NCBI RefSeq assembly: GCF_003860405.1
Contig: NZ_CP034170.1
Location: 558,001 to 622,000 of the forward strand
Direction of reading: 5' to 3'
DNA from: Nakamurella antarctica
GTDB taxonomy: Bacteria; Actinomycetota; Actinomycetes; Mycobacteriales; Nakamurellaceae
DNA: 64,000 nt
Shown here: positions 1 to 64,000 of the stretch, in pieces
Position numbering within the stretch: position 1 is the first letter of the stretch
Layout: every line of letters starts with the position of its first letter
The notes under the pieces: generated by a model
Databases searched by the model: none
Told to the model about the DNA's origin: nothing
Seen by the model: only the letters and a program-made list of their open reading frames with translations
Program-made: the position numbers and the translations under genes

Positions 1-2
1 GG

Positions 3-1001
3 ATGATCCGACGACCTTCGCTGGTCCGGAGCGGCAAGCCGCTCGGGGAACTCGTCGCCGCAGCAGCCCGACATCTGTCAATCCCGGCGGCCTACGTCGA
101 GAAGGACTTCTGGGCGATGGAGGTACTGCGGTCGGTGTCGACTCCCAGAACGGTGACGCTGAACGATAAAGTGACCCCGGTCCAGATCATCTTTAAGGGC
201 GGAACAAGCCTGAGCCGGGCCTTCAAGATCACCGAACGCTTCTCGGAAGACATCGACATAATCGCGGTGTTCGACCCGTCCGTCGGCGCAGGTACTCGCA
301 ACACAGCTTTGAAAGGCATCTGCAACGACGCCCAAGCACACCTCGGGCTGCCAGAGAGCAAGAGAATCCTGGTTGAGTCGACGACGGGTTTCAAACGAAA
401 CGTTCGGTTCAGTTACCCGCGCACGAGTCAAAGTGCTGGGGAAACCGAGTCTGTTCTGCTAGAAATGGGTACCCGGGGTGGTCCTACTCCCTCCGAAATG
501 CGAATGGTCCAGTCACTTCTTGCCGAGTATGCGATCGGGATTGCCGGTGAATCATCCGATGCCTGGGATGAGTTCGTTCCATTCGAAGTCACTGTCCTGG
601 CACCCGAGCGAACGCTGCTGGAAAAGATGTCAAGGCTCCATGCCGGTGCGGTCCAGTTCCTCAAAAACGGTGATGACGAAATCCTTCGCGGATCAGGCCG
701 TCACCTATATGACGTTTGTCTTGTGCTCCAGCACGAACGAACTTTGTCCTCATTGAGAACCTTGGGTGAAGCCGGTGTGAGCGACCTTTGTGCCGATATT
801 GACAGCCGTAGCGAGAAAGCTGGCTGGCCTTACGAGCCCAGGCCAGCCGCCGGATTCGGCAGTAGTCCACTGCTGATTGACCCCTCGTGTGCGCAGCCGC
901 TTCGGATTGGCTATGAAACTGCTCGCGCGCTGATCCACGGGCGAAGACCATCCTTCGAAGAATGCTTGGACACCATTAGCAGAAATAGCAGTTTGCTCTA
1001 G
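3..1001 (+). CDS. AbiEii/AbiGii-type nucleotidyltransferase toxin
   Basis: The 332-aa protein has the two marks of the AbiEii family: KGGTSLSR near residue 65 and RFSEDIDI near residue 80, the nucleotidyltransferase core. In the family this toxin blocks growth after phage infection, by nucleotide transfer to tRNA acceptor ends in studied members, and is held in check by an AbiEi antitoxin encoded just upstream. The ATG at position 3 overlaps a TGA at 4-6, as expected for coupling to an antitoxin gene ending just outside the window; that gene is not visible. The protein looks full length. It sits about 220 bp inside the tRNA-Phe fragment that marks the edge of an integrated element, so it is probably element cargo. 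Family call firm, activity inferred. Confidence 0.85.
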   Translation: MIRRPSLVRSGKPLGELVAAAARHLSIPAAYVEKDFWAMEVLRSVSTPRTVTLNDKVTPVQIIFKGGTSLSRAFKITERFSEDIDIIAVFDPSVGAGTRNTALKGICNDAQAHLGLPESKRILVESTTGFKRNVRFSYPRTSQSAGETESVLLEMGTRGGPTPSEMRMVQSLLAEYAIGIAGESSDAWDEFVPFEVTVLAPERTLLEKMSRLHAGAVQFLKNGDDEILRGSGRHLYDVCLVLQHERTLSSLRTLGEAGVSDLCADIDSRSEKAGWPYEPRPAAGFGSSPLLIDPSCAQPLRIGYETARALIHGRRPSFEECLDTISRNSSLL

Positions 1002-1109
1002 TGAAGCTTCTGAGTATGCCGACAAATGAGGCGGCTCTCCTGCTTCAGGTCTCCCAGTGTCAGGGGCAATAGTATTTGCGCGCTGGGACTCGGCCGAATT
1101 TTGGGCGTC

Positions 1110-1132
1110 TTGGGTGACACTTTGGGTGACAC
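1110..1132 (+). repeat. Tandem 11-bp direct repeats beside the attachment site
   Basis: TTGGGTGACAC occurs at 1110-1120 and again at 1122-1132, with a looser related stretch just upstream. The copies lie about 90 bp inside the tRNA-Phe fragment at 1225-1266. Short direct repeats at this distance from a tRNA attachment core are typical of integrase arm-binding sites. No integrase gene lies in the window, so the role is inferred. Confidence 0.5.
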
Positions 1133-1219
1133 CTTTGCGATTCTGGCGGGTTCAGGGCTACTTTAAGCTTATGAAACCGCAGGTCAGTACGGTATGGAAT
1201 GATATAACACCCCTACACG

Positions 1220-1270
1220 CATGCCTGAAAAGTGGAAGGTCGCCGGTTCGATCCCGGCCCTGGCCACACA
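1220..1270 (+). mobile_element. tRNA-Phe 3' fragment: attachment site of an integrated element
   Basis: Positions 1225-1231 read CTGAAAA, the anticodon loop of tRNA-Phe (GAA). The 3' anticodon strand, variable loop, T arm (GCCGGTTCGATCCCGGC) and 3' acceptor strand CTGGCCA follow to 1266. Nothing upstream forms a D arm or 5' acceptor strand: the five bases before the loop pair poorly with GTGGA after it. A 3' tRNA fragment is what remains at the far end when an element integrates into a tRNA gene and rebuilds the intact gene at the other end. The intact tRNA-Phe and the integrase are therefore expected to the left of this window. Confidence 0.75.
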
Positions 1271-1272
1271 TT

Positions 1273-1304
1273 CCCCCGATCAGCATCAGCTGAGCGGGGG
1301 TTTT
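1273..1304 (+). terminator. Intrinsic terminator of the ancestral tRNA-Phe gene
   Basis: A 12-bp stem with one mismatch (CCCCCGATCAGC / GCTGAGCGGGGG), an ATCA loop and a TTTT tail begins seven bases after the tRNA fragment. It looks like the original terminator of the tRNA gene, left on the chromosomal side of the insertion. Confidence 0.75.
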
Positions 1305-1314
1305 GTGTATTTGA

Positions 1315-1566
1315 AGCACTCGCAAATCGGCCTCCGAGGCCGTCACACTGCCTGCTCAGCTGGAGAAGTTGCTGGACATTATTGAGCCGCGCTCCAATGA
1401 GCTGTGGGAGCTTTCAGCCCTGGGGTATGAGGCTCGGTGGTGGTGTTACATGGGTTCCTCCGCCACTGAGCACGCTTTCGAAATCAGCCGCGCTTTGATG
1501 GGCCAGCTCCTCACTGTTCCGGGAGAACTGATCGCTGATTTCTACGACGACGAGCCAGAAGGCTGA
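1315..1566 (+). pseudogene. C-terminal remnant of a DUF4279-like gene
   Basis: An open frame with no credible start (an in-frame TGA sits at 1312-1314) encodes about 83 residues. The run from residue 15 on, with QLEKLLDIIEPRSNELWELS and then GYEARWWCYMGS, resembles the second half of DUF4279 proteins, which often belong to immunity or polymorphic-toxin settings. The expected N-terminal half is missing, and the frame begins about 10 bp after the tRNA-Phe terminator. A TTG at 1369 could in principle start a 65-aa product. The likeliest reading is a gene truncated when the element inserted or by a later deletion. Family assignment is from memory and moderate. Confidence 0.5.
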
Positions 1567-1949
1567 GCAAGGCCCACTTCTTGTCATCTTCGCCGCACTC
1601 GTTGACGTCACGCTTAACCGGGCGGCAATAGCTGGGAATACTGATCTGGTGGATAACGCAGATTCGACGGATAAGACGCGGAGCGAGACTCTAGCTGACC
1701 GGAGATACCTTCGAAGGGAGGCTAAGCCGCTCCCCAAAGCTGAGGATGGAACCGAGTCACTTCGACACGCCGATCGCGGCTCCACAGCCGTAAAGGAACT
1801 CTTGCCACGCCGGTCTCGTCAATGGCCAGCGCAGACTCTGTATTCAGGCCAAGGAATTTATAAAGATTACAAATGAATCAAAGGGTATTTCGACGCGGAA
1901 TCCTTTCCAGACGTCAGTGGGAAGGTCCGGCAGCGTGGGCGTCAGCACG
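1567..1949. other. Intergenic stretch with no recognisable gene
   Basis: About 380 bp between the DUF4279 remnant and the end of the broken membrane-protein gene. Short open frames occur, but none has a ribosome-binding site or a recognisable product. I see no RNA gene, hairpin terminator or repeat here. Confidence 0.5.
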
Positions 1950-2732
1950 TCACTGCGCGACAGACGCGCGGCCAGCGTTTCGCTTACGCCACAGCTCGGG
2001 CATTGCCAACGCCGCTACCACTACCACGGCCATTGCGACGCGCTCAATCGAGAAGAACGCGCCCGGCACCATCATCATCACTGCCACCAAAGCGCCCGGG
2101 ATGGGACGCGAATAGGAACGGGAGGATTCAGCAGTAGAGATTTGACCGAAACGCCAAGCTAGACAGGCGAATCCGATAAATTGCACCGCCGAGGCGATGA
2201 CCCGCAGGTCGGTCGTACCTGGAATCGCCAGTCCAGCAAACACGATGAGCACGACTCACTGCGGCGCATTCCGCGTGCGATACAGGCCGATGGCCAAGAC
2301 GAGTAACCCCAGCGAAAGAGCCAAATCCCAACTGTCCAAGGGTGCGAGCACGCTCTCAGAGACACGTTTATGGACGCTCGTGGCGAGGGAACGACCCATC
2401 GGAGCGATAGCACCAAGAACGAAATCAACGCCCGTGATCAACCCGTTAACAACGATTCCGACCGCGGTGAGAGCGCCGCCCACAACACGAAAGCCCCACC
2501 CGCCTCGCCCCAGTAATTGCCAGATGGCGGCAAGTGAGGGGATGAGGAGCACTAGCCACGTCGCGAGCAGTAGGTGGCTGATCAACCACGTCGACGAGTG
2601 TGCGTCCAGGGTCGCAAACAGGGACTTTTCGCGCGGCACCATCGCGAAGATGATTTGCGCGAGGAGATACGCGGCGGGCGCACCCACGAGGGCCGCGCTC
2701 AGTGCCCACCGCTCGGGACGAGCTAGAGCCAT
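1950..2732 (-). pseudogene. Multi-pass membrane protein interrupted by an in-frame TGA
   Basis: The minus-strand ATG at 2730-2732 opens a hydrophobic protein with about four membrane segments over 158 residues. A TGA at 2256-2258 stops it. The same frame then continues open for 102 more codons with further membrane segments (including LIVFAGLAIPG and VAMAVVVVAALAM) and ends before 1950. Both parts share composition and frame, so this reads as one gene of about 260 codons with a single nonsense codon (context CAG-TGA-GTC). The family is not recognised; its size and topology recall DUF4386-like proteins. A sequencing error or readthrough cannot be excluded. No selenocysteine context is evident. 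Confidence 0.6.
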
Positions 2733-2816
2733 GGCAGTGAGTGGCCCTTTGTGAGAGGGAATTGTTTGCGAAGTGTCAGGTTAACTGAGCGCCCGTGCCA
2801 AAATCCGCTCACCACA

Positions 2817-2830
2817 GGGACGCAGGACCA
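2817..2830. promoter_or_regulatory. Candidate DosR-type box 1 upstream of adhP
   Basis: GGGACGCAGGACCA matches nine of the ten fixed positions of the pattern GGGACnnnnGnCCC taken from the mycobacterial DosR box. It lies 120 bp before the adhP ATG, with a second site 30 bp downstream. Matches of this quality will occur by chance in GC-rich DNA; location and pairing are the main support. Confidence 0.35.
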
Positions 2831-2846
2831 TCCGACTGTATGCGGG

Positions 2847-2860
2847 GGGTCCTTGGACCC
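2847..2860. promoter_or_regulatory. Candidate DosR-type box 2 upstream of adhP
   Basis: GGGTCCTTGGACCC is an inverted repeat matching nine of ten fixed positions of GGGACnnnnGnCCC (T instead of A at position 4). It lies 90 bp before the adhP start, 30 bp (about three helical turns) from the first box. It could instead be the operator of an unrelated dimeric regulator. Confidence 0.4.
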
Positions 2861-2949
2861 TTACGGACACAGACACCCTCGCGTTGAGTGGAGGTAGTGA
2901 GAGGTCTGAAACGCTCACGGCCACCAGTGCGTTCGAAGGGGAGTTCATC

Positions 2950-3963
2950 ATGAAAGCTGCTGTCGTCACGGGGTTCACCGCACCGCTGGAGATCCAAGAC
3001 CTGACGGTCCCTGAGCCTGGTCCGGGTCAAGTACTCGTCCGCATCGAGTATTCGGGTCTGTGCCACACCGACATTCACGCGGCGCACGGAGACTGGCCGG
3101 CCAAACCATCACCGCCCTTCATCCCCGGCCACGAAGGCATCGGCTTCGTTGAGAAGCTTGGCAGCGGTGTTACCGAACCGGCCGTTGGCGCGCGCGTGGC
3201 AATCGCCTGGCTCGCTGCTGCCTGCGGCCACTGCCGTCATTGCATCGGTGGCTGGGAAACGCTGTGTGAGTCCCAACAGAATTCCGGCTACTCCATAAAC
3301 GGAACCTTCGCTGACTATGTGGTTGTCGATGCCGCGTTCGCCTGCCCGGTCCCCGACGGCGTCACCTCCAGGGACGCAGCCCCGCTCACGTGCGCGGGTG
3401 TCACCACATACAAGGCGATCAAGGTCGCGGGTGTTGCCCCTGCTGAGATGGTTGCCGTCTTCGGAATCGGCGGCCTCGGCCACCTTGCCCTGCAATACGC
3501 GCGCATCGCGGGCGGCTTTGTCGTAGCTGTCGACATTCAAGATGACAAGTTAGCAATGGCAACGGAATTGGGCGCTGACCATGTGGTGAATGCCAAGACG
3601 ACCGACCCGGTCGAAGCGATCCAGGCACTCGGCGGCGCCGACGTGGCTGTCGCGCTGGCGGCCTCGGCGGAATCGTTTGACCAAGCCTTCCGATCCCTGC
3701 GCCGCGGCGGCCGCTTGGTATGCGTCGCAATGCCAGCCAACGATGGCGTCATCGACGTGCCGATCTTCGATCTGGTCATCGGTGGCAAGTCGGTGATCGG
3801 ATCGATTGTCGGCACCCGCAACGATCTAGCCGACGTTTTCGCGCTGCACGCCGCGGGTCGCACCAAGGTCGTCATTGTCGATCGCACTTTGGATGAGGTC
3901 AACGAAGCTATGGCTGACGTGTTGTCCGGCAAGATCGCCGCCCGCGTGGTGTTCAAGCTGTAG
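2950..3963 (+). CDS. adhP: Zinc-dependent alcohol dehydrogenase, AdhP type
   Basis: This 337-aa medium-chain dehydrogenase reversibly interconverts alcohols and aldehydes with NAD(H) in the cytoplasm. Visible marks: catalytic zinc ligand Cys38 followed by His39-Thr40, GHEG at 60-63 with His61, the four-cysteine structural-zinc loop CGHCRHCIGGWETLC near 95-110, CAGVTTYKA, and the nucleotide-binding motif GIGGLGH near 172. The ATG at 2950 is chosen over an upstream in-frame start because the family begins MKAAV and AAGGGG precedes it. The metal ATPase gene follows 16 bp downstream on the same strand, so they are probably co-transcribed. Two DosR-like boxes lie upstream. Under low oxygen it could reoxidise NADH by reducing aldehydes (inference). 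Confidence 0.9.
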   Translation: MKAAVVTGFTAPLEIQDLTVPEPGPGQVLVRIEYSGLCHTDIHAAHGDWPAKPSPPFIPGHEGIGFVEKLGSGVTEPAVGARVAIAWLAAACGHCRHCIGGWETLCESQQNSGYSINGTFADYVVVDAAFACPVPDGVTSRDAAPLTCAGVTTYKAIKVAGVAPAEMVAVFGIGGLGHLALQYARIAGGFVVAVDIQDDKLAMATELGADHVVNAKTTDPVEAIQALGGADVAVALAASAESFDQAFRSLRRGGRLVCVAMPANDGVIDVPIFDLVIGGKSVIGSIVGTRNDLADVFALHAAGRTKVVIVDRTLDEVNEAMADVLSGKIAARVVFKL

Positions 3964-3979
3964 CCAGCGCAGGAGCGTG

Positions 3980-6319
3980 GTGACCTCAACGATGAAAAGC
4001 ATGTGGGCGGCGAACAAAGAACGTGTGCTCTTCGTCGTCTCCACTGCGCTCCTGCTCGCCGGGATCATCGCCTGGTCGTTGTCGGCATCTGCCACATCAG
4101 CGGGGCTGTGGATTACTGGAACTGTTCTAGGGCTCGTGTTCTCGCTGGCGTGGACAATTCAAGCAGTCCGCGCTGGCCAGTGGAGCGTTGACGTCATCGC
4201 GGTCCTCGGGCTTGCTGGCGCGTTGGCGGTCAACGAGCCTTTCGCCGGTGCGATGATCACCGTGATGCTCGCCAGCGGTCAGTTGCTTGAGGCCAGGGCA
4301 TCGGCGCGGGCGCGCCGGGAGCTGAGTTTGCTCATCCAGCGTGCCCCTCGGACCGCCCGGCGCCGAAGCGAAGAAGCAGTAACCGAAGTCCCGGTAGCCG
4401 ACGTCGTAGCTGGTGACCGACTCCTCGTCGGCACCGGCGAAGTAGTTCCCGTGGACGGCCGCCTGTTGTCGACCGCGGTTCTCGACGAGTCCGCGCTCAC
4501 CGGCGAGCCGCTTCCCGTGGAGCGGGTCACGGGCGAAGACATTCGCAGTGGTGTGGTGAACGCGGGGCCACCTCTTGATCTCCTGACAACAGCCATCGCG
4601 GCCGAGTCCACCTACGCCGGTGTGGTCCGCCTGGTGGAACAAGCGAAAGCGTCCTCGGCGCCTTTCGTCCGAACCGCCGATCGATTCGCCATCATCTTCG
4701 TTCCGTTGACACTTCTCCTAGCGGGCCTCTCGTGGGCCTTGAGCGGCGATGCTGTACGGGCGGTGGCGGTCCTCGTCGTGGCCACCCCATGCCCCCTGCT
4801 GCTGGCAGCGCCGATCGCCATCATGTCGGGGATATCCCGCGCCGCACATCTGGGCGTTGTGATCAAAGGTGGTGGGGCACTTGAAGCCTTGGCCGGTGGG
4901 CAGATCATGTTGTTCGACAAGACTGGCACTCTGACCCAGGGCCGGCCGGTACTGGCGGAGGTGATCCTCGCCCATGGCTATGAAGCCGACGATGTGCTGC
5001 GGCTGGCCGCTTCCCTTGACCAAGTGTCCCCGCACGTTCTGGCCAGCGCCATCGTCACGGGTGGAACGCGGCGTGGGCTGGTCCTGCAGATGCCTGAGAA
5101 CGTCGAGGAAGTGCACGGCTACGGCCTCGAAGGAACCGTCGATGGCAGGCGGATCAGGCTCGGCAAAGCCTCCTGGACCGTCGGTGAAAACTCGCCTGCC
5201 GATACTCCGCCATGGGTGCGTCAAGCGCGTCGGCGGGCTGACTTGGACGGTTCCCTTACGGTGTTCATCTCTATCGACGGGAAGCCCGCGGGTGCCTTCT
5301 TGCTCCAGGACGCGATTCGGCCTGACGCCCCCAGGATGGTGCGAGCATTGCGTACCGCTGGCCTTACTCGCGTCGTGTTGGTCACCGGCGATCGCGCCGA
5401 GACGGCGGACATGGTGGGCCGGATCGTGGGCGTTGATGCTGTTCTAGCTGACCGCGACCCTGCCGCCAAACTTGCAGCGATCGAGCACGAAAGCGCCCGT
5501 GGCAGCACGATCATGGTGGGAGACGGCGTCAATGACGCCCCCGCGCTCGCAGCAGCTGGTGTGGGAGTAGCGCTGGCGGCACGAGGCGCCACCGCGTCAT
5601 CGGAAGCGGCTGATGTCGTGCTCACCGTCGATCGGATTGACGTACTGGGCGATGCGATCCTCATCGCGCGCCGGTCGAAAAGAATTGCGCTGCAATCAGT
5701 TCTCGTTGGCATGGGGCTGTCGGTGGTGGCAATGATGGCTGCCGCCCTTGGTTTCCTGCCGCCAGCAGTCGGCGCCCTGGTGCAAGAGGTGATTGATCTA
5801 ATGGCGATTGGGATCGCGTTACGCGCTGTCCTGCCCGGGGCCGTCCACACCATCAGCATGCCGGCGGCCGACATTGCCACCGCCATTCGCCTCCGTACGG
5901 AGCACGACGCCACCTTGCCGCTCATCGAGCAAATCCGTTTGGTGGCAGACGGTTTGTCGTCTCTAGACTGCGATGTGTCACCGGTAAAATCGCTGCTGCA
6001 CAGCCTGGAGACAGAGTTACTTCCGCACGAGCGCGCAGACGAGAAGCTGCTGCTTCCTCTCGTCGACAGGGCATTAGGAAGTAGCGACGCGACGGCTGCA
6101 ATGAGCCGAACCCACGCCGAAATCGAGCATCAAGTAGCGCAACTTGCCAGGCTCGTCCACATCCTGGAGGGCCACCCGGCGCAACCAGAGGACGCGATCG
6201 AGTTGCGACGCCTGCTCTACGGGCTGTATGCCATTCTTCGTCTCCACAATGCCCAAGAGGAAGAAGGCGCCTTCAGCCTGGTGCCCGACGCGGCGCTTCG
6301 CTCCAAGGCGTCGCCGTAG
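3980..6319 (+). CDS. P1B-type metal-transporting ATPase with C-terminal hemerythrin-like domain
   Basis: A 779-aa P-type ATPase. It has about six N-terminal membrane segments, the TGE actuator motif, a Thr269-Pro270-Cys271 transport site in the sixth segment, the phosphorylated Asp313 in [19 protein letters not shown], and two more membrane segments. From about residue 635 a helical tail carries His642, His683-x4-Glu688, His712-x4-His717 and His756-x4-Glu761, which reads as a hemerythrin/HHE di-iron site. TPC plus a hemerythrin tail is the signature of the P1B-5 subgroup, linked to export of iron and nickel. No separate N-terminal metal-binding domain is seen. GTG 3980 follows AGGAG at 3971-3975; ATG 3992 is an alternative. 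It is the second gene after adhP. The tail could sense iron or oxygen. Confidence 0.85.
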   Translation: MTSTMKSMWAANKERVLFVVSTALLLAGIIAWSLSASATSAGLWITGTVLGLVFSLAWTIQAVRAGQWSVDVIAVLGLAGALAVNEPFAGAMITVMLASGQLLEARASARARRELSLLIQRAPRTARRRSEEAVTEVPVADVVAGDRLLVGTGEVVPVDGRLLSTAVLDESALTGEPLPVERVTGEDIRSGVVNAGPPLDLLTTAIAAESTYAGVVRLVEQAKASSAPFVRTADRFAIIFVPLTLLLAGLSWALSGDAVRAVAVLVVATPCPLLLAAPIAIMSGISRAAHLGVVIKGGGALEALAGGQIMLFDKTGTLTQGRPVLAEVILAHGYEADDVLRLAASLDQVSPHVLASAIVTGGTRRGLVLQMPENVEEVHGYGLEGTVDGRRIRLGKASWTVGENSPADTPPWVRQARRRADLDGSLTVFISIDGKPAGAFLLQDAIRPDAPRMVRALRTAGLTRVVLVTGDRAETADMVGRIVGVDAVLADRDPAAKLAAIEHESARGSTIMVGDGVNDAPALAAAGVGVALAARGATASSEAADVVLTVDRIDVLGDAILIARRSKRIALQSVLVGMGLSVVAMMAAALGFLPPAVGALVQEVIDLMAIGIALRAVLPGAVHTISMPAADIATAIRLRTEHDATLPLIEQIRLVADGLSSLDCDVSPVKSLLHSLETELLPHERADEKLLLPLVDRALGSSDATAAMSRTHAEIEHQVAQLARLVHILEGHPAQPEDAIELRRLLYGLYAILRLHNAQEEEGAFSLVPDAALRSKASP

Positions 6320-6510
6320 GTAGGGATAACCGCACCTGCGGAGTCAACTCCGGAAATGGGCCTCTGCGAGAGTTGCTGCTGCGAAACCATTTCGCTGTGC
6401 GCACCGAGCTCCCAGCCATCCGGATGCTTCTCGGATCACCAATACTCGACACTGACGGGGTCTCCACTTCACAGTGGCCGAGCCCGCCCACAAAGAAACA
6501 AGGCACACCA

Positions 6511-7074
6511 ATGACGACTATCAATGGGCTTCCCGCGCACATCCTGCTTGTGCATGCGATCGTGGTCCTCCTCCCGCTCACCTCGAATATTCTTGTCCTC
6601 ACCGCCGCGTGGTCGGGTGGGCGACGCCGGTTCGCTGGGGCAAACGTTATTTTGGCTGCAGGCGTGGTGATCCTTGTCCCCATTACGACGGACGCCGGTG
6701 AGTGGCTCGAGAGTCGGGTGGAGCGCAGCGCTTTGTTGCACGAGCACACCGAACTCGGCGATACCGCACTCTACGTGGCGATTCCGGTAGCAGTCCTCGC
6801 ATTGGTCATCTGGTGGCGTGGACGTGAGCAGGACACCGCGACCGGGGAGCGCAGCGTCAAGGGCCCGCGGGCGAGTGCCTGGGGTGGAACCACTTTGACG
6901 CAGCTTCGGGCGAGGACCTTCCTGGCTCCGGCAAACCGCGTGGTCACGATTGTCCTGATCGTCGCGTCGGTTCTAGCCGCCGGCGCAACAATGTACGACA
7001 CGTACCGCATCGGCGACTCGGGCGCCCAGGTGACCTGGCAGGACAGAGCGACGTCCGACGCCAGCAACTCTTAA
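6511..7074 (+). CDS. DUF2231 membrane protein
   Basis: A 187-aa integral membrane protein beginning INGLPAHILLVHAIVVLLPL, the N-terminal signature of the DUF2231 family. Four membrane segments follow (about 10-30, 45-65, 85-100, 140-160), with conserved VPITTDAGEWLE and HTELGD between segments two and three. The biochemical role of the family is not established; members often sit with redox or heme proteins. The ATG at 6511 is preferred over upstream in-frame starts because the conserved block starts right after it. A broken relative with the same signature lies at about 13339-13903, flanking the tyrosine decarboxylase operon on its other side. Confidence 0.75.
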   Translation: MTTINGLPAHILLVHAIVVLLPLTSNILVLTAAWSGGRRRFAGANVILAAGVVILVPITTDAGEWLESRVERSALLHEHTELGDTALYVAIPVAVLALVIWWRGREQDTATGERSVKGPRASAWGGTTLTQLRARTFLAPANRVVTIVLIVASVLAAGATMYDTYRIGDSGAQVTWQDRATSDASNS

Positions 7075-7085
7075 CCCACGCCCCG

Positions 7086-7099
7086 GGGACAGAAGCCGG
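7086..7099. promoter_or_regulatory. Weak DosR-like site upstream of the stomatin operon
   Basis: GGGACAGAAGCCGG has a perfect left half and matches eight of ten fixed positions of the box pattern. It lies 165 bp before the small gene at 7264. On its own this is weak; it is recorded because of its place between two island transcription units. Confidence 0.2.
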
Positions 7100-7263
7100 C
7101 CTGTTCAGGGGTAGGCGAGAGAACAAATCCGCATCACCGGGGCCTTTTTGCCCTGTGTCGCGAGCAGCACGGAAGTGATTATTGAGGAACCGGCCAGATG
7201 TGACGACCGGCGCAGGCTTCGCGCCCCGCAATCATCCGCCGCACCTCTCCCCCAGGGAACCCC

Positions 7264-7407
7264 ATGAATCCGTACGAAACCCGACTTGCCTTGGTTGTCA
7301 GCGCGCTAAAGGCCGAGAAGGTCCATCTAGCAAGCGGTATGACTCTCATCCAGACCGCCGTCACCGTGCTCGCCGCGATCGACAAGACCCCGTGGAGCCT
7401 TCGATGA
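7264..7407 (+). CDS. 47-aa small protein coupled to the stomatin-like gene
   Basis: The ATG at 7264 follows AGGGA and opens a 47-codon frame starting [12 protein letters not shown] and ending TPWSLR. Its TGA at 7405-7407 overlaps the next ATG (7404-7406), so translation is likely coupled. The peptide is helical and amphipathic ([19 protein letters not shown], then [13 protein letters not shown]), mildly hydrophobic, without a clear membrane segment or signal peptide. I do not recognise a family. It might be a small partner of the SPFH protein or a leader peptide tuning its translation. Codon use is GC-rich like its neighbours. Confidence 0.5.
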
Positions 7408-8309
7408 GCACTTTTGTCACTGTCCTAGTAATCGCTGCCGTATTCGTGTTGGTCATTCTGGGGATGGCACTCAAGGTGGTCCAACAGTACGAAGAAGGTG
7501 TGTTGTTCCGGCTTGGACGGGTCATCGGAGTGCGAGCGCCCGGGCTGCACCTCATCATTCCAGTAATCGACGTGATGCGGCGAGTGTCTCTTCGCATAGT
7601 AACGATGCCCATCCAATCGCAAGGGATTATTACCCGGGACAACGTCAGCGTCGATGTCTCCGCCGTCGCCTATTTCCGCGTGGTAGATGCCGTCAAGTCC
7701 GTCGTCGCAATCGAGAACGTCTACTCCGCAATAGATCAGATCGCGCAAACTACCTTACGCAAGGTTGTTGGTCAGCACACCCTCGATGAGACCTTGTCGG
7801 AAACAGACAAGATCAATCTGGACATTCGCGAGATCCTGGATGTCACCACCGTGGAGTGGGGCGTCCAGGTGACTCTCGTCGAACTCAAGGACATCCAGCT
7901 TCCAGAGTCGATGAAGCGAGCGATGGCCCGGCAAGCCGAGGCGGAGCGGGAGAAGCGCGCGAAGATTATCAACGCCGAGGGTGAATCAATGGCGGCCGCA
8001 GCACTCGGTGATGCGTCGGACATAATGATGGCGCATCCACTGGCATTGCAATTACGGAATCTGCAGTCGTTGGTCGAGATTGGCGTGGACAAGAACACCA
8101 CCGTGGTTTTCCCTGCCCCATTGATGACGACCATCGCCGAGCTTGGGTCCTTCTTAGCGCGCGAATCTGCCGCGTCTACGTCCGTCGGGGCGCCGACCAT
8201 TAAACCCATCATCACGCCGGCCGCAGCGCAAGGCGCGGCACCCACCGCCCCTACAACGGTGAAGCCCGACCACCCAGCCACCACCAATGGAGCTGCCGTC
8301 GGGGTATGA
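7404..8309 (+). CDS. Stomatin/slipin-like SPFH (Band 7) protein
   Basis: A 301-aa membrane protein with one N-terminal segment (about 4-24) followed by the SPFH/Band 7 domain. Typical stretches are [26 protein letters not shown], and the turn-strand-helix region through [17 protein letters not shown] charged helical part, [21 protein letters not shown], is the usual stomatin oligomerisation helix. The last 50 residues are an Ala/Pro/Thr-rich tail. The family forms membrane-associated rings or microdomains that organise other membrane proteins. Here it opens the tyrosine decarboxylase/antiporter cluster, so a role in supporting those transporters or membrane integrity under stress is possible but unproven. 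The start is fixed by the ATGA overlap with the small gene upstream. Confidence 0.85.
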
Positions 8310-8372
8310 GGGGCGCCTTCGAATGACTCACACGTTCATAACCCGTAGATTTGCACACCCAGAAAGCACTTC

Positions 8373-8558
8373 ATGAACTCATCGCAGAATCAACCCACCC
8401 AATCTGTCAGCCCGGGTGCTGACCCGTACGAGATGAAGTACGAAGGTCAGTCCAACCCCTTCATGATCAATCCCCTCAACGCTGCCGCCGCCGAATTTGA
8501 GTCCGGTCCGGCCTCTGTCCCTGTTGAGTCCCCGCGGGACGAGGATCGACCAAAATGA
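8373..8558 (+). CDS. 61-aa acidic hypothetical protein
   Basis: A short frame starting MNSSQNQPTQSVSPGADPYE, hydrophilic and rich in Pro, Ser, Asn and acidic residues, with no membrane segment or recognised domain. It lies between the stomatin-like gene and the tyrosine decarboxylase on the same strand. A weak AGAAAG stands before the ATG at 8373. It looks disordered. The position and lack of overlap with another frame make it plausible, but coding potential is only modest. Confidence 0.4.
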   Translation: MNSSQNQPTQSVSPGADPYEMKYEGQSNPFMINPLNAAAAEFESGPASVPVESPRDEDRPK

Positions 8559-8625
8559 CAAGTGTGTCTCAGAGTCGTTGCCTAGAAAGCATTCTCGCAG
8601 CACGTCAAAGTCAGGAGTAGACAAG

Positions 8626-10464
8626 ATGAGTGACATCGACTACAGAGCACTGTTCATTGGAGACCAAGCGGAGAACGGCCCCATCTTCAAGGAGCTTCTC
8701 GAAAAGTTGGTTGACGAGCACATCGGTTGGCGTCAGAACTACATGCCGGGGGATCGCCCCGGCATTGCCGTCCACGATAAGTCGATGCCGGAATATGAGG
8801 CGGCCCAGGAACGGATGCGCGAAGTGATGTCGGAATTGTCGCAGCGTCTCCGTGCTGGCTCGGTGCCGTGGAACAGCGCGGGACGCTACTGGGGCCACAT
8901 GAACGCCGAAACGCTCATGCCCGCCATTCTGGCCTATACCTTTGCCATGTTGTGGAATCCCAACAACGTGGCGCTGGAGTCGTCTATGGCTACCTCCAAG
9001 ATGGAGGCCGAGGTCGGTGCGGACTTCGCGAAGCTCTTCGGATTCGACGAAGGCTGGGGCCACATCTCAGCTGACGGCTCCATCGCCAACCTGGAGGGGC
9101 TTTGGTACGCAAGGTCCCTCAAGTCCATTCCCTTGGCGCTTGCCGAGACTCTGCCCGAGACCGTTGCTGGCAAATCCGAATGGGAACTGCTAAATATGAG
9201 CGTGGAGGAAATCCTTGACCTACTCGATACCTTGACCCCGGAGCAATACGACGAGGTGAAGGGAGCTTCGTCGCGCTCCGGTCGCAATATTAATCGGCTC
9301 GGTAAATGGCTGGTGCCTGAGACGAAGCACTACTCCTGGCTGAAGGCAGCCGACATCATTGGCGTCGGTTTGGACCAGCTGGTCGCCATTCCCGTGTCTG
9401 ACAACTACCGCATGGACATCGAAGCTTTGACGAAAATTGTCGAGGAGATGGCTCAATCGCGCACGCCCATTTTGGGCCTCGTTACCGTCGTTGGCACCAC
9501 CGAAGAGGGGGCGGTCGATGAGGTTGACAAGATCATTGCCCTTCGCGACCGAATGCGGGCCTCCGGGCTCTACTTCTACATCCATTGCGACGCCGCCTAC
9601 GGTGGATACGCGCGTTCGCTCTTCTTCGACACCGACGGCAGATTCGTTGACTACCCTGAGCTTTCGGAATTGCATCAAAGCCACGGGATTTTCTCGCGCG
9701 ATCTCCTAGTCTCCGAGGAGGTGTACGCCGGCTTCAAGGCCATCTCGCAAGTGGAGTCGGTCACGGTTGACCCGCACAAGATGGGCTACGTGCCCTATGC
9801 CGCTGGGGGAATCGCAATCCGCTTAAAGAAGATGCGCAACGTCATCTCATACTTCGCGCCCTATGTGTTCGACAAAGGCGTCGTGGCTCCGGACATGTTG
9901 GGAGCCTTCACCTTGGAGGGATCTCGCGCCGGTGCCACCGCCGCATCTGTATGGGCGGCTCATCGCTGTCTCCCTCTAGATGTCTCTGGTTACGGACGCC
10001 TCATCGCCTCTGGAATGCAGACGGCACACAGGTTCCGGGATTTCCTCGCCGATCTAAAGTTCACCGTCGCCGGACGAGTGGTGCGGGCTTTCCCGCTTCA
10101 CGATCCGGACTTCAACATGGTCGATTGGGTGTTCAAAGCCGACGACATGACCACTCTCGAAGAGGTGAACGACCTCAACCAGAAGATGTACGACCTTTCG
10201 TCCTACCTCGCGGGCCACGAATACAACAATATTTTTATTACCTCACACACAACGTTCTCCAGACAGGACTACGGCGACAGCCCCGCAAAGTTCATTCACT
10301 CACTGGGTTTTGACGATTCCGAATGGGGACGAGTGAAATCCGTGACCCTGCTGCGCGCGTCGATCCTGGACCCGTATCTCAACTCCAATGAACTGTTCAG
10401 CTACTACACGACAGCGATTGAGGCCGCCTTCAATGAGCGTTTGTCCGAGGTGCTTTCAGGATGA
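8626..10464 (+). CDS. tyrDC: PLP-dependent tyrosine decarboxylase
   Basis: A 612-aa group II amino acid decarboxylase converting tyrosine to tyramine and CO2. Length and sequence follow the enterococcal tyrosine decarboxylase almost throughout: ALFIGDQAENG at the N terminus, SVPWNSAGRYWGHMN, ADGSIANLEGLWYAR, GKWLVPETKHYSWLKAADIIG, VDPHKMGY with the PLP lysine at residue 385, and the C-terminal ITSHTTFSRQDYG. ATG 8626 is preceded by AGGAG at 8613-8617. The TGA overlaps the ATG of an amino acid antiporter gene, as in enterococcal tyrosine/tyramine operons. Decarboxylation plus exchange consumes a proton and exports charge, supporting acid resistance and membrane potential. Glutamate or phenylalanine cannot be excluded as substrate. 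Confidence 0.85.
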   Translation: MSDIDYRALFIGDQAENGPIFKELLEKLVDEHIGWRQNYMPGDRPGIAVHDKSMPEYEAAQERMREVMSELSQRLRAGSVPWNSAGRYWGHMNAETLMPAILAYTFAMLWNPNNVALESSMATSKMEAEVGADFAKLFGFDEGWGHISADGSIANLEGLWYARSLKSIPLALAETLPETVAGKSEWELLNMSVEEILDLLDTLTPEQYDEVKGASSRSGRNINRLGKWLVPETKHYSWLKAADIIGVGLDQLVAIPVSDNYRMDIEALTKIVEEMAQSRTPILGLVTVVGTTEEGAVDEVDKIIALRDRMRASGLYFYIHCDAAYGGYARSLFFDTDGRFVDYPELSELHQSHGIFSRDLLVSEEVYAGFKAISQVESVTVDPHKMGYVPYAAGGIAIRLKKMRNVISYFAPYVFDKGVVAPDMLGAFTLEGSRAGATAASVWAAHRCLPLDVSGYGRLIASGMQTAHRFRDFLADLKFTVAGRVVRAFPLHDPDFNMVDWVFKADDMTTLEEVNDLNQKMYDLSSYLAGHEYNNIFITSHTTFSRQDYGDSPAKFIHSLGFDDSEWGRVKSVTLLRASILDPYLNSNELFSYYTTAIEAAFNERLSEVLSG

Positions 10465-11981
10465 GCATCAAGGAAGCATCGCCCAATGCCGGTTCGCCCA
10501 GGGCCAGTCCCCAGCAGACCGCCGGGCGCAAGACCGGTTCGTCCAGGACCGCAGCGCTCAAAACAGTCGGTGTCCTGACCTTCTTCGGGATGACTGTTGC
10601 GATCGTCGCCAGCGTCCGCAATATCCCCAACGTGGCCGCGACCGGCTGGACAATGTTCTTCTACATGCTGGTAGCGACTTTGCTGTTTGCGCTTCCCATC
10701 ACGTTGATGTCTGGCGAATATGCGGCCAAGTTCCCGCGCGCCGGCGGGCCTGAACTATGGGTGACCAAAGGCCTTTCGCCGCGCTGGGGTTTCACCACCT
10801 CCTGGCTCCTCTGGGTACAGATGTTTCCCGGGATGGTGATGGTCGCATCGGTGGTGGCGCCACTGGTCGCCGTCACGATCGGGGACACCCAGCTCGGCTC
10901 GAACAGCATCTTCACGTTGATCTGCATCGTCGTTACCTACTGGACCATCACGATTCTCAACTTGTTTTTTGACATGGCGCGCATCGGGGGACGGATCGGT
11001 GTGATCTTAGGGCTTTACTTACCGGTCGCTTTCATGATGGTGCTCGGCGTCATCGCGCTCTTCAAAGTCGGCATCCAGAAGGATAGTTATCTCGGCGGCG
11101 CCGCTACCGGAAGGGTGTTGCTGCCCTTCTCCTCGCAATCGGTGAGCACGCTCGCATTCTTCGCCTCGATTGTCTTCATCTATTCCGGAATTGAGATGTC
11201 GTCGGTGTACATTCCCCGGCTGAAGACACCTGTCAAGACGTACCTCAGGGGCATTTTCATGGCCCTGATCTTCATGTTTGCCTTCAACACACTGCTGGCA
11301 TTTGTCACTGCCAACGTCATCCCGAAGGGCACCATCGACCTCAACAACATCGCACAGGCGCCGGTCATCATCCTCGGCATTTTGGGCCTGCCCTCGTGGC
11401 TCGGAAACGTCTTTGCCGCGTCCGTTCTCGTCGGTGTCGTGGTGCAGCTCTCGGCATGGGCCTCAGGCCCGTCCAAAACCATCACCTCCAGCGCCCGTCG
11501 TGGGCTGTATCCACCGAAACTGCGATTCTGGAAGACCAACCAATTCGATGTCGCACCAACGGTTCTCATTACTCAGGCCACCGTCATCTCGTTTTTCGCA
11601 CTGATCTTCATCCTTATCCCAGGCGTCAACAACGCGTTCCTGCTTCTGGTGACAGCCACGGCCATCATCTACATCGTTGTCTACGTTCTCATGGCGATCG
11701 GTATCCTCCGGCTCCGGTCGACGCAGTCGTCGACGGAGCGGGCCTTTCATATGGGCAATAAGCGTGTCGCCTGGACTGTGATGGTGGTCTTCCTGATCAC
11801 CGTCTTCGCGTCGAGCGTCGCGACGTTGTGGTATCAAGGCTGGACGAACGCCTTCATCATCGTCGCCATCACCGCCGTCCTCACGGCCGCACCCTTGATC
11901 ATCTACCGCAGGCACAAGCCCTCGTGGGCAAGCGATGTCGCGGTTGCTCTGCACGCAGAGGGTGTCGATGTCACGTCATGA
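10461..11981 (+). CDS. Amino acid/amine antiporter, GadC/TyrP-like APC transporter
   Basis: A 506-aa APC-superfamily transporter with 12 predicted membrane segments after a 30-residue Ser/Pro-rich cytoplasmic N terminus. The first segment carries TFFGMTVAIVASVRNIPNVA, typical of the glutamate:GABA antiporter branch that includes decarboxylase-linked exchangers. The start codon lies inside the decarboxylase stop (ATGA, 10461-10464), so the partners are translationally coupled. By context it should import tyrosine and release tyramine, giving a proton-motive cycle. Its own stop overlaps the next permease gene. Substrate is inferred from the neighbour. Confidence 0.8.
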   Translation: MSIKEASPNAGSPRASPQQTAGRKTGSSRTAALKTVGVLTFFGMTVAIVASVRNIPNVAATGWTMFFYMLVATLLFALPITLMSGEYAAKFPRAGGPELWVTKGLSPRWGFTTSWLLWVQMFPGMVMVASVVAPLVAVTIGDTQLGSNSIFTLICIVVTYWTITILNLFFDMARIGGRIGVILGLYLPVAFMMVLGVIALFKVGIQKDSYLGGAATGRVLLPFSSQSVSTLAFFASIVFIYSGIEMSSVYIPRLKTPVKTYLRGIFMALIFMFAFNTLLAFVTANVIPKGTIDLNNIAQAPVIILGILGLPSWLGNVFAASVLVGVVVQLSAWASGPSKTITSSARRGLYPPKLRFWKTNQFDVAPTVLITQATVISFFALIFILIPGVNNAFLLLVTATAIIYIVVYVLMAIGILRLRSTQSSTERAFHMGNKRVAWTVMVVFLITVFASSVATLWYQGWTNAFIIVAITAVLTAAPLIIYRRHKPSWASDVAVALHAEGVDVTS

Positions 11982-13336
11982 GTGTCGACGGAGAATCAGA
12001 TGGCCATCAGATCGGGTTGGTCGCCGCCATAGCTTTGTGTGTGGGGACGATGGTGGGCGGGGGAGTCTTCGCTCTGTCAGGGATCATTCTTAACGACACT
12101 GGCCCGCTAGCGATGGTTGCCTACTTCCTCGCCGCGGTCGCTGTGCTGTTTAGTGCGTTGTCCTTCGCCGCGGTCGCCAGCCGAGCAAAGGACGGCGACT
12201 CAGGATACGGCCCGATCGCTCAACATCTGGGGCCTCGCTGGCGCTTCGTGACGATGTGGGCCTTTTATGTGTCTGCAATCGCGGGGGGCGCGTTCATGCT
12301 GGTGGCGTTTGGATCGTATCTACGATATTTTCTCGCAGCGGCCAACCCCCTGCTGATGGGCCTCGCGGCTGCGCTCGCGCTGGTTCTGCTGAACCTGGGC
12401 CCGATCGATCTGGTCGGCCGCACTGAGACAGCGCTGGTGGTGTTCAAGTTGACCGTTCTCGTCGGTCTCATTGGAGTCGGCCTCGCGTCGTTCAAGGTCG
12501 ATCTCTTAGTTCCGTTCGCTCCGCACGGCTTGGGGGTCGTCCTGACGTCGAGCGGACTGCTGTTCAGCGCCTACCTGGGGTTCAGCGTCGTCACCAATGT
12601 GGCCGGGGTAGTCAAGAATCCCCGCCGCACGGTGCCGCTAGCGATCCTGGTGAGCTTGCTGATTGTGGCAATCGTGTATGTAGGGATCACGGTGGCCATG
12701 CTGATGAGCGGTCAAAAGGCTTTCGGAGCTGCGGGTGTGGCGCAGGCCGCGAATAGCCTCATAGGGCCTTGGGGTGGGGCGATCATCGCCATCACAGCAT
12801 GCGTTTCCACCCTCTCAGGTGCGAACGCGGTAATCCTAGGCAACAGTCAGCTGCTCATCAAGATGGCGGCTAACGGCGATATCCCCGCCCGGATGGGCCA
12901 CATCCGTAAGGGCGGCCACGCCTACGCAAGCGTGTTGCTTACCGGAATCGTCGCGGTCGTTCTGATGCTCACCGGGGGCCTCCAGAGCATCGTCGCCTAC
13001 TGCAGTGTTGCCGGAATCGTCGGGCTCGTGCTCATGAATGTCACAGCCTTACAAATGGCTCGAAATGGTTGGCCCGGAGCGGGTTTGAGACTTCCCTTCG
13101 GAATCGCCATTCCGGCCCTGGGGACAATTTTGGCGCTCGCGCAACTGCCCTCGCTCGGCTGGAAGAACGTGCTTATTGGCCTGTCGCTGGTCGCGGCAGG
13201 CTTGGTCGTCTACGCAGTGCGCGAGCGCTCACTTCGAACACGTCGAAGGTCGAATGTGCTGGGACCAGTTAATTTGTTCCCCCCGCAGCGGCCGTCGGTC
13301 CCACCAACACAGTCGAGAAGTGCAGGTTCTGCTTAG
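11978..13336 (+). CDS. APC-family amino acid permease
   Basis: A 452-aa permease starting in the ATGA overlap at 11978 with the antiporter gene. It opens with QIGLVAAIALCVGTMVGGGVFALSG, the GxGIF-like first helix of APC transporters, and has about 12 membrane segments and a basic C-terminal tail with LRTRRRS. It differs clearly from the preceding antiporter and may be an independent importer that feeds the decarboxylase, or an amine exporter. It is the third gene of a tightly coupled unit (decarboxylase, antiporter, permease). The decayed DUF2231 copy follows immediately. Confidence 0.8.
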   Translation: MSVDGESDGHQIGLVAAIALCVGTMVGGGVFALSGIILNDTGPLAMVAYFLAAVAVLFSALSFAAVASRAKDGDSGYGPIAQHLGPRWRFVTMWAFYVSAIAGGAFMLVAFGSYLRYFLAAANPLLMGLAAALALVLLNLGPIDLVGRTETALVVFKLTVLVGLIGVGLASFKVDLLVPFAPHGLGVVLTSSGLLFSAYLGFSVVTNVAGVVKNPRRTVPLAILVSLLIVAIVYVGITVAMLMSGQKAFGAAGVAQAANSLIGPWGGAIIAITACVSTLSGANAVILGNSQLLIKMAANGDIPARMGHIRKGGHAYASVLLTGIVAVVLMLTGGLQSIVAYCSVAGIVGLVLMNVTALQMARNGWPGAGLRLPFGIAIPALGTILALAQLPSLGWKNVLIGLSLVAAGLVVYAVRERSLRTRRRSNVLGPVNLFPPQRPSVPPTQSRSAGSA

Positions 13337-13338
13337 TG

Positions 13339-13903
13339 AAACCGGTTCTTTTGCCACTGTGAACGCCGAGCCTGAGACGGGTGGACTGTTGCGGTCTTGG
13401 CGTTGGCGCTTCAGAGGATTCGCAGAGGTCAGCCCCATAGCTTCCGCGATTTGCACCACAGGAGGCTTCGTCCTTTCGCTGGTGGCGCTCATTCTGGTCC
13501 CGATCACCACCGATGCAGGGAGTGGCTCGAACACCGGGTTCCGCGCACCGACCTCCTCAACACTCATATCGAGCTGGGGGCACCGCACTGTATGTCGCGA
13601 TTACGGTGGTTGCCCCGGCTATCGTGATTGAGTGGCGAGGCCGGCAGCAGGCAGATCTCCAACAAAGTGCGGCCGATGGGTGTGCCGGTGGCGGGGGGCG
13701 AAGTGTTGGGGGGCGAAGTGGTGGGGCACCAGGTGGCAACATGCTGACGAAACCAGACCAAAAGTTATTGCTGGCAAAGGCTAATTAGATAACCAGATAA
13801 TAAGCATCTTTGTCATCGTCTTGTCAGGTGCCGCCACCGGGACCGCAATTTTCGACGTCGATCGAATCGGCGACACAGTCGCGCAGGCAACCTGGCAGGG
13901 CTA
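13339..13903 (+). pseudogene. Frameshifted DUF2231 copy
   Basis: Three reading frames in succession give pieces of the intact DUF2231 protein at 6511-7074: ALILVPITTDAG (about 13485-13520), then WLEHRVPRTDLLNTHIELG, then TALYVAITVV and IEWRG (13580-13640), and finally a frame through IFDVDRIGDTVAQATWQG ending at a TAG at 13901-13903. The matching parts of the intact gene are VVILVPITTDAG, EWLESRV, HTELGDTALYVAIPVAV and YRIGDSGAQVTWQD. At least two frameshifts and a G-rich low-complexity insertion at about 13680-13740 separate the pieces. The 5' limit is uncertain. This is a decayed paralogue. Confidence 0.7.
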
Positions 13904-13934
13904 GGTCACTGGAGCTGCCGTCGGCGCGGAGTGA

Positions 13935-16283
13935 TCAGGGGTGCGGCATGGGTGCGCGAGACTTCGGCTGAGTGGGAGCTGGGCCGGCTGGCCGCTCGTG
14001 GTTCGGCAAGAAGATCGGGCTGTCGATGGCCACCGTCATCGGCTGCCCATAGTGCAGCAATTCCAGGGGCTGCCCCTCGAGGACGCGGTAAGTGGTTGCC
14101 GTAGGGGCAATTTCGACCTTGAGTCTGCTACCCCGGATGCAGACTTTTGCCGTCAGGCGTGTGATGCCTGTTGGAAGGCGTGGGGTGAAAGCGACCGTCC
14201 CTCCGTGGTCCCGCATGCCAGCGAAACCGGGAACCAGCGCCGTCCACACTCCTGCAAGGGATGCGAGATGTAGCCCATTACGGGTGTTGCGGGCCAGATC
14301 TCCGAGGTCCATCATCGCGGCCTCGGTCAGGTAGTCGTATGCCAAGTCGAGATGGCCCGTCTCAGCGGCCAAAACCGCTTGAGCGCAGACGGACAGGGAG
14401 GAATCCCGGACCGTAAGAGCTTCGTAATAGGCAAAATTGCGGGCCTTCTCAGCGCTCGAAAAAGATTCACCGCGCAGGTGCATTGCCAACACCAAATCTG
14501 CCTGTTTCACTACCTGCTTGCGGTAGAGGTCAAAATAGTGGAAGTGCAGCAGTAGGGGGTATTGATCGCTGGAGGTCGAGTCAAAATCCCACACCTCGTG
14601 GCGGGTAAAGCCTTCCGACTGGCTGTGGACTTCGAGTTCGTGGTCGTATGGCAGGATCATCGCCTTCGCTGCCTTGTGCCACGCGTTGACCTCCAGCGCC
14701 GTGACGTTGAGTTCTTGGGCGCAGTCGGGATTGCGCTGCACCGCCTTCGCCGCGCTCACCAGGTTGTGCTGGGCCATCAGATTTGTGTAGATATTGTTAT
14801 CGGCAATGGCCGAATATTCGTCGGGGCCGGTCACTCCGTCGATCCGAAACCCGCCACGTGCGTCGAAGTGGCCAAGCGAGGCCCACAACCGCGCGGTCTG
14901 AACCAGGATTTCCATTCCGACGTCCCGCTCAAAGTCCTCGTCGCCAGTGATGTGGACGTAACGGACTACCGCATCGGCGATATCGGCAGCTACGTGGAAC
15001 GCGGCTGTGCCGGCAGGCCAGTATCCAGAGCACTCGCGACCATCGATGGTTCGCCACGGGAAGACCGCACCCGCCAGGCCGAGTTGTTTGGCGCGGATCT
15101 GGGCCTGCGGCAGGATCGAATGCCGCCACCGCAACGCGTCGGCGGCCGCGCGCGGCGCGGTGTAAGTCAGTACCGGCAGCACGAAAGTTTCGGTGTCCCA
15201 GAAGGCATGGCCGTCATAGCCGGGACCGGTCAGCCCTTTCGCGGCAATCGCGCGACCCTGCGCCCGAGCGCCCGCCTGCATGACGTGGAACAGGCCGAAC
15301 CGCACCGCTTGCTGGACCCGAAGGTCGCCTTCGACTTCGACGTCGGCGCCTCCCCAGAAATCATCCAGATACGCGCGGTGCTCTGCGACCAAACCATCCC
15401 AGCCCGTTTGAACGGCTGCGGTCAGCGCGGCAGCGATCTGGTCGGCGATTGCCGATTGCGAACGAATCGCGGACCATCCGTAGGTCACAAACTTGATCAG
15501 CCGGAGGCGTTGCGCAGGCTCGAGTTTCGCTGTAACCGTAACTCGGGCCAGATCCTCGGCGCTTTCACTTGATATCTGCACTGATGGCGGTCCCTCGATC
15601 TGGTGATCCATCGCCGCCCCTAACTGCAAATTGCTGACGCTCGTGCGGTGCACCAAAGATGCAGAACCCGCCTCGGATCTGTGCTGTTCAGAGTGCAGCG
15701 TGGTCTGAAGCGCCGCTGCCTCCCTCGGGTCGCGGCCGCCACCAGGGGGTAGGGGCTCGTTAGCCACCAACTCCGACTGGAGTACTACCCGAGCGGCAGT
15801 ATCGAGAGCCTCCACCTCGTAACAGATGGCGGCCACCGAACGCTGTACCAGAGACACCAGCCGCGTCGATCGAACCCTGACACCCTGCCCACTCGGAGAC
15901 ACCCAGGACGCCTCGCGGTGCAGTAACCCGGTGCGGAAATCCAAAACCCGCTCGTGTTCGAGGAGGCGCCCGTACCGGATATCGAAAGGCTCGTCGTTAA
16001 CGAGAAGGCGGATCAATTTGCCGTTGGTGACGTTGATGACGGTCTGTCCGGCCTCGGGGTAACCAAAGGCCACTTCGGCGTAGGGCAGCGGCCGCTCCTC
16101 GAAAAACCCGTTGAGATAAGTCCCCGGGAGGCCGTGCGGCTCGCCCTCGTCCAGGTTCCCACGCCAGCCAATGTGGCCATTGGACAAAGCAAACAATGAC
16201 TCGCTGTGCGCTAAGCCATCCAGATCGAGCGAGGTCTCTCGCAGGCACCACGGTTCGGCCGGGTACCCGGGGCGTCCGATCAC
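13935..16283 (-). CDS. GH65 glycoside phosphorylase (maltose/trehalose/kojibiose type)
   Basis: A 782-aa glycoside hydrolase family 65 protein. An N-terminal beta-sandwich (to about 270) is followed by an (alpha/alpha)6 barrel with AFWDTETFVLPVLTY, the catalytic acid Glu489 in GVTGPDEYSA, and a C-terminal beta domain. These enzymes usually cleave an alpha-diglucoside with phosphate to beta-glucose 1-phosphate and glucose. The upstream overlapping gene (ATGA, 16280-16283) encodes a beta-phosphoglucomutase, the natural partner converting beta-glucose 1-phosphate to glucose 6-phosphate. The same gene pair occurs in mycobacteria. The exact disaccharide cannot be read from sequence. It is last in a five-gene operon headed by phosphoketolase. 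Confidence 0.85.
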   Translation of the reverse strand: MIGRPGYPAEPWCLRETSLDLDGLAHSESLFALSNGHIGWRGNLDEGEPHGLPGTYLNGFFEERPLPYAEVAFGYPEAGQTVINVTNGKLIRLLVNDEPFDIRYGRLLEHERVLDFRTGLLHREASWVSPSGQGVRVRSTRLVSLVQRSVAAICYEVEALDTAARVVLQSELVANEPLPPGGGRDPREAAALQTTLHSEQHRSEAGSASLVHRTSVSNLQLGAAMDHQIEGPPSVQISSESAEDLARVTVTAKLEPAQRLRLIKFVTYGWSAIRSQSAIADQIAAALTAAVQTGWDGLVAEHRAYLDDFWGGADVEVEGDLRVQQAVRFGLFHVMQAGARAQGRAIAAKGLTGPGYDGHAFWDTETFVLPVLTYTAPRAAADALRWRHSILPQAQIRAKQLGLAGAVFPWRTIDGRECSGYWPAGTAAFHVAADIADAVVRYVHITGDEDFERDVGMEILVQTARLWASLGHFDARGGFRIDGVTGPDEYSAIADNNIYTNLMAQHNLVSAAKAVQRNPDCAQELNVTALEVNAWHKAAKAMILPYDHELEVHSQSEGFTRHEVWDFDSTSSDQYPLLLHFHYFDLYRKQVVKQADLVLAMHLRGESFSSAEKARNFAYYEALTVRDSSLSVCAQAVLAAETGHLDLAYDYLTEAAMMDLGDLARNTRNGLHLASLAGVWTALVPGFAGMRDHGGTVAFTPRLPTGITRLTAKVCIRGSRLKVEIAPTATTYRVLEGQPLELLHYGQPMTVAIDSPIFLPNHERPAGPAPTQPKSRAPMPHP

Positions 16284-17107
16284 GAGGGAGCATTCTTGCT
16301 GAGCAGGTCGCCGAGGTCCAGTACGACCTGGTCGGCGCCATCGGCAAGTAAGTCTTCGGTCTGGCCGACGCGGTCGACGCCGACCACCCAGCCGAAGCCG
16401 CCGGCCCGCCCGGCCCTGACACCGGGGAGGGAATCCTCAAATACCGCGGCTGCGCAGGGTTCGATGCCCAACGCCGCGGCCGCGGCCAAGTACGGGTCCG
16501 GTGCTGGCTTGCCCGCGAGGCATTGCGCCTCGATTGTGACGCCATCGATGCGCGCTTGGAAGAGGTCTGCGATGCCTGCGGACAGGAGCACCTCCGCGCA
16601 GTTCGCGCTGGAGGACACCACGGCCGTCTTGAGACCAGCTGACCGCACAGCTTGCACGTAGTAGACGGAACCTGGATAGGGCTCGACCCCACCGTCGCGG
16701 ATCCTGCGCATCACGATGGCATTCTTGTACTCACCGAGTCTCGTGATCGTCATATCGCCTTGATTTCGGGTGAGATCGGATGTTTGGTAGCTACTGTCAC
16801 TTGTGAGCCGCACTCCTCGCGACCCCAGTGGGAGCTCGATGCCGCGCGAGTGTAGGAACGATATCGTTCCGTCGCTTCTGCTCTTTCCGTCCACGTAGGC
16901 GGCGTAGTCCGCGAGTTCATCGAACGGGGCAAAGGCAGCCCCTGCTTCGTTGGCGCGGGCTTCAAGATAGGCGTCGAACATTTCCTTCCATGCCGCTGCG
17001 TGCAGCCGCGCGGTGTCGGTGAGCACGCCGTCCAAGTCGAACAGGCATGCTCGGACCGTCGCCGGCAATCCCAACGGGCCTTTCGCAGCGGCTCCCCTTG
17101 CGATCAA
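16280..17107 (-). CDS. Beta-phosphoglucomutase, HAD superfamily
   Basis: A 275-aa HAD phosphatase-fold enzyme with nucleophile Asp24 and general acid Asp26 in FDLDGVLTDT, a helical cap containing YVDGKSRSDG, then VVSSSANC (motif 2), AGKPAPDPYL (motif 3 lysine) and VFEDSLPGV (motif 4). This is the beta-phosphoglucomutase type that interconverts beta-glucose 1-phosphate and glucose 6-phosphate. A segment of about 15-20 residues around 100-120 (LTSDSSYQTSDLTRNQGDM) looks longer than in relatives I recall. Start and stop overlap the PRC-barrel gene (ATGA at 17104-17107) and GH65 (16280-16283), so the three are translationally coupled. Confidence 0.85.
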   Translation of the reverse strand: MIARGAAAKGPLGLPATVRACLFDLDGVLTDTARLHAAAWKEMFDAYLEARANEAGAAFAPFDELADYAAYVDGKSRSDGTISFLHSRGIELPLGSRGVRLTSDSSYQTSDLTRNQGDMTITRLGEYKNAIVMRRIRDGGVEPYPGSVYYVQAVRSAGLKTAVVSSSANCAEVLLSAGIADLFQARIDGVTIEAQCLAGKPAPDPYLAAAAALGIEPCAAAVFEDSLPGVRAGRAGGFGWVVGVDRVGQTEDLLADGADQVVLDLGDLLSKNAPS

Positions 17108-17541
17108 GGGTTTTCCTTACCCAAAGCCCAACTGACGTGCAGGGGATAGGTATGGGTAGCGCCCCAGTACGGTTCGTTTCCGAAGTAGCTGTAGACATGC
17201 GCGTGGTAGGGCCGATCGTTGACGAAGGTCGCGTCGTACTCCGGCGCCCCCGCAACACCCGCGCCCGCTTGATCGATGATCACCTCGTCCTTGGTGATGT
17301 CGGTGACGGCGTCGACCGGCACGAGGGTCTCCTCATCACCGACGCCGAGGAACCCACCATGTTCGACGAGGAGAAAACGAACTTTCTCCTGTTGTTCATC
17401 GATGATGAGGTCGGCACCCTGCCAATGCCGACGCCGTCTTTGTCCATCACGTGACGGCCGCGGATGTCGTCGGCCGGCCCGTCGACCGTTTGGCCTCGAT
17501 CGCCGAGTGCGTACATCGCGGGAGTAGCTAATGCTGGCCAT
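17104..17541 (-). pseudogene. PRC-barrel protein gene with a frameshift
   Basis: The last 100 codons encode a clear PRC-barrel protein (LIIDEQQEKVRFLLVEHGGF, ETLVPVDAVTDI, and a His/Tyr-rich tail). The usual N-terminal part (ALGDRGQTVDGPADDIRGR, then HVMDKDGVGIGRV) is present, but in another frame. The two frames meet at about 17420-17425, where restoring one base to the run reading GGGTGCC would rejoin VGIGRV to ADLIID. The ATG at 17541 has a good site (GAAGGAG), but its frame gives non-family residues until the shift, so a second indel near the start is possible. The stop overlaps the beta-phosphoglucomutase start. It may be a real mutation or a sequence error. PRC-barrel proteins of this kind are often stress-linked. 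Confidence 0.65.
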
Positions 17542-17590
17542 GGGTTTTTGCTCCTTCGGGCAGTATGTGTGAAGCTCCGCCGGTTGCGGA

Positions 17591-20122
17591 TCACGTGGTT
17601 AATGCAGCGGTCAGGGCGGGCTTGTGCCCGCTCAGATGGCCACTTGCGCCCGGGCCGGTTGGCTTCTTGTCGGGGTCCAGGATCCGATAGGCGAGCAGTT
17701 TGGCGCGGTCGTTGACGAGGAACCAGAGGAGCGCGTAGCCCCATACAAACGCCGCCCAGCCCCAGCCCAGCGGCGTCATGAACAACCCGTAGACGGCGAT
17801 CAGGGTCGCGATTGCTTGGGTGCCCAGTACGGCCAAAAACACTATGCGGGCGGGTCGGATCGACCAGAACGGGCCGCGGGTGCGGGTCAGGAAGATGGTC
17901 AGGTGTCCCGCGACCGAAAGCTTGAGATACATCAAGGTTTGGACCTGGTCGCGGCCTAGGTGGAAGACCCTTTCCCCCAGGTAGAAGAGCCCGAATGCAG
18001 CGACGACTCCGGTGATGCCCAGGACGGTCGAGATGCCGAGCACGATGCGCATGTTCCAGGCTTCTGGCTTCATTTTGTACCGCACGTTGTCGTAAGCGAT
18101 GGATAGGATGGCGCCGTCATTGAGCAATGCCAGCATCACGATCATGATCGCGGTGACCGGATAGAAGTTGAAGACCAGGATCGCTAGTGTCATAAACAGC
18201 AGCACCCGAAGTGTTTCCGCGATCCGGTACATAGCGTAGGAGTTCATCCGCTGGAAAATCTTCCGGCTTTCCTTGATCGCGTCGATGATCACCGACAGAC
18301 CTGGTGTGAGCAGGACGATGTCGGCGGCGGCGCGGGCGGCGTCGGTAGCACCTGAGACGGCGATTCCGCAGTCGGCCTGCTTGAGTGCTGGCGCGTCATT
18401 GACTCCGTCACCTGTCATCCCGACGATGTGGCCGCGCTCCTGCAGGACGTCGACAATGTGGAATTTGTGTTCGGGAAATACCTGCGCAAACCCGTCAGCG
18501 GCCTCGATCGACTCGGTGACGGCGGCGGTTTCTTGCTTCTTCACTTCGCCAAGGCCGGACGCGTCCAAAATCTCTGTGCCCAGGCCGACTTTGGCTGCGA
18601 TCTCTTTGGCGATGGCGAGGGCGTCACCGGTCACCATCTTCACTTCCACGCCCATTGCCTTTGCTGTGGCGATGGTTGACGCGGCGTCTTCACGTGGCGG
18701 GTCGAATAGCGGCAGCACCCCCAGGAACTTCCACCCGTCGGTGCCTTGTGCGCGGGCTACACCCAGCGCGCGAAAGCCCTTGGTAGCGAATGTATTCACG
18801 GCCTTGTCGACGGCAGTCTTGATGGCTGCCGAGTCCGCTGCCAGCGCCAAGATGACCTGCGGGGCGCCCTTACTGACCTTGAACGTTTCACCGTCGTCGC
18901 CGGTGACGGCGGCTTCGGTCCGCTTGTCGACCGGGTTGAACGGCTCGAAATGGGTCACCTTGTAGCGGTTGAGAGCACTCTTATCGTCCAGGCTGCCCAG
19001 GACTGCAAGGTCGATAGGGTCGTTGTTGTCGGCGAGGGAAGCCAGAGCCCCCGCGAGGATCACGTCCGAAGCTGTGACACCTTCGAGGCTGAACGGGTCG
19101 CCGAGGGTGAGCGAGTTCTGGGTCAGCGTGCCGGTTTTGTCGGCGCACAAGATATCCACGCCAGCGAGTTCTTCGATCGCCACCAACTTGCTGACGATGG
19201 CCTTCTTTTTGGCCAGCAACCTGGCGCCGACGGCCATGGTCACCGACAGCACGGTGGGCATCGCGACCGGAATCGCGGCAACGGTCAGGACCAGCGCGAA
19301 TTGCAGGGTCGTCAAAATCTTGTCGCCGCGCAGGATCGCCACCACAAGGATCACCGAGACCAAGGCAACCGCAAGCAGAATGAGGTAGTTGCCGATTTTC
19401 AGGACGGCCTTCTGGAAGTGGCTCACGGTGTGTGCGTCTTGGACTAATTCAGCGGTCTTGCCGAAATAGGTGTGGGTGCCGGTCGCGTAGACCAGCGCGC
19501 CGATCTCGCCGCGGCGGATGATCGACCCCGAGAACACCGCGTCACCAGGCTGGCAAGTCGTCGGCAATGATTCCCCGGTCAGTGCGGACTGGTCAACTTC
19601 GATTTCGTCACCGTCCAACAGCCGGGCATCTGCTGGCACGATGTCACCCAACCGCAGGCGAATCACGTCGCCGGGCACCAGGTCTCGAGCCGCGGGCGTG
19701 ACCCACTTGCCGTCGCGCCGGACGCGAGCATTGATGGCAAGCTTGGCCTTGAGCGCCTGGATGGCGTTTCCAGCCTGCCGCTCCTCTGAATATCCCACGA
19801 CGGCATTTGCCAACAGCAGAACCAGGATGATGAAAAAGTCTGCCCAGTGGCCCACAGCCCCGGACAGAACCACCGCCACTTCGATCATCCACGGAATCGG
19901 ACCCCAGAAGTACGACAGGAACTTCAGCAGTGGGTTGGTCTTGTGCTCGGCTATCTCGTTGGGGCCGTAGTGTTCGAGCCGCTTGGTGGCCTCGTCCTGG
20001 CTGAGCCCGTCCGGTGAGGTCTGGAGATGCTCCAGGACCTGGGCCATCGGCAGGGTCTGCAATTCGTTCTGCGATTGGGGCGACGTGCCTTGTGCCGGAA
20101 CCCGTTTAGCATCAGTGTTCAT
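17591..20122 (-). CDS. Proton-pumping P-type ATPase (P3A, plasma-membrane H+-ATPase type)
   Basis: An 843-aa P-type ATPase. It has a cation-transporter N-terminal domain (about 20-85), [20 protein letters not shown] leading into the first membrane pair, [22 protein letters not shown] in membrane segment 4, the phosphorylated Asp in [21 protein letters not shown] for nucleotide binding, [21 protein letters not shown], and six C-terminal segments including [15 protein letters not shown]. These are features of the plasma-membrane H+-ATPase group, which pumps protons out using ATP. ATG 20122 lies within the phosphoketolase 3' end (11-bp overlap), so the two are translationally coupled. It probably holds internal pH or membrane potential when respiration fails. 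Confidence 0.85.
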
Positions 20123-22517
20123 CGGGAGCCCAGACCCAGTTACGGATCTCCGGGAGATCCTGGCCGTGCTTGTTGATGTACAGGTTGTGTTCCACAAGCT
20201 TGTCGACCATCGTCTGCTTCAGGTAATCGCCGGTGGCTCCGAGCTGAGGGAGCCGATCGATCACGTCCTGCACGAGGTGGAATCTATCGAGGCGGTTTTG
20301 CACTCGCATATCGAAGGGAGTGGTGATGGTGCCCTCCTCGTTGTAACCGCGGACGTGGAGGTTCCGGTTGGCTCGACGGTAGGTCAGCCGGTGGACCAAG
20401 GTCGGGTAGCCGTGAAAGGCGAAGATGATGTGTTTGTCCCGGGTGAACAGCGCGTCGTAATCGCCGTCGGACAGCCCATGCGGATGCTCAGTGTCTGACT
20501 GAAGTTTCATCAAGTCCACCACGTTGACCACCCTGATTTTGAGCCGCGGCAGATGTTCGCGCAGGATTGACACCGCTGCGAGCACTTCGAGAGTGGGTGT
20601 GTCGCCGCAGCAGGCCAGCACCACGTCCGGTTCTGCGCCGCCGTCGTTGCCAGCCCACTCCCAGATCCCGATGCCTTCGGTGCAGTGAACTTCTGCCTGC
20701 TCCATAGACAACCATTGCGGCATAGCATGTTTGCCAGCAACGATGACGTTGACATAGTGACGGCTGCGCAGGCAGTGATCGGTGATCGAAAGGAGACAGT
20801 TGGCATCCGGGGGGAGATAAACGCGAACGATGTCGGCCTTCTTGTTCACCACGTGGTCGAGGAACCCGGGGTCTTGGTGGGTGAACCCATTGTGGTCCTG
20901 TTGCCACACGTGCGAAGCGAGCAAGTAGTTCAGCGAAGCGATGTCGCGCCGCCAAGGTAGGGCTTTAGTGACCTTGAGCCATTTCGCATGTTGGTTAAAC
21001 ATGGAGTCGACTATGTGAATGAACGCCTCGTAGCAGTTGAACAATCCGTGTCGTCCCGTGAGCAAATAGCCTTCCAACCAGCCTTCGGACTGATGCTCCG
21101 AGAGCATCGAATCCAACACCCGTCCGCTGGGCGCGAGGGACTCGTCGCCATTAACCGTGCGGGCCTCCCACTGCCGGTCTGTGACTTCGAAAACTGCGCC
21201 GAGCAGGTTAGACAGGGTCTCGTCGGGACCGAAGATCCGGAAGTTGCGCTGGTCCTCATTTAATGTGACGACGTCGCGGAGGAACTTGCCGAGAACTTCG
21301 GTGTCGTGGGCTTGGACGCCTCCGGGGACTAGGACCGTGACGGCGTGTGCACGAAAATCGGGCATGCGGAGGTCGCGAAGAAGCAAGCCGCCATTGGTGT
21401 GTGGGTTGGCGCCCATCCGCCGTTCCCCCTGAGGGGCAAGGGAAGCCAAATCTGCGACCAGTCGGCCGTCGCGGTCGAACAACTCTTCGGGCCGGTAGCT
21501 GCGCATCCAGCTCTCGAGGAGTGCGATGTGCTCCGGGTGAGCCTCATCGACAAGCAGTGGCACCTGGTGCGCATGGAAGGTGCCCTCGATCTGCACGCCG
21601 TCGACCACCTTCGGTCCGGTCCACCCCTTGGGAGAACGGAGCACAATCATCGGCCACCGAGGCCGCATCGTCGTGCCGCCGCCACGGGCGCCTGCCTGGA
21701 TTCGTTTGATGGCCTCGATGGTGTGGTCCAGGACGGACGCCATCATTTCGTGCATCATTTCTGGATCATGGCCTTCGACGAAGTAAGGGTCCCATCCGCA
21801 GCCGCGCAGATACTGGTCCAGTTCCTCGTGTTCGATACGGGCAAGCACGGTCGGGTTGCTGATTTTATAACCGTTGAGGTGCAGGATCGGCAGCACAGCT
21901 CCATCACTGGCCGGGTTGAGAAACTTTGTGGAGTGCCAAGCCGTTGCCAACGGTCCTGTTTCTGCCTCCCCGTCGCCGATCACGCAGGCGACGATCAGGT
22001 CAGGATTGTCGAATGCGGCCCCGAACGCGTGACTGAGTGAGTAGCCGAGTTCGCCGCCTTCGTGAATGGAGCCAGGGGTAGTGGGGGCGACGTGGCTTGA
22101 GATGCCGCCGGGAAAAGAGAACTGGGTGAAAAGCTTCCTAAGGCCGTTTTCGTCCTGACTGATGTCCGGATAGATCTCGCTGTAGCTGCCTTCCAGGTAG
22201 GTATTGCCAACCAGTGCGGGACCGCCGTGGCCCGGTCCGGCCACGTAGAACATATTTACGTCATATTTTACGATTGCCCGGTTGAGGTGGACGTAGATAA
22301 AGTTTTGTCCCGGAGTGGTGCCCCAATGCCCAACTACCAGAGGCTTCACATCCGACAGCGCCAACGGACGTTTCAATAGCGGATTGTCGTAAAGATAGAT
22401 TTGCCCCACCGATAGGTAGTTGGCTGCCCGCCAATAGGCGTCCATGTGGTGCAGGAGCGCTGGATCCAGTGTGCCTGCAGCCGTGATGATCGCTGTATTC
22501 GTCAGAGTATTTGTCAT
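20112..22517 (-). CDS. xfp: Xylulose 5-phosphate/fructose 6-phosphate phosphoketolase
   Basis: An 801-aa thiamine-diphosphate enzyme that splits xylulose 5-phosphate or fructose 6-phosphate with phosphate, giving acetyl phosphate. The length is normal. Signature stretches are [91 protein letters not shown] with LHLNGYKI for ThDP/Mg binding, and SPKGWTGP. Acetyl phosphate yields ATP through acetate kinase and can also phosphorylate response regulators. It heads the operon with the H+-ATPase, PRC-barrel, beta-phosphoglucomutase and GH65 genes. A DosR-like half-site lies at 22544-22557. Confidence 0.95.
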
Positions 22518-22543
22518 AGCGTTGTCTTCGTTTCTTGCAGTTG

Positions 22544-22557
22544 GGGACTTTGGGGAG
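22544..22557. promoter_or_regulatory. DosR-like half-site upstream of phosphoketolase
   Basis: On the minus strand the sequence AAAGTCCCCAA fits the right half WWAGTCCCSAA of the mycobacterial DosR box exactly; the left half is absent. It begins 27 bp before the xfp start codon, so it would lie in the 5' leader or core promoter. A half-site alone is weak evidence. Confidence 0.25.
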
Positions 22558-22562
22558 AGTCG

Positions 22563-22700
22563 TCACGGCAGGATGGTGGTACCCGATGTTCCTGCTACCA
22601 CCTTGGCGGCCGCAGCCAGCTTCCCGGCCTGCCGTTGGCGGAGGCAAAGCGTTGGCGCGCTTCAATTTTCGGACCCATTGAGCCCAGTGGAAAGGATGCG
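22563..22700 (-). pseudogene. Carbamate kinase C-terminal remnant
   Basis: The minus strand encodes FPLGSMGPKIEARQRFASANG, close to the conserved SMGPK(V/I)EAA segment of carbamate kinases. A one-base shift then gives AGKLAAAAKVVAGTSGTTILP and a TGA at 22563-22565, matching the family's C-terminal GT end. No start and none of the N-terminal 240 residues are found upstream. Carbamate kinase makes ATP from carbamoyl phosphate in the arginine deiminase pathway, so the ancestral locus may have carried another fermentative ATP source here. Confidence 0.6.
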
Positions 22701-22900
22701 GCCGCCAGCATAGGGCCGTTAGCGGAGGTGGCAACCGCTGGGAATTCCTGGTTGGTGCTTTTGCTCGGGAGAAAGCGGCTACCCACGATGGTCCTCTCGT
22801 TGACGACCACGCCACGTGGTCTTCGCTCACGAGAATTCATCCCCGGCAGCGCAGCATCAAGGGCCGAAAAGTCCGCACCCCAGGGGCTTTGGTCATAGAC

Positions 22901-22930
22901 CCGGCCCCGGTCATCGGTGACCGGGGCCGG
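22901..22930. terminator. Perfect 13-bp hairpin downstream of devS
   Basis: CCGGCCCCGGTCA at 22901-22913 and TGACCGGGGCCGG at 22918-22930 form a perfect stem with a TCGG loop. It lies about 190 bp past the devS stop on the minus strand and has no U-run on either side. It may act as a U-less terminator for devRS or as a regulator-binding inverted repeat. Confidence 0.45.
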
Positions 22931-23119
22931 ATGGGCAAGCCAGCTTATGACGCCGGCGCGACGGTGGGCCAGTAACCGGGGGTAGCGCAAAGTTGCGCGT
23001 CAATCGGCACCCGCGGTCTGTTCCATAGGTCAATGGTCCTCGACGTCCCGAAACAGGGGTAGGGGCCAAGGGCACGCGTCCTATGCCAAAGGACCCTACA
23101 AACAAAAACTGAACCACTA

Positions 23120-24817
23120 TCAAACGAATGGCGCTTGCCAAGTCAGCTCTGTGCCTCCGTCGGGGTGGTTCCCGATGCTGAAACTTCCGCCCGCTTCTTT
23201 TGCTCTGTACTCGAGATTCTTGAGACCGCGGGGCGTAGAGCTGGCAGGAATCCCAATTCCGTTATCCCGCACATTGATAATCAGCTCGTCCGCGACCTTG
23301 ATGGAGACCGTCACACTGCTGGCGCGCGCATGACGCACAACATTGCTCACCGCTTCCCGCACCACCGCTTGCGCGTCGCTGCGAAGTCCCGCTGAAACAA
23401 TTCCGATAGGGCCAGAGATTAGTACCGTCGGGAGCACCCCAGAGTTTTCTGTTAGCTCGATAACCGCTTTGTTCAACACCACTCGCAATTTGGGTGGTTG
23501 TGCCGAGTCGATTTCGAGATCGAAGATGGTGCCGCGGATGTCGGCTATCACCTCCTGCAGCCGGTCGATGTGCTCGTCCAATCGCTGCGAGACCTCGATA
23601 CTCGCTGTGCGCCGCTGGGTGCCTTGCATTGCCAACCCAATGGCAAAGAGCCGCTGAATCACTTGGTCGTGCAGATCTCTCGCGATCTGCTCGCGGACTG
23701 CTATGACGCTCGCCTCCTGCCGCTGCGCCTGGCTCTGGGCGCGCTGCAGAGCCAGCGCAGCCTGGACGGCGAAGGACGCAGCGATTTGCAGTTGCTCAGG
23801 ATTGAACAACTCTGAGCTGGGTGCCCGAACTGCCAACAACACACCGGAAATAGTGTCGCCGGTACGCAGGGGTACAGCCATGGCGGGGCCAAAAATCTTG
23901 CTTTCGCCCACGCCTACGTCATACGTGAGGCGGGGCACGCTCCGAGGGACACCGTCGGAGAAAACCATCCCTGTCGTAGATCCGGCGACCGGAACAATGC
24001 GGCCGATGACTGCGTCACCGTCTTTCCCCACGCTCATCGCAATGACGAGATGCTTTGCCGAGCATGCGTTCTCGGGTGGGTCCGGAAGTAAAATTGCAGT
24101 CTGATCTGCGCCGATAAGTTCTAGTGCGCGTTCGGCAATGAGGCGCAGCGAATCGTCAGTGGTAGTGCCATCAAGGATCTCGATGGTGATTTCACCAGAA
24201 ACCTCGAGCCACCGTTGGCGCTGCCGGACTGCTTCGTACAACCGCGCGTTTTCGATCGCGATGCCGGCCGCGGTGGCGAGCGCGTGAACAAGCACCTCAT
24301 CGTCGGCCGTGAAACCGCCCTCGTCGTGTTTCTCGGTGAGGTACAGGTGTCCGAAAAGTTGACCGCGTACGCGTAAGGGTACGCCAAGAAATGTTGTCAT
24401 TCTGGGGTGGTGAGCCGGAAAGCTAACGTGGGCAGGGTGCTGGGTGAGGTCGTGCATTCGCATGGGAGCGTCGTTGGAGAAGACAATTCCTAGAATCCCG
24501 CATCCGGTGGGCAGAGCCCCTATCCTGTCGACGGCTCCTGGTTCCATTCCACAGTGAATAAACTGCGAAAGCGTGCCGTCTGGCGCTAGAACCCCTAGCG
24601 CCCCGTATCGGGCACCTACCAAATCAGTCGCAGCTTCGACAATTCGCTCGTAGGTCTGTTCCAGTTCTAGACCTGTAGCAACGGAAAGCATTGCCTCGAG
24701 GAGGTTTTCGTTCCGCTGCCGTCCGAGGGGGGTTGACAGATGGACATGTCTGGAGGCGATCACCAGCCACTGCAATCCGCGGTCATGGCGACCGAAGTTG
24801 CGTCGAAAGAACCGCAA
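23120..24817 (-). CDS. devS: DevS/DosT-type GAF sensor histidine kinase
   Basis: A 565-aa kinase with the DevS layout: GAF-A (about 45-190), GAF-B (about 215-360), a HisKA_3 helix with phosphoacceptor His383 in [18 protein letters not shown], and a HATPase domain (about 470-562) with [13 protein letters not shown] and VRDNGIGIP. In GAF-A the segment [18 protein letters not shown] aligns with the mycobacterial DevS heme pocket; His137 falls on the heme-ligating histidine, so gas or redox sensing through heme is likely. It lies downstream of devR on the same strand, overlapping its end by 35 bp if the TTG at 24815-24817 is used; GTG at 24761-24763 is an alternative. Not a phytochrome or cyclase: no other domain is present. 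Confidence 0.9.
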
Positions 24818-25415
24818 TCTGGGTGCGCCTAGCCATCCCCAGTTTTGTCAGCAGGTGCGAAACGTAGTTCTTCACAGTCTTTTCGGCCAAGAACATCCGC
24901 TCAGCAATTTGCCGGTTCGTCAGGCCTTCCCCGATCAGGTCGAGGAGCGTCCTTTCTTGAACGCTCAGACCTGCTGCAGGGCCAGGGTTCTCAACGCTCT
25001 GGCGTAACCGATTCATCAGCACAGCAGCTGCGCGGTTATCGAGCAGCGATTTACCGGACCCGACGGTGCGGATCGCCGAGATCAGGTCCAGGCCGCGGAT
25101 GTCCTTGATGACGTAACCGGCGGCCCCCGCCAACACGGCGTCAACCATGGCTTGTTCGTCGGGGTAGGAGGTAAACATGAGGCAGCTCAAGTCCGGCATC
25201 ATGGAGCGCAGCTCGCGGCACAGTTCCACCCCATTTCCATCCGGAAGTCTGATGTCCAGCACGGCCACATCAGGCTTGGCGGCGGGTATCCGCGCCAGCG
25301 CTTCGGCAACTGAGCCGGCTTGTCCCACGACGGTCATATCGATCTGTTCCTCGAGCAGATCGGCGACACCGCGGCGCACCACCTCGTGGTCATCGACCAT
25401 GAAGACTTTGAGCAC
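24783..25415 (-). CDS. devR: DevR/DosR-type NarL-family response regulator
   Basis: A 210-aa response regulator closely following mycobacterial DosR. The receiver begins [20 protein letters not shown] with acidic pocket Asp8-Asp9, phosphoacceptor Asp54 in [27 protein letters not shown], and the switch-side lysine in GYVIKDI. The LuxR-type HTH reads [20 protein letters not shown] followed by [19 protein letters not shown]. Taking GTG at 25413-25415 as start places Asp54 exactly as in DosR; an in-frame ATG at 25517 would add 34 low-complexity residues. Neither start has a strong ribosome-binding site. It should bind GGGACnnnnGnCCC-like boxes, candidates for which occur in this window. Confidence 0.92.
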
Positions 25416-25605
25416 CCGAGCAGACCCAGCCCGAAGCGCGCTTTCTTGGGGTGCGGAACTGGACTCGATTACCACTGCTCGCCGTTCACTGTGGGCGGGC
25501 ACAACCGTTTCCATCATGACATGAGTGTCGCTGCGAGCGCCGGCCAGCGCCAGGGGAGAAAGTCCTGTTCTTTGTTGGTAAACGGGACGAAGCGGGCAGG
25601 GGTCA

Positions 25606-26190
25606 TTAGGGATCCATGAAGTCATTGCAAGCGAGCAGAAGCTCCGCCATCTCGGCGGCTGTTCCACCGAACGCGGCCGTTCGGTTCTCCAAGTTGCTTC
25701 GCGCCCCTTCTATCGAGAGCCCCGTTTCCATCAGCACGCCCAAAACTTGGTTGATGGCATCGAAGTCCAGGAGAGTGGCTGCTGGATCGGGTATCTCAAC
25801 CATATCTTCGCCGTCTAGATCGAACCCGCCGGTAAACTCCGTCCAGTTTTGCGCATCAGTTGCGAGCGCGGCGAAGGCGCGACGGCGCGATGCGTAAAAC
25901 GTCATCCGGGTACTTGACTCAACGTGTGCCGCGGGCATAGCCAACGAAGCAGCGACAGCGACACCCCGATCGGGATCCATCGTGCTAAACGTCAAGGTGG
26001 TCATGCCCACTCGGACATTGATCGTGAGTCCGAGAAATGAAGGTACCGCAGCCGTTAAGTCATCCGCCAGCACCCCAAGCATCGCTTCGAGGTCGCCGCC
26101 GAGCGGCCCGAGGTTTTCGCTCAAGGTCGCTAGGACGGCAGAGAGGGCTGCGGGCATTTCCTTCAAGGAGTGCTCCGGGGCGATCCGCAT
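25606..26190 (-). CDS. Unrecognised protein with ANTAR-like C-terminal helices
   Basis: A 194-aa protein. The first 120 residues look like a degraded sensory fold ([22 protein letters not shown]), and the last 55 ([20 protein letters not shown], then [18 protein letters not shown]) resemble the three-helix ANTAR layout without its usual conserved residues. I cannot assign it to a family with confidence. It lies downstream of a clear GAF-ANTAR gene and about 190 bp upstream of devR, all on the minus strand. The ATG at 26190 is chosen; a GTG at 26238 would add 16 residues. No strong ribosome-binding site is seen. Confidence 0.5.
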
Positions 26191-26344
26191 AGCCCGATAG
26201 TTCGTACGTGGATCCGGCGGCCAGGAAACACAAGACACCCGATCCCGGATGGTTCACGGAGGGTGCCATGAAACCGATCCGGGTAGCGCCGAGGGTACGC
26301 CCCTATCACCCCGTAGGCATTATCCCGCTCGATACTTGATCCGA

Positions 26345-27199
26345 TTAGGACGCCGAGGGAAGCTGCCCCGCATCTTCGACCACAGTCCTTGCAGCGTCCA
26401 CAAGTTCGACCGAAGCAGATGCGGCGAGCCGGGCCAGCTCGGAGTGCCCTTCTTCGCTGGAGAGACGGTGGCGTTTGCGCAGAATACCCACAGCTTGAGC
26501 TACACAAGCGTGCGCGTCGGCCGCAGTTTGGAGGTGCTCGGCAGAGCGCAGCGCCTGAGCCAGGATCTGTGCGTGGCGCACCGTCACGGCAGCGGGCACC
26601 GCAAAAGACATGCCCAGCATCTCAGCCCGAGCATCGAAAGAATCTGGGGCGTGCGCATACACGTTCATGGCTCCCAGAGACTTGCCGTCGGTGATTAACG
26701 GCAATGAAAGAACGCTGTGGACCCCCAGGGCAGCCGCCTGCGGCCCAAATTCGGGCCAACGCACGTCTGTGCGTAACGAACCTGAACGCATCACCGTGTT
26801 CGCCGCCGCCGCGCTGATGCACGGGCCTTGACCGAGACCGTACTGAATGGTGTCGATCGGCTCGACAAAGTCGGTAGTTTTAATAATCACGTCCGGGAGT
26901 CCGGCTTCAGACAGGGTCAGACCAGCCCCATCGGCGCCAGGTATCACTCGAACAGCGAAAGTTGCGACTTGTACCAAGAGATCGCGCAGTGTCATCTGGT
27001 CGACCGGCAATTGGCCCAAGGCTTCGACCTCTGTGGCCAGACCGAAATCTTGGGCCCGCCGGGTGGCGACAGCGGATTCGGTGGAGGCAGCGGCGGCTGT
27101 TGACGGGGTGGAGGTATCGGGGACATTGCTTGATACAAAGTGTGAGGGCCCTGGACCGGAGTCGCCCGGCGGTGTCTCGCCAGAAATTGCGTCCGGCAT
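26345..27199 (-). CDS. GAF-ANTAR RNA-binding regulator
   Basis: A 284-aa cytoplasmic regulator. After a 50-residue Pro/Ser/Thr-rich N terminus comes a GAF domain (about 65-215) with GADGAGLTLSEAG, QYGLGQGPC and SVLSLPLI. A C-terminal ANTAR domain (about 222-278) follows, with AHACVAQAVGILRKRHRLSS and AARTVVEDAG. ANTAR domains bind paired-hexaloop RNA hairpins to prevent termination. In actinomycetes GAF-ANTAR proteins respond to stress or light-like signals. It is transcribed towards devR/devS and away from the universal stress gene. Its RNA targets are unknown. Confidence 0.8.
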   Translation of the reverse strand: MPDAISGETPPGDSGPGPSHFVSSNVPDTSTPSTAAAASTESAVATRRAQDFGLATEVEALGQLPVDQMTLRDLLVQVATFAVRVIPGADGAGLTLSEAGLPDVIIKTTDFVEPIDTIQYGLGQGPCISAAAANTVMRSGSLRTDVRWPEFGPQAAALGVHSVLSLPLITDGKSLGAMNVYAHAPDSFDARAEMLGMSFAVPAAVTVRHAQILAQALRSAEHLQTAADAHACVAQAVGILRKRHRLSSEEGHSELARLAASASVELVDAARTVVEDAGQLPSAS

Positions 27200-27424
27200 G
27201 GTGGCTCCCTCGTAGATCTGAGATCAGGCTGCGCCAGACCGATCGGCCCGGGGCGTTCCTTTATCTATCGGGTCGACACAAGTGATCGACAGGCATGGCA
27301 ACGCTTCGCAGCATCCGACCTGAACTATAGCCCCGGCGTGTGGGCACCCGGTAAGCCTGTGACCGCCGCTCCGTGATCTGGCGCAGCGATCCGAGGGGTA
27401 GAAGTGACTTTCAGCGCCGGCGAC

Positions 27425-27438
27425 GGGACCACCGACCC
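27425..27438. promoter_or_regulatory. DosR-type box between the GAF-ANTAR and universal stress genes
   Basis: GGGACCACCGACCC matches all ten fixed positions of GGGACnnnnGnCCC. It lies 92 bp before the universal stress protein ATG and 226 bp before the divergent GAF-ANTAR start. The distance suits activation of the universal stress/CBS operon. Confidence 0.5.
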
Positions 27439-27529
27439 TGTAAATGTCGGCGCCAATCTCGCACGATGGGGGAATCGTCCAGCACAGAGACGTTAGGGCA
27501 ATACCCGCTTCGTGGGAGGGACTAGGACT

Positions 27530-28429
27530 ATGAGTATTCAGTCGCTTCAGCACCCCGTCCGTGACGTTGTGGTGGGCCTCGACGGTTCAGATTCGTCTCA
27601 CCTGTCGCTCCCGTGGGCTGCCGATCTTGCGCACCTGCACAACGCTCGCCTGGTGCTGGTGCACTGCGAGCCCGACGGACATCCACATCTGACGCCCCAC
27701 GAGATGCGGACGTTCCTCGACAATTGCCGCAGCACCGTGCGGATCTACCACCCGGATCTTGAGGTCCAGATCGGGGAGCATCCCGGCTCATCCGCCGAGG
27801 CGTTGCTGGCGGCCTCGGGCCCGGCGATGGTGACGGTGTTGGCCCCGGGAGCCAGAGCCGACGCCCATCGAAACGTTCTTGGCACAGCGGTTCTGGAGAT
27901 GGCTTCCGGGGGCGCCAGTCGATCTGTCGTTGTCCGGGCGGCGCTGGGCGGTCAAGCGCTGGGCGGTCAGCTGACGGGAACCACGGGACCGATCGTCGTA
28001 GGTGTCGATGGTTCGCCAGATTCTGAACAGGCATTGGGTTTCGCTTTTGCCGAAGCCTCCTTGCGTCGCCTCACCTTGCTCGCCATCCGCTGCCACGACG
28101 ACGCATCGGAAAGTTCAGATTCTGCCGGAGCCATGCGCCCACAACAGAGCCGAGATCAGTTGTCAACGCTGCTTTCTGAGCAACTTGCCCCCTGGTCGAA
28201 AAAGTATCCAGAGGTTTTGATCCACCAGGTGGTGCGGGATGGGGCGCCCACCCCGACCCTCCTGAGCGAAGCCCAGGGCGCCAGAAAAAATGGGGTGGCA
28301 GCAATGCTGGTGGTGGGCAGCCGCGGACGCCTGGCTCGTTCCGGGCCGACCCTCGGATCTACCAGCGCCGCCGTCTTGGAGCAGGCGGGATGCCCGGTGG
28401 CGGTCGTCCACGCGAGTGACTCAGCCTGA
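27530..28429 (+). CDS. Tandem universal stress protein
   Basis: A 299-aa protein with two UspA domains (about 15-140 and 155-297). The second carries the ATP-binding signature GSRGRLARSGPTLGSTSAAV; the first has a degenerate version (APGARADAHRNVLGTA). Tandem Usp proteins of this length are among the most strongly induced members of the mycobacterial dormancy regulon and act as ATP-binding growth regulators. ATG 27530 follows GGAGGG at 27515-27520. Its TGA overlaps the ATG of the CBS-domain gene (TGATG, 28427-28431). A full match to the DosR-box pattern lies 92 bp upstream. Confidence 0.9.
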   Translation: MSIQSLQHPVRDVVVGLDGSDSSHLSLPWAADLAHLHNARLVLVHCEPDGHPHLTPHEMRTFLDNCRSTVRIYHPDLEVQIGEHPGSSAEALLAASGPAMVTVLAPGARADAHRNVLGTAVLEMASGGASRSVVVRAALGGQALGGQLTGTTGPIVVGVDGSPDSEQALGFAFAEASLRRLTLLAIRCHDDASESSDSAGAMRPQQSRDQLSTLLSEQLAPWSKKYPEVLIHQVVRDGAPTPTLLSEAQGARKNGVAAMLVVGSRGRLARSGPTLGSTSAAVLEQAGCPVAVVHASDSA

Positions 28430-28986
28430 TGACAAGCACTTTATTGCCCCACCTTGCGGCAGCGGATCAGAAAGCGCGTAGCCAAGTACTTCCGAGCCAG
28501 CTGACCACGAGCCAGCTGGCAGGCCACCTAGGCACCCAAGCGATGAAAGCGCCGGAGATAGCTCGCCCGGTGCCACTTCACCAGATGCCGATTCAGGAGG
28601 TGATGACCAGCCCGGCCGTGACAGTGGGCCGCGCAACGACTTTGGCGCAGGCAGCTGCCCTCTTGACCTTCTGGCAAGTAAGCACTGCGCCAGTGGTGGA
28701 CGAGGGGGGTGTGCTCGTGGGGGTTGTCACCGCTACCGACCTGATTCGCGGCGTCTTGGCCCCTGCTTCGCATCAAAACGATGCCGGCGGAGTCTGGTCC
28801 ATGAGAAACCCTCCGACCACGGTCGAACAGGTGATGTCTTGGCCAGTGGCTACGGTGGAGGTCGGCGACGACGTTGCTTTCGCCGTATTTCTCTTCCTCG
28901 ACCCGGAGATCCGCTGCTTACCGGTGACCCAGAATGGTTGCGTGGTGGGGGTGGTGACCCGTCAAGACCTCCTGGGCGCCTCGTGA
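28429..28986 (+). CDS. CBS-domain pair protein
   Basis: A 185-aa protein with a 50-residue N-terminal tail and two CBS domains (about 54-110 and 130-184). Marks are IQEVMTSPAVTVGRATTLAQ, GVLVGVVTATDLIRGVL and VEQVMSWPVATVEVGDDV ending CVVGVVTRQDLLGAS. Stand-alone CBS pairs bind adenosyl ligands (AMP, ATP, SAM) and act as energy sensors. A similar two-CBS protein (Hrp1) belongs to the mycobacterial hypoxic response. Translation is coupled to the universal stress gene through the shared TGATG. Confidence 0.85.
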   Translation: MTSTLLPHLAAADQKARSQVLPSQLTTSQLAGHLGTQAMKAPEIARPVPLHQMPIQEVMTSPAVTVGRATTLAQAAALLTFWQVSTAPVVDEGGVLVGVVTATDLIRGVLAPASHQNDAGGVWSMRNPPTTVEQVMSWPVATVEVGDDVAFAVFLFLDPEIRCLPVTQNGCVVGVVTRQDLLGAS

Positions 28987-29042
28987 CACGTCGCAGGGGA
29001 GCGCACCCCATCGTGCGCCGTCGCTGGGCTTGCCCAGTGCGA

Positions 29043-29501
29043 CTACATGTATGCCGCGGTACCGAGATCCCAGTCGGTGTCGCGTAATCGGGTGATGCGT
29101 CGACCTGAAATACCGTGCGGGATGATGCGGACCCAGCTGAAATCGGGGCCAGGCACCCACGGCGTTACACCGGTGGCTTTGGTCCGTCTGATCAAGTCTT
29201 GGTCGTGCGCGGGAGTGAGTTCTTCCGCCTGCCCGCGGAACAGCACGCTCCACCCTGTACGGGTCGCTTCGTCGATGCTGTCCACCTCGAACGTGACGTT
29301 GGCATGGTTGGCATGGGTGAGCTTTCCGCCAGATTTACTCCGGATAACGATCACCTCGCCGTCGAGAGAGAAGCTGACTGGCACCACTACCGGCCAATGG
29401 TTCACCACCACGCCCAGGCGGCCCACGCTCTGCGTGCGGATGAGCGAATAGCACTCCTGCGTCGACAAAGTCGAAACAGCACTGTGGTCGATGACCTGCA
29501 T
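29043..29501 (-). CDS. Pyridoxamine 5'-phosphate oxidase-like FMN/F420-binding protein
   Basis: A 152-aa split-barrel flavin-binding protein with LIRTQSVGRLGVVVNHWPVVVPVSFSL as two strands, VIRSKSGGKL for the phosphate of the cofactor, and WSVLFRGQAEEL. Members bind FMN or F420 and act as small oxidoreductases or cofactor-binding proteins; the substrate is unknown. Its minus-strand start at 29501 lies about 106 bp from the best DosR-like box in the window (29607-29620). It converges with the CBS gene. Confidence 0.75.
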   Translation of the reverse strand: MQVIDHSAVSTLSTQECYSLIRTQSVGRLGVVVNHWPVVVPVSFSLDGEVIVIRSKSGGKLTHANHANVTFEVDSIDEATRTGWSVLFRGQAEELTPAHDQDLIRRTKATGVTPWVPGPDFSWVRIIPHGISGRRITRLRDTDWDLGTAAYM

Positions 29502-29606
29502 GGTGATGGCCTCCCCGTGAGAGCAGCTTAGATGCGCAGAACGCTGTCTTTTCCATCGTGACTAGAGCTGGAGGTGAAAATCAGGGGATGTCGGTACCTC
29601 ACTTAA

Positions 29607-29620
29607 AGGACTAAAGTCCC
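29607..29620. promoter_or_regulatory. Strong DosR-type box upstream of the flavin-binding protein
   Basis: AGGACTAAAGTCCC matches 13 of 14 positions of GGGACTWWAGTCCC, the core of the mycobacterial DosR box, and is almost perfectly symmetric. It lies 106 bp before the minus-strand start of the flavin-binding gene and downstream of the cupin gene stop, so it most likely serves the former. Confidence 0.65.
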
Positions 29621-29651
29621 TAAAGCGATATCGCCCACGCGGTGCGGCGGC

Positions 29652-30014
29652 TTACCCTTTTTCCGTGTTCAGAACAGGGGAGGCGAGGACTTTTGCAACG
29701 GTCAGCAGCACCGCAGAGTCCTCGACAGCCTCCAAGCTGTGCCGAGAGTTGGGCACGATCAAAAGGTCGCCGGTCCGGCCATCCCAGGCGGCGGCCTCTG
29801 AGACTAATCGGACCCGTCCAGCTAGTACGTGAACCGTTGCTTCGCCGGGGTTTTCGTGTTCATCAAGTTTGTGGCCCGCTGCAAGTGCGATCAGGGTTTG
29901 CCGAAGGACGTGTTCGTGGCCACCGTAGACGGTCGCGGCGCTGCGTCCGCTCGATGATGTTTTTGCGACCTCGAGATGGTTGCGGACAAGCGCGGTAAGT
30001 GACGATTTTTCCAT
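29652..30014 (-). CDS. Small cupin protein
   Basis: A 120-aa single-domain cupin. The first motif region reads LAAGHKLDEHENPGEATVHVLAGRV and the second DLLIVPNSRHSLEAVEDSA. His and Glu at the metal positions are present (H-x-N-x4-E and a later His), so a metal site is likely. Such proteins bind small ligands or act as minor dioxygenases; no substrate is evident. ATG 30014 follows AAGGAAG; an earlier in-frame start is less convincing. It lies downstream of the FhuF-type gene. A weak DosR-like site is at 30080-30093. Confidence 0.7.
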   Translation of the reverse strand: MEKSSLTALVRNHLEVAKTSSSGRSAATVYGGHEHVLRQTLIALAAGHKLDEHENPGEATVHVLAGRVRLVSEAAAWDGRTGDLLIVPNSRHSLEAVEDSAVLLTVAKVLASPVLNTEKG

Positions 30015-30079
30015 GGGATCTTCCTTTCGCAGGGACAGCGGTGATGCCGCACAATGGGACCCCCGCGGCAGCCGTCGGC

Positions 30080-30093
30080 GGTTCCCCTGTCCC
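30080..30093. promoter_or_regulatory. Weak DosR-like site upstream of the cupin gene
   Basis: GGTTCCCCTGTCCC matches eight of ten fixed positions of the box pattern, with an intact right half GTCCC. It begins 66 bp before the cupin start. Chance matches at this level are expected. Confidence 0.2.
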
Positions 30094-30148
30094 CACAAGA
30101 CTCTGGAGTCGGGTCGATGTCAAGGCCAGCCGTCGCTAGGCCGACTAT

Positions 30149-30931
30149 TCATTCCGGCGTGGACAGCGGTGTGCCAAGAGTGTCTCTGCGTAGATCCGGA
30201 TGCCGTCGTGGGCAGGATGAGCACAGCGATTCACCGGGAACCCGGTACAGCAGGCAACACGATTGACGATGTACGAGGCGCCGACGGAGAATGCCCAGGG
30301 GCGGTGGGGCGACATCGATGAACCGCGCCGGAGGCATCGGGCGGTCAATCGCCTCGATGAGCGCGGACACGGTGCGGGTCGCCGCTGGCACCTGATGGAG
30401 TGCCCGGCCGAATAGCAGCGCTTGGCTGGCTAGCGAATCTGTGGCCAGCGCCCACATCGCTTGCTCCGAGCGGCGGGCAAGGGAGGCTACCTGGGGAATG
30501 AGCTCGTCAAACATTTCAGCCAAAGTTATTGCTAACGCCTGTATTTGGTCGCCCGGCCCCGCGAGCGCGGTGGAGGAAGCCCCACTCACTCGTGAATCTA
30601 ATTGGTGGTGCACCATGAGGTCTTCCAACCGCGGCGAGAGAGCCCGACCCGTGAGGATCAGGGAGGCAATGGAAGGCGTCACGAGGAAGTGGCTCGCCGA
30701 GTACCACCACAGAGTTGCCAACACGGGAACATCGGTGGTGCGCCATATTTCACCGCGAAGCCCTAGTTGGTTTTCCATCCATGTGGCGTCCCGAATTTTT
30801 GTGGCGCTGACTTTCCTGGCGTCAGGTCCGCACACCAGAGGGCCGTGGGCGTCAATGGGAAGCTGTCTGAGTAGTTCGCGGTTGACAGCTTCTACCTCGG
30901 GAGTCCCATCCGCCGCCACTTTTGCCGACAC
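30149..30931 (-). CDS. FhuF-type ferric iron reductase-like Fe-S protein
   Basis: A 260-aa protein ending with the FhuF [2Fe-2S] motif Cys-Cys-x10-Cys-x2-Cys (CCLLYRVPGESLCSSC near residues 227-242). Upstream lies the helical ferric-reductase-like domain with WWYSASHFLVTPSIASLILTG. In FhuF the cluster reduces ferric siderophores after uptake to release iron. No siderophore transport genes lie nearby, so a different redox partner is possible. The GTG at 30931 directly follows GAGGA, unusually close; GTG at 30919 is an alternative. It is divergent from the P450 gene. Confidence 0.75.
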   Translation of the reverse strand: MSAKVAADGTPEVEAVNRELLRQLPIDAHGPLVCGPDARKVSATKIRDATWMENQLGLRGEIWRTTDVPVLATLWWYSASHFLVTPSIASLILTGRALSPRLEDLMVHHQLDSRVSGASSTALAGPGDQIQALAITLAEMFDELIPQVASLARRSEQAMWALATDSLASQALLFGRALHQVPAATRTVSALIEAIDRPMPPARFIDVAPPPLGILRRRLVHRQSCCLLYRVPGESLCSSCPRRHPDLRRDTLGTPLSTPE

Positions 30932-31045
30932 TCCTCACGCCATAGACAAAATTTCACCGCGTACGCGCACCTCTTGCGGCCATTGGTAGCGATGGTATAC
31001 CGGGCCAGTCAGGCATACTCATGGACGATACGTAGGGTGAGGTAG

Positions 31046-32293
31046 ATGAGCGACGAAGAATTTGTCATTGATAACTCTGCTTTCATGCCGTTGGTGCGTA
31101 ACGGTTTTGACCCGGTTCCGGAGCTAGCGCAGCGGCGTCGGGAACAGCCCGTGAGCAGGTTGGAATTCCCGTTCGGTATTGGTGCCTGGTTGGTAGCCGG
31201 GTACGCCGACACTAAGACGGTGTTGGGCAGCGTCGATGCGTTCAGTAATGATTTTGCCAACCTCACAGCGGCCACCGGTGGCCAAGCAACCCAGGATCAG
31301 GATCCCGGAGGTCTGGGGTTCAGCGACCCGCCCAAGCACACCCGGTTGCGAAAGCTTCTCACCCCAGAATTCACGATGCGACGCCTGCAGCGCCTCATCC
31401 CGCGCATCGAAACGATCGTGAATGACCGGATCGACGCCCTTATCGATGCCCGGTCACGCACGGGAGACGCAGTCGATCTCGCCGGACTGTTCGCGACTCC
31501 CGTTCCGTCATTGGTGATTTCGGAATTGTTGGACGTCCCGGTGCCGGACCGCGAAGCCTTCGCCAGGTTGTCGGCGGACCGTTTTGACATGTTTGGCGGC
31601 GCTCTGTCGGGGCTGGACGCCATGACCGAGTCACTTCAGTTCATGACCGATTTGGTACAGCAGCAACGGAAGAGCCCGGGCGATGGACTCCTGGGAATGC
31701 TCATTCGCGAGCACGGCGATGAAGTAACTGATCGCGAACTGGCGGGGCTGGCCGACGGGCTCTTGGTGGGCGGTCACGAGACAACAGCCAGCATGATCGC
31801 CCTCGGCGCGCTGATTCTGCTGCAAAATGACGACTACGCCGAGTTGGTTCGCACCGGTGATAGCCACACGGTCGCCGGCATCGTGGAGGAGATGCTTCGC
31901 TATCTTTCCGTGGTCCAGGTATCGTTCCCGCGGTTCGCGCGCGAGGACATGATGATCGGCGACACCCGAATCGCCAAGGGGGACATGATCCTGTGTTCGT
32001 TGAGCTCCGCCAACCGAGATGACGACCTCACCACCTCCCGCACGGCAGGCCCCGGTGGATCCAGCCCACTGGAAAGCTTCGACCCACTGCGCGCACCCAC
32101 CCAGCATTTCGCCTTCGGCTACGGCTTCCATCGATGCGTCGGCGCGGAGCTCGCAAAAATCGAATTACGCATCGCGTATCCGCTTCTGCTGCAACGGCTT
32201 CCCGGACTCCGGTTAGCCGTGCGCAACGAGGAAATCATCTTTCGAGAGATGTCGATCGTCTACGGGCTGGAGTCGCTGCCCGTCACGTGGTGA
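31046..32293 (+). CDS. Cytochrome P450
   Basis: A 415-aa bacterial class I P450. It has the substrate-contact region GFSDPPKHTRLRKLL, oxygen-activation helix VGGHETTAS, the ExxR motif in EEMLR, and the heme-binding loop FGYGFHRCVG with thiolate Cys364. It is soluble and needs a ferredoxin and reductase, neither encoded nearby. The substrate cannot be read from sequence. ATG 31046 follows GTGAGG. Its 3' end overlaps the convergent ABC ATPase gene by 11 bp. Divergent from the Fe-S protein gene. Confidence 0.92.
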   Translation: MSDEEFVIDNSAFMPLVRNGFDPVPELAQRRREQPVSRLEFPFGIGAWLVAGYADTKTVLGSVDAFSNDFANLTAATGGQATQDQDPGGLGFSDPPKHTRLRKLLTPEFTMRRLQRLIPRIETIVNDRIDALIDARSRTGDAVDLAGLFATPVPSLVISELLDVPVPDREAFARLSADRFDMFGGALSGLDAMTESLQFMTDLVQQQRKSPGDGLLGMLIREHGDEVTDRELAGLADGLLVGGHETTASMIALGALILLQNDDYAELVRTGDSHTVAGIVEEMLRYLSVVQVSFPRFAREDMMIGDTRIAKGDMILCSLSSANRDDDLTTSRTAGPGGSSPLESFDPLRAPTQHFAFGYGFHRCVGAELAKIELRIAYPLLLQRLPGLRLAVRNEEIIFREMSIVYGLESLPVTW

Positions 32294-33143
32294 TGGCCGT
32301 TTCAGGAACCCCCACACCCAGTGGCCGTTGCGGCAGGGCTTTCCATGCGGCTCTGCGCAGCGCCTGCCGTCCGGGGTCGGCGACGGGGGAGGCGAGCAAC
32401 AGGCGTTGGGTGTACAGCTCTGTGGGCGTGGTGGTGATGACGTCGGCCGGGCCCGATTCAACTATCTCGCCTCGGTACATCACCGCGACGTCATGACTGA
32501 TGTAGCGGACCACCGACAGGTCGTGGGTGATGAAAAGGTATGCGACACCGGTGGTGGCTTGGATTTCTATGAGCAATTCGAGAATTTTGGCCTGAGTGGA
32601 CATGTCGAGCGCGCTGACCGGCTCGTCACACACCAACAACCGTGGGCTCAGCGCCAGCGCTCGAGCCAGGGCGATCCGCTGACGTTGGCCCCCCGAGAAT
32701 TCACTCGGATAGCGACTGCCAGCATCGACGGGAAGCTGTACCTCATCCAACAGAGATCGGATCCTTATTACTGCATCCCTTCGACCCGTTCCCGCCGCCT
32801 GCAGGGGTTCGGCCAGGATCGACTCGACCGTCATGGCTGGATTGAGTGAAGAGTACGGGTCTTGAAACACCACCTGGATATCAGTGGACAGCGCGCGCCT
32901 TTTCCTGCGCGACAAGCCCAGCACGCTGCGTCCCTCGAACTCAATTGCCCCGCCCGTTGCGGGTGTTAAGCCGAGGATTGCCCGGCCGAGAGTCGTTTTA
33001 CCGGAGCCGGATTCGCCTACCAGGCCCAACGTTTTGCCGCTCTCGATCGAAATCGAGACCTTCTGTAAAGCCTGGAAAGGAGGGGCCCGGAATCCGCGTC
33101 CCGCAAAGTGCACGTCCAGATCGCGGACGCTCAGCAGGCTCAC
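32283..33143 (-). CDS. Oligopeptide/dipeptide-type ABC transporter ATPase (OppF/DppF-like)
   Basis: A 286-aa ATPase with Walker A GESGSGKTT, Q-loop VFQDPYSSLNP, signature SGGQRQR, Walker B LLVCDEP and switch HD in FITHDLS, followed by the peptide-transporter C-terminal extension with ELYTQRLLLASP. It energises uptake by the membrane complex encoded just upstream. Start and upstream stop overlap (ATGA, 33140-33143). It is last in the operon: binding protein, permease, permease-ATPase fusion, ATPase. The substrate could be a peptide, nickel or another solute. Confidence 0.9.
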   Translation of the reverse strand: MSLLSVRDLDVHFAGRGFRAPPFQALQKVSISIESGKTLGLVGESGSGKTTLGRAILGLTPATGGAIEFEGRSVLGLSRRKRRALSTDIQVVFQDPYSSLNPAMTVESILAEPLQAAGTGRRDAVIRIRSLLDEVQLPVDAGSRYPSEFSGGQRQRIALARALALSPRLLVCDEPVSALDMSTQAKILELLIEIQATTGVAYLFITHDLSVVRYISHDVAVMYRGEIVESGPADVITTTPTELYTQRLLLASPVADPGRQALRRAAWKALPQRPLGVGVPETAITT

Positions 33144-34951
33144 GGCGCAAAACCCGTCGGCGGCGCGGAAGCGGCCCTGCCCGGAGCATCGTCTAATGTC
33201 GCAGCCAGCAGCATTTTGGTGTACTCATGCTGGGGGTGCGCGAAAAGCTCTGCTACGGAGGCGGTTTCAACTATTTCGCCGGACTTCATTACTGCAACCC
33301 GGTCGCAGATATCGGCAATGACTCCTAGATTATGAGTGACGATGATCAAGGCCATGTTGCGCTCCTTTTGTAGTTCACGGAGCAACTCCAAAACCTCAGC
33401 CTGCACTGTGACGTCGAGGGCGGTGGTGGGTTCGTCGGCGACCAGCAATTCAGGATCGCAGGATACCGCCCCGGCAATCAGCACCCGTTGGGCCATCCCA
33501 CCACTGAGCTCGTGCGGGTAGGCCGCCATCGTGCGCTGCGGGTCCGGAATTCCGACGCGCTCCAGGAGGGCGATTGCGCGCGAACGGGCAGCCGATTTGG
33601 AGATCTTGAGCTTGTAGCGCATTGGCGCGATCAGTTGGCTGCCCACGGTGAAGGAAGGGTCAAGGTTCGACATCGGCTCCTGCGGTACGTAGGCCATCGC
33701 GCCGCCGCGAAGTTGTTGCAGCGTCTTAGCCGATGCATCGATCAGGTTCACCCCGCCCAGCACCATCGATTGCGCATCCATCTGAGCTTCCGGCGGGAGT
33801 AGACCGAGGATGGCGAAGACGGTCTGGGACTTGCCTGATCCCGATTCGCCAACGATTCCAAGCGCCTCACCCCGGTTAACTGTCAGGCACACCGATGACA
33901 CCACGGTGCTCCTCCCGCCGCCGGCGCTCGGGTAGCGGACGCTTAACCCGCGCACGGTCAGCAGGTCACCTGCGGAATATTCCATCCCGTCGTCGGCGAG
34001 TTCTCGTTGCTGCCAATCTCGTCCAGCGTCCTGATGGCGCGCGGGCATGCGGTGATTTCTCTTTCGCCGACTGGCCCGACCTACCCCCAGGCTGTCTGCA
34101 ATCGCCGCGCTGACCAGCACGAGACACATTGCCGTGACGCCGATCATTGCGCCGGGTGCATATACCAAGTGGGGTGCCTTGTAGATCGTGGCGAAGGCGT
34201 CGCTGAGCATGTTGCCCCAACTGGGCCGGGTGGGGTCGCCGAACCCGAGGAACTCGAGGCCCGCTTGCACGATGATGGCGAGTCCGAAAACGAACGACCC
34301 CAGCACCACCACGGGGCCGGTGACCACGGCAAGCACATGCCGGAAGATGATCCGCGGGTCGGAGAGCCCGGAAACCCTTGCGGCATCGATAAACAATTCG
34401 TCGCGGACGCCGATCACTACTCCACGGGTTAACCGGAAGATGTCGGGTGATGCGAGTACGCCCAGCGCGATCATGGTCGGGGCAAGCCCACTACCCAGCG
34501 AACTAATCACCACCACCAGAATCAGGATTTGGGGCAGCGACATCAGCAGGCCCGCGACCCAGGAGGCCAGGGAGTCGAACCACTTCGAGTAGTACCCAGC
34601 CAGAAGGCCCGTTGGCACCCCGATAGCCATGGCGGTAGAGATCATGATGATTCCGGCCCGAAGGCTCACTCGGCCGCCGTAAAGCAATCGGGACAACACA
34701 TCTCGGCCCTGGGTGTCGGTACCCAGCCAGTGCTGCCAACTGATCGGCTTGAGCTGGTCGATGAGCGTGATCCGCAACGGGTCGTACGGTGCGATCAGCG
34801 GCGCGAGCAGGCAGAGGAGAACAATTAACAGCAGGACGCTTGCCGCAACCACTCCCACAGGGTTGCGCAGGAACGCTTTCAGCCGCCTTCGCTGGGGGAG
34901 GGACTCGGCTGCGACCGGGCCGGAAACAGTCTCGTCCAAGGGCACCGTCAT
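33140..34951 (-). CDS. Fused permease-ATPase of peptide-type ABC transporter (DppC-DppD)
   Basis: One continuous 603-aa frame joins two normally separate subunits. Residues about 20-290 form a DppC-type permease (VGVVAASVLLLIVLLCLLAP, WLGTDTQGRDVLSRLLYGGR, and the EAA loop in the region of IDAARVSGLSDP). Residues about 325-600 form a DppD-type ATPase with GESGSGKSQT, YVPQEPMSNLDP, LSGGMAQRVLIA and LLVADEPTTALD. The ATG at 34951 overlaps the dppB-like stop (ATGA, 34948-34951), and 30-odd linker residues join the parts. Such fusions occur in actinomycetes; I see no stop or frameshift at the junction. Confidence 0.88.
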   Translation of the reverse strand: MTVPLDETVSGPVAAESLPQRRRLKAFLRNPVGVVAASVLLLIVLLCLLAPLIAPYDPLRITLIDQLKPISWQHWLGTDTQGRDVLSRLLYGGRVSLRAGIIMISTAMAIGVPTGLLAGYYSKWFDSLASWVAGLLMSLPQILILVVVISSLGSGLAPTMIALGVLASPDIFRLTRGVVIGVRDELFIDAARVSGLSDPRIIFRHVLAVVTGPVVVLGSFVFGLAIIVQAGLEFLGFGDPTRPSWGNMLSDAFATIYKAPHLVYAPGAMIGVTAMCLVLVSAAIADSLGVGRASRRKRNHRMPARHQDAGRDWQQRELADDGMEYSAGDLLTVRGLSVRYPSAGGGRSTVVSSVCLTVNRGEALGIVGESGSGKSQTVFAILGLLPPEAQMDAQSMVLGGVNLIDASAKTLQQLRGGAMAYVPQEPMSNLDPSFTVGSQLIAPMRYKLKISKSAARSRAIALLERVGIPDPQRTMAAYPHELSGGMAQRVLIAGAVSCDPELLVADEPTTALDVTVQAEVLELLRELQKERNMALIIVTHNLGVIADICDRVAVMKSGEIVETASVAELFAHPQHEYTKMLLAATLDDAPGRAASAPPTGFAP

Positions 34952-35889
34952 GTCATTCTCACTTTGGGATTCAGTGCGCCGTAGGCAATGTCGACGAGCA
35001 GGTTGACAACCACCACGGTGACGACGGTGAAAAGTAGCAAACCCATGATCACGGGCAGATCCGATTCGGCGCTGGCATTGATTGCCACCGAGCCCAAACC
35101 CTGTAGACCAAAGACTCTCTCGACGATCGCCGCCCCGGAGAGAGCAGCAATAAATTGCAAACTCAACATCGTGAGTGCGGGCGGCGCGGCGTTGCGCAGC
35201 ACGTGGGTGAGCAAGATGGTGCGATTGCTCAAACCGCGGCTGCGAAGCGTCCGGATGTAGTCCTGAGCGCTTACCGTAATGATTGAGTTGCGAAGCTGCT
35301 GGGCGATGGAGGCAATGGAGCCAATGGCGATCGCGACGACGGGCAACGTGATCGACTGCAACCATCCAGCCGGGTCAGACCCCAACGAGACGTAGCCGGT
35401 AGCCGGGAACCATCGCAGCCCTACGGCCAAGGTCACGGCCAGGATTATTGCGACCCAGAAGTTGGGCAGTGCAAACCCGAAAACCATGACGACCTGAAGG
35501 AAGCGATCGAAAAGCCCTGGCTTAACAGCAGCCAACGTGCCCAGGAGCACACCAAAGAAGGCCGCGACCCCCACCGCTCCGATGGCCAAGGAAAGGGTCA
35601 CCGGGAAACGGTTGGCCATTAACTCGGCCACCGACGACGTGGACGAAAAAGATGTCCCGAGATCACCGCGCAGTGCGTGGCTGAGCCAATCCCAATATTG
35701 AGAGAAGATTGACCGGTCCAGACCCAGCTGTATACGTTTCGTTGCGACCTGTTCCGGTGTGGCATAGAGCCCGAGCGAACCCCGGGCTGGATCGATGCCG
35801 GTGAGCTGCAGGAAAAAGTACATTCCGGTGAGAACCACGAAAGCCAGACCTACCCCAGAGAGCAGCCGCTTGAGGATGAAGGCGCCCAT
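34948..35889 (-). CDS. Peptide-type ABC transporter permease (DppB-like)
   Basis: A 313-aa permease with about six membrane segments, beginning MGAFILKRLLSGVGLAFVV as in DppB/OppB, with ALRGDLGTSFSS, the loop region QDYIRTLRSRGLSNRTILLTH (EAA motif) and LSGAAIVERVFGLQGLG. It forms the translocation pore with the permease part of the fusion protein. It lies 46 bp downstream of the binding-protein gene and overlaps the fusion gene by ATGA. Confidence 0.9.
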   Translation of the reverse strand: MGAFILKRLLSGVGLAFVVLTGMYFFLQLTGIDPARGSLGLYATPEQVATKRIQLGLDRSIFSQYWDWLSHALRGDLGTSFSSTSSVAELMANRFPVTLSLAIGAVGVAAFFGVLLGTLAAVKPGLFDRFLQVVMVFGFALPNFWVAIILAVTLAVGLRWFPATGYVSLGSDPAGWLQSITLPVVAIAIGSIASIAQQLRNSIITVSAQDYIRTLRSRGLSNRTILLTHVLRNAAPPALTMLSLQFIAALSGAAIVERVFGLQGLGSVAINASAESDLPVIMGLLLFTVVTVVVVNLLVDIAYGALNPKVRMT

Positions 35890-35935
35890 GCGGTGATGTC
35901 CTTTCGCTCTCGGTGGGTGGGGTCGGTGCGGAGTT

Positions 35936-37588
35936 TTAGCTAGCGGGCTTGAAGAATCTCAAACTCGGTACCAACTGCGACTGCTGCATCGTCACATCGA
36001 TCTGCGGCGACCAGAGGTAGATGTTCTGGATAGTGGCGATGGGGGCAAACCAGGCCTGGTCCACCAAGTAGGTATTTAATTCCTTGTACAAATCGGCTTG
36101 CTTCGCGCCGGCGTTGTTCGGAATGTCGGTGAGAAGTTGGGTCACTTTCGGGTCCTCGTACTTAAAGTGGTTCCACAGCGAGGTGGGAGTGATCTTGTTC
36201 AGCACGTCCGTCCAGGCCGGAATGTTGGTGGAGAAGGACAGCATGTAGACAGGGTTGGCCAGCAAGGAGTCGAGCCCCCCATTCGAGAAGCCATTGATGG
36301 GAACCGGTTTCACCGTGATACCGATGTCGCCCAGATACTGGGTCACGATCGCCACCAGCGGATCCATGAAGCCGGTGGAGTAACCAATGGGTAATTCGAA
36401 TCCATTGGGGTAACCGGCCTCGGCCAACAGCGCCTTAGCCGCGGCGGGGTCATACGGGTACTTGGTGTTAAGTGCATCCACCCACGCTTCGCTGGCGGGG
36501 TTGAACGTCTGCTCCGAGACCTGCGCGAAGCCGCCGTAATAGGTATCGACGATGGTTTGACGATCGAATGCCATGTTGATCGCCTGTCGCACCCGGACAT
36601 CAGCGAGCGCGGGCAAGACGGTCCCCGCGCGGTCCTGCATAATCACGCCCTGCCATTCGCCGGGCACGGTGCCGACGGTGAGTCCGCTGGCTTTGGCTTC
36701 GTCGACCATGTCGTTCTTGCCGTACATGAACTGAATCTGGCCAGTTTTCAAAGCATTGAAGCGGGCAGTGAAATCCTCGAAGGGCTTGATGACCACGCTG
36801 CCGAAAGGAAATGCCTCGGAGTTCCAGTACGCAGGGTTCTTGGTGAAGAGATAGCTGCTCGCCTTCTGCGAATTAGCAGCATCCAAGACGTACGGCCCCG
36901 TGCCGATGGGCTCAGTGGCCGCTGTACCGGCGGCGAGAGCCTTCGGGCTCACCATGAAGCCGGCGTAGGTGGCCAGAGCGGACAGCAAGCCAGGGTTGGG
37001 CGCGGCGAGCTTCAGCACCACAGTGCTCGGATCGGTGACAGAAACGGAACTGATCGATTTGGCTGCTTCAGCAGCAGATCCCGCAGCCTTCTGGGCGTGT
37101 TCGAGGTTGGCTTTAACCGCTTCGCCATCAAATTTCTCGCCATCACTGAAAACAACCCCGTCGCGCAGCTTGAGCGTGAGCTCGGTGAGGGTGTCGTTGT
37201 AGGTGAAGTCGGTGGCCAAGTTGCCCTCAATTGTGGCGTCTGCCTTCTTCCGCAGCAGCGGGTCGTACACCGCCTCCGCATACTGAATGACGGCGCCCTC
37301 CTTCATCTCTGACGGGTCCCAAGTGGGGATGTCGCCGTTCTGGCCGAGCACCAGTTGCTTGTCTGCCCCCTCGACGGCGGGTGCCGCCGAGGTGTTGGCA
37401 TCGCTGGACTGCGCCGCGGGGCCGGCGCTAGCGCCAGCCCCTCCCGACTCGGAAGTGCTGGCCGATGTTGCGGAAGAAGGCGCGGGGGTTGGGCTGTCAC
37501 CCGTACCGCCCTCGCTGCTACTGCACGCTGATAACACCAGGGCTCCGGCGATCAAGAGCCCACCAAACGTGGTGGTGGTGGTGCGCAC
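35936..37588 (-). CDS. Extracellular solute-binding lipoprotein, family 5
   Basis: A 550-aa lipoprotein that should capture the substrate outside the membrane. The signal peptide ends in lipobox LSAC with Cys22, followed by a long Ser/Ala/Gly/Pro-rich linker to about residue 75. The family 5 domain then starts with DIPTWDPSEMKEGAVIQYAEAVYDPL; further marks are LTLKLRDGVVFSDGEKFDGEAV and VRQAINMAFDRQTIVDTYY. Start GTG 37588 is preceded by GAGG. It heads the ABC operon. The dibasic-rich docking seen in nickel binders is not evident, so peptide or another organic solute is more likely. Confidence 0.9.
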   Translation of the reverse strand: MRTTTTTFGGLLIAGALVLSACSSSEGGTGDSPTPAPSSATSASTSESGGAGASAGPAAQSSDANTSAAPAVEGADKQLVLGQNGDIPTWDPSEMKEGAVIQYAEAVYDPLLRKKADATIEGNLATDFTYNDTLTELTLKLRDGVVFSDGEKFDGEAVKANLEHAQKAAGSAAEAAKSISSVSVTDPSTVVLKLAAPNPGLLSALATYAGFMVSPKALAAGTAATEPIGTGPYVLDAANSQKASSYLFTKNPAYWNSEAFPFGSVVIKPFEDFTARFNALKTGQIQFMYGKNDMVDEAKASGLTVGTVPGEWQGVIMQDRAGTVLPALADVRVRQAINMAFDRQTIVDTYYGGFAQVSEQTFNPASEAWVDALNTKYPYDPAAAKALLAEAGYPNGFELPIGYSTGFMDPLVAIVTQYLGDIGITVKPVPINGFSNGGLDSLLANPVYMLSFSTNIPAWTDVLNKITPTSLWNHFKYEDPKVTQLLTDIPNNAGAKQADLYKELNTYLVDQAWFAPIATIQNIYLWSPQIDVTMQQSQLVPSLRFFKPAS

Positions 37589-37860
37589 GTTGTCCTCATT
37601 CCTGTGGCCGTGAAGCCACTGGTAATTTTTCTCGAAATGGATTGCGGGGGCAGGTACCGATCACATTCCACGTAGGTGGAACGACTCCCCACTTAGACGA
37701 AACAACCATGACGAACGATCCGCTCGCGCCGGAGTCCGGACCGAGAGAACCCATGGAGATAGTTAAACCATTGTGCAGATCGGCCTCAGTCGCCCCGCAC
37801 TGGGGCCAGGGTGTCTCAGGGAAAACCTTGATGAGCAGGCGCAGCGCCCTGCGGAAAATG
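37589..37860. promoter_or_regulatory. Promoter region of the ABC operon with an inverted repeat
   Basis: About 270 bp without a gene between the binding-protein start and the ilvD terminator. TTCCAC at 37666-37671 and GTGGAA at 37676-37681 form a perfect inverted repeat with a 4-bp spacer, 78-93 bp from the start codon, which could be an operator. I see no riboswitch fold. Confidence 0.35.
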
Positions 37861-37896
37861 CCTGAGGCCGCCCACCGATAGGTGTGCGGCCTCAGG
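37861..37896 (-). terminator. Terminator of ilvD
   Basis: CCTGAGGCCGC and GCGGCCTCAGG form a perfect 11-bp stem whose loop can extend by CACC/GGTG pairing. On the minus strand it is followed by CATTTTCC. It starts 19 bp after the ilvD stop. Confidence 0.75.
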
Positions 37897-37915
37897 CGCG
37901 ATGTCAGCTCTCCCG

Positions 37916-39649
37916 CTACTCGGTGATCGCGCCTCTCGCAGCAGAGGTGACCAACTTCGAGTACTTGGCCAACACCCCCCGGGTGTACCTGGGAGGCAAG
38001 GGTTCCCAGCCCTCGCGTCGTTCGGCAAGTACCTCGGGGGTCACCAGCAGGTCTAGCGTTCGAGCCTGGATGTCTACCCGAATCATGTCCCCGTCCCGAA
38101 CAAACGCGATGGGGCCGCCGTCCACCGATTCGGGTGCGAGGTGCCCAATGCACAGGCCCGTGGTGCCGCCGGAGAAACGTCCGTCGGTAACGAGCAAAAC
38201 ATCCTTGCCGAGCCCAGCGCCCTTGATAGCGCCGGTGATGGCGAGCATCTCCCGCATCCCCGGTCCGCCCTTGGGTCCCTCGTACCGGATGACGACGACG
38301 TCGCCGGCTTTGATGTCTCCGTTGGTCAGTGCATCCATCGCAGCGCGTTCGCGTTCGAAAACCCTTGCGGGGCCCTCAAAAACCTCCAGATCGAAGCCGG
38401 CAGTTTTAACCACCGCTCCTTCAGGTGCTAGCGATCCGCGCAGGATGCTCAAACCGCCGGAGGGGTGGATCGGGTTATTGAACTTTCGAACGACCTCACC
38501 ATCGAGCGCGGGCAACGTGAGTTCCGCCAGGTTTTCCGCCATCGTCTTACCGCTCACAGTGAGCGCGTCGCCGTGGACGAGCCCTTCGTCCATCAATGCC
38601 TTGAGCACTACGGGCAGGCCACCGACCCGGTCTACATCGTTCATCACGTACCGGCCGAACGGCTTGAGATTACCCAGGTGCGGCACCTTGTCGGCGATCC
38701 GGTTGAAGTCGGATAGCTCAAGGTCGACGTCGGCTTCGTGGGCGATTGCCAGCAAGTGCAGGACGGCGTTGGTGGAGCCACCAAACGCCATCAAAACTGC
38801 GATTGCGTTCTCAAACGCCTTGCGAGTCATGATGTCTCGCGCCGTAATGCCCAAGCGTAATAGGTTGACAACGGCCTCGCCGGAGCGGTGCGCGTAGTAG
38901 TCGCGGCGGCGGTCTGCCGAGGGCGGCGAGGTGGATCCTAGGACTGCCATGCCCATCGCCTCCGCGATGGAGGCCATGGTGTTAGCGGTGTACATCCCAC
39001 CGCAGGCACCCTCGCCGGGACATACCGCGCGCTCGATCCGGCCTAGATCCTCTTCGCTCATCGTGCCCGCTTTAGTGGCCCCGATCGCCTCGAAGGCATC
39101 GATCAGCGTGACGTCCTTTTCGGTGCCATCGGTCAGCTTGACCCAGCCCGGAGCAATCGAACCCGCGTAGAGAAATACCGACGCCAGATCGAGCCGGGCC
39201 GCGGCCATCAGCATGCCCGGCAGCGACTTGTCGCACCCGGCAAGCAGGACGGAGCCGTCCATGCGCTCGGCCTGCATCACGACCTCCACCGAGTCCGCGA
39301 TTACCTCTCGGGACACCAGGGAAAAGTGCATTCCCTCGTGGCCCATCGAGATGCCATCGGAGACCGAGATGGTGCCGAACTGCAGCGGGTAACCGCCAGC
39401 GGCATGCACCCCCTCCTTGGCTGCCTGCGCGAGTCTGTTGAGAGAGAGGTTGCAAGGGGTGATTTCGTTCCACGAGCTGCCGATACCGATCTGGGGTTTA
39501 ACCCAGTCCTCGTCGCCCATGCCGACCGCCCGGAGCATTCCGCGGGAAGCGGCCTTCTCGATGCCGTCAGTGACATCTCGGCTCCGGGGCTTAATGTCGA
39601 TCTGCGAATTGAGCTGGACATCTGATGGGGGCGTGCTGTTATCGGTCAC
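37916..39649 (-). CDS. ilvD: Dihydroxy-acid dehydratase
   Basis: A 577-aa Fe-S dehydratase of branched-chain amino acid and pantothenate synthesis, converting 2,3-dihydroxy-isovalerate and its methyl homologue to the 2-oxo acids. Cluster and active-site stretches are visible: [30 protein letters not shown], and [17 protein letters not shown], plus [21 protein letters not shown] near the C terminus. Normal length. A strong hairpin follows the stop. It is divergent from the DUF6308-like gene; no other ilv genes are in the window. Confidence 0.95.
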
Positions 39650-39841
39650 CCGGGCATTCTATGCGCCTGTCTGCAGTGGGGAAAAGACGCTCGGTTTAGC
39701 GGGGCAAAGACGCTCGGTGGAACGGGTAAAAGATGCAGCACAAATAGGTCTGGCCTCCCCAGCCGGTCTACCAAATAGGTTCCGCTCTACGCTGTTGAGG
39801 AGTTCAAGTGCAGTAGCCGCACCCACCACCAAGGAGTTTTT

Positions 39842-40621
39842 GTGTCCGAAGGCGCCAACCAGACTGACAAAACGCTCATCCATATCGGCGGCGTAGGTAT
39901 TGGCCGTGAGCTGGTGTTGACGGCAGCTCGCGAATACCTTGCGGCCCAGGGTGGGCGGTTCGGATACCCGGCGTATGACGCGTTCGAGGCTGGCGGTGGC
40001 CCGGGCCGGATCAGCGACGGAGACTTCCTCGCGCCCGCTCTGCTGAACGCCCCAGTCAACATCAAAGCCTTCTATTCTCTGGAATCGATCCGCCTGCAGC
40101 TCGAGGGGTGGCTGAAAAAGGTCCCGGTTGATGCACGGTTGGTGGATGCGGGCTCCGACGGGCTCGCCTTGCTGGGCGAGCTGTTCTCAGTTCTTGACGC
40201 AAAGCCGCGGCTGCCGCACGCGCGCGGTTCTGTGCTGGCCAAAGTGATGCACCGTAAGCGCCCGGCCTTCGTGCCGCTCTACGACCGCTACGTCGACTTC
40301 TGCTACCGGGGCAGTGAAAATGCGCCGATCAGTGTCGACCGCGGCCGCACCTGGCAGCAATTTGCGCCGCTGCTTGGCCAAGCGATGATCAACGATCTTC
40401 AGCGCGAGCGTGACTTCTTGGCCGAGGTGGTCGCGCTCGCCCAAGGGCCGGTAATTACGCCGTTACGCGCGCTGGATATCCTCGCCTGGCAAGCTGGACG
40501 CACCAGTAGTCCGAAGCCTGGTCTCTGGACGAAATCGCTCGCCTCAGGCGAAGCGGCGGGGGATTCCGAAGCCTCGGATCCGTTCGTCGACGAGGTGGAC
40601 GAGGACGACGAGGCTCACTAG
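39842..40621 (+). CDS. DUF6308-like hypothetical protein
   Basis: A 259-aa cytoplasmic protein without a signal peptide or membrane segment. It contains a basic RGSVLAKVMHRKRPAFVPLYDRYVDFCY segment near residue 130 (HRKRP-x-F-x-P-L-Y-D), which I associate with DUF6308 proteins. It ends in a very acidic tail (DPFVDEVDEDDEAH). Function unknown. GTG 39842 is the start. The stop codon overlaps that of the convergent TetR gene. The 190-bp gap to ilvD should hold both divergent promoters. Confidence 0.65.
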   Translation: MSEGANQTDKTLIHIGGVGIGRELVLTAAREYLAAQGGRFGYPAYDAFEAGGGPGRISDGDFLAPALLNAPVNIKAFYSLESIRLQLEGWLKKVPVDARLVDAGSDGLALLGELFSVLDAKPRLPHARGSVLAKVMHRKRPAFVPLYDRYVDFCYRGSENAPISVDRGRTWQQFAPLLGQAMINDLQRERDFLAEVVALAQGPVITPLRALDILAWQAGRTSSPKPGLWTKSLASGEAAGDSEASDPFVDEVDEDDEAH

Positions 40622-41205
40622 TCTTTGCAGCCGACCATTCTCAAGGCCAAGTCGCCGTAGAGGACCGCGACGTCATGTGGGGAATTCAGGTTGGCTGCTG
40701 GGAACCATCGGGCGACGTCCACGCATAAAGAGGTGACGGCAAGCGCAGTGCCGGGAAGATCGTTGACTTCGAAGGAGCCTGTCGCTAACCCCCTCTCGAC
40801 AACGCTCGATATCTGTGCGTCTATCCGGCGCCGTATCGAAGCCACAGCCTCAAAGTTGTCTCGGGTGAGCGAGGTCAATTCGTACTGCACAATGCGCGCC
40901 GTCGTGTGGTTCGCCGCGTGCCATGCGGCGAAAGCGCCGATCATTGCCCGCAGCTGCTCTGCCGGGCCACGCGCCTGCGCCAAAGCGGTCGAGACCACCG
41001 TTTCGCATGCCTCGTGGCCGAGCAGGCTCAGCTGAAACAGAAGATCCTGTTTGGAACGGTAGTGGATGTACATCGCGGCGGGGCTCATCCCGGCCCCTGC
41101 GGCGATTTCTCGCGTCGTGGCAGCGTGATACCCCTTGGCGGCAAACACATCGTGTGCGGAGAGCAACAGACGTCGGGCTGCGGCAGGCTGAAGATGTGAG
41201 AACAC
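40618..41205 (-). CDS. TetR/AcrR-family transcriptional regulator
   Basis: A 195-aa regulator with the TetR HTH at residues 10-57 (LLLSAHDVFAAKGYHAATTR, then EIAAGAGMSPAAMYIHYRSK, QDLLF) and a helical ligand-binding C-terminal domain. The C-terminal half (VQYELTSLTRDNFEAVASIR) recalls regulators of lipid or sterol catabolism, but the ligand is unknown. No operator could be picked out in the 690-bp region upstream. Converges on the DUF6308-like gene. Confidence 0.88.
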   Translation of the reverse strand: MFSHLQPAAARRLLLSAHDVFAAKGYHAATTREIAAGAGMSPAAMYIHYRSKQDLLFQLSLLGHEACETVVSTALAQARGPAEQLRAMIGAFAAWHAANHTTARIVQYELTSLTRDNFEAVASIRRRIDAQISSVVERGLATGSFEVNDLPGTALAVTSLCVDVARWFPAANLNSPHDVAVLYGDLALRMVGCKD

Positions 41206-41782
41206 CGCGTCGGCGATAGAAGGGGCGCTTGGGGAGTGACTGAGCGGCCGAACCCCAATCTGCTGCCTTTCGGCGGAGCTATGGGACGCTATTTCGGCCC
41301 CCCAACCAACACTCCATTGGCGCCCCGGGGCGCCTTAGTCGAGCCTTCGCTCCCGCCCAACGGGTGGCTACCGGGAGGTCGGGGAGTGAGGGCTGCAGGA
41401 GGGGACATCGAGGTTAACAATGTCGCATGGTTGCGCTCTGATCAACTCCCCGAGCGCCACCAATTGTGAGGCACTGCGTGCAGGTCGAATGGAGCCAGAA
41501 AAGCTCAATGGGGTTGAGGAAGCCCTTTCACTCCTTTGGGTGATCATCCTCCGCTTCGCATCATCAAAACGAGGGCATAAGGTAAAACTGCAATAAAGTC
41601 ATCTGGTGAGGAAGTTGCCGGGCTTATCCAGCCGCGACACAACTTCAACTCCAGGGCGGAATGGCTCGGCAGAAGGTGCGGCGGTAGTTTCGTAGCCCTC
41701 CCCTCGCCGGGGACCGACCTCAGGCGCCGCCGGCCCGAAACAGACCGCCTCGGGCCCTGTCGTATCGGGCCTTCACATTATG
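41206..41782. other. Long non-coding stretch before the surface-protein leader
   Basis: About 580 bp between the divergent TetR start and the attenuator-like hairpins. An open frame at 41236-41469 lacks a good ribosome-binding site and has Pro/Gly-rich low-complexity content, so I do not call it. The stretch should contain the TetR promoter and the promoter of the 712-aa surface protein. No repeat array or recognised RNA gene is seen. Confidence 0.4.
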
Positions 41783-41828
41783 GGCCCGGTAGTACCGGCC
41801 AAGTCCTACGGGACTCGGCCTCTTTTTG
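41783..41828 (+). promoter_or_regulatory. Candidate attenuator: competing hairpins with intrinsic terminator
   Basis: GGCCAAGTCC at 41797-41806, loop TACG and GGACTCGGCC at 41811-41820 form a stem with one mismatch followed by TCTTTTTG: an intrinsic terminator only 72 bp before the surface-protein start codon, with no plus-strand gene ahead of it. An upstream hairpin, GGCC(C)GGTA at 41783-41791 with TACCGGCC at 41793-41800, shares the bases 41797-41800 and would block the terminator. This arrangement suggests attenuation or a short RNA; no known riboswitch class was recognised. Confidence 0.45.
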
Positions 41829-41899
41829 CCCGAAGGCGCTCACTCTCCGTGGGGCTTTCGTAACCATTTGTAGTCGTCCCACGTGAGCAGGAGTAGTGA

Positions 41900-44038
41900 G
41901 TGAAAACACCACAGCACACCGTCCCCCCATCCGGCCGTTGGGCGAGATTGAGGCGGAGCGGCTTCGTCCTGAGCGCTGCCCTGGCGCTCGTCCTCGGCAT
42001 GGTGTCGGTCCAGAACGCTGCGGCAGACGTCCCCACCAGCGTCTTACTGGTGTCGCCCAAAGTCACCTCCGATGCTGTCAATGTGACATATGCACCGTTT
42101 GAAGTCACTGTGACCTGCAGGCTTGGGGGCGTCGGCCTTGAAGGTGGAGATTTCGTCAATGGAAGGTTCGTTTTCCCCGTCAGTCGTGATCAGTTGGTCC
42201 AAATTGTCGTTCCAGTAGGAGCGCAGTGCTACGTCGACGAAACCAAACAGGGTGGGGCCAACCCGGTCTCAATCGTTTACAACGGGAAAGGGTCCAGCAA
42301 GTTCACCGACGGACCCGAGGCGATCCTCGAGGACGGCGACCCGATCACCATCCTTGATGCAGATTCCAACGTCGCGGTCATTACGAATAATTTTGACGCC
42401 GGAGTGCTCTCGGTCAAGAAGTCCGTCGCTGGTGACGGCGCGAGTGCCTACGGGTCTGGGCCGTTCGCCGTACAGGTGAGCTGTTACTTCCAGGATTCAC
42501 TCCTGACCGAAGGAGAGATCTCGCTTGTCGGCGGCGAAGTTAAACCGTTCTCCGGAAAGCTCCCAGCAGGAACCGTCTGCTCGGTTTCGGAAACTGCAAA
42601 CGGTGGTGCCACCAGCACAACCGTCCAATTGGGCAACGAAAATATCGAAAGCGTCACCATCGGCGCCTCCGACGTGTTGGTAGACATCACTAACTACTTC
42701 AACGTTGGATACGTAGCGATAACCAAAGAAGTGACGGGCGAGGGGGCCACGACCTACGGCGCCGGCCCGTTTACCGCGCAGGTGACATGTACCTACGACG
42801 TGGACGATGAGGCCACAGTCGTTGCGCTGCCCAATAGTGGCGAAGTGATTCTCAATGCTGCAAACAACTACAGCGCCATGGTCTCTGACGGAGATGGGCC
42901 CTTCGGTATCCCTGCGGGCTCGGACTGCACTGTGACGGAGCCGAAGAGTGGCGGAGCTACCCAGATTATGACGGGTGATTCAGTCTCAGTCGTCGGCAAC
43001 GAAACAGTTGATCTGAACCTGAAGAACGTCTTCGATGTCGGATCGATGGAGATCATCAAGGAGCGTAAGGGTGACGGAGTAGACATCTTCGGTGCCGGAC
43101 CGTTCACGGTCACTGTGAACTGCACCTACCTTGTCGACGGGGTATTGACGGGCTTCACCCGAGAAGCCGTGTTAAACAACGGCAACGGATACGAAGCAAC
43201 CATCGATGATGTGATTCTCGGTGCCCGCTGCGTCGTGGAGGAGTCCGACGATGGTGGAGCGACCTCCAGCGAGATCTATTCCGACGGAGAAGTTTTCCCC
43301 GTCGAGGGTGTCGAAATTGTTCCGGATACCTTCATCGAAAAAGGCAGCGGAGATTTGATCTCTCTTGTCCGCGTGCCCGGAACTTCGGTCACTGTTGTCA
43401 ACACGTTCGACGCAGCGGACCTCGTCATCGTCAAAAAGCGGGACGGCGACGGCGCCCCGCAGTTCGGTGCCGGGCCGTTCACCGTAGGTGTGTCGTGCCT
43501 GTACAACGGCAATACCTACAGCCTCGGCGCGGCTGGCAGTCAGGTCCTGTCGCAGGGCAACGGATATGTAGCAACCATCACCGGCTTGCCAGTCGGCGCA
43601 GCCTGCACTGTGGTGGAACCCGATAACGGCGGGGCAGTCAGCACCGTCATCACCCCGAACAACAAAGACGCCACCAGAGGGGCCGTGGTAATCAGTAGTG
43701 CAGGAAGCACTGTTCAGGTCGTGAACACCTTCAAGATCGGCCGTCTGCAGATCTCGAAGGTGGTCGACAAGAATCAGGTGGCACCGGGCGGCGCGGCCGC
43801 CTACACGGTCACAGTGACCAACATTGGTGCTGTTGATTTCGTGGACGGCCAGGCTGACGACACGCTGCCCACCGGCGCCGTTCTGGTCTCCGCAACAGGT
43901 TCGCCGGTGGTGACCGGGATGAAACTGAACTGGACGATCGCGTCGCTGCCTATCGGAAAGAGCGTCAGCTTTACGGTGCTCGCCACGTTCCCGAACAGCG
44001 GTAGCTACACGAACTCCTTTGGTGTGGAAGCAAAGTAG
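41900..44038 (+). CDS. Secreted DUF5979 repeat surface protein, truncated before its anchor
   Basis: A 712-aa exported protein. The signal peptide has a basic start (RWARLRRSG), a hydrophobic core and an ANAAA-like end near residue 42. Five beta-sandwich repeats of the DUF5979 kind follow (about 105-125 residues each), recurring as K-x4-G-x3-Y/F-GxGPFTVxVxC, an E-x4-GGAxS/T turn and VxNxF. One DUF11 domain ends the chain (GRLQISKVVDK to SYTNSFGVEAK). A TAG at 44036-44038 stops it, but the frame continues to 44356 with a Pro-rich stretch, LAATG sorting signal, membrane helix and RRRR tail. The long homologue downstream has Gln at the stop position, so CAG to TAG is likely. As read, the product would be secreted unanchored. 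GTG 41900 follows AGGAG. Confidence 0.85.
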   Translation: MKTPQHTVPPSGRWARLRRSGFVLSAALALVLGMVSVQNAAADVPTSVLLVSPKVTSDAVNVTYAPFEVTVTCRLGGVGLEGGDFVNGRFVFPVSRDQLVQIVVPVGAQCYVDETKQGGANPVSIVYNGKGSSKFTDGPEAILEDGDPITILDADSNVAVITNNFDAGVLSVKKSVAGDGASAYGSGPFAVQVSCYFQDSLLTEGEISLVGGEVKPFSGKLPAGTVCSVSETANGGATSTTVQLGNENIESVTIGASDVLVDITNYFNVGYVAITKEVTGEGATTYGAGPFTAQVTCTYDVDDEATVVALPNSGEVILNAANNYSAMVSDGDGPFGIPAGSDCTVTEPKSGGATQIMTGDSVSVVGNETVDLNLKNVFDVGSMEIIKERKGDGVDIFGAGPFTVTVNCTYLVDGVLTGFTREAVLNNGNGYEATIDDVILGARCVVEESDDGGATSSEIYSDGEVFPVEGVEIVPDTFIEKGSGDLISLVRVPGTSVTVVNTFDAADLVIVKKRDGDGAPQFGAGPFTVGVSCLYNGNTYSLGAAGSQVLSQGNGYVATITGLPVGAACTVVEPDNGGAVSTVITPNNKDATRGAVVISSAGSTVQVVNTFKIGRLQISKVVDKNQVAPGGAAAYTVTVTNIGAVDFVDGQADDTLPTGAVLVSATGSPVVTGMKLNWTIASLPIGKSVSFTVLATFPNSGSYTNSFGVEAK

Positions 44039-44356
44039 TCGTTCGACCAGCCCAAGGTCGACAGCGTGTGCTTGGACGACATGAACAGGTCGTGTGTTGC
44101 GATCGAAGTCGACGACCGTTTCAAGGAAATCGTGGGTCAGGGGGACGCGGTTCCGCCGATACTGACGCCGCCTCCTGTGACGCCGCCAGTGGTACTGCAA
44201 CCGGCAGTGCCAACACGCACATTCCCGCTGGCTGCCACCGGAGTGGACGCAGAAGCCTTCGGCTCGGCAGGGTTGTTGATGTTACTGCTGGGTGCTGGGT
44301 TCCTGATGCTGGGCGCTCGTCGCCGACGCACTAACGCTGGTAGTCAGACGACGTAG
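44039..44356 (+). pseudogene. Disconnected wall-anchor segment of the 712-aa surface protein
   Basis: This is in frame with the gene upstream and directly behind its TAG. It encodes SFDQPKVDSVCLDDMNRSC, a Pro-rich spacer, the LAATG motif (an LAxTG signal as used by class E sortases), a hydrophobic helix with LLMLLLGAGFLMLGA, and a basic tail. It aligns with the C terminus of the 2633-aa protein. A start at TTG/ATG-like codons after the stop would lack a signal peptide, so independent use is unlikely. Confidence 0.75.
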
Positions 44357-44384
44357 TTACCCTCGCCGCTCACGCGGCCGAGTG

Positions 44385-44427
44385 AAAGAAGGGGCTAGGC
44401 GAGGTTTTCTCGCCTAGCCCCTTCTTT
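44385..44427 (+). terminator. Terminator after the shorter surface-protein locus
   Basis: A perfect 19-bp stem, AAAGAAGGGGCTAGGCGAG with CTCGCCTAGCCCCTTCTTT, and a GTTTT loop starts 28 bp after the end of the anchor segment. Its position there, not after the TAG, supports one original gene running to 44356. Confidence 0.9.
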
Positions 44428-44854
44428 GTGTTGCTCACCGTCACCTTTTCGGCAGACGTCACCCAAAGGGCAAGATGATGCAACACGAACATGCAGATAC
44501 CTCGGACGCCGGGCAAACACGAAAGAGTGAAATTGAATTCTCAATAGTTACTTATTCGTTCGGCTGCCACTACGGTGACAGGACAGCAGACCACGCCAAT
44601 GGGCCAATCTGTGAAGCTAAAAGTAATCAATGTCCGATTTGACGCAAAATTCACGGTAGTGGCGGCTGCACCGTAAGGGTGATGGCTTCGCTACAGAGTG
44701 CAAAGATCTCCTCGTTTCACGCGTGAGATTTGCGGAGTCTGACCGTCCTTTCTGATCGAGCCTTTTTTGAAGCTCGTATTCGCGGAAGTCCGGGTTGTAC
44801 ATCGACTGCACGAGGTAGTTGATCCATCGAAGTCTGTAGCCGCAGGAGCTGGAA
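44428..44854. promoter_or_regulatory. Long leader region of the giant surface protein
   Basis: About 430 bp, less GC-rich than its surroundings, with AT-rich patches near 44540-44560 and 44610-44660. It should hold the promoter and 5' leader of the 2633-aa gene. A short CGAGCCTTTTTTGAAGCTCG hairpin at about 44758-44777 may be structural. No riboswitch class was recognised. Confidence 0.35.
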
Positions 44855-47800
44855 GTGAACATGCACAACAAGGGATCCCGAGGTCGCCCTCACTTGTTCG
44901 GTCGAGCTGGAATAGTGCTCACCGCCGTCATGGCGCTGATTTTTGGTCTGGCTTCGAACCAGACCGCGTCAGCAGACCCGGGCGAAGGCACCGGAGTGAT
45001 GAGCCTGTCTAAGACGGCCTCATCCTCGGTGGTGAAGCCAGGCGAAACTTTCACTTACACACTCGCGTTTACGTGTTCCTCCGTCGACGACGGGTGCGCG
45101 AATGCGGTTCTCACAGACTCCATCCCCCTTCCGCTGGAAGTAGTTCCCGGACCCAATAACCCCGCGGTGACCGCCGCGGCGAAGTTCGGGTTCGACTGGG
45201 ACGGTGCAGGCGCCGTTGCGGTAGCCGGGTCGCGCAAACTGACCATCACGTTCGAGGATGAACTCCCCAACAGCCCTGGGGTCTTGGGCCTGGTCGCAGG
45301 ACGGTCCGGGACCGTTCAGATCCAGGTTCGCTTCCCCGCGAATACCCCAAAGACCGCTGATGGAACCAGCGTCTCCAACACCGCCTCCCTCGATTCGACC
45401 AACAGCCCCTCGCAGTCTGCAACTGCGCCGGTGGCGGTCAATGTTGTCTCCGTGCTTGCGGCAAGTGACACCAAGACGTGGGCGCCCGCCAGTGCTGTGT
45501 ACGCACCCGGAGCGAGTTCCGACATCACTCTCGGAGCGAAGAACGACTCCAACGTCCCAGCCTCGGCGATTACGATCCTGGAACCATCCGCGGGAGCCAA
45601 CCCGTTCAATGCGGTGGCACTGACCGGCCTGGGCGCCGTTGTTTTCCCGACGGGCGCTGACCGCGTTCAGGTTGACGCACTCGTTGGTGGCACGTGGGTC
45701 ACCGGCACCCCAGCAGCGGCAGCGGCCCTCCCCGCTGTCGCACTTGCCAGCGTTACAGGCCTGCGCATCATCTTCACCTCGAGCAACGGGGCGATTGCCG
45801 CCGCTGGCGCAGCCGGATCCATCGTCGTCAATGTTGCGCAACGAGCAGTGGGAGTCGACGGCGCCGTCCTCAGTGACGGTGAAGCCGTGACAAACACCGC
45901 CCAAGCCACTGTCACCACGGCCGACGGACCAGCTGACGCTCTACCGGTCACAGCCCCCTACACCATCACAGCTCTCACCGCTTCAGTGCAGGCAAAGAAG
46001 TCTTTCGATCCGATTCCAGCCCTGCCTGACGGCACCATTCCTTCCAGCATTGCCGCAGGTTCTTCCCGGGGCGTGACCGTCACCGGCACCAACACTTCCT
46101 CCGGAAACCTGCAGACGCTGACCATCTCTGAACCTGGCAGCGGCAACACCTTCTTCGATGGCACCAACGTGAAGCTCACCAACTGGGGAGCTTCTACCTG
46201 GCCCGCAGGCGCGACAAGCGCTGCCTTCACTTTTAATGGCGCATCGCCCGTTGTGTCCAACACGGCGGGTACCTTCCCGGCTATTCCTGCCGGAACGACC
46301 TCGTTCTCGGTGACCTTCACCGGCGAGATTCCGTCCGGTGCTGCCGCGACACTGAAGTTCGGCGTCGTGACCGGCCCCAACTCTGGCCCACCCATCACCG
46401 ATGGCCCGCAGGCTGTCAAGGTCTACACCAACGCTGTGGACGTCACCGGAGCCAATGCGGGTGGACCCGCACCAGTGAAGACCGCCACTGCCGATCTGGC
46501 CGTGAAGTCACCATCAATCGGCGTCGACCTGAAAAAGATCGCTACCCCCTCCGCTGTCCGCCCCACTGCGCGGACCGTCATTCAACTCCCCGCGACTGTT
46601 CCCGCGGCCACCACCACGGTGCGCCCTACGCAGATCGTCATTAACGAGCCACAAACCGTTGGTGCCAGCGACTTCTGGAATGCGTTCAACGCCGTCTCCA
46701 TCGCGCCGACCTCGGTCCCGGCTGGTGCAACACTGAAGATCGAGTACTACACGGCAGCGGGCGCGCCGCAGCTGCTGACAACAGTTACCGGGCCACAGGT
46801 ATTCTCGGCTGGCTTGAGCTCCTTGCTGCCCGCCAATGTCCTACCCAGTAGCTTGGTGGGCCTGCGCTTCACGTTCGAGGACCTAGCTGGTTTCGCTCCC
46901 TCTACGAAAGTCCAGCCGAACATCGGGTTCCGGGTTCGTCCCGCACTGCGTAACGCACCCGGAACGTCCACCACGGTGCCGACTCCCGCGCCAGCACCCA
47001 AGTACACCAACTGTGCGACGGCCACTGCCACCGATGGCACGATTACCGCCGCAGCATCGACAAGTTGCACCGACATTTCTGCACTCTTTGAGGGTGGCTC
47101 GGGTACCTTCCCGATCGACAAGGATTGGGATCTGCCCTCCTCGGTACCGTCACGCTCTGGAGCGAAGATCGGCACCATGTTGAGCTGGGGCAGTGACCGC
47201 GACGGTCTTGCTTCGGTAGCAATCAGCGATCCGGCCGGCACAACACCTGGTAACACGGTGAGTACCGCCTACGAAGCATTTGACCTGCTCAAAATCGACG
47301 CGATTTCGCCGACGGCTGCGATCGTCGCACCTGGTAAGTCGAGCAACGCAATCACCACGTACGGCGATCCGCTGATCCGCTGGGATGCGGTCAGCAAGGT
47401 CGAGCTTTTCAATGGCGTTGCATGGACAGATGTCACCTCGGTGGCCTGTGCGGTTGCCAACTCGTGCAACGGTAAGTTCCCGGGTTACACGCTGACGCCA
47501 GCTCAAGTGGCCAGTACCACGGGCGTGCGGGTGACCTTTGTTGAGAATCCCAATCGCGCGCAGGAACTGAAGAACACCACGGACGTGACCGCGCCCGAGG
47601 TCGGGTCCGGAGTTTCCGTCGGTGGCAATCGGCCGCTGCACCTCACCTACCAGGTCCGCGATACGGTTCGTGTCTCGGAGCCTGGCCGCACGGACCTCGC
47701 TGCCGGTGCTCGGCTGTACAACACCAGCGACAAAGGTCTGGTCAACAACACTGTTGGTGCGGTGGCTGTTCCAGCCGACGGCTCAGCGAACATCGTGGGG

Positions 47801-50800
47801 TCTGAGTCGGATTCGGTCCTGATCCTGGACCAGCCGTTGACGGTCAAGGCAACAAAGACCGCTACTCCCGGCACTCTCGCAATCCCCGCGCTGGGAACCC
47901 CAGCGGCAGCCTTCCCGAGCAGCGTCTTCGCTTTGACGGTGAAAAATACTTCGCCGAGCCGCGTTGACAAGCTGTCCGTGACTGATCCCATCGATGGCGC
48001 CAGCCCCTACAACGCGTCAAATGCTTTCGAGAAGTTCACGCTGACCAACATCAAAGCCACGTTGCCTTCCGGTGCCACGCTTGCCGCGTCCACCGTGAAA
48101 TTGACGTACTTCGATGGGACCACCAACACTGTCAGCCTGGCTGCTGCGCAGGCACTTTCGGCGGCGGCGTTGCAAGACGTCGTAGGCGTAAGCGTCAGCT
48201 TTGCAGGACGCATTGATGCTGCAGCCGCGGGCGTGGTGAGCCTCACAGCTCAGCTTCGACCGACAGCTCGCTCCACGGCCGCGGTGATTGCGGTGGTCGA
48301 CAGTCCCATCACGAACACGATGACCGCCCAGCTCGACGATGCGATCCTTGAAGTTCGCACCTTGGATCTTGACAAGGTTGCCGACACCGCAAGCGCACAG
48401 GTCACGCTGACCGCGGCGTCCCTCCAGGTGGTTGCCGGAAAGACCTTTACCCCGGACAACACGCTGGCGGCAACGCCTGTTAGCCCCATCAAGGTGGCGT
48501 TGCAGGCTCGGTCCACCGGTTCGGCTAGCCCCAAGGTGCTCACCCTGACCGATGTTTCGCCTGAGTTCTGGAACACCTTCAACCTGCAGACGTTGGCAAT
48601 CACCGCACTGCCCACAGGTGCAGATCAGGCACAGATTGACTACCAGACCAAGACAACCGGAGCAGTGTGGCAGATAGGAGCTCCTGCTGCCGCACCGGTG
48701 TTGCCAGCCGGCGTAGGAGCTGACGTCACCGGTATTCGGGTCACCTTCTCCAGGTCTGACGGCGCTGCCTTCTTGGCAAGTGCCAACGCCATCGTCACGC
48801 TCGATGTGGTGTTGCGCTCTCAGTTGCGCGACGCCTCCGGTCCAGTCCTCCCGGGCGTTACCCCCAACACGGTATCGGTCACAGCGACGGCGGGCGCATT
48901 GACTGCCCCCTCTGCCGAAGCGACTGCCAATTTCACCTTGAACGCCGGCACCACGTCGGTGGCAGTTTTCAAGGATTCGGTGCAGCAGTCTGCGCCGGGT
49001 GAAGAGGTCCCCTATAGCTTGATTTTCAAAAACACCGGTACTGCGAACATCATGAACCCGGTCATTGTGGACACGCTCCCAGTCGGCGGCCTCGTGTACT
49101 TGCCGTTCCGCAACCCCACCCTGAGCACCTCGATGGGCGGTACGCTTCCCACCACCCTCGGCGTGGGCGGAGTCGCGGTCAATTACACCGCAGCCACGAA
49201 CAAGATCACCTTTACCTTCCCGGCTGGCGCAAAGATGGCACCCGGTGAAACCTACAAAATCACGGTGTTGGTGATGGTCTCTCCCGGCCTCGTGCTCGGA
49301 ACCCCCATCGAGAACTCCTTCGGCGTGAAGGGCGACGTGCCTTTCGCCGCAGCGACCTGCAAGCCGCTGGCACCATCAACGAGGCCTGCCGCACTGGACG
49401 CGGATGGCTTCTGCACCACCACTGCAACCCTCACGACGCTCAAGGCTGGCGGCCTCGTCACCGGCAAGGGCGTCAAGGCTGCAGCGAATCTTGGAGCCCA
49501 GAACGTATTGAATCCGGCCACCGCGTGCACACCTGACGTGGACGGCTATTACCGCTACCCATGCGCGGCCAACTCCGTCGTCGGAGGCGTCGACAATTGG
49601 AAGCTAGAAGTCATTAACGGTGGAAATATTCCGTCTGACCGCTTGCGGTTCGTCGATATTCTGCCCTTTGCCAACGACAAGGGCGTCATCGCGACGACAC
49701 CTCGCGGGTCGACCTACCGCCCGGCATTCAACGGCAACGTGTCCCTCATGACGGACACGCTCAGCGCTGGCACGACGTACGAGTGGTTCTACACCACAGC
49801 GGCGACGCCTTGCTCGCTCGATTTGTACCTGCCCAATGCCAGCACGTGTCCTGCTGGATCGTGGTCGCCATCGGCAAGTTTGGTCGACCCCAGCACTGTG
49901 ACGGGGTTGAAGTTCATCTTCGCGTTCGACAATCTTCCTGGCGCCACTTTGCCGCCGGGAGCAGCCCTCAAGGTGCTGTTTGACACCAAGAACGTCCCGA
50001 CAGGACCCGGCCGCGCTTCGGTGGCCGTATCCAATGCTGCGCAGCAGGCTTGGAACTCGTTCGCCGTCGGTGGATCCTTCAAGGAGCCCAACCAGGAGCC
50101 GACCCCTCGTGCACCAGCAGAGCCGAATAAGGCTGGTGTCTCGTTGGCAACCGGTCCGATCAAGGTGATGAAGTCGGTGACCGGCGCTGCGAAGGACAGC
50201 GCTCCCACTTCTTTCGATGCCACCGTCACGTGCAAGATTGATGGACTCGACGTGACCTTCCCCGCTGGTACGGAGAAGATCACGCTGAATGCAGCGAATC
50301 AGTACACCGTGCGGCTGGATGGTATCCCGGTCGGTGCCGTGTGTTCCGTGGTGGAAGCTGGCTCGACTGGCAAGTACGGAGAGACCACGCGCACCGTTTC
50401 GGGCCCAGTGACCATCACCATGGCCGGTGTGACAGCCGAAGTGCCGAAGTCGTCAGATGTCACCATCACGAATGATTACCCGGCGGGCAAGCTGATTGTC
50501 TCCAAAGAGGTTGTAGGTAGCACTTCTGGCGTCATCTTCGGACCGTTCACCGTCGAAGTGTCGTGCACCTTCAACTCAGTGCCCGTCAACACCGGAGTTT
50601 TTGTCAATGGCAAGTTCACGTTCTCCATTGCCGGCGGAGCGTCGCGCTCCATGGTGGTTCCACTCGGAAGCTCCTGCGTCGTGACCGAAACTGGCACGGA
50701 CAGCGCCATTGGCGTAAGCATCTCGGTGGATGGCGCCAAGGCAGTGTCGGGCATCTCTGCTCCCGTGGCAGTGAAGACTCCCGTTGACCACACCGCAGTT

Positions 50801-52756
50801 ATCACCAACGATTTTGGCGCAGGCCAACTCTCGGTGATGAAGTCGGTGGCGGGCAGTGGAGCAGGTACCTACGGCACGGGCACCTTCACGATTTCGGTGA
50901 CGTGCGATTTCAGAGGCGTCAACCTGTACACCGGGAACCTGACGGTGAAGGGCGGCGAGACCACGTTGGTGCCGAAGACCTTCCCCGCGGGTACCAAGTG
51001 TGCTGTGGTGGAAACCGATAAGGGCGGAGCTAACGAAGCCACGATCGACAAGCCGTCGGTCATCATTACCAACTCGGTAACCCCGATCCTGGTGGACGTC
51101 ACCAACACCTTCAACACGGGCACCGTGCAGGTTGTGAAGACTCGCGATGGTGGCGGCGTGGCTAACTACGGGGCGGGTCCGTTCACGGTTCAGGTGTCCT
51201 GCACCTATCCGGTGCAGGGTGTCACCCCGAACCCCACGGTGGCACTGCCCAATGGTGGTGTCCTTGTCCTGAATAAGGACAACGGTTACAAGGCAACGGT
51301 TTCTACTGGTTCAGGAGCTTTTGGTATTCCCCAAGGCGCCACCTGCTCAGTAACCGAAACCGCTACCGGGGGCGCCACCAGTGTCCTCATCGGGGCTCCT
51401 GTCATCGTCGTCAAGGACGAGCTGTCCGACTTGACGGTGAAGAACACCTTTGATGTTGCCGATCTCAGCATCGTGAAGGAGCGAGTGGGCGACGGAGTCG
51501 ATATCTTCGGGGCTGGCCCGTTCACTGTCGGTGTGAGCTGCACCTACCTCGTTGACGGGGTTGTTACTTCTATCGATCTGGGCGATAAGGCCACGCTCGA
51601 ACTGAATAAGGACAACAAGTACGCCGCTACTATCCAGGGTTTGCTCAGTGGAAGCCTGTGCAAGGTCGTGGAAACCGATATGGGCGGCGCTACCAGCTCC
51701 GCGATAACGGTCTCCGCAGACGGCGCCCAGGTACCGCTCCCCGTTGCGGGCGTCCAGGTGACGTCTGGAACCGCGGTTGGTGTCACCGTGACAAACACCT
51801 TTGACGTCGCTGATCTGGTGATCACCAAAGTTCGGCAGGGTGAGGGCGCAGCTGAGTTCGGGAACGTGCCGTTCACGGTTGTTCTCTCATGCACCTACAA
51901 CGGCAAAGCGTTTGACCTCGGAGATCGTGGCACCCAGGTGCTTTCGTCCGAGAACAAGTACACCGCGACAGTTTCTGGTCTGCCTGTCGGTACTAAGTGC
52001 TCGGTGACGGAAACCGTCAACGGCGGCGCAGTGAAAACTGTCATCACCCCCAATGACGGAATCAACGCCAGCGTTGGCACCGCCACGGTGAGCAAGGACG
52101 GCGCGGCTGTTGAAGTTGTTAACACCTTCAACGTTGGTCGTCTACAGATTGACAAGGTTGTCGATAAGCCGACCCGTAACGCTGGCGAGAATGGCACCTA
52201 TACGGTGCGGGTCACCAACATCGGCGACATCAACGGTGTCAACCTGTTGGCCGACGACAAGCTCCCCGAAGGCACTAACTACGTGTCCGCTACCGGCTCG
52301 CCGGCAGTCAATGGTCAGACACTGACGTGGAAGATTGCGTCGCTGCCCATTGGGCAAAGTGTGGAGTTCACCGTGGTGGCGACCTTCCCCAAGGCCGGCG
52401 TCTACGTGAACTCGTTCAGTGTGGTGAAACCGCAGTCGTTCACCACCACAGACGTACTCAATGCGTGTGCTGACAATGTGGCTCGCTCCTGTGCCACTGT
52501 CACGGTGCTGGAGGTTGTAGTCGAGAACAGCACCCAGGCGCTGCCGACCACTGCGACTGCATCGGTCACCCCCCTGCCAACCTCAACGTCCTCTGCGGTT
52601 CCCCCTCGCACGGGCCCGCCACTGGCGTACACCGGAATCGATGTATTCGGCTTCGGAGTCGCAGCATCGTTGATGTTGCTGGCTGGTGTGGCGTTCCTTC
52701 TGGTGGCAGCTCGCCGCCGCAAGGGTGAGGATGGCAACGGGACTCACGCCGCGTAG
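44855..52756 (+). CDS. Giant secreted multi-repeat surface protein with LAxTG anchor
   Basis: A 2633-aa wall-anchored protein. GTG 44855 follows AGGAG at 44844-44848. The signal peptide ends near ASNQTASA (about residue 40). A DUF11 domain (about 45-195) comes first, then roughly 1,550 residues of related beta-sandwich modules with alternating SVxFTG-, VTGIRVTF- and PLPxG-like segments. Six DUF5979-type repeats (about 1770-2425) each contain GPFTVxVSCTY and ETxxGGA, followed by a second DUF11 domain (VGRLQIDKVVDK onward), a Ser/Thr/Pro spacer, LAYTG sorting signal, membrane helix and RRRK tail. Such modules build long stalks for adhesion or cell contact. Few cysteines outside the paired DUF5979 positions. 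No sortase is encoded in the window. Confidence 0.88.
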   Translation: MNMHNKGSRGRPHLFGRAGIVLTAVMALIFGLASNQTASADPGEGTGVMSLSKTASSSVVKPGETFTYTLAFTCSSVDDGCANAVLTDSIPLPLEVVPGPNNPAVTAAAKFGFDWDGAGAVAVAGSRKLTITFEDELPNSPGVLGLVAGRSGTVQIQVRFPANTPKTADGTSVSNTASLDSTNSPSQSATAPVAVNVVSVLAASDTKTWAPASAVYAPGASSDITLGAKNDSNVPASAITILEPSAGANPFNAVALTGLGAVVFPTGADRVQVDALVGGTWVTGTPAAAAALPAVALASVTGLRIIFTSSNGAIAAAGAAGSIVVNVAQRAVGVDGAVLSDGEAVTNTAQATVTTADGPADALPVTAPYTITALTASVQAKKSFDPIPALPDGTIPSSIAAGSSRGVTVTGTNTSSGNLQTLTISEPGSGNTFFDGTNVKLTNWGASTWPAGATSAAFTFNGASPVVSNTAGTFPAIPAGTTSFSVTFTGEIPSGAAATLKFGVVTGPNSGPPITDGPQAVKVYTNAVDVTGANAGGPAPVKTATADLAVKSPSIGVDLKKIATPSAVRPTARTVIQLPATVPAATTTVRPTQIVINEPQTVGASDFWNAFNAVSIAPTSVPAGATLKIEYYTAAGAPQLLTTVTGPQVFSAGLSSLLPANVLPSSLVGLRFTFEDLAGFAPSTKVQPNIGFRVRPALRNAPGTSTTVPTPAPAPKYTNCATATATDGTITAAASTSCTDISALFEGGSGTFPIDKDWDLPSSVPSRSGAKIGTMLSWGSDRDGLASVAISDPAGTTPGNTVSTAYEAFDLLKIDAISPTAAIVAPGKSSNAITTYGDPLIRWDAVSKVELFNGVAWTDVTSVACAVANSCNGKFPGYTLTPAQVASTTGVRVTFVENPNRAQELKNTTDVTAPEVGSGVSVGGNRPLHLTYQVRDTVRVSEPGRTDLAAGARLYNTSDKGLVNNTVGAVAVPADGSANIVGSESDSVLILDQPLTVKATKTATPGTLAIPALGTPAAAFPSSVFALTVKNTSPSRVDKLSVTDPIDGASPYNASNAFEKFTLTNIKATLPSGATLAASTVKLTYFDGTTNTVSLAAAQALSAAALQDVVGVSVSFAGRIDAAAAGVVSLTAQLRPTARSTAAVIAVVDSPITNTMTAQLDDAILEVRTLDLDKVADTASAQVTLTAASLQVVAGKTFTPDNTLAATPVSPIKVALQARSTGSASPKVLTLTDVSPEFWNTFNLQTLAITALPTGADQAQIDYQTKTTGAVWQIGAPAAAPVLPAGVGADVTGIRVTFSRSDGAAFLASANAIVTLDVVLRSQLRDASGPVLPGVTPNTVSVTATAGALTAPSAEATANFTLNAGTTSVAVFKDSVQQSAPGEEVPYSLIFKNTGTANIMNPVIVDTLPVGGLVYLPFRNPTLSTSMGGTLPTTLGVGGVAVNYTAATNKITFTFPAGAKMAPGETYKITVLVMVSPGLVLGTPIENSFGVKGDVPFAAATCKPLAPSTRPAALDADGFCTTTATLTTLKAGGLVTGKGVKAAANLGAQNVLNPATACTPDVDGYYRYPCAANSVVGGVDNWKLEVINGGNIPSDRLRFVDILPFANDKGVIATTPRGSTYRPAFNGNVSLMTDTLSAGTTYEWFYTTAATPCSLDLYLPNASTCPAGSWSPSASLVDPSTVTGLKFIFAFDNLPGATLPPGAALKVLFDTKNVPTGPGRASVAVSNAAQQAWNSFAVGGSFKEPNQEPTPRAPAEPNKAGVSLATGPIKVMKSVTGAAKDSAPTSFDATVTCKIDGLDVTFPAGTEKITLNAANQYTVRLDGIPVGAVCSVVEAGSTGKYGETTRTVSGPVTITMAGVTAEVPKSSDVTITNDYPAGKLIVSKEVVGSTSGVIFGPFTVEVSCTFNSVPVNTGVFVNGKFTFSIAGGASRSMVVPLGSSCVVTETGTDSAIGVSISVDGAKAVSGISAPVAVKTPVDHTAVITNDFGAGQLSVMKSVAGSGAGTYGTGTFTISVTCDFRGVNLYTGNLTVKGGETTLVPKTFPAGTKCAVVETDKGGANEATIDKPSVIITNSVTPILVDVTNTFNTGTVQVVKTRDGGGVANYGAGPFTVQVSCTYPVQGVTPNPTVALPNGGVLVLNKDNGYKATVSTGSGAFGIPQGATCSVTETATGGATSVLIGAPVIVVKDELSDLTVKNTFDVADLSIVKERVGDGVDIFGAGPFTVGVSCTYLVDGVVTSIDLGDKATLELNKDNKYAATIQGLLSGSLCKVVETDMGGATSSAITVSADGAQVPLPVAGVQVTSGTAVGVTVTNTFDVADLVITKVRQGEGAAEFGNVPFTVVLSCTYNGKAFDLGDRGTQVLSSENKYTATVSGLPVGTKCSVTETVNGGAVKTVITPNDGINASVGTATVSKDGAAVEVVNTFNVGRLQIDKVVDKPTRNAGENGTYTVRVTNIGDINGVNLLADDKLPEGTNYVSATGSPAVNGQTLTWKIASLPIGQSVEFTVVATFPKAGVYVNSFSVVKPQSFTTTDVLNACADNVARSCATVTVLEVVVENSTQALPTTATASVTPLPTSTSSAVPPRTGPPLAYTGIDVFGFGVAASLMLLAGVAFLLVAARRRKGEDGNGTHAA

Positions 52757-52801
52757 CACTGCGGTGCTCCGCGGGTGGAGCGCCACAACGGAAGAGTAGG
52801 C

Positions 52802-52842
52802 AAAAGAGGGGCAGTGCGAGAAGGTCGCGCTGCCCCTCTTTT
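52802..52842 (+). terminator. Terminator of the giant surface-protein gene
   Basis: An 18-bp stem, AAAAGAGGGGCAGTGCGA with TCGCGCTGCCCCTCTTTT and one G-U pair, has a five-base loop and starts 46 bp after the stop codon. It resembles the terminator of the shorter surface-protein locus in size and AAAGA/TCTTT ends. Confidence 0.88.
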
Positions 52843-53008
52843 CGTTCAATGGCAGAGCTACCGCCGATGCGCAACGGTTCGTGCTACGGCGAGGGATTTG
52901 GTTGACGTGGATCGCGGTACGGCCCGGCTTGTAGCAGTGGTGCTTCCGGCGCTGCTGAACCGTTAGAATTGAATGGTTGGTACGTCTGAGGGCGGGACCG
53001 ACAGCATT

Positions 53009-53085
53009 GCCGCCTTAGCTCCAATTGGTAGAGCGCCTCACTTGTAATGAGATTGTTATCGGTTCGAGTCCGATAGGCGGCTCCA
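53009..53085 (+). tRNA. tRNA-Thr (anticodon TGT)
   Basis: The acceptor strands GCCGCCT (53009-53015) and AGGCGGC (53075-53081) pair fully. The D arm GCTC/GAGC, anticodon loop CTTGTAA with anticodon TGT, and T arm ATCGGTTCGAGTCCGAT are intact. Discriminator T and an encoded CCA follow at 53082-53085. Confidence 0.93.
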
Positions 53086-53203
53086 TAAACGCAGGTCGCC
53101 GGCTGTCACAGCAGCCGGGTGAGCAAGTGCGCCACAAGGTCCGGGCCACTGGCGATGCCGGACTATTCTGGTTCAATTCGGCGGTTGCAGCTTTGCGATT
53201 TGA

Positions 53204-53503
53204 CTATTCCTTCCGGGATTTAATCTCCAACTCCACAAAGACGGCGGAGCTGGCAGCTTCGACGTTATGTTCGGTCCCGGCCGTGCCCCGGTACACCGAC
53301 CCTGCGACCTGCGTCATCTCGACGATGGTCCCGTCGGCACTGGTGACGTGGAATTGGCCGCCGGTAATTGGCACCACGACGTAGTCATATTCGTGGCGAT
53401 GTATCCCAGTCGCAGCTCCCTGCTCTGCGAAGTTCCATGACGTGACACGTATGTCGTCGTCATCGATGGTGGTCGTGGGTGTAGCAGCGTCGGTCTGGTT
53501 CAT
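53204..53503 (-). CDS. Small cupin-domain protein
   Basis: A 99-aa single-domain cupin with TGIHRHEYDYVVVPITGGQF as the first metal motif (HxHxY) and AGSVYRGTAGTEHNVEAASS as the second. A metal-binding role is likely, the reaction unknown. Similar short cupins often act as ligand-binding or detoxification proteins. ATG 53503 begins MNQTDAAT. A 15-bp palindrome lies 53 bp upstream of the start, a candidate operator. The tRNA-Thr gene lies beyond its 3' end. Confidence 0.8.
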   Translation of the reverse strand: MNQTDAATPTTTIDDDDIRVTSWNFAEQGAATGIHRHEYDYVVVPITGGQFHVTSADGTIVEMTQVAGSVYRGTAGTEHNVEAASSAVFVELEIKSRKE

Positions 53504-53555
53504 TCGGTACTCCAGCGGTCGGTGTGGACAGGAGAAGGCATCGCATTACGAGTTG

Positions 53556-53570
53556 ATCACGTGACGTGAT
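53556..53570. promoter_or_regulatory. Palindromic operator candidate between divergent genes
   Basis: ATCACGTGACGTGAT is a perfect 7+1+7 palindrome, extended by TTG on the left and AATT on the right. It lies 53 bp from the cupin start and about 85-100 bp from the small plus-strand gene, as expected for a dimeric repressor site. The regulator is not identified. Confidence 0.5.
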
Positions 53571-53655
53571 AATTCAAGATCAGCGCCGTCTCTGACATAT
53601 GACCCACTCACGGACGTTGCCATACGCTCCCAGCGCGAAGACGCTTGAGGTGGGG

Positions 53656-53838
53656 ATGAACGTGTTTTCGGAACACCCGATGTGGGGACTCGGATACATT
53701 CAGAGGGGAATCGCCGGTCAGCCGCTGCTGCGTGGAGCTTCCTCAACGACGCGGGCGTGGGTGCGAAAAGTAGTGTTCGTTATCTGTCTCGCTGCTCTCA
53801 TGGTGGCCTGTTACCTGGTTATTCACTGGGCTGCCTGA
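53656..53838 (+). CDS. 60-aa putative membrane protein
   Basis: A short frame beginning MNVFSEHPMWGLGYIQRG and ending with one membrane segment (VVFVICLAALMVACYLVIHW). ATG 53656 is preceded by GAGGTGGGG; an earlier in-frame ATG at 53599 would give 79 residues. No family is recognised. It lies between a palindromic site and the next plus-strand gene. The membrane helix and ribosome-binding site make it plausible, not certain. Confidence 0.4.
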   Translation: MNVFSEHPMWGLGYIQRGIAGQPLLRGASSTTRAWVRKVVFVICLAALMVACYLVIHWAA

Positions 53839-53881
53839 CATTTGTTCAGCGTGTGCTTTTTCTTGAGGGGGATGAGACTTG

Positions 53882-54634
53882 GTGATTGACAGCAACGACC
53901 CAAAGGCGGGACCCGCCGTAGACCCTGGGTTGGTAGGCCAGCTGCCCGAGGGGCATATGCATCGCGGGGACGAACACATCGAATTGCTGTCGGCGGGAGC
54001 CCAGGAATCTTCGTCAGCGCCGGCGAAGAGAACTCAGCGGACCACGCTGTTTGCGGCTGGTGCGGCCCTGGTGGGAGTGATCGGACTCGCTTTCGCGATC
54101 ACCGCGGTGAGTAAAAACGATCCGGTAGCTATTGCCGCGTCGCCGGTGGAAACCCAAGTCGTTGATGTTCGTTGGGGAGCACTTCAATTGCCTGCGCCCT
54201 GGACGGTGGTTGCCGCGGACGAATTGGCACGTACCTGGCGGTACGGGGAATCCTCGTGCGGTCTGACTCTGACGCACGGTTTCAATCAGCTTCCGCAAGA
54301 AGATGCTCGAACCGCTCAGGATGTTGTCGATTACGAGGTCAAGGTCGTTCAAACTTTTCTTCCGGCGGGCACTGATAAGACCGTTTTGGAAAGAAAAGGA
54401 ACCACGTTCCCTGTCGAGATCAACGGCACCGGCGTTACCCAGACACTCGAATTTGATGGCGCCAGGGTAGCTTTCTACCCAGTCAATGCCGAGGCTCAGG
54501 TGTATTCCTACGTAGATGGTGGGCGCGATATCAACGTGATCGTGCTGTGCACCGGCGCGCAGTTCGCGAAAAATTATGATGTCAATTTTGCGCCGGTGAT
54601 TACAGATCTGATCCTGACTGCAAATGCCCGCTAA
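53882..54634 (+). CDS. Single-pass membrane-anchored protein of unknown function
   Basis: A 250-aa protein with a 50-residue hydrophilic cytoplasmic start, one membrane helix (about 53-76, LFAAGAALVGVIGLAFAITAV) and a 170-residue extracytoplasmic domain. That domain begins VVDVRWGALQLPAPWTVVAA and holds two cysteines (in SSCGLTL and VLCTGA) that could form a disulfide. I do not recognise a family; PsbP/DUF-type lipoprotein domains have a similar layout. GTG 53882 or TTG 53879 is the start, after GAGGGGG. It converges with the septum-formation-like gene. Confidence 0.65.
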   Translation: MIDSNDPKAGPAVDPGLVGQLPEGHMHRGDEHIELLSAGAQESSSAPAKRTQRTTLFAAGAALVGVIGLAFAITAVSKNDPVAIAASPVETQVVDVRWGALQLPAPWTVVAADELARTWRYGESSCGLTLTHGFNQLPQEDARTAQDVVDYEVKVVQTFLPAGTDKTVLERKGTTFPVEINGTGVTQTLEFDGARVAFYPVNAEAQVYSYVDGGRDINVIVLCTGAQFAKNYDVNFAPVITDLILTANAR

Positions 54635-54685
54635 CAGGCCGCAGCTGCCCTCGTCGTGCCGCGGCTGTGAATGCAGGTGGGGTGT

Positions 54686-55570
54686 TCACTGAAGCGGCAG
54701 TGGTCCCGCTGAAATTCCCACCAAGCTTGCGGTCAACACGGTGCTGGCAGGTGCCTGGACGTAACACTCGGCGTTGATATCGAAACCGAGCAGTGTGCCC
54801 GTTGCGCCTTGCCACGTGGCGGAATTTCGCGAGTAACTCATCTTAAGATCAAGCCGGCCCGCAAACGTCGGGTCGGCGGTGGCCATCAGTTCTTTGCTGA
54901 TAGCGGTGCACCGTTCTTTCATGCCGTCCTCCGGCACATACACGGGAAACCCTTCCGCGCCATCGGCAGTGCTATCTGAGGGAACGAAACCGTAGAAGCG
55001 GCTGAGGTATTCGCGCTGATGGGGTTCGGTGCAGCTAATCCGCTGTAGCCCGTCAGATGAGTAGCAGTCGCCGAAAGCCGACGGGGTGAGATCGCGCTCG
55101 AGTATGTCCTGCAATTTTCCGGAGTAGGGAGCGGCTGCGTAAGGCCCGGCTACGCAGACGTGCCAATCCCACTTGGTGGGTGCGCTGGCTACAGGACCTG
55201 AGGTCTGCGACCAGATCAGGTCACGACCAACGGGGTTCCAGGAGTCGTGTGTGGCCCTAAATAGACCGAACCTGTTGAGTTGGGCGGAGGTATGCAGCAG
55301 GGCGACGGCCGGGAGGGAACACGGGTCCGAGGCGGACGGATCGGGGCCGATCCCGTCAGCGCGCCACGCAGCGGTTACTTCGACGTCATGCGGTTGGTCG
55401 CACGCAATGACGCTGCGGGCCGGCATTTCCAGGCACGAACCGACAGGGGGAGGTTCCGGTAGCGCCGCCCTCACACCTTGTCCGGGCAAGCCGGGGTAAA
55501 GCAGGCGCGACCCCGTGAGAACCGCCAGGGCACACGCGATGACGATGAGGGCGCCCATCCGTCGGTGCAT
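54686..55570 (-). CDS. Exported septum-formation-domain-like protein
   Basis: A 294-aa protein with an N-terminal hydrophobic helix (residues 5-25, signal anchor or signal peptide). Two cysteine-containing repeats follow: VGSCLEMPARSVIACDQPHD with EVTAAW, and FGDCYSSDGLQRISCTEPHQ with REYLSRFYG. A C-x-n-C-x2-PH(D/Q)xE pattern is typical of the actinobacterial Septum_form domain, found in exported proteins of unclear role. Both cysteine pairs are probably disulfides. ATG 55570 gives MHRRMGALIV. The gene converges with the preceding membrane-anchored protein. Confidence 0.65.
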   Translation of the reverse strand: MHRRMGALIVIACALAVLTGSRLLYPGLPGQGVRAALPEPPPVGSCLEMPARSVIACDQPHDVEVTAAWRADGIGPDPSASDPCSLPAVALLHTSAQLNRFGLFRATHDSWNPVGRDLIWSQTSGPVASAPTKWDWHVCVAGPYAAAPYSGKLQDILERDLTPSAFGDCYSSDGLQRISCTEPHQREYLSRFYGFVPSDSTADGAEGFPVYVPEDGMKERCTAISKELMATADPTFAGRLDLKMSYSRNSATWQGATGTLLGFDINAECYVQAPASTVLTASLVGISAGPLPLQ

Positions 55571-55649
55571 ACGGCAAGCGTAGCTGCAGTGAAAGTGGCG
55601 TCCCGGGGGATTGGAGCCTGGTCAGCTTGTTCTCCGCGTTTGGCCAACG

Positions 55650-55796
55650 TCAGTCGGTCTCTTCTTCCGGTTCAAAAGTGCTCGGATCGGCCGAGGCTCC
55701 GATTCCGGCTCCTGTCAGCGTGTTGGGTACAGAACTCCCTTCCGACTCCGTGTTTGGATGGTCGTTCGTGGTTTCGGCTTCAGTGGGATCCGTCAT
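55650..55796 (-). CDS. 48-aa acidic small protein
   Basis: Within a 400-bp gap, a minus-strand ATG at 55796 is preceded by GGAAAGAAG at suitable spacing and opens 48 codons (MTDPTEAETTNDHPNTESEG to DPSTFEPEEETD). The product is very acidic and disordered. Its end (GIGASADPSTFEPEEE) recalls short conserved actinobacterial proteins of unknown function, from memory. It is divergent from the succinate-semialdehyde dehydrogenase gene. Too short for confident coding statistics. Confidence 0.4.
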   Translation of the reverse strand: MTDPTEAETTNDHPNTESEGSSVPNTLTGAGIGASADPSTFEPEEETD

Positions 55797-55977
55797 TGCG
55801 AGCTTCTTTCCGTTGGGGGTAGTGCAGGCGCAGTGCTGTTGTAGTACCCGGCTCGGGCCGCGCTCTAACCCAACCGAGTGGCTGCGCCGTGTGCCCGGTG
55901 GTCCTCGTGGAAGAATCGCGAGGAGGTGGCGTCGCCCCATTCTTGGGTCTGCGCGGATAACGGGAAGAGTGCGCGAA

Positions 55978-57441
55978 ATGAGTGTGTCAACCGAACGGAT
56001 CTCGCAGGTCCTCGCTGGCGTCAATACCGGCTTGTTTATCGGCGGATCATGGCGATCGACGCCCAATACCGTTGCGGTGGAGGACCCTTCGACAGGCGAG
56101 GTGCTCGCCGAGGTCGCGGACGCTACACCAGCGGACGGGTTGGACGCCCTTGCCGCGGCAACAGAGGCTGGCCCAGCGTGGGCGGCAACGGACCCGCGCG
56201 TCCGAGGCGAGATTTTGCGTAAGGCGTTTGATCTCATGACCGCTCGCGCCGAAGACTTTGCCTTGCTAATGACATTGGAAATGGGCAAGCCCCTCGCCGA
56301 GGCAAGGGGCGAAGTCGCCTACGGCGCCGAGTTCCTTCGGTGGTTCTCCGAGGAGGCGGTGCGGATTACCGGCACCTACTCCGTCGCGCCCGCTGGCGGC
56401 ACCAGGCTCCTCACGATGCGCCAACCGGTGGGCCCCTGTTATGCAGTGACGCCGTGGAACTTCCCGCTAGCGATGGGCACGCGAAAAATTGGACCAGCCT
56501 TGGCTGCGGGATGCACCATGTTGGTGAAACCCGCGAACCAAACACCGTTGACGATGCTGGCTTTCGCGTCGTTGTTGGCCGAAGCAGGCGTACCCGACGG
56601 AGTGGTCAACGTCATCACCACGTCACAGTCCGCCGCTGTCAGCGAACCCATCATCCGTGATCCGCGCTTGCGCAAGCTGACCTTCACCGGGTCCACTGGA
56701 GTAGGACGTGCATTGATCGAGCAGTCTGCCCAGCAAGTGCTGCGGGTGTCGATGGAGCTGGGCGGCAACGCGCCGTTCGTGGTTTTCGGGGACGCAGACC
56801 TTGACCGCGCGGTGAACGGCGCGATGCTGGCCAAGATGCGCAACATTGGTGAGGCCTGCACTGCCGCAAACCGTTTCATCGTTCACGAGTCGGTTGCCAA
56901 GGAGTTCGGTGCACGACTTGCGGAGCGAATGGGGGCGATGAAGATCGGGCGTGGTATTGACGACGACGTGACTGTCGGCCCGCTGATCGATGCGAAAGCT
57001 GTTGCCAAGGTCCAGGAGTTGGTGGCCGATGCCACGGACCGCGGCGCAAAGGTTCTCACCGGCGGCAACACGGTGGGGGATCGCGGCTATTTTTATCAGC
57101 CGACGGTACTCGTCGATGTCGACACCCAAGCGCAGATGTTCCGCGAAGAGATCTTCGGCCCGGTCGCACCCATCACCACTTTCAGCAGCGATGACGAGGG
57201 TGTGACCTTGGCAAACGATACCGAATACGGTTTGGTGGCATACCTGTTCACTGAAAATCTCACCAGAGCTTTGACGGTTGCCGAGCGTCTCGAAACAGGA
57301 ATGGTGGGAGTTAACCAGGGCATCGTGTCCAACCCGGCCGCACCGTTCGGCGGGATCAAAGCCTCGGGGGTGGGCCGCGAAGGTGGCGCCGAGGGCATCA
57401 ACGAATACTTGGAGACGAAATACGTGGGTATCGCCCTGTAA
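55978..57441 (+). CDS. gabD: NAD(P)-dependent succinate-semialdehyde dehydrogenase
   Basis: A 487-aa aldehyde dehydrogenase of the succinate-semialdehyde group. Marks: LFIGGSWR near the N terminus, PVGPCYAVTPWNFPLAMGTRK for cofactor binding, KPANQTPLTM, FTGSTGVGR, catalytic Glu in SMELGGNAPF, catalytic Cys in IGEACTAANRF, and EIFGPVAPI. It oxidises succinate semialdehyde from GABA to succinate, the last step of the pathway whose other genes lie downstream on the opposite strand. ATG 55978 is chosen because the conserved region starts within 20 residues. A bidirectional terminator separates it from the convergent HdeD-like gene. Confidence 0.88.
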   Translation: MSVSTERISQVLAGVNTGLFIGGSWRSTPNTVAVEDPSTGEVLAEVADATPADGLDALAAATEAGPAWAATDPRVRGEILRKAFDLMTARAEDFALLMTLEMGKPLAEARGEVAYGAEFLRWFSEEAVRITGTYSVAPAGGTRLLTMRQPVGPCYAVTPWNFPLAMGTRKIGPALAAGCTMLVKPANQTPLTMLAFASLLAEAGVPDGVVNVITTSQSAAVSEPIIRDPRLRKLTFTGSTGVGRALIEQSAQQVLRVSMELGGNAPFVVFGDADLDRAVNGAMLAKMRNIGEACTAANRFIVHESVAKEFGARLAERMGAMKIGRGIDDDVTVGPLIDAKAVAKVQELVADATDRGAKVLTGGNTVGDRGYFYQPTVLVDVDTQAQMFREEIFGPVAPITTFSSDDEGVTLANDTEYGLVAYLFTENLTRALTVAERLETGMVGVNQGIVSNPAAPFGGIKASGVGREGGAEGINEYLETKYVGIAL

Positions 57442-57460
57442 CGCGATCCGGGCCGCACCT

Positions 57461-57501
57461 AAAACTTCCCGCGGCTAGCGAAAGCGTCGCGGGAAGTTTT
57501 T
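57461..57501. terminator. Bidirectional terminator
   Basis: AAAACTTCCCGCG at 57461-57473 and CGCGGGAAGTTTT at 57488-57500 form a perfect 13-bp stem with A- and T-runs at the ends, serving the convergent gabD and HdeD-like genes. Confidence 0.88.
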
Positions 57502-58058
57502 CACTCAGGTCGGGCAGCGAAGCGGCGCAGGCGGAATCCGCCCCCGACCAGCATCATCCCGCCGGCGAGGGCAAAGAAGCCGAAGAACCGCATGAAACCG
57601 ACCGCACTGGATAGTGGCGCGAAGACCATCACGAGGCCAGCCACCACTGCGAGCACGCCAAGAGCGGCCAAGAAGATCCAATGGGGGGCGCCGACACTGC
57701 GCGAGCGCAGCGCAAACCCGATGGCGGATACCCCTGCCAGGGCGGTGAAAATACCAAAGATCACCAAAATTGCTGCCACTACCGACGCGGGCCAGATCAC
57801 GGCGAACAGCCCAAAGGCCGCCAGCACCACACCTTGTCCGAACCACCCGGTACCGCGCGACATGCTGGTGCGGTTCCGGTAGCCGAAGCCGACAGCCACC
57901 GCGCCATCGACAATGGCGTAAACCCCGAAGATGGTCACCACGGCCTGCAAAGAAGATCCGGGAAGGATGATGGCCAGTACTCCGAAGAGGGCCATCAAAG
58001 CGCCGCGCAGAGCAAACATCCACCACACTCGCCCAGTGTTTACGGGGAAGCTCGTCAC
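57501..58058 (-). CDS. HdeD/DUF308 membrane protein
   Basis: A 185-aa protein with six membrane segments, opening with RGALMALFGVLAIILPGSSL. The repeated pattern of paired helices (GVYAIVDGAVAVGFGY, LVIFGIFTALAGVSAIGFAL) fits the HdeD/DUF308 family, named for an acid-resistance protein of enteric bacteria. Its biochemical role is unknown. It follows the DUF4032 gene by 32 bp on the same strand and may be the last gene of the catabolic operon or a separate stress gene. Confidence 0.8.
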   Translation of the reverse strand: MTSFPVNTGRVWWMFALRGALMALFGVLAIILPGSSLQAVVTIFGVYAIVDGAVAVGFGYRNRTSMSRGTGWFGQGVVLAAFGLFAVIWPASVVAAILVIFGIFTALAGVSAIGFALRSRSVGAPHWIFLAALGVLAVVAGLVMVFAPLSSAVGFMRFFGFFALAGGMMLVGGGFRLRRFAARPE

Positions 58059-58090
58059 GGAATCACCTTTCAGCGGGCCTTTCTGGGGCG

Positions 58091-59395
58091 CTACAAGTTA
58101 TCGAGGCGCCATTGCGCATCGTCGGATTCGGCGATCTCGCCGTCATCATCTACGGAGAAGTCGCCGATCTGACCGATTCCCATCAGATCCGGGTCCAGCA
58201 TGGCTTTCTCGTCCCGGCGGGTCGGCAAAATATTAGCTACGTAGGATTTGACGGCGTCAGCGATGCTGACCTCTACGCCGGCGGCCTCGGAAAGGAACCA
58301 GCGGTGTTCCAACACTTCATGAAAAATTTCAGCTGGTTCTAGCTTTTCGTTCAATTGTTGCGGCACCGCTTCGATTACGGGCTCGAAAATATCGGTGAGC
58401 CAGTGCTGGGCAACGGTGTTCTCGTCGGCGTCGGTCTCGGGCATTACCGCCCGAGACCGATAGTTGTCCAAATCGTTAAGGATGCGTCGAGCCTGGTTTT
58501 CCTGCACCTTGAGACCGGTCAGTTCAGACAGGCGACGCCGATGATGGCCGGCTTCGACCACCTGTGTTTGAACCAGCACGTGTGGATTACCGTCGACCTC
58601 GTTGATGTTGAGCTGCCCCACGTCATACCCGAGCTCGTTGAGGCGGCGCAGGCGCTGCTCAATGCGCCACCACTCGTTCTCTGGCAGTGTCTGCTCGACG
58701 GTGAGCTCGTTCCAGAGGCTTTCGTACCGCTCCATCACAGACAGCGCGGTTTCCATCGGGTCAACGTGATCGGGGAGCAGCCCGGCCATCTGTAGGTCGA
58801 GAAGTTCCCCCGCCAAGTTGGTCTCGGCGATGTCCAGGTCGTTCATCCGCTGGCCCTTGGAAAGGACATCGCGCATGTCGCCGGTTTCAGCGTCGACGAG
58901 ATAGGCGGACAGCGCTCCGGCATCGCGGCGGAAAAGTGTGTTGGACAGCGAGCAGTCGTTCCACGAGAAGCCGACCAGATGCAGGCGCACTAGTAGTTCG
59001 GCGAGCGCGTCTAGCAGTTTGGGTTCAAGATCTGGGTCGATTCGCCGGGAGTACAGCGCCCGGTAAGGCAGTGAGAACCGCAGATGTTTGGTGACAAGCG
59101 CTGCATCCAAAGGGGTGCCGTCAGCTGCGACGCGGTTCGACACCACTCCCACGGCCGTGACGCACGGGATGCCTTTCTTGGCCAGATCACGCAGTAGCGC
59201 ATATTCGCGCTCGGCGAGGGCCGGAAAGATTTCTTTGATGGCGTAGACAATGCCGCCGATGCGGGCGAACCGAACGATGTGTCGGGAAATTCCGCGGGGC
59301 AGGCTGACCAAGATGTCTTTCGGCCAGTCTTCGAGCGGGGTCGTCCACGGCAGGGTCAGGAGGTCTGTCGGGTCGGGGCCCGATGAAAACTGCAT
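58091..59395 (-). CDS. DUF4032 protein with kinase-like N-terminal domain
   Basis: A 434-aa cytoplasmic protein. Residues about 25-230 resemble a lipopolysaccharide-kinase-like fold: YAIKEI with a candidate ATP lysine, LVRLHLVGFSWNDCSLSNTL as catalytic loop with Asp and Asn, and YLVDAETGDM as metal-binding Asp. The C-terminal half (YDVGQLNINEVDGNPHVLVQ, EHRWFLSEAAGVEV) is the DUF4032 domain common in actinomycetes. The substrate is unknown. ATG 59395 gives MQFSSGPDP; a GTG at 59419 is possible. It lies between the PuuD-type hydrolase and HdeD-like genes on the same strand. Confidence 0.75.
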   Translation of the reverse strand: MQFSSGPDPTDLLTLPWTTPLEDWPKDILVSLPRGISRHIVRFARIGGIVYAIKEIFPALAEREYALLRDLAKKGIPCVTAVGVVSNRVAADGTPLDAALVTKHLRFSLPYRALYSRRIDPDLEPKLLDALAELLVRLHLVGFSWNDCSLSNTLFRRDAGALSAYLVDAETGDMRDVLSKGQRMNDLDIAETNLAGELLDLQMAGLLPDHVDPMETALSVMERYESLWNELTVEQTLPENEWWRIEQRLRRLNELGYDVGQLNINEVDGNPHVLVQTQVVEAGHHRRRLSELTGLKVQENQARRILNDLDNYRSRAVMPETDADENTVAQHWLTDIFEPVIEAVPQQLNEKLEPAEIFHEVLEHRWFLSEAAGVEVSIADAVKSYVANILPTRRDEKAMLDPDLMGIGQIGDFSVDDDGEIAESDDAQWRLDNL

Positions 59396-59459
59396 GCGCA
59401 CCGCATAAGCGTGGCACACCGGGAGCCCTGCGGGGGTGACGAACGCACCCGGCAGCGGA

Positions 59460-60194
59460 TCAGGCGGTGCGGTAGGCGGTGGCCGCCGCGCTCAACGCGG
59501 TAAAGAGCCGCAGGTCAGTTCCTGTCTCTGGGTGCCATTGGACGCCGACCCAAAATTTCCTTGTCGGGTTCTCGAAAGCTTCGACGATACCGTCGTGGCT
59601 GTGGGCAGAAGCTCGAAATCCAGGATGGTTGTCCACCGATTGGTGATGGTGGCAATGCGCGAGCGCACTCTCGCCGAGCAGCGCTGCGACCATCGTCCCG
59701 GGAACTGTTGTCACCGGATTGTCCTGGTAGGCACCGGGTCCCGGGGAGTGGTCGTCAGTGCCCACCACATCGGGCAGGTGCTGGAGCAGCGTGCCCCCCG
59801 CGTGCACCGCCATCATTTGCATTCCCCGGCAAATGCCCAGGGTAGGTAGGTCGAGGTCGGCCGCGGCATTGAGCAATGCCAGCTCGGAAACGTCGCGGTC
59901 GTCGCGCCACCCTGCGGTGGGCGGCTCCGGATCGCGTCCGTACCGCGAGGGGTTGACATCCGCCCCGCCAGCAATGACGAGGCCGTCGAGCCTTCCGACC
60001 ACCGAGGCCACGTCATCAGCGATACCGAAAGGGGCGAGCAACACCGGTGTGCCACCACCCGCCGACACGTGATGGGAGTACGCAGCGGGCAGCAGAGTGG
60101 CCTGAACGTCTTTCCACTGTCCCCACGACGCCGGTTCCCGATACATCGAAATCCCGATTACCGGCCGCGCTGTGCCCACTGCGTACTCCCTCAT
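59460..60194 (-). CDS. puuD: Gamma-glutamyl-GABA hydrolase family protein (class I glutamine amidotransferase fold)
   Basis: A 244-aa cytoplasmic hydrolase with a complete catalytic triad: Cys122 in PTLGICRGMQ, and His221 and Glu223 in VGVQWHPE. VIAGGADVNPSRYG and CHHHQSVDNHP are typical of the PuuD type, which cleaves gamma-glutamyl-GABA to glutamate and GABA. It fits between the gamma-glutamyl ligase and aldehyde dehydrogenase genes upstream and gabD on the other strand. Other gamma-glutamyl substrates are possible. The SDR gene ends 22 bp upstream, consistent with one operon. Confidence 0.85.
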   Translation of the reverse strand: MREYAVGTARPVIGISMYREPASWGQWKDVQATLLPAAYSHHVSAGGGTPVLLAPFGIADDVASVVGRLDGLVIAGGADVNPSRYGRDPEPPTAGWRDDRDVSELALLNAAADLDLPTLGICRGMQMMAVHAGGTLLQHLPDVVGTDDHSPGPGAYQDNPVTTVPGTMVAALLGESALAHCHHHQSVDNHPGFRASAHSHDGIVEAFENPTRKFWVGVQWHPETGTDLRLFTALSAAATAYRTA

Positions 60195-60215
60195 TGTTTC
60201 GTATACCGACCCGGC

Positions 60216-60983
60216 CTAGTTGGGGGTGACGTAGGCCCCAGAGATGCCGCCGTCAACCAAGAAGGTTGACGCTGTAATGAATGTCGACTCGTCGGAGGCG
60301 AGAAAGAGGACCGCGTTGGCGATCTCGTCCGGTTCGGCGAAGCGCCCGACCGGAATGTGAACGAGCCGGCGCGCAGCCCGCTCCGGGTCCTTGGCAAAAA
60401 GCTCCTGCAGGAGCGGCGTGTTAACCGGTCCGGGACAGAGCGCGTTGACCCGGATGCCTTGGCGGGCAAACTGAACGCCCAGTTCACGAGACATCGCGAG
60501 CACGCCGCCTTTGGACGCGGTGTAAGAGATCTGCGAGGTGGCTGCGCCCATCACTGCGACGAACGAGGCCGTGTTGATAATCGACCCGCTGCCCTGTTCG
60601 ATCATGTAGGGCAGGGCCGCCTTGCAGCAGAGATACACGGAAGTCAGGTTGACATCCTGTACGCGCTGCCACGCTTCCAGGCTCGTTGTCAGGATGGAGT
60701 CGTCGTCGGGAGGGGAGATCCCCGCGTTATTGAAGGCGATGTCCACGGTGCCGTAGGCCTCGTTCGCCGCCTTGAACAGTGCGTTGACCTCGTCGGCGTT
60801 CGTGACGTTGGTGTGTACGTAGAGCCCGCCGAGTTCGTCGGCTATGCCTGGGCCGCGGGCGTCGTCGAGATCGCCGATCACGACCTTGGCGCCTTGGGCT
60901 GCAAACTTACGGGCGGTGGCTAACCCAATACCGGAGCAACCGCCAGTGATGACGGCGGTTTTGCCTTCTAAACGTCCTGACAT
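60216..60983 (-). CDS. Short-chain dehydrogenase/reductase
   Basis: A 255-aa classical SDR. The cofactor motif TGGCSGIG starts at about residue 14, DLDD follows strand 2 (suggesting NAD), NNAG is near 90, catalytic Ser is in NTASFVAVMG, and Tyr-x3-Lys in YTASKGG, with CPGPVNTPLL after it. Substrate unknown; in this operon it might oxidise an alcohol intermediate of amine breakdown. Spacing to neighbours is 22 bp (PuuD type) and 55 bp (aldehyde dehydrogenase). Confidence 0.85.
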   Translation of the reverse strand: MSGRLEGKTAVITGGCSGIGLATARKFAAQGAKVVIGDLDDARGPGIADELGGLYVHTNVTNADEVNALFKAANEAYGTVDIAFNNAGISPPDDDSILTTSLEAWQRVQDVNLTSVYLCCKAALPYMIEQGSGSIINTASFVAVMGAATSQISYTASKGGVLAMSRELGVQFARQGIRVNALCPGPVNTPLLQELFAKDPERAARRLVHIPVGRFAEPDEIANAVLFLASDESTFITASTFLVDGGISGAYVTPN

Positions 60984-61038
60984 GGTGTGTGTGTACTTCC
61001 TTTCAGAGGGGGCGCTTCAAGAACTTTCGATGGGAGCT

Positions 61039-62412
61039 TCAGGAATTGCTGATGAAGACATTTTTAACTTCGGTGAACGAGCCCGTGGCGTCCGGCCCGA
61101 GTTCACGTCCGATACCGGATTGCTTGAACCCGCCGAATGGGGTCCAGTAGCGGACAGACGAGTGCGAGTTGACGGACAGGTTGCCGGCTTCGACACCGCG
61201 AGAAACGCGCAGGGCACGCCCGATGTCTCTGGTGAAGATGGAGCCGGAGAGGCCGTAGTCGGTGTCGTTGGCGAGCCGGATGGCGTCCTCTTCGTCGGTG
61301 AATGGCATGACGGCGAGGACGGGTCCGAAGATTTCCTCGGTCCACACGGGATCGGTGAACGAACGAGGGAGCACGACGGTCGGTGGGTGCCAAAACCCTG
61401 CGCCAGCAACCGAACTGCCCTGGAATGCTACATCGGCGTCGGCCACATATCCCTGGACGGAGGCGAGTTGCTTCGCAGTGATCAACGGTCCCATCTCGCT
61501 GGCCGGATCGCTCGGGTCAGTTACTGAAAAAGCCTTGACCGAGCTTTCGAGCAAACTCAAAAACTTGTCGTACACGCTGGCTTGCACCAGGATTCGTGAC
61601 CGTGCGCAGCAGTCCTGGCCAGCGTTGTCCAGGCCAGCACCCGGCGCTGCAGCCGCTGCCGCTTCCAGGTCGGAGTCGGCGAAAATAATATTGGCATTTT
61701 TACCGCCCAATTCCAGGGTGATGTTTTTAACCTGGTTGGCCGCCCCACGCATGATCTGCTTGCCGACATCGGTGGAGCCGGTGAAGCAGACCTTTTTAAC
61801 CATCGGGTGATCGACAAACCTCTGTCCTACTACGGACCCCTTGCCTGGGATGACGGTGAACACGCCCTCGGGGATACCCGCTTCAAGAGCGAGTTCACCC
61901 AACCGGATGGCCGTGAGGGGGGTAACTTCCGCTGGTTTGAGGACCACGGTGTTGCCCGCCGCGAGAGCGGGGGCGAAACCCCACCCCGCGATCGGCATCG
62001 GGAAGTTCCAGGGAACGATGATGCCGACGACGCCAAGCGGCTCGTAGAACGTGATGTCGATGCCGCCAGCGACGGGGATCTGCCTGCCGGACATCCGCTC
62101 TGGCGCGGCCGAGTAGTAGTTGAGTACGTCCCGAACATTGCCCGCTTCCCAGCGGGCATTGCCGATGGTGTGGCCAGCATTCTGAACTTCCAGGTCGGCG
62201 AGTTCGTCGATGTGAGCTTCGACGACACAAGCGAACGCGCGGAGCAACCGAGCTCGCTCACCGGGCGCTAGGCCGCGCCAGGTGAGGAACGCCGAGGCTG
62301 CCCGTTCAATGGCAGCGTCAGTTTCTTCGGCACTGGCCAGCGCGACGGGGCGGAAGTCGGCGCCCGTGGCGGGGTTAATGGTGGTGAAAGTGCCACCGGC
62401 GGTGAAGTTCAC
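61039..62412 (-). CDS. Aldehyde dehydrogenase
   Basis: A 457-aa NAD(P)-dependent aldehyde dehydrogenase with VVGIIVPWNFPMPIAGW, KPAEVTPLTAIRL, FTGSTDVGKQIM, catalytic Glu in LELGGKNANI, catalytic Cys in NAGQDCCARSR, and EEIFGPVLAV. The N terminus is slightly short compared with 480-500-aa relatives but all motifs are present. By position it could oxidise gamma-glutamyl-aminobutyraldehyde (PuuC-like step). It starts 6 bp after the stop of the glutamine-synthetase-like gene, so coupling is likely. Confidence 0.88.
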   Translation of the reverse strand: MNFTAGGTFTTINPATGADFRPVALASAEETDAAIERAASAFLTWRGLAPGERARLLRAFACVVEAHIDELADLEVQNAGHTIGNARWEAGNVRDVLNYYSAAPERMSGRQIPVAGGIDITFYEPLGVVGIIVPWNFPMPIAGWGFAPALAAGNTVVLKPAEVTPLTAIRLGELALEAGIPEGVFTVIPGKGSVVGQRFVDHPMVKKVCFTGSTDVGKQIMRGAANQVKNITLELGGKNANIIFADSDLEAAAAAAPGAGLDNAGQDCCARSRILVQASVYDKFLSLLESSVKAFSVTDPSDPASEMGPLITAKQLASVQGYVADADVAFQGSSVAGAGFWHPPTVVLPRSFTDPVWTEEIFGPVLAVMPFTDEEDAIRLANDTDYGLSGSIFTRDIGRALRVSRGVEAGNLSVNSHSSVRYWTPFGGFKQSGIGRELGPDATGSFTEVKNVFISNS

Positions 62413-62418
62413 GGTTTC

Positions 62419-63792
62419 TTACAGCCTTTCAAATCCGCGGCGGAGTTCCCAGTCGGTGACGGCAGCCTCGAAGGCGGCCAATTCGGTATCCGCCGCATGG
62501 ACGTAGTGTTCCACGACATCGTCGCCCAGAGCGGCGCGGGCCACAGCGGAGGAGTTGAACAGATCGCGTGCCTCGCGGAGTGTGGTGGGCACCTTCGGTT
62601 TGCCGCTGGCGTAGGCGTTTCCGGCAGTCGCTTCCTCCAAAACCAGGCCTGACTCGATACCGTGCAGACCACCCGCCATCATTGCGGCAATCGCCATGTA
62701 TGGGTTGACATCGCCTCCGGGCAAACGGTTTTCGAGCCTGGCCGCCTGGCCATTGCCAACCAGCCGCACCGAGCACGTCCGGTTGTCCAGTCCCCACGCC
62801 ACAGTGGTGGGGGCGAAGGAGCCTTCGGCAAACCTCTTGTAGGAGTTGATGTTTGGCGCATACAGCAGGGTGAACTCGCACATGGTGGCTAAAACCCCGG
62901 CGATAAACTGCTCGTACAGCGCGCTCCGACCGCCGGTATCTGAGTCAACGAAGACCAATTCGCCGTCCAGTCCGCGCAGCGAGAGGTGAATATGGCAGGA
63001 GTTGCCCTCTCGCTGGTCGTATTTGGCCATAAAGGTCAAAGACTTCCCGTGGTTCGAGGCGATTTCCTTGGCGCCGTTTTTGTAGACGGAGTGGTCGTCG
63101 GCGGTGGTCATCACCTCCGCAAATCGGAAGGCGATCTCGTGCTGGCCAAAGTTGCATTCGCCTTTGGCGGACTCGACGATGAGGCCAGCGGCGTACATAG
63201 AGTTGCGAATATCGCGCAGCAGCGGCTCGACGCGGGTGGTACCCAGAATCGAGTAGTCGACGTTGTATTGGTTGGAAGGCGTCATGTTGCGGTAGCCGGA
63301 ATCCCACGCCTGTTCGTAGGTGTCCTCGAAGACGATGAACTCCAGTTCCGTCCCGGCAAAGGCTTTGAACCCCGCAGCGGCGGCGCGGTCAACCTGTTTT
63401 TGCAACACTGATCGTGGTGACGGCGGAACGAGTGTGCCATCGAGCCATGTCAGATCGCACTGGATCATCACCGTGCTGGGGATCCACGTCAGTAACCGAA
63501 TGGTGTCGAGGTCGAGTCTGAAAATCATGTCGCCGTAACCGGTTTCCCAGGACGAGATGGCGTATCCGGGGATGGTGTTCATCTCGACGTCCACCGCGAG
63601 GAGGTAGTTGCAGCCCTCAGTGTTGTGGCCGAGCACATCGGAGAGGAAGAACGGGGCGTGCAGACGCTTGCCCTGAAGGCGGCCCTGCATATCGGTAAAC
63701 GCCACGACGACCGTATCGATTCCTCCGTCGTTGATCAGGTCGGTCAGAGCGTCGATGGTGAGCATTCGAGTGCTGCGGGGGTGTTCGGTCAT
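62419..63792 (-). CDS. Glutamine-synthetase-family ligase (gamma-glutamyl amine ligase type)
   Basis: A 457-aa glutamine-synthetase-fold enzyme with DMQGRLQGKRL at the N terminus, metal and ATP motifs GTELEFIVF and CHIHLSL, KRFAEGSFAPTTVAWGLDNR, and VRLVGNGQAARLENRLPGGD. It lacks the usual length and adenylylation loop of housekeeping GlnA. This branch joins glutamate to amines such as putrescine, polyamines or ethanolamine using ATP. The aldehyde dehydrogenase and PuuD-type hydrolase downstream support an amine-catabolic role. The ATG at 63792 (MTEHPRS) is chosen; starts further upstream are possible. Confidence 0.85.
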   Translation of the reverse strand: MTEHPRSTRMLTIDALTDLINDGGIDTVVVAFTDMQGRLQGKRLHAPFFLSDVLGHNTEGCNYLLAVDVEMNTIPGYAISSWETGYGDMIFRLDLDTIRLLTWIPSTVMIQCDLTWLDGTLVPPSPRSVLQKQVDRAAAAGFKAFAGTELEFIVFEDTYEQAWDSGYRNMTPSNQYNVDYSILGTTRVEPLLRDIRNSMYAAGLIVESAKGECNFGQHEIAFRFAEVMTTADDHSVYKNGAKEIASNHGKSLTFMAKYDQREGNSCHIHLSLRGLDGELVFVDSDTGGRSALYEQFIAGVLATMCEFTLLYAPNINSYKRFAEGSFAPTTVAWGLDNRTCSVRLVGNGQAARLENRLPGGDVNPYMAIAAMMAGGLHGIESGLVLEEATAGNAYASGKPKVPTTLREARDLFNSSAVARAALGDDVVEHYVHAADTELAAFEAAVTDWELRRGFERL

Positions 63793-63915
63793 CTTCAGCG
63801 GAACCCTTCGAAAGAGCGGGTGTTGCGTCATGCGCGACACGTACGTGAAATTCGCAACCAGCGGCACAAATGATGAAACACCTGTGCCGCTGGCTGCGTC
63901 GAAGCGGGGGTCTGA

Positions 63916-64000
63916 CTACAGCACCTTCTCGCCCGGGGAAGTCGCGACGGGAGCGGCGAGGGTGATCTTGGGTCCGGTGAACCAGTTCTTGACGGAAAGG
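63916..64000 (-). CDS. C-terminal end of a probable amino acid/amine permease (partial)
   Basis: A minus-strand frame enters from the window edge and ends at TAG (63916-63918), encoding the last 27 residues (LSVKNWFTGPKI, then TLAAPVATSPGEKVL). A WF-x-GP(K/R) segment followed by a short polar tail is common at the C terminus of actinobacterial APC permeases beside gamma-glutamyl ligase genes. Too short for certainty. Confidence 0.45.
   Translation of the reverse strand, partial: LSVKNWFTGPKITLAAPVATSPGEKVL

Follow-up and report, generated by a model that had tools for sequence, protein, structure and literature searches.

A candidate phosphoketolase-H+-ATPase energy cassette in Nakamurella antarctica, with related clusters in distant bacteria

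Five minus-strand genes, all co-directional and almost without gaps, lie within the 64,000-nucleotide stretch of the Nakamurella antarctica genome analysed here (the window). In gene order they encode a phosphoketolase (xfp), a plant/fungal-type H+-ATPase, a PRC-barrel protein, a beta-phosphoglucomutase (beta-PGM) and a GH65 phosphorylase; profile searches and matches to solved sequences bear out the five identities, and the common strand, proposed in an earlier note on this DNA. Successive junctions measure -11, +49 (the ATPase-PRC gap), -4 and -4 bp, a spacing consistent with a predicted single operon, and we infer that one transcript may span all five genes. The 11-bp xfp/ATPase overlap in the earlier note holds with the ATG at 20122 as ATPase start; the list of open reading frames also offers a TTG at 20197. 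The 4-bp overlaps on either side of the beta-PGM gene are likewise real, but they read TTGA and GTGA rather than the ATGA first described. Shine-Dalgarno-like sequences precede the PRC-barrel (AAGGAG) and beta-PGM (AAGGA) genes; inspection of upstream sequence revealed none for the ATPase and GH65 genes, for which translational coupling would thus fit. Simple promoter and terminator scans of the region were at chance level (3 versus 1.8 and 8 versus 7.7 expected, respectively).

The phosphoketolase (20112..22517, minus strand; 801 aa) contains the Pfam domains XFP_N, XFP and XFP_C, passes the curated NCBIfam phosphoketolase threshold over its full length (NF003619, 1416.7 bits against a cut-off of 962, residues 13-798 of 801) and matches ten solved phosphoketolase sequences (E from 0 to 8e-176). 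Elsewhere the genome encodes a second XFP, 65% identical to that of the cluster, two PPK2 proteins and acetate kinase, whose gene, ackA, has a pta-like match beside it.

Directly overlapping xfp is the gene for a type IIIA (plant/fungal-like) P-type H+-ATPase (17591..20122, minus strand; 843 aa from the ATG at 20122), which passes the TIGR01647 equivalog cut-off (1054 bits against 615.5) and has plasma-membrane ATPase 2 as its best solved match (5ksd, E=9.5e-211). Like the plasma-membrane H+-ATPases AHA2 and Pma1, also of the TIGR01647 type, it matches over nearly its full length and keeps the catalytic and proton-site residues; the Asn, Arg and Asp retained in the alignment with 5ksd are those we take to be N106, R655 and D684 of AHA2, presumably with the same roles. 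Unlike those pumps it is bacterial, and it stops 38 residues past the region aligned to 5ksd. Plant plasma-membrane pumps carry a long regulatory tail, for which these residues leave no space. The enzyme assignment is well supported by sequence, and we predict that the protein is an ATP-driven proton exporter.

At the 3' end of the cluster, the GH65 alpha-glucoside phosphorylase (13935..16283, minus strand; 782 aa) begins with the GTG of the GTGA overlap, has three GH65 Pfam domains and is the sole match of its kind in the genome. GH65 phosphorylases bind phosphate through two consecutive Ser residues, a Lys and a His, alongside a general-acid Glu (PMC8626586). All of these are kept in an alignment with maltose and kojibiose phosphorylases: DSSLS aligns with ESSLS/KSSLS, and the Lys of AKGL, the His of GLH and the Glu of DEY are conserved, the Lys and His columns having been picked by reading the alignment. 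These active-site residues support a phosphorylase rather than a hydrolase. Trehalose phosphorylases have been assigned the fingerprint TRIGPP at positions 64, 392, 394, 402, 416 and 585 of TbGP (PMC8537180). Read by hand from a pairwise alignment to 3wiq, the cluster protein shows T, R, I and G at 64, 392, 394 and 402; position 416 lies in an alignment gap next to a Pro, and 585 has His instead of Pro. Trehalose is the likely predicted substrate; against PRK13807 the protein scores 456.6 bits, below the cut-off of 838.

The HAD-family beta-PGM (16280..17107, minus strand; 275 aa) starts at the TTG of its TTGA overlap with the PRC-barrel gene and carries the FDLDG catalytic motif (LFDLDGVLTDTA). 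Its closest solved sequence is the beta-phosphoglucomutase 8h5s (E=3.6e-72), the next best matches also being beta-PGMs; its scores fall just below the cut-off of TIGR02009 (148.8 against 153.35 bits) and below that of TIGR01990 (83.9 against 189.4). Other GH65-beta-PGM gene pairs likewise adjoin, with overlapping starts; unlike in those, the pair here sits downstream of xfp and the H+-ATPase gene. The PRC-barrel protein (17104..17541, minus strand; 145 aa) is recognized by PF05239 (30.8 bits, cut-off 21.2) and has no solved relative below E=0.19.

Upstream of xfp lie genes for a DevS/DosT-like GAF histidine kinase (23120..24817) and a DevR/DosR-like response regulator (24783..25667), both on the minus strand. 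The first GAF domain of the kinase, which is only a candidate member of the cluster, matches solved DosT/DevS GAF domains (best E=3.3e-44), and residues 86-292 of the regulator match solved DevR (E=1.6e-89) with the DNA-binding region kept; its long open reading frame probably overcalls the N-terminus. The 602-bp gap between devS and xfp contains a hairpin (22901..22930, no strand assigned) with perfect 13-bp arms and no U-tract (-32.2 kcal/mol, z -5.15; 0 of 200 shuffles equally good). It is a possible terminator of the upstream unit and suggests that xfp begins its own. No DevR/OsdR site upstream of xfp was better than in shuffled sequence, by a 20-mer consensus, a half-site listing, two patterns or an OsdR weight matrix. 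A single, weak DevR-like half-site, TTGGGGACT, occurs on the plus strand at 22541..22560, 24-43 bp 5' of xfp, with its second half missing. The best OsdR-type site upstream of xfp (22860) is 13th by score in the window, and every one of ten shuffles yields a higher-scoring site; the box pattern goes unmatched over the 545 bp before xfp and has one match, with a mismatch, at 23062. Across the whole window, two DevR-box patterns were not above chance (13 versus 16.87 and 2 versus 4.10 expected).

To describe related loci we coined the name phosphoketolase-H+-ATPase cassette, by which we mean a TIGR01647-type ATPase with a cassette-lineage XFP no more than 10 kb away; the N. antarctica cluster is one. 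Of 79 ATPase loci, the best 79 of 558 relatives and several of them from one MAG, 28 have XFP no further than 10 kb from the ATPase; these span nine phyla, although one (L051, 60%) belongs to another XFP lineage and some are contig-end fragments (L029, L047). It was not found within that distance in the other 51, some of which are on short contigs. By comparison, 198 sampled actinobacterial genomes hold just 48 XFP matches in total at E<=1e-100, so the proximity of XFP to the ATPase exceeds chance as judged against this background, which is confined to actinobacteria whereas the 79 loci come mostly from elsewhere. Also within 10 kb are PPK2 (26 loci), class I aldolase (19, all co-directional), AckA (16), and the phosphorylases GH130 (13), GlgP (11) and GH65 (9); 33 of the 79 have at least one of these three phosphorylase families anywhere in the locus. 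That three unrelated families fill one slot favours a functional explanation over common descent alone. PRC-barrel genes occur within 10 kb in 12 of the 79 and immediately before XFP in several, which makes a random passenger less likely.

Where a locus extends 9 kb or more to each side of the ATPase (39 loci), at least one of nine module families is present in 34; none was found at eight P-type ATPase loci of greater distance (32-34% identity, 100 kb flank), a small control set assigned to other P-type classes from identity alone. Around less similar ATPases (39-60% identity), XFP and AckA are nearby in only 2 of 12, both from one genus. Over 20 loci, ATPase identity tracks XFP identity (r=0.61, 0 of 2000 permutations), a correlation inflated by shared ancestry and computed without L051, L122 and L123 (the first ATPase alignment also leaves out L005). 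ATPase relatives include Acidiphilium, lichen isolates, bog and fen MAGs, Ferrovum and Mycolicibacterium sphagni, and others carry the anaerobe or marine names Syntrophobacteraceae, Peptostreptococcaceae, Formosa and Winogradskyella.

The closest parallels in gene content are actinobacterial. A plasmid of Rhodococcus AQ5-07 carries slipin, small protein, xfp, aldolase, ATPase, a histidine phosphatase-beta-PGM fusion and GH65, the ATPase/beta-PGM and beta-PGM/GH65 junctions each overlapping by 4 bp; a Frondihabitans plasmid has a rearranged set (GH65, xfp, aldolase, ATPase, beta-PGM, PRC), and in Rhodococcus sp. 1163 a single cluster comprises xfp, aldolase, GH65, beta-PGM and ATPase. Together with the wider relatives these rule out a curiosity of one strain. 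Counting N. antarctica, four actinobacterial clusters combine the beta-PGM/GH65 pair with XFP and the ATPase; xfp is present in only two of the five plasmid regions read. For the earlier note, lack of a conserved gene order beyond the strain would have counted as refutation. This is not borne out: the gene set does recur, although the exact five-gene order, with PRC central, was unseen in the 79 loci and five plasmid regions.

Plain vertical inheritance is unlikely. In 16 other genomes of the genus, nothing matches the ATPase at E<=1e-100, and among 396 genomes of the phylum (its own included) no other match is above 61% identity; in the 197 other genomes of the actinobacterial sample, no XFP exceeds 69%. 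In trees of sequences longer than 700 residues, the cluster XFP groups with cassette XFPs from eight phyla, apart from the genome's own paralogue.

We consider it probable, with real room for doubt, that the cluster represents, in its actinobacterial form, an energy cassette spread by horizontal transfer, coupling sugar phosphorolysis and XFP-derived acetyl phosphate to ATP formation and proton export. GH65 would use phosphate to split an alpha-glucoside, of which trehalose is the likeliest, yielding glucose together with beta-glucose 1-phosphate; beta-PGM would convert the latter to glucose 6-phosphate without ATP cost. Sequence supports both steps. Phosphoketolase, an equally well-supported enzyme, may then draw flux from fructose 6-phosphate or xylulose 5-phosphate to acetyl phosphate without producing NADH. 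Acetate kinase, encoded elsewhere, could turn acetyl phosphate into ATP and acetate, and the P-type H+-ATPase would spend this ATP on exporting protons, with the PRC-barrel protein as a recurrent accessory. Membrane potential and cytoplasmic pH might thereby be upheld without respiration, in a redox-neutral manner, under hypoxia, acid stress or cold starvation; which stress is served is the least certain step.

Comparative neighbourhoods support the link, proposed in the earlier note, between ATP-free sugar mobilization, acetyl phosphate and proton export, but acetyl phosphate yields ATP only through acetate kinase, and ackA lies outside the cluster, about 158 kb from xfp. We found no description of such a unit in the open-licence literature that we searched, in keeping with the claim that none was known. 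As in the bifid shunt and non-oxidative glycolysis, XFP would turn sugar phosphates into acetyl phosphate, and aldolase, transaldolase, Pgi and AckA genes lie near XFP in several relatives. Unlike that pathway, of which it contains XFP alone, the cluster ties XFP to a P-type H+-ATPase and phosphorylases. More tentatively, and at somewhat less than even odds in our judgement, the cassette may be a portable module of at least nine phyla that reverses the usual course of membrane energetics: a phosphorylase would open stored sugar for redox-neutral fermentation through a dedicated XFP lineage, and AckA-made ATP, buffered by PPK, would drive a plant-type H+-ATPase that takes the place of the respiratory chain as proton pump in anoxia.

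An acid-resistance island, in which the ATPase exports protons at low pH on ATP fed by the sugar genes, is the strongest competitor, though we think it unlikely. A putative tyrosine-decarboxylase-like gene and two amino-acid permease genes lie beside the cluster at its 3' end, on the opposite strand, and would form a second arm, and the relatives from Acidiphilium to Mycolicibacterium sphagni fit this explanation. However, we know of no acidophily in Syntrophobacteraceae, Peptostreptococcaceae, Formosa or Winogradskyella, and the neighbouring DevRS, USP and GAF-ANTAR genes point towards oxygen or redox sensing.

Those neighbours raise the less probable alternative that separately useful stress genes merely reside together in a DevR-type dormancy island, with no direct biochemical coupling. 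The DevR, DevS, GAF-ANTAR, USP, CBS, PPOX and Band7 genes of the window resemble the OsdR region (PMC5069765), and an alcohol dehydrogenase gene adjacent here adds to the likeness with DevR/DosR and OsdR dormancy regions. The cluster also differs from those regions: a good box upstream of xfp was not found, and the words ATPase and phosphoketolase are absent from the main text of the OsdR paper (PMC5069765). Against mere co-residence, the enzymes recur around the ATPase mostly without DevS (within 10 kb in 3 of 79 loci) and largely in one orientation, with phosphorylase families swapped and with overlapping starts again in the Rhodococcus plasmid.

Acetyl phosphate phosphorylates OsdR, a DevR homologue, in vitro (PMC5069765), and devR-devS lie directly upstream of the cluster. 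XFP-derived acetyl phosphate might thus feed DevR, but that this is its main role, setting off a dormancy response independent of DevS, seems to us very improbable given the rarity of DevS at the relatives (DevR, with one weak match at L081, was left out of the count) and two further presumed determinants of acetyl phosphate levels in this genome, the second xfp and the ackA beside the pta-like match. Least credible of all is that GH65 makes trehalose as a cold protectant, unrelated to XFP and the ATPase: GH65 phosphorylases can run in reverse as well (PMC8626586) and the inferred host is from Antarctic soil (PMC9789016), but beta-PGM and GH65 accompany XFP and the ATPase in the four actinobacterial clusters, and GH130 or GlgP replaces GH65 elsewhere.

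Research on actinobacterial dormancy has long asked how aerobes keep a proton gradient and internal pH once oxygen is gone. If true, the energy cassette proposed here would offer a concrete answer that is open to test and requires no electron acceptor and no F-type ATP synthase run in reverse. Bacterial plant-type H+-ATPases would likewise gain a function, and PRC-barrel proteins a defined physiological setting.

The cassette that pairs a phosphoketolase (XFP) with a TIGR01647-type H+-ATPase across phyla is a larger finding than the single predicted operon of Nakamurella antarctica. In that operon, five minus-strand genes follow one another, with xfp first (22517-20112), then those for the H+-ATPase (20122-17591), a PRC-barrel protein (17541-17104), a beta-phosphoglucomutase-like HAD protein (beta-PGM; 17107-16280) and GH65 (16283-13935), spaced by -11, +49, -4 and -4 bp. 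The first observation stands with small corrections: the five-gene set and the 11-bp xfp/ATPase overlap are as the earlier note described, and the junctions it gave as ATGA read TTGA (PRC/beta-PGM) and GTGA (beta-PGM/GH65). Because the devS-xfp gap spans 602 bp and contains a hairpin with perfect 13-bp arms (22901-22930; -32.2 kcal/mol, z -5.15), xfp is probably the start of its own predicted unit. The genome is a single contig of 3,377,955 bases, of which the window covers 558001-622000 with a G+C of 60.8%; in a published table (PMC9789016), strain S14-144 has a single 3.38-Mb chromosome with 61.6% G+C. Elsewhere in the window, one ORF (3875-6319) joins a P-type ATPase to a C-terminal hemerythrin domain. 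On the strand opposite the operon, a tyrosine-decarboxylase-like gene and, after it, two amino-acid permease genes (8497-13336) look like a decarboxylase-antiporter acid-resistance unit, and two large DUF5979/DUF11 repeat proteins of 712 and 2633 aa (41900-44038 and 44855-52756) are possibly surface proteins.

XFP and the ATPase passed their family cut-offs (NF003619, 1416.7 against 962; TIGR01647, 1054 against 615.5). Alignment with the plant pump 5ksd covers ATPase residues 20-805 of 843 and shows that the Asn, Arg and Asp of the proton site are conserved. The beta-PGM scored slightly below its curated cut-off (148.8 against 153.35), and among solved proteins it comes closest to a beta-phosphoglucomutase (E=3.6e-72). 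GH65, the sole such match in the genome, is alignable with maltose and kojibiose phosphorylases and retains the general-acid Glu, along with the phosphate site of Ser-Ser, Lys and His, features that distinguish phosphorylases from a hydrolase in PMC8626586. At four of the six GH65 specificity positions set out in PMC8537180, it carries the same residues as the trehalose phosphorylase TbGP (T, R, I and G); of the remaining two, one aligns to a gap next to a Pro and the other is His. Trehalose is thus a likely, still putative, substrate.

Scanning genome contigs with five aligned ATPases yielded 558 relatives, the best 80 of which were kept as 79 distinct loci; several come from one MAG, so the loci do not amount to 79 independent genomes. 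In these best 79 loci, at a distance of up to 10 kb from the ATPase, we found XFP in 28, PPK2 in 26, AckA in 16, aldolase in 19 (every one on the same strand), Band7 in 18, PRC in 12, a HAD protein in 11, GH130 in 13, GlgP in 11, GH65 in 9, beta-PGM in 9 and phosphoglucomutase in 8. Over the whole locus, at least one phosphorylase was present in 33 of the 79, XFP with a phosphorylase in 14, and XFP, AckA or PPK2 in 48. Where at least 9 kb lay on both sides, XFP occurred in 18/39 loci and one or more of nine module families in 34/39. For each of the following, Pfam bore out the identity of one representative: GH130, GlgP-type phosphorylase, PRC, transaldolase, phosphoglucomutase, mannose-phosphate isomerase, histidine phosphatase and SpoIIAA-like protein.

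Going by the titles of their records, the 28 loci with XFP span nine phyla plus one unclassified: Actinomycetota (8), Verrucomicrobiota (4), Pseudomonadota (4), Chloroflexota (3), Bacteroidota, Acidobacteriota and Planctomycetota (2 each), and Thermodesulfobacteriota and Cyanobacteriota (1 each). The Pseudomonadota count is the weakest, with two contig-end fragments (loci L029 and L047) and one XFP at 60% from another lineage (L051). A PRC-barrel gene lies immediately 5' of XFP in L016, L019, L041, L064 and L087, from several phyla. Additionally, genes for mannose-6-phosphate isomerase, PMM-like HAD, GH130 phosphorylase and the H+-ATPase sit tightly together as a recurring block in L016, L017, L036, L049 and L087, whose records are from Verrucomicrobia, Acidobacteria and Chloroflexi.

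None of the nine families occurred in 100 kb of flank around eight control P-type ATPase loci (32-34% identity, same query), which were counted as other classes by identity alone. Among 12 intermediate ATPases (39-60%), XFP and AckA were found in two loci, both of one genus, and no other of the nine families appeared. XFP is sparse in actinobacteria, where 198 genomes gave 48 matches at E<=1e-100, and thus 28 XFP within 1.16 Mb of flank lie far above chance, a comparison tempered by the background being actinobacterial and most of the 79 loci belonging to other phyla.

In an XFP tree of 25 rows from a short search, cassette XFPs of eight phyla form one group of 21 rows with a support of 90, or 98 when the long-branched L051 is counted in. 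The genome's second xfp, located away from the cluster and 65% identical to the cluster copy, falls outside it. XFPs from the window, Frondihabitans and other actinobacterial cassettes group together (11 rows, 99), and in the ATPase tree actinobacterial rows lie on one side of a branch (100) and several other phyla are split. ATPase and XFP identities covary (r=0.61, 20 loci, 0/2000 permutations reaching r), in part through shared ancestry. We read these unrooted trees as a single entry into actinobacteria, or a single exit, which would have been followed by movement among them, including on plasmids.

The ATPase had no match at E<=1e-100 in 16 other genomes of the genus, and its best non-self match in 396 phylum genomes (own included) was 61% identical. 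The earlier note had made conservation of the order beyond this strain one of its checks, and Rhodococcus and Frondihabitans plasmids carry related sets. The ATPase is 82% identical to the plasmid copy of Rhodococcus sp. AQ5-07, on which the genes run slipin, small protein, xfp, class I aldolase, ATPase, histidine-phosphatase/beta-PGM fusion and GH65, and the ATPase/beta-PGM and beta-PGM/GH65 pairs each overlap by 4 bp. The fusion is a single ORF with both domains (L003:17538-18947); histidine phosphatase genes lie near seven other ATPase relatives among the best 79 loci. The Frondihabitans sp. PAMC 28766 plasmid has slipin, GH65, xfp, aldolase, histidine phosphatase, ATPase, beta-PGM and PRC. 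Its ATPase match (L005, 12001-14423) is split in two with no listed gene and 17 stops in the frame chosen, and the gene may be broken in that record. In Rhodococcus sp. 1163 the four enzymes are clustered, with GH65-beta-PGM inverted. Three other plasmid regions lack xfp: that of Caballeronia has its ATPase next to pta, ackA and PPK2, that of Acidiphilium has slipin and DUF3141 genes, and that of Rhodococcus WB1 (ATPase 60% identical) has no member of the gene set. No title or abstract opening with such a gene composition was found in the open-licence literature searched, a scope outside which most subscription journals fall. The R. equi genome paper calls that organism's own Xfp intriguing and gives DosR homologues separately (PMC2947987).

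DevS has a GAF domain of the DosT/DevS type, and DevR is very similar to the solved mycobacterial DevR. The DevR part of the earlier interpretation, in which acetyl phosphate could feed DevR phosphorylation, is not strengthened. As to possible DevR control of the operon, only a DevR-like half-site lies upstream of xfp, and in a scan for sites of the DevR homologue OsdR the best site there ranked 13th in the window and was outscored by the top site in every one of ten shuffles. A candidate DevR palindrome, TAAAGGACTAAAGTCCCTAA (29604-29623, 16 of 20), lies just upstream of the PPOX gene, about 0.17 sites per window being expected at its score. Palindromes GGGTCCTTGGACCC (2847-2860) and GGGACCACCGACCC (27425-27438) lie upstream of an alcohol dehydrogenase gene and a USP gene, and window counts of their pattern are at chance level. 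Both gene kinds are among the OsdR targets listed in PMC5069765.

The metabolic part of the earlier interpretation, linking phosphorolysis, acetyl phosphate and proton export, gains strength. The genes recur together as a phosphorylase (of three unrelated families), a phosphoketolase with aldolase and in some cases transaldolase, acetate kinase and/or PPK2, plus a proton pump. In N. antarctica, ackA lies outside the cluster, about 158 kb from xfp and adjoined by a pta-like match (37% over 120 residues); two PPK2 genes also lie elsewhere in the genome. The data show the genes and how they associate, and from these we infer the flux, which way it runs and which stress it serves. A phosphorylase would open the sugar, phosphorolysis saving one ATP per bond, and phosphoketolase would then yield acetyl phosphate. 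Since the phosphoketolase route to acetyl phosphate yields no NADH, it allows ATP to be made with no electron acceptor. By our own arithmetic from standard stoichiometry, one trehalose fully recycled would give six acetate and a net five ATP with a phosphorylase, against four with a hydrolase. The H+-ATPase would spend such ATP on a proton gradient or pH control.
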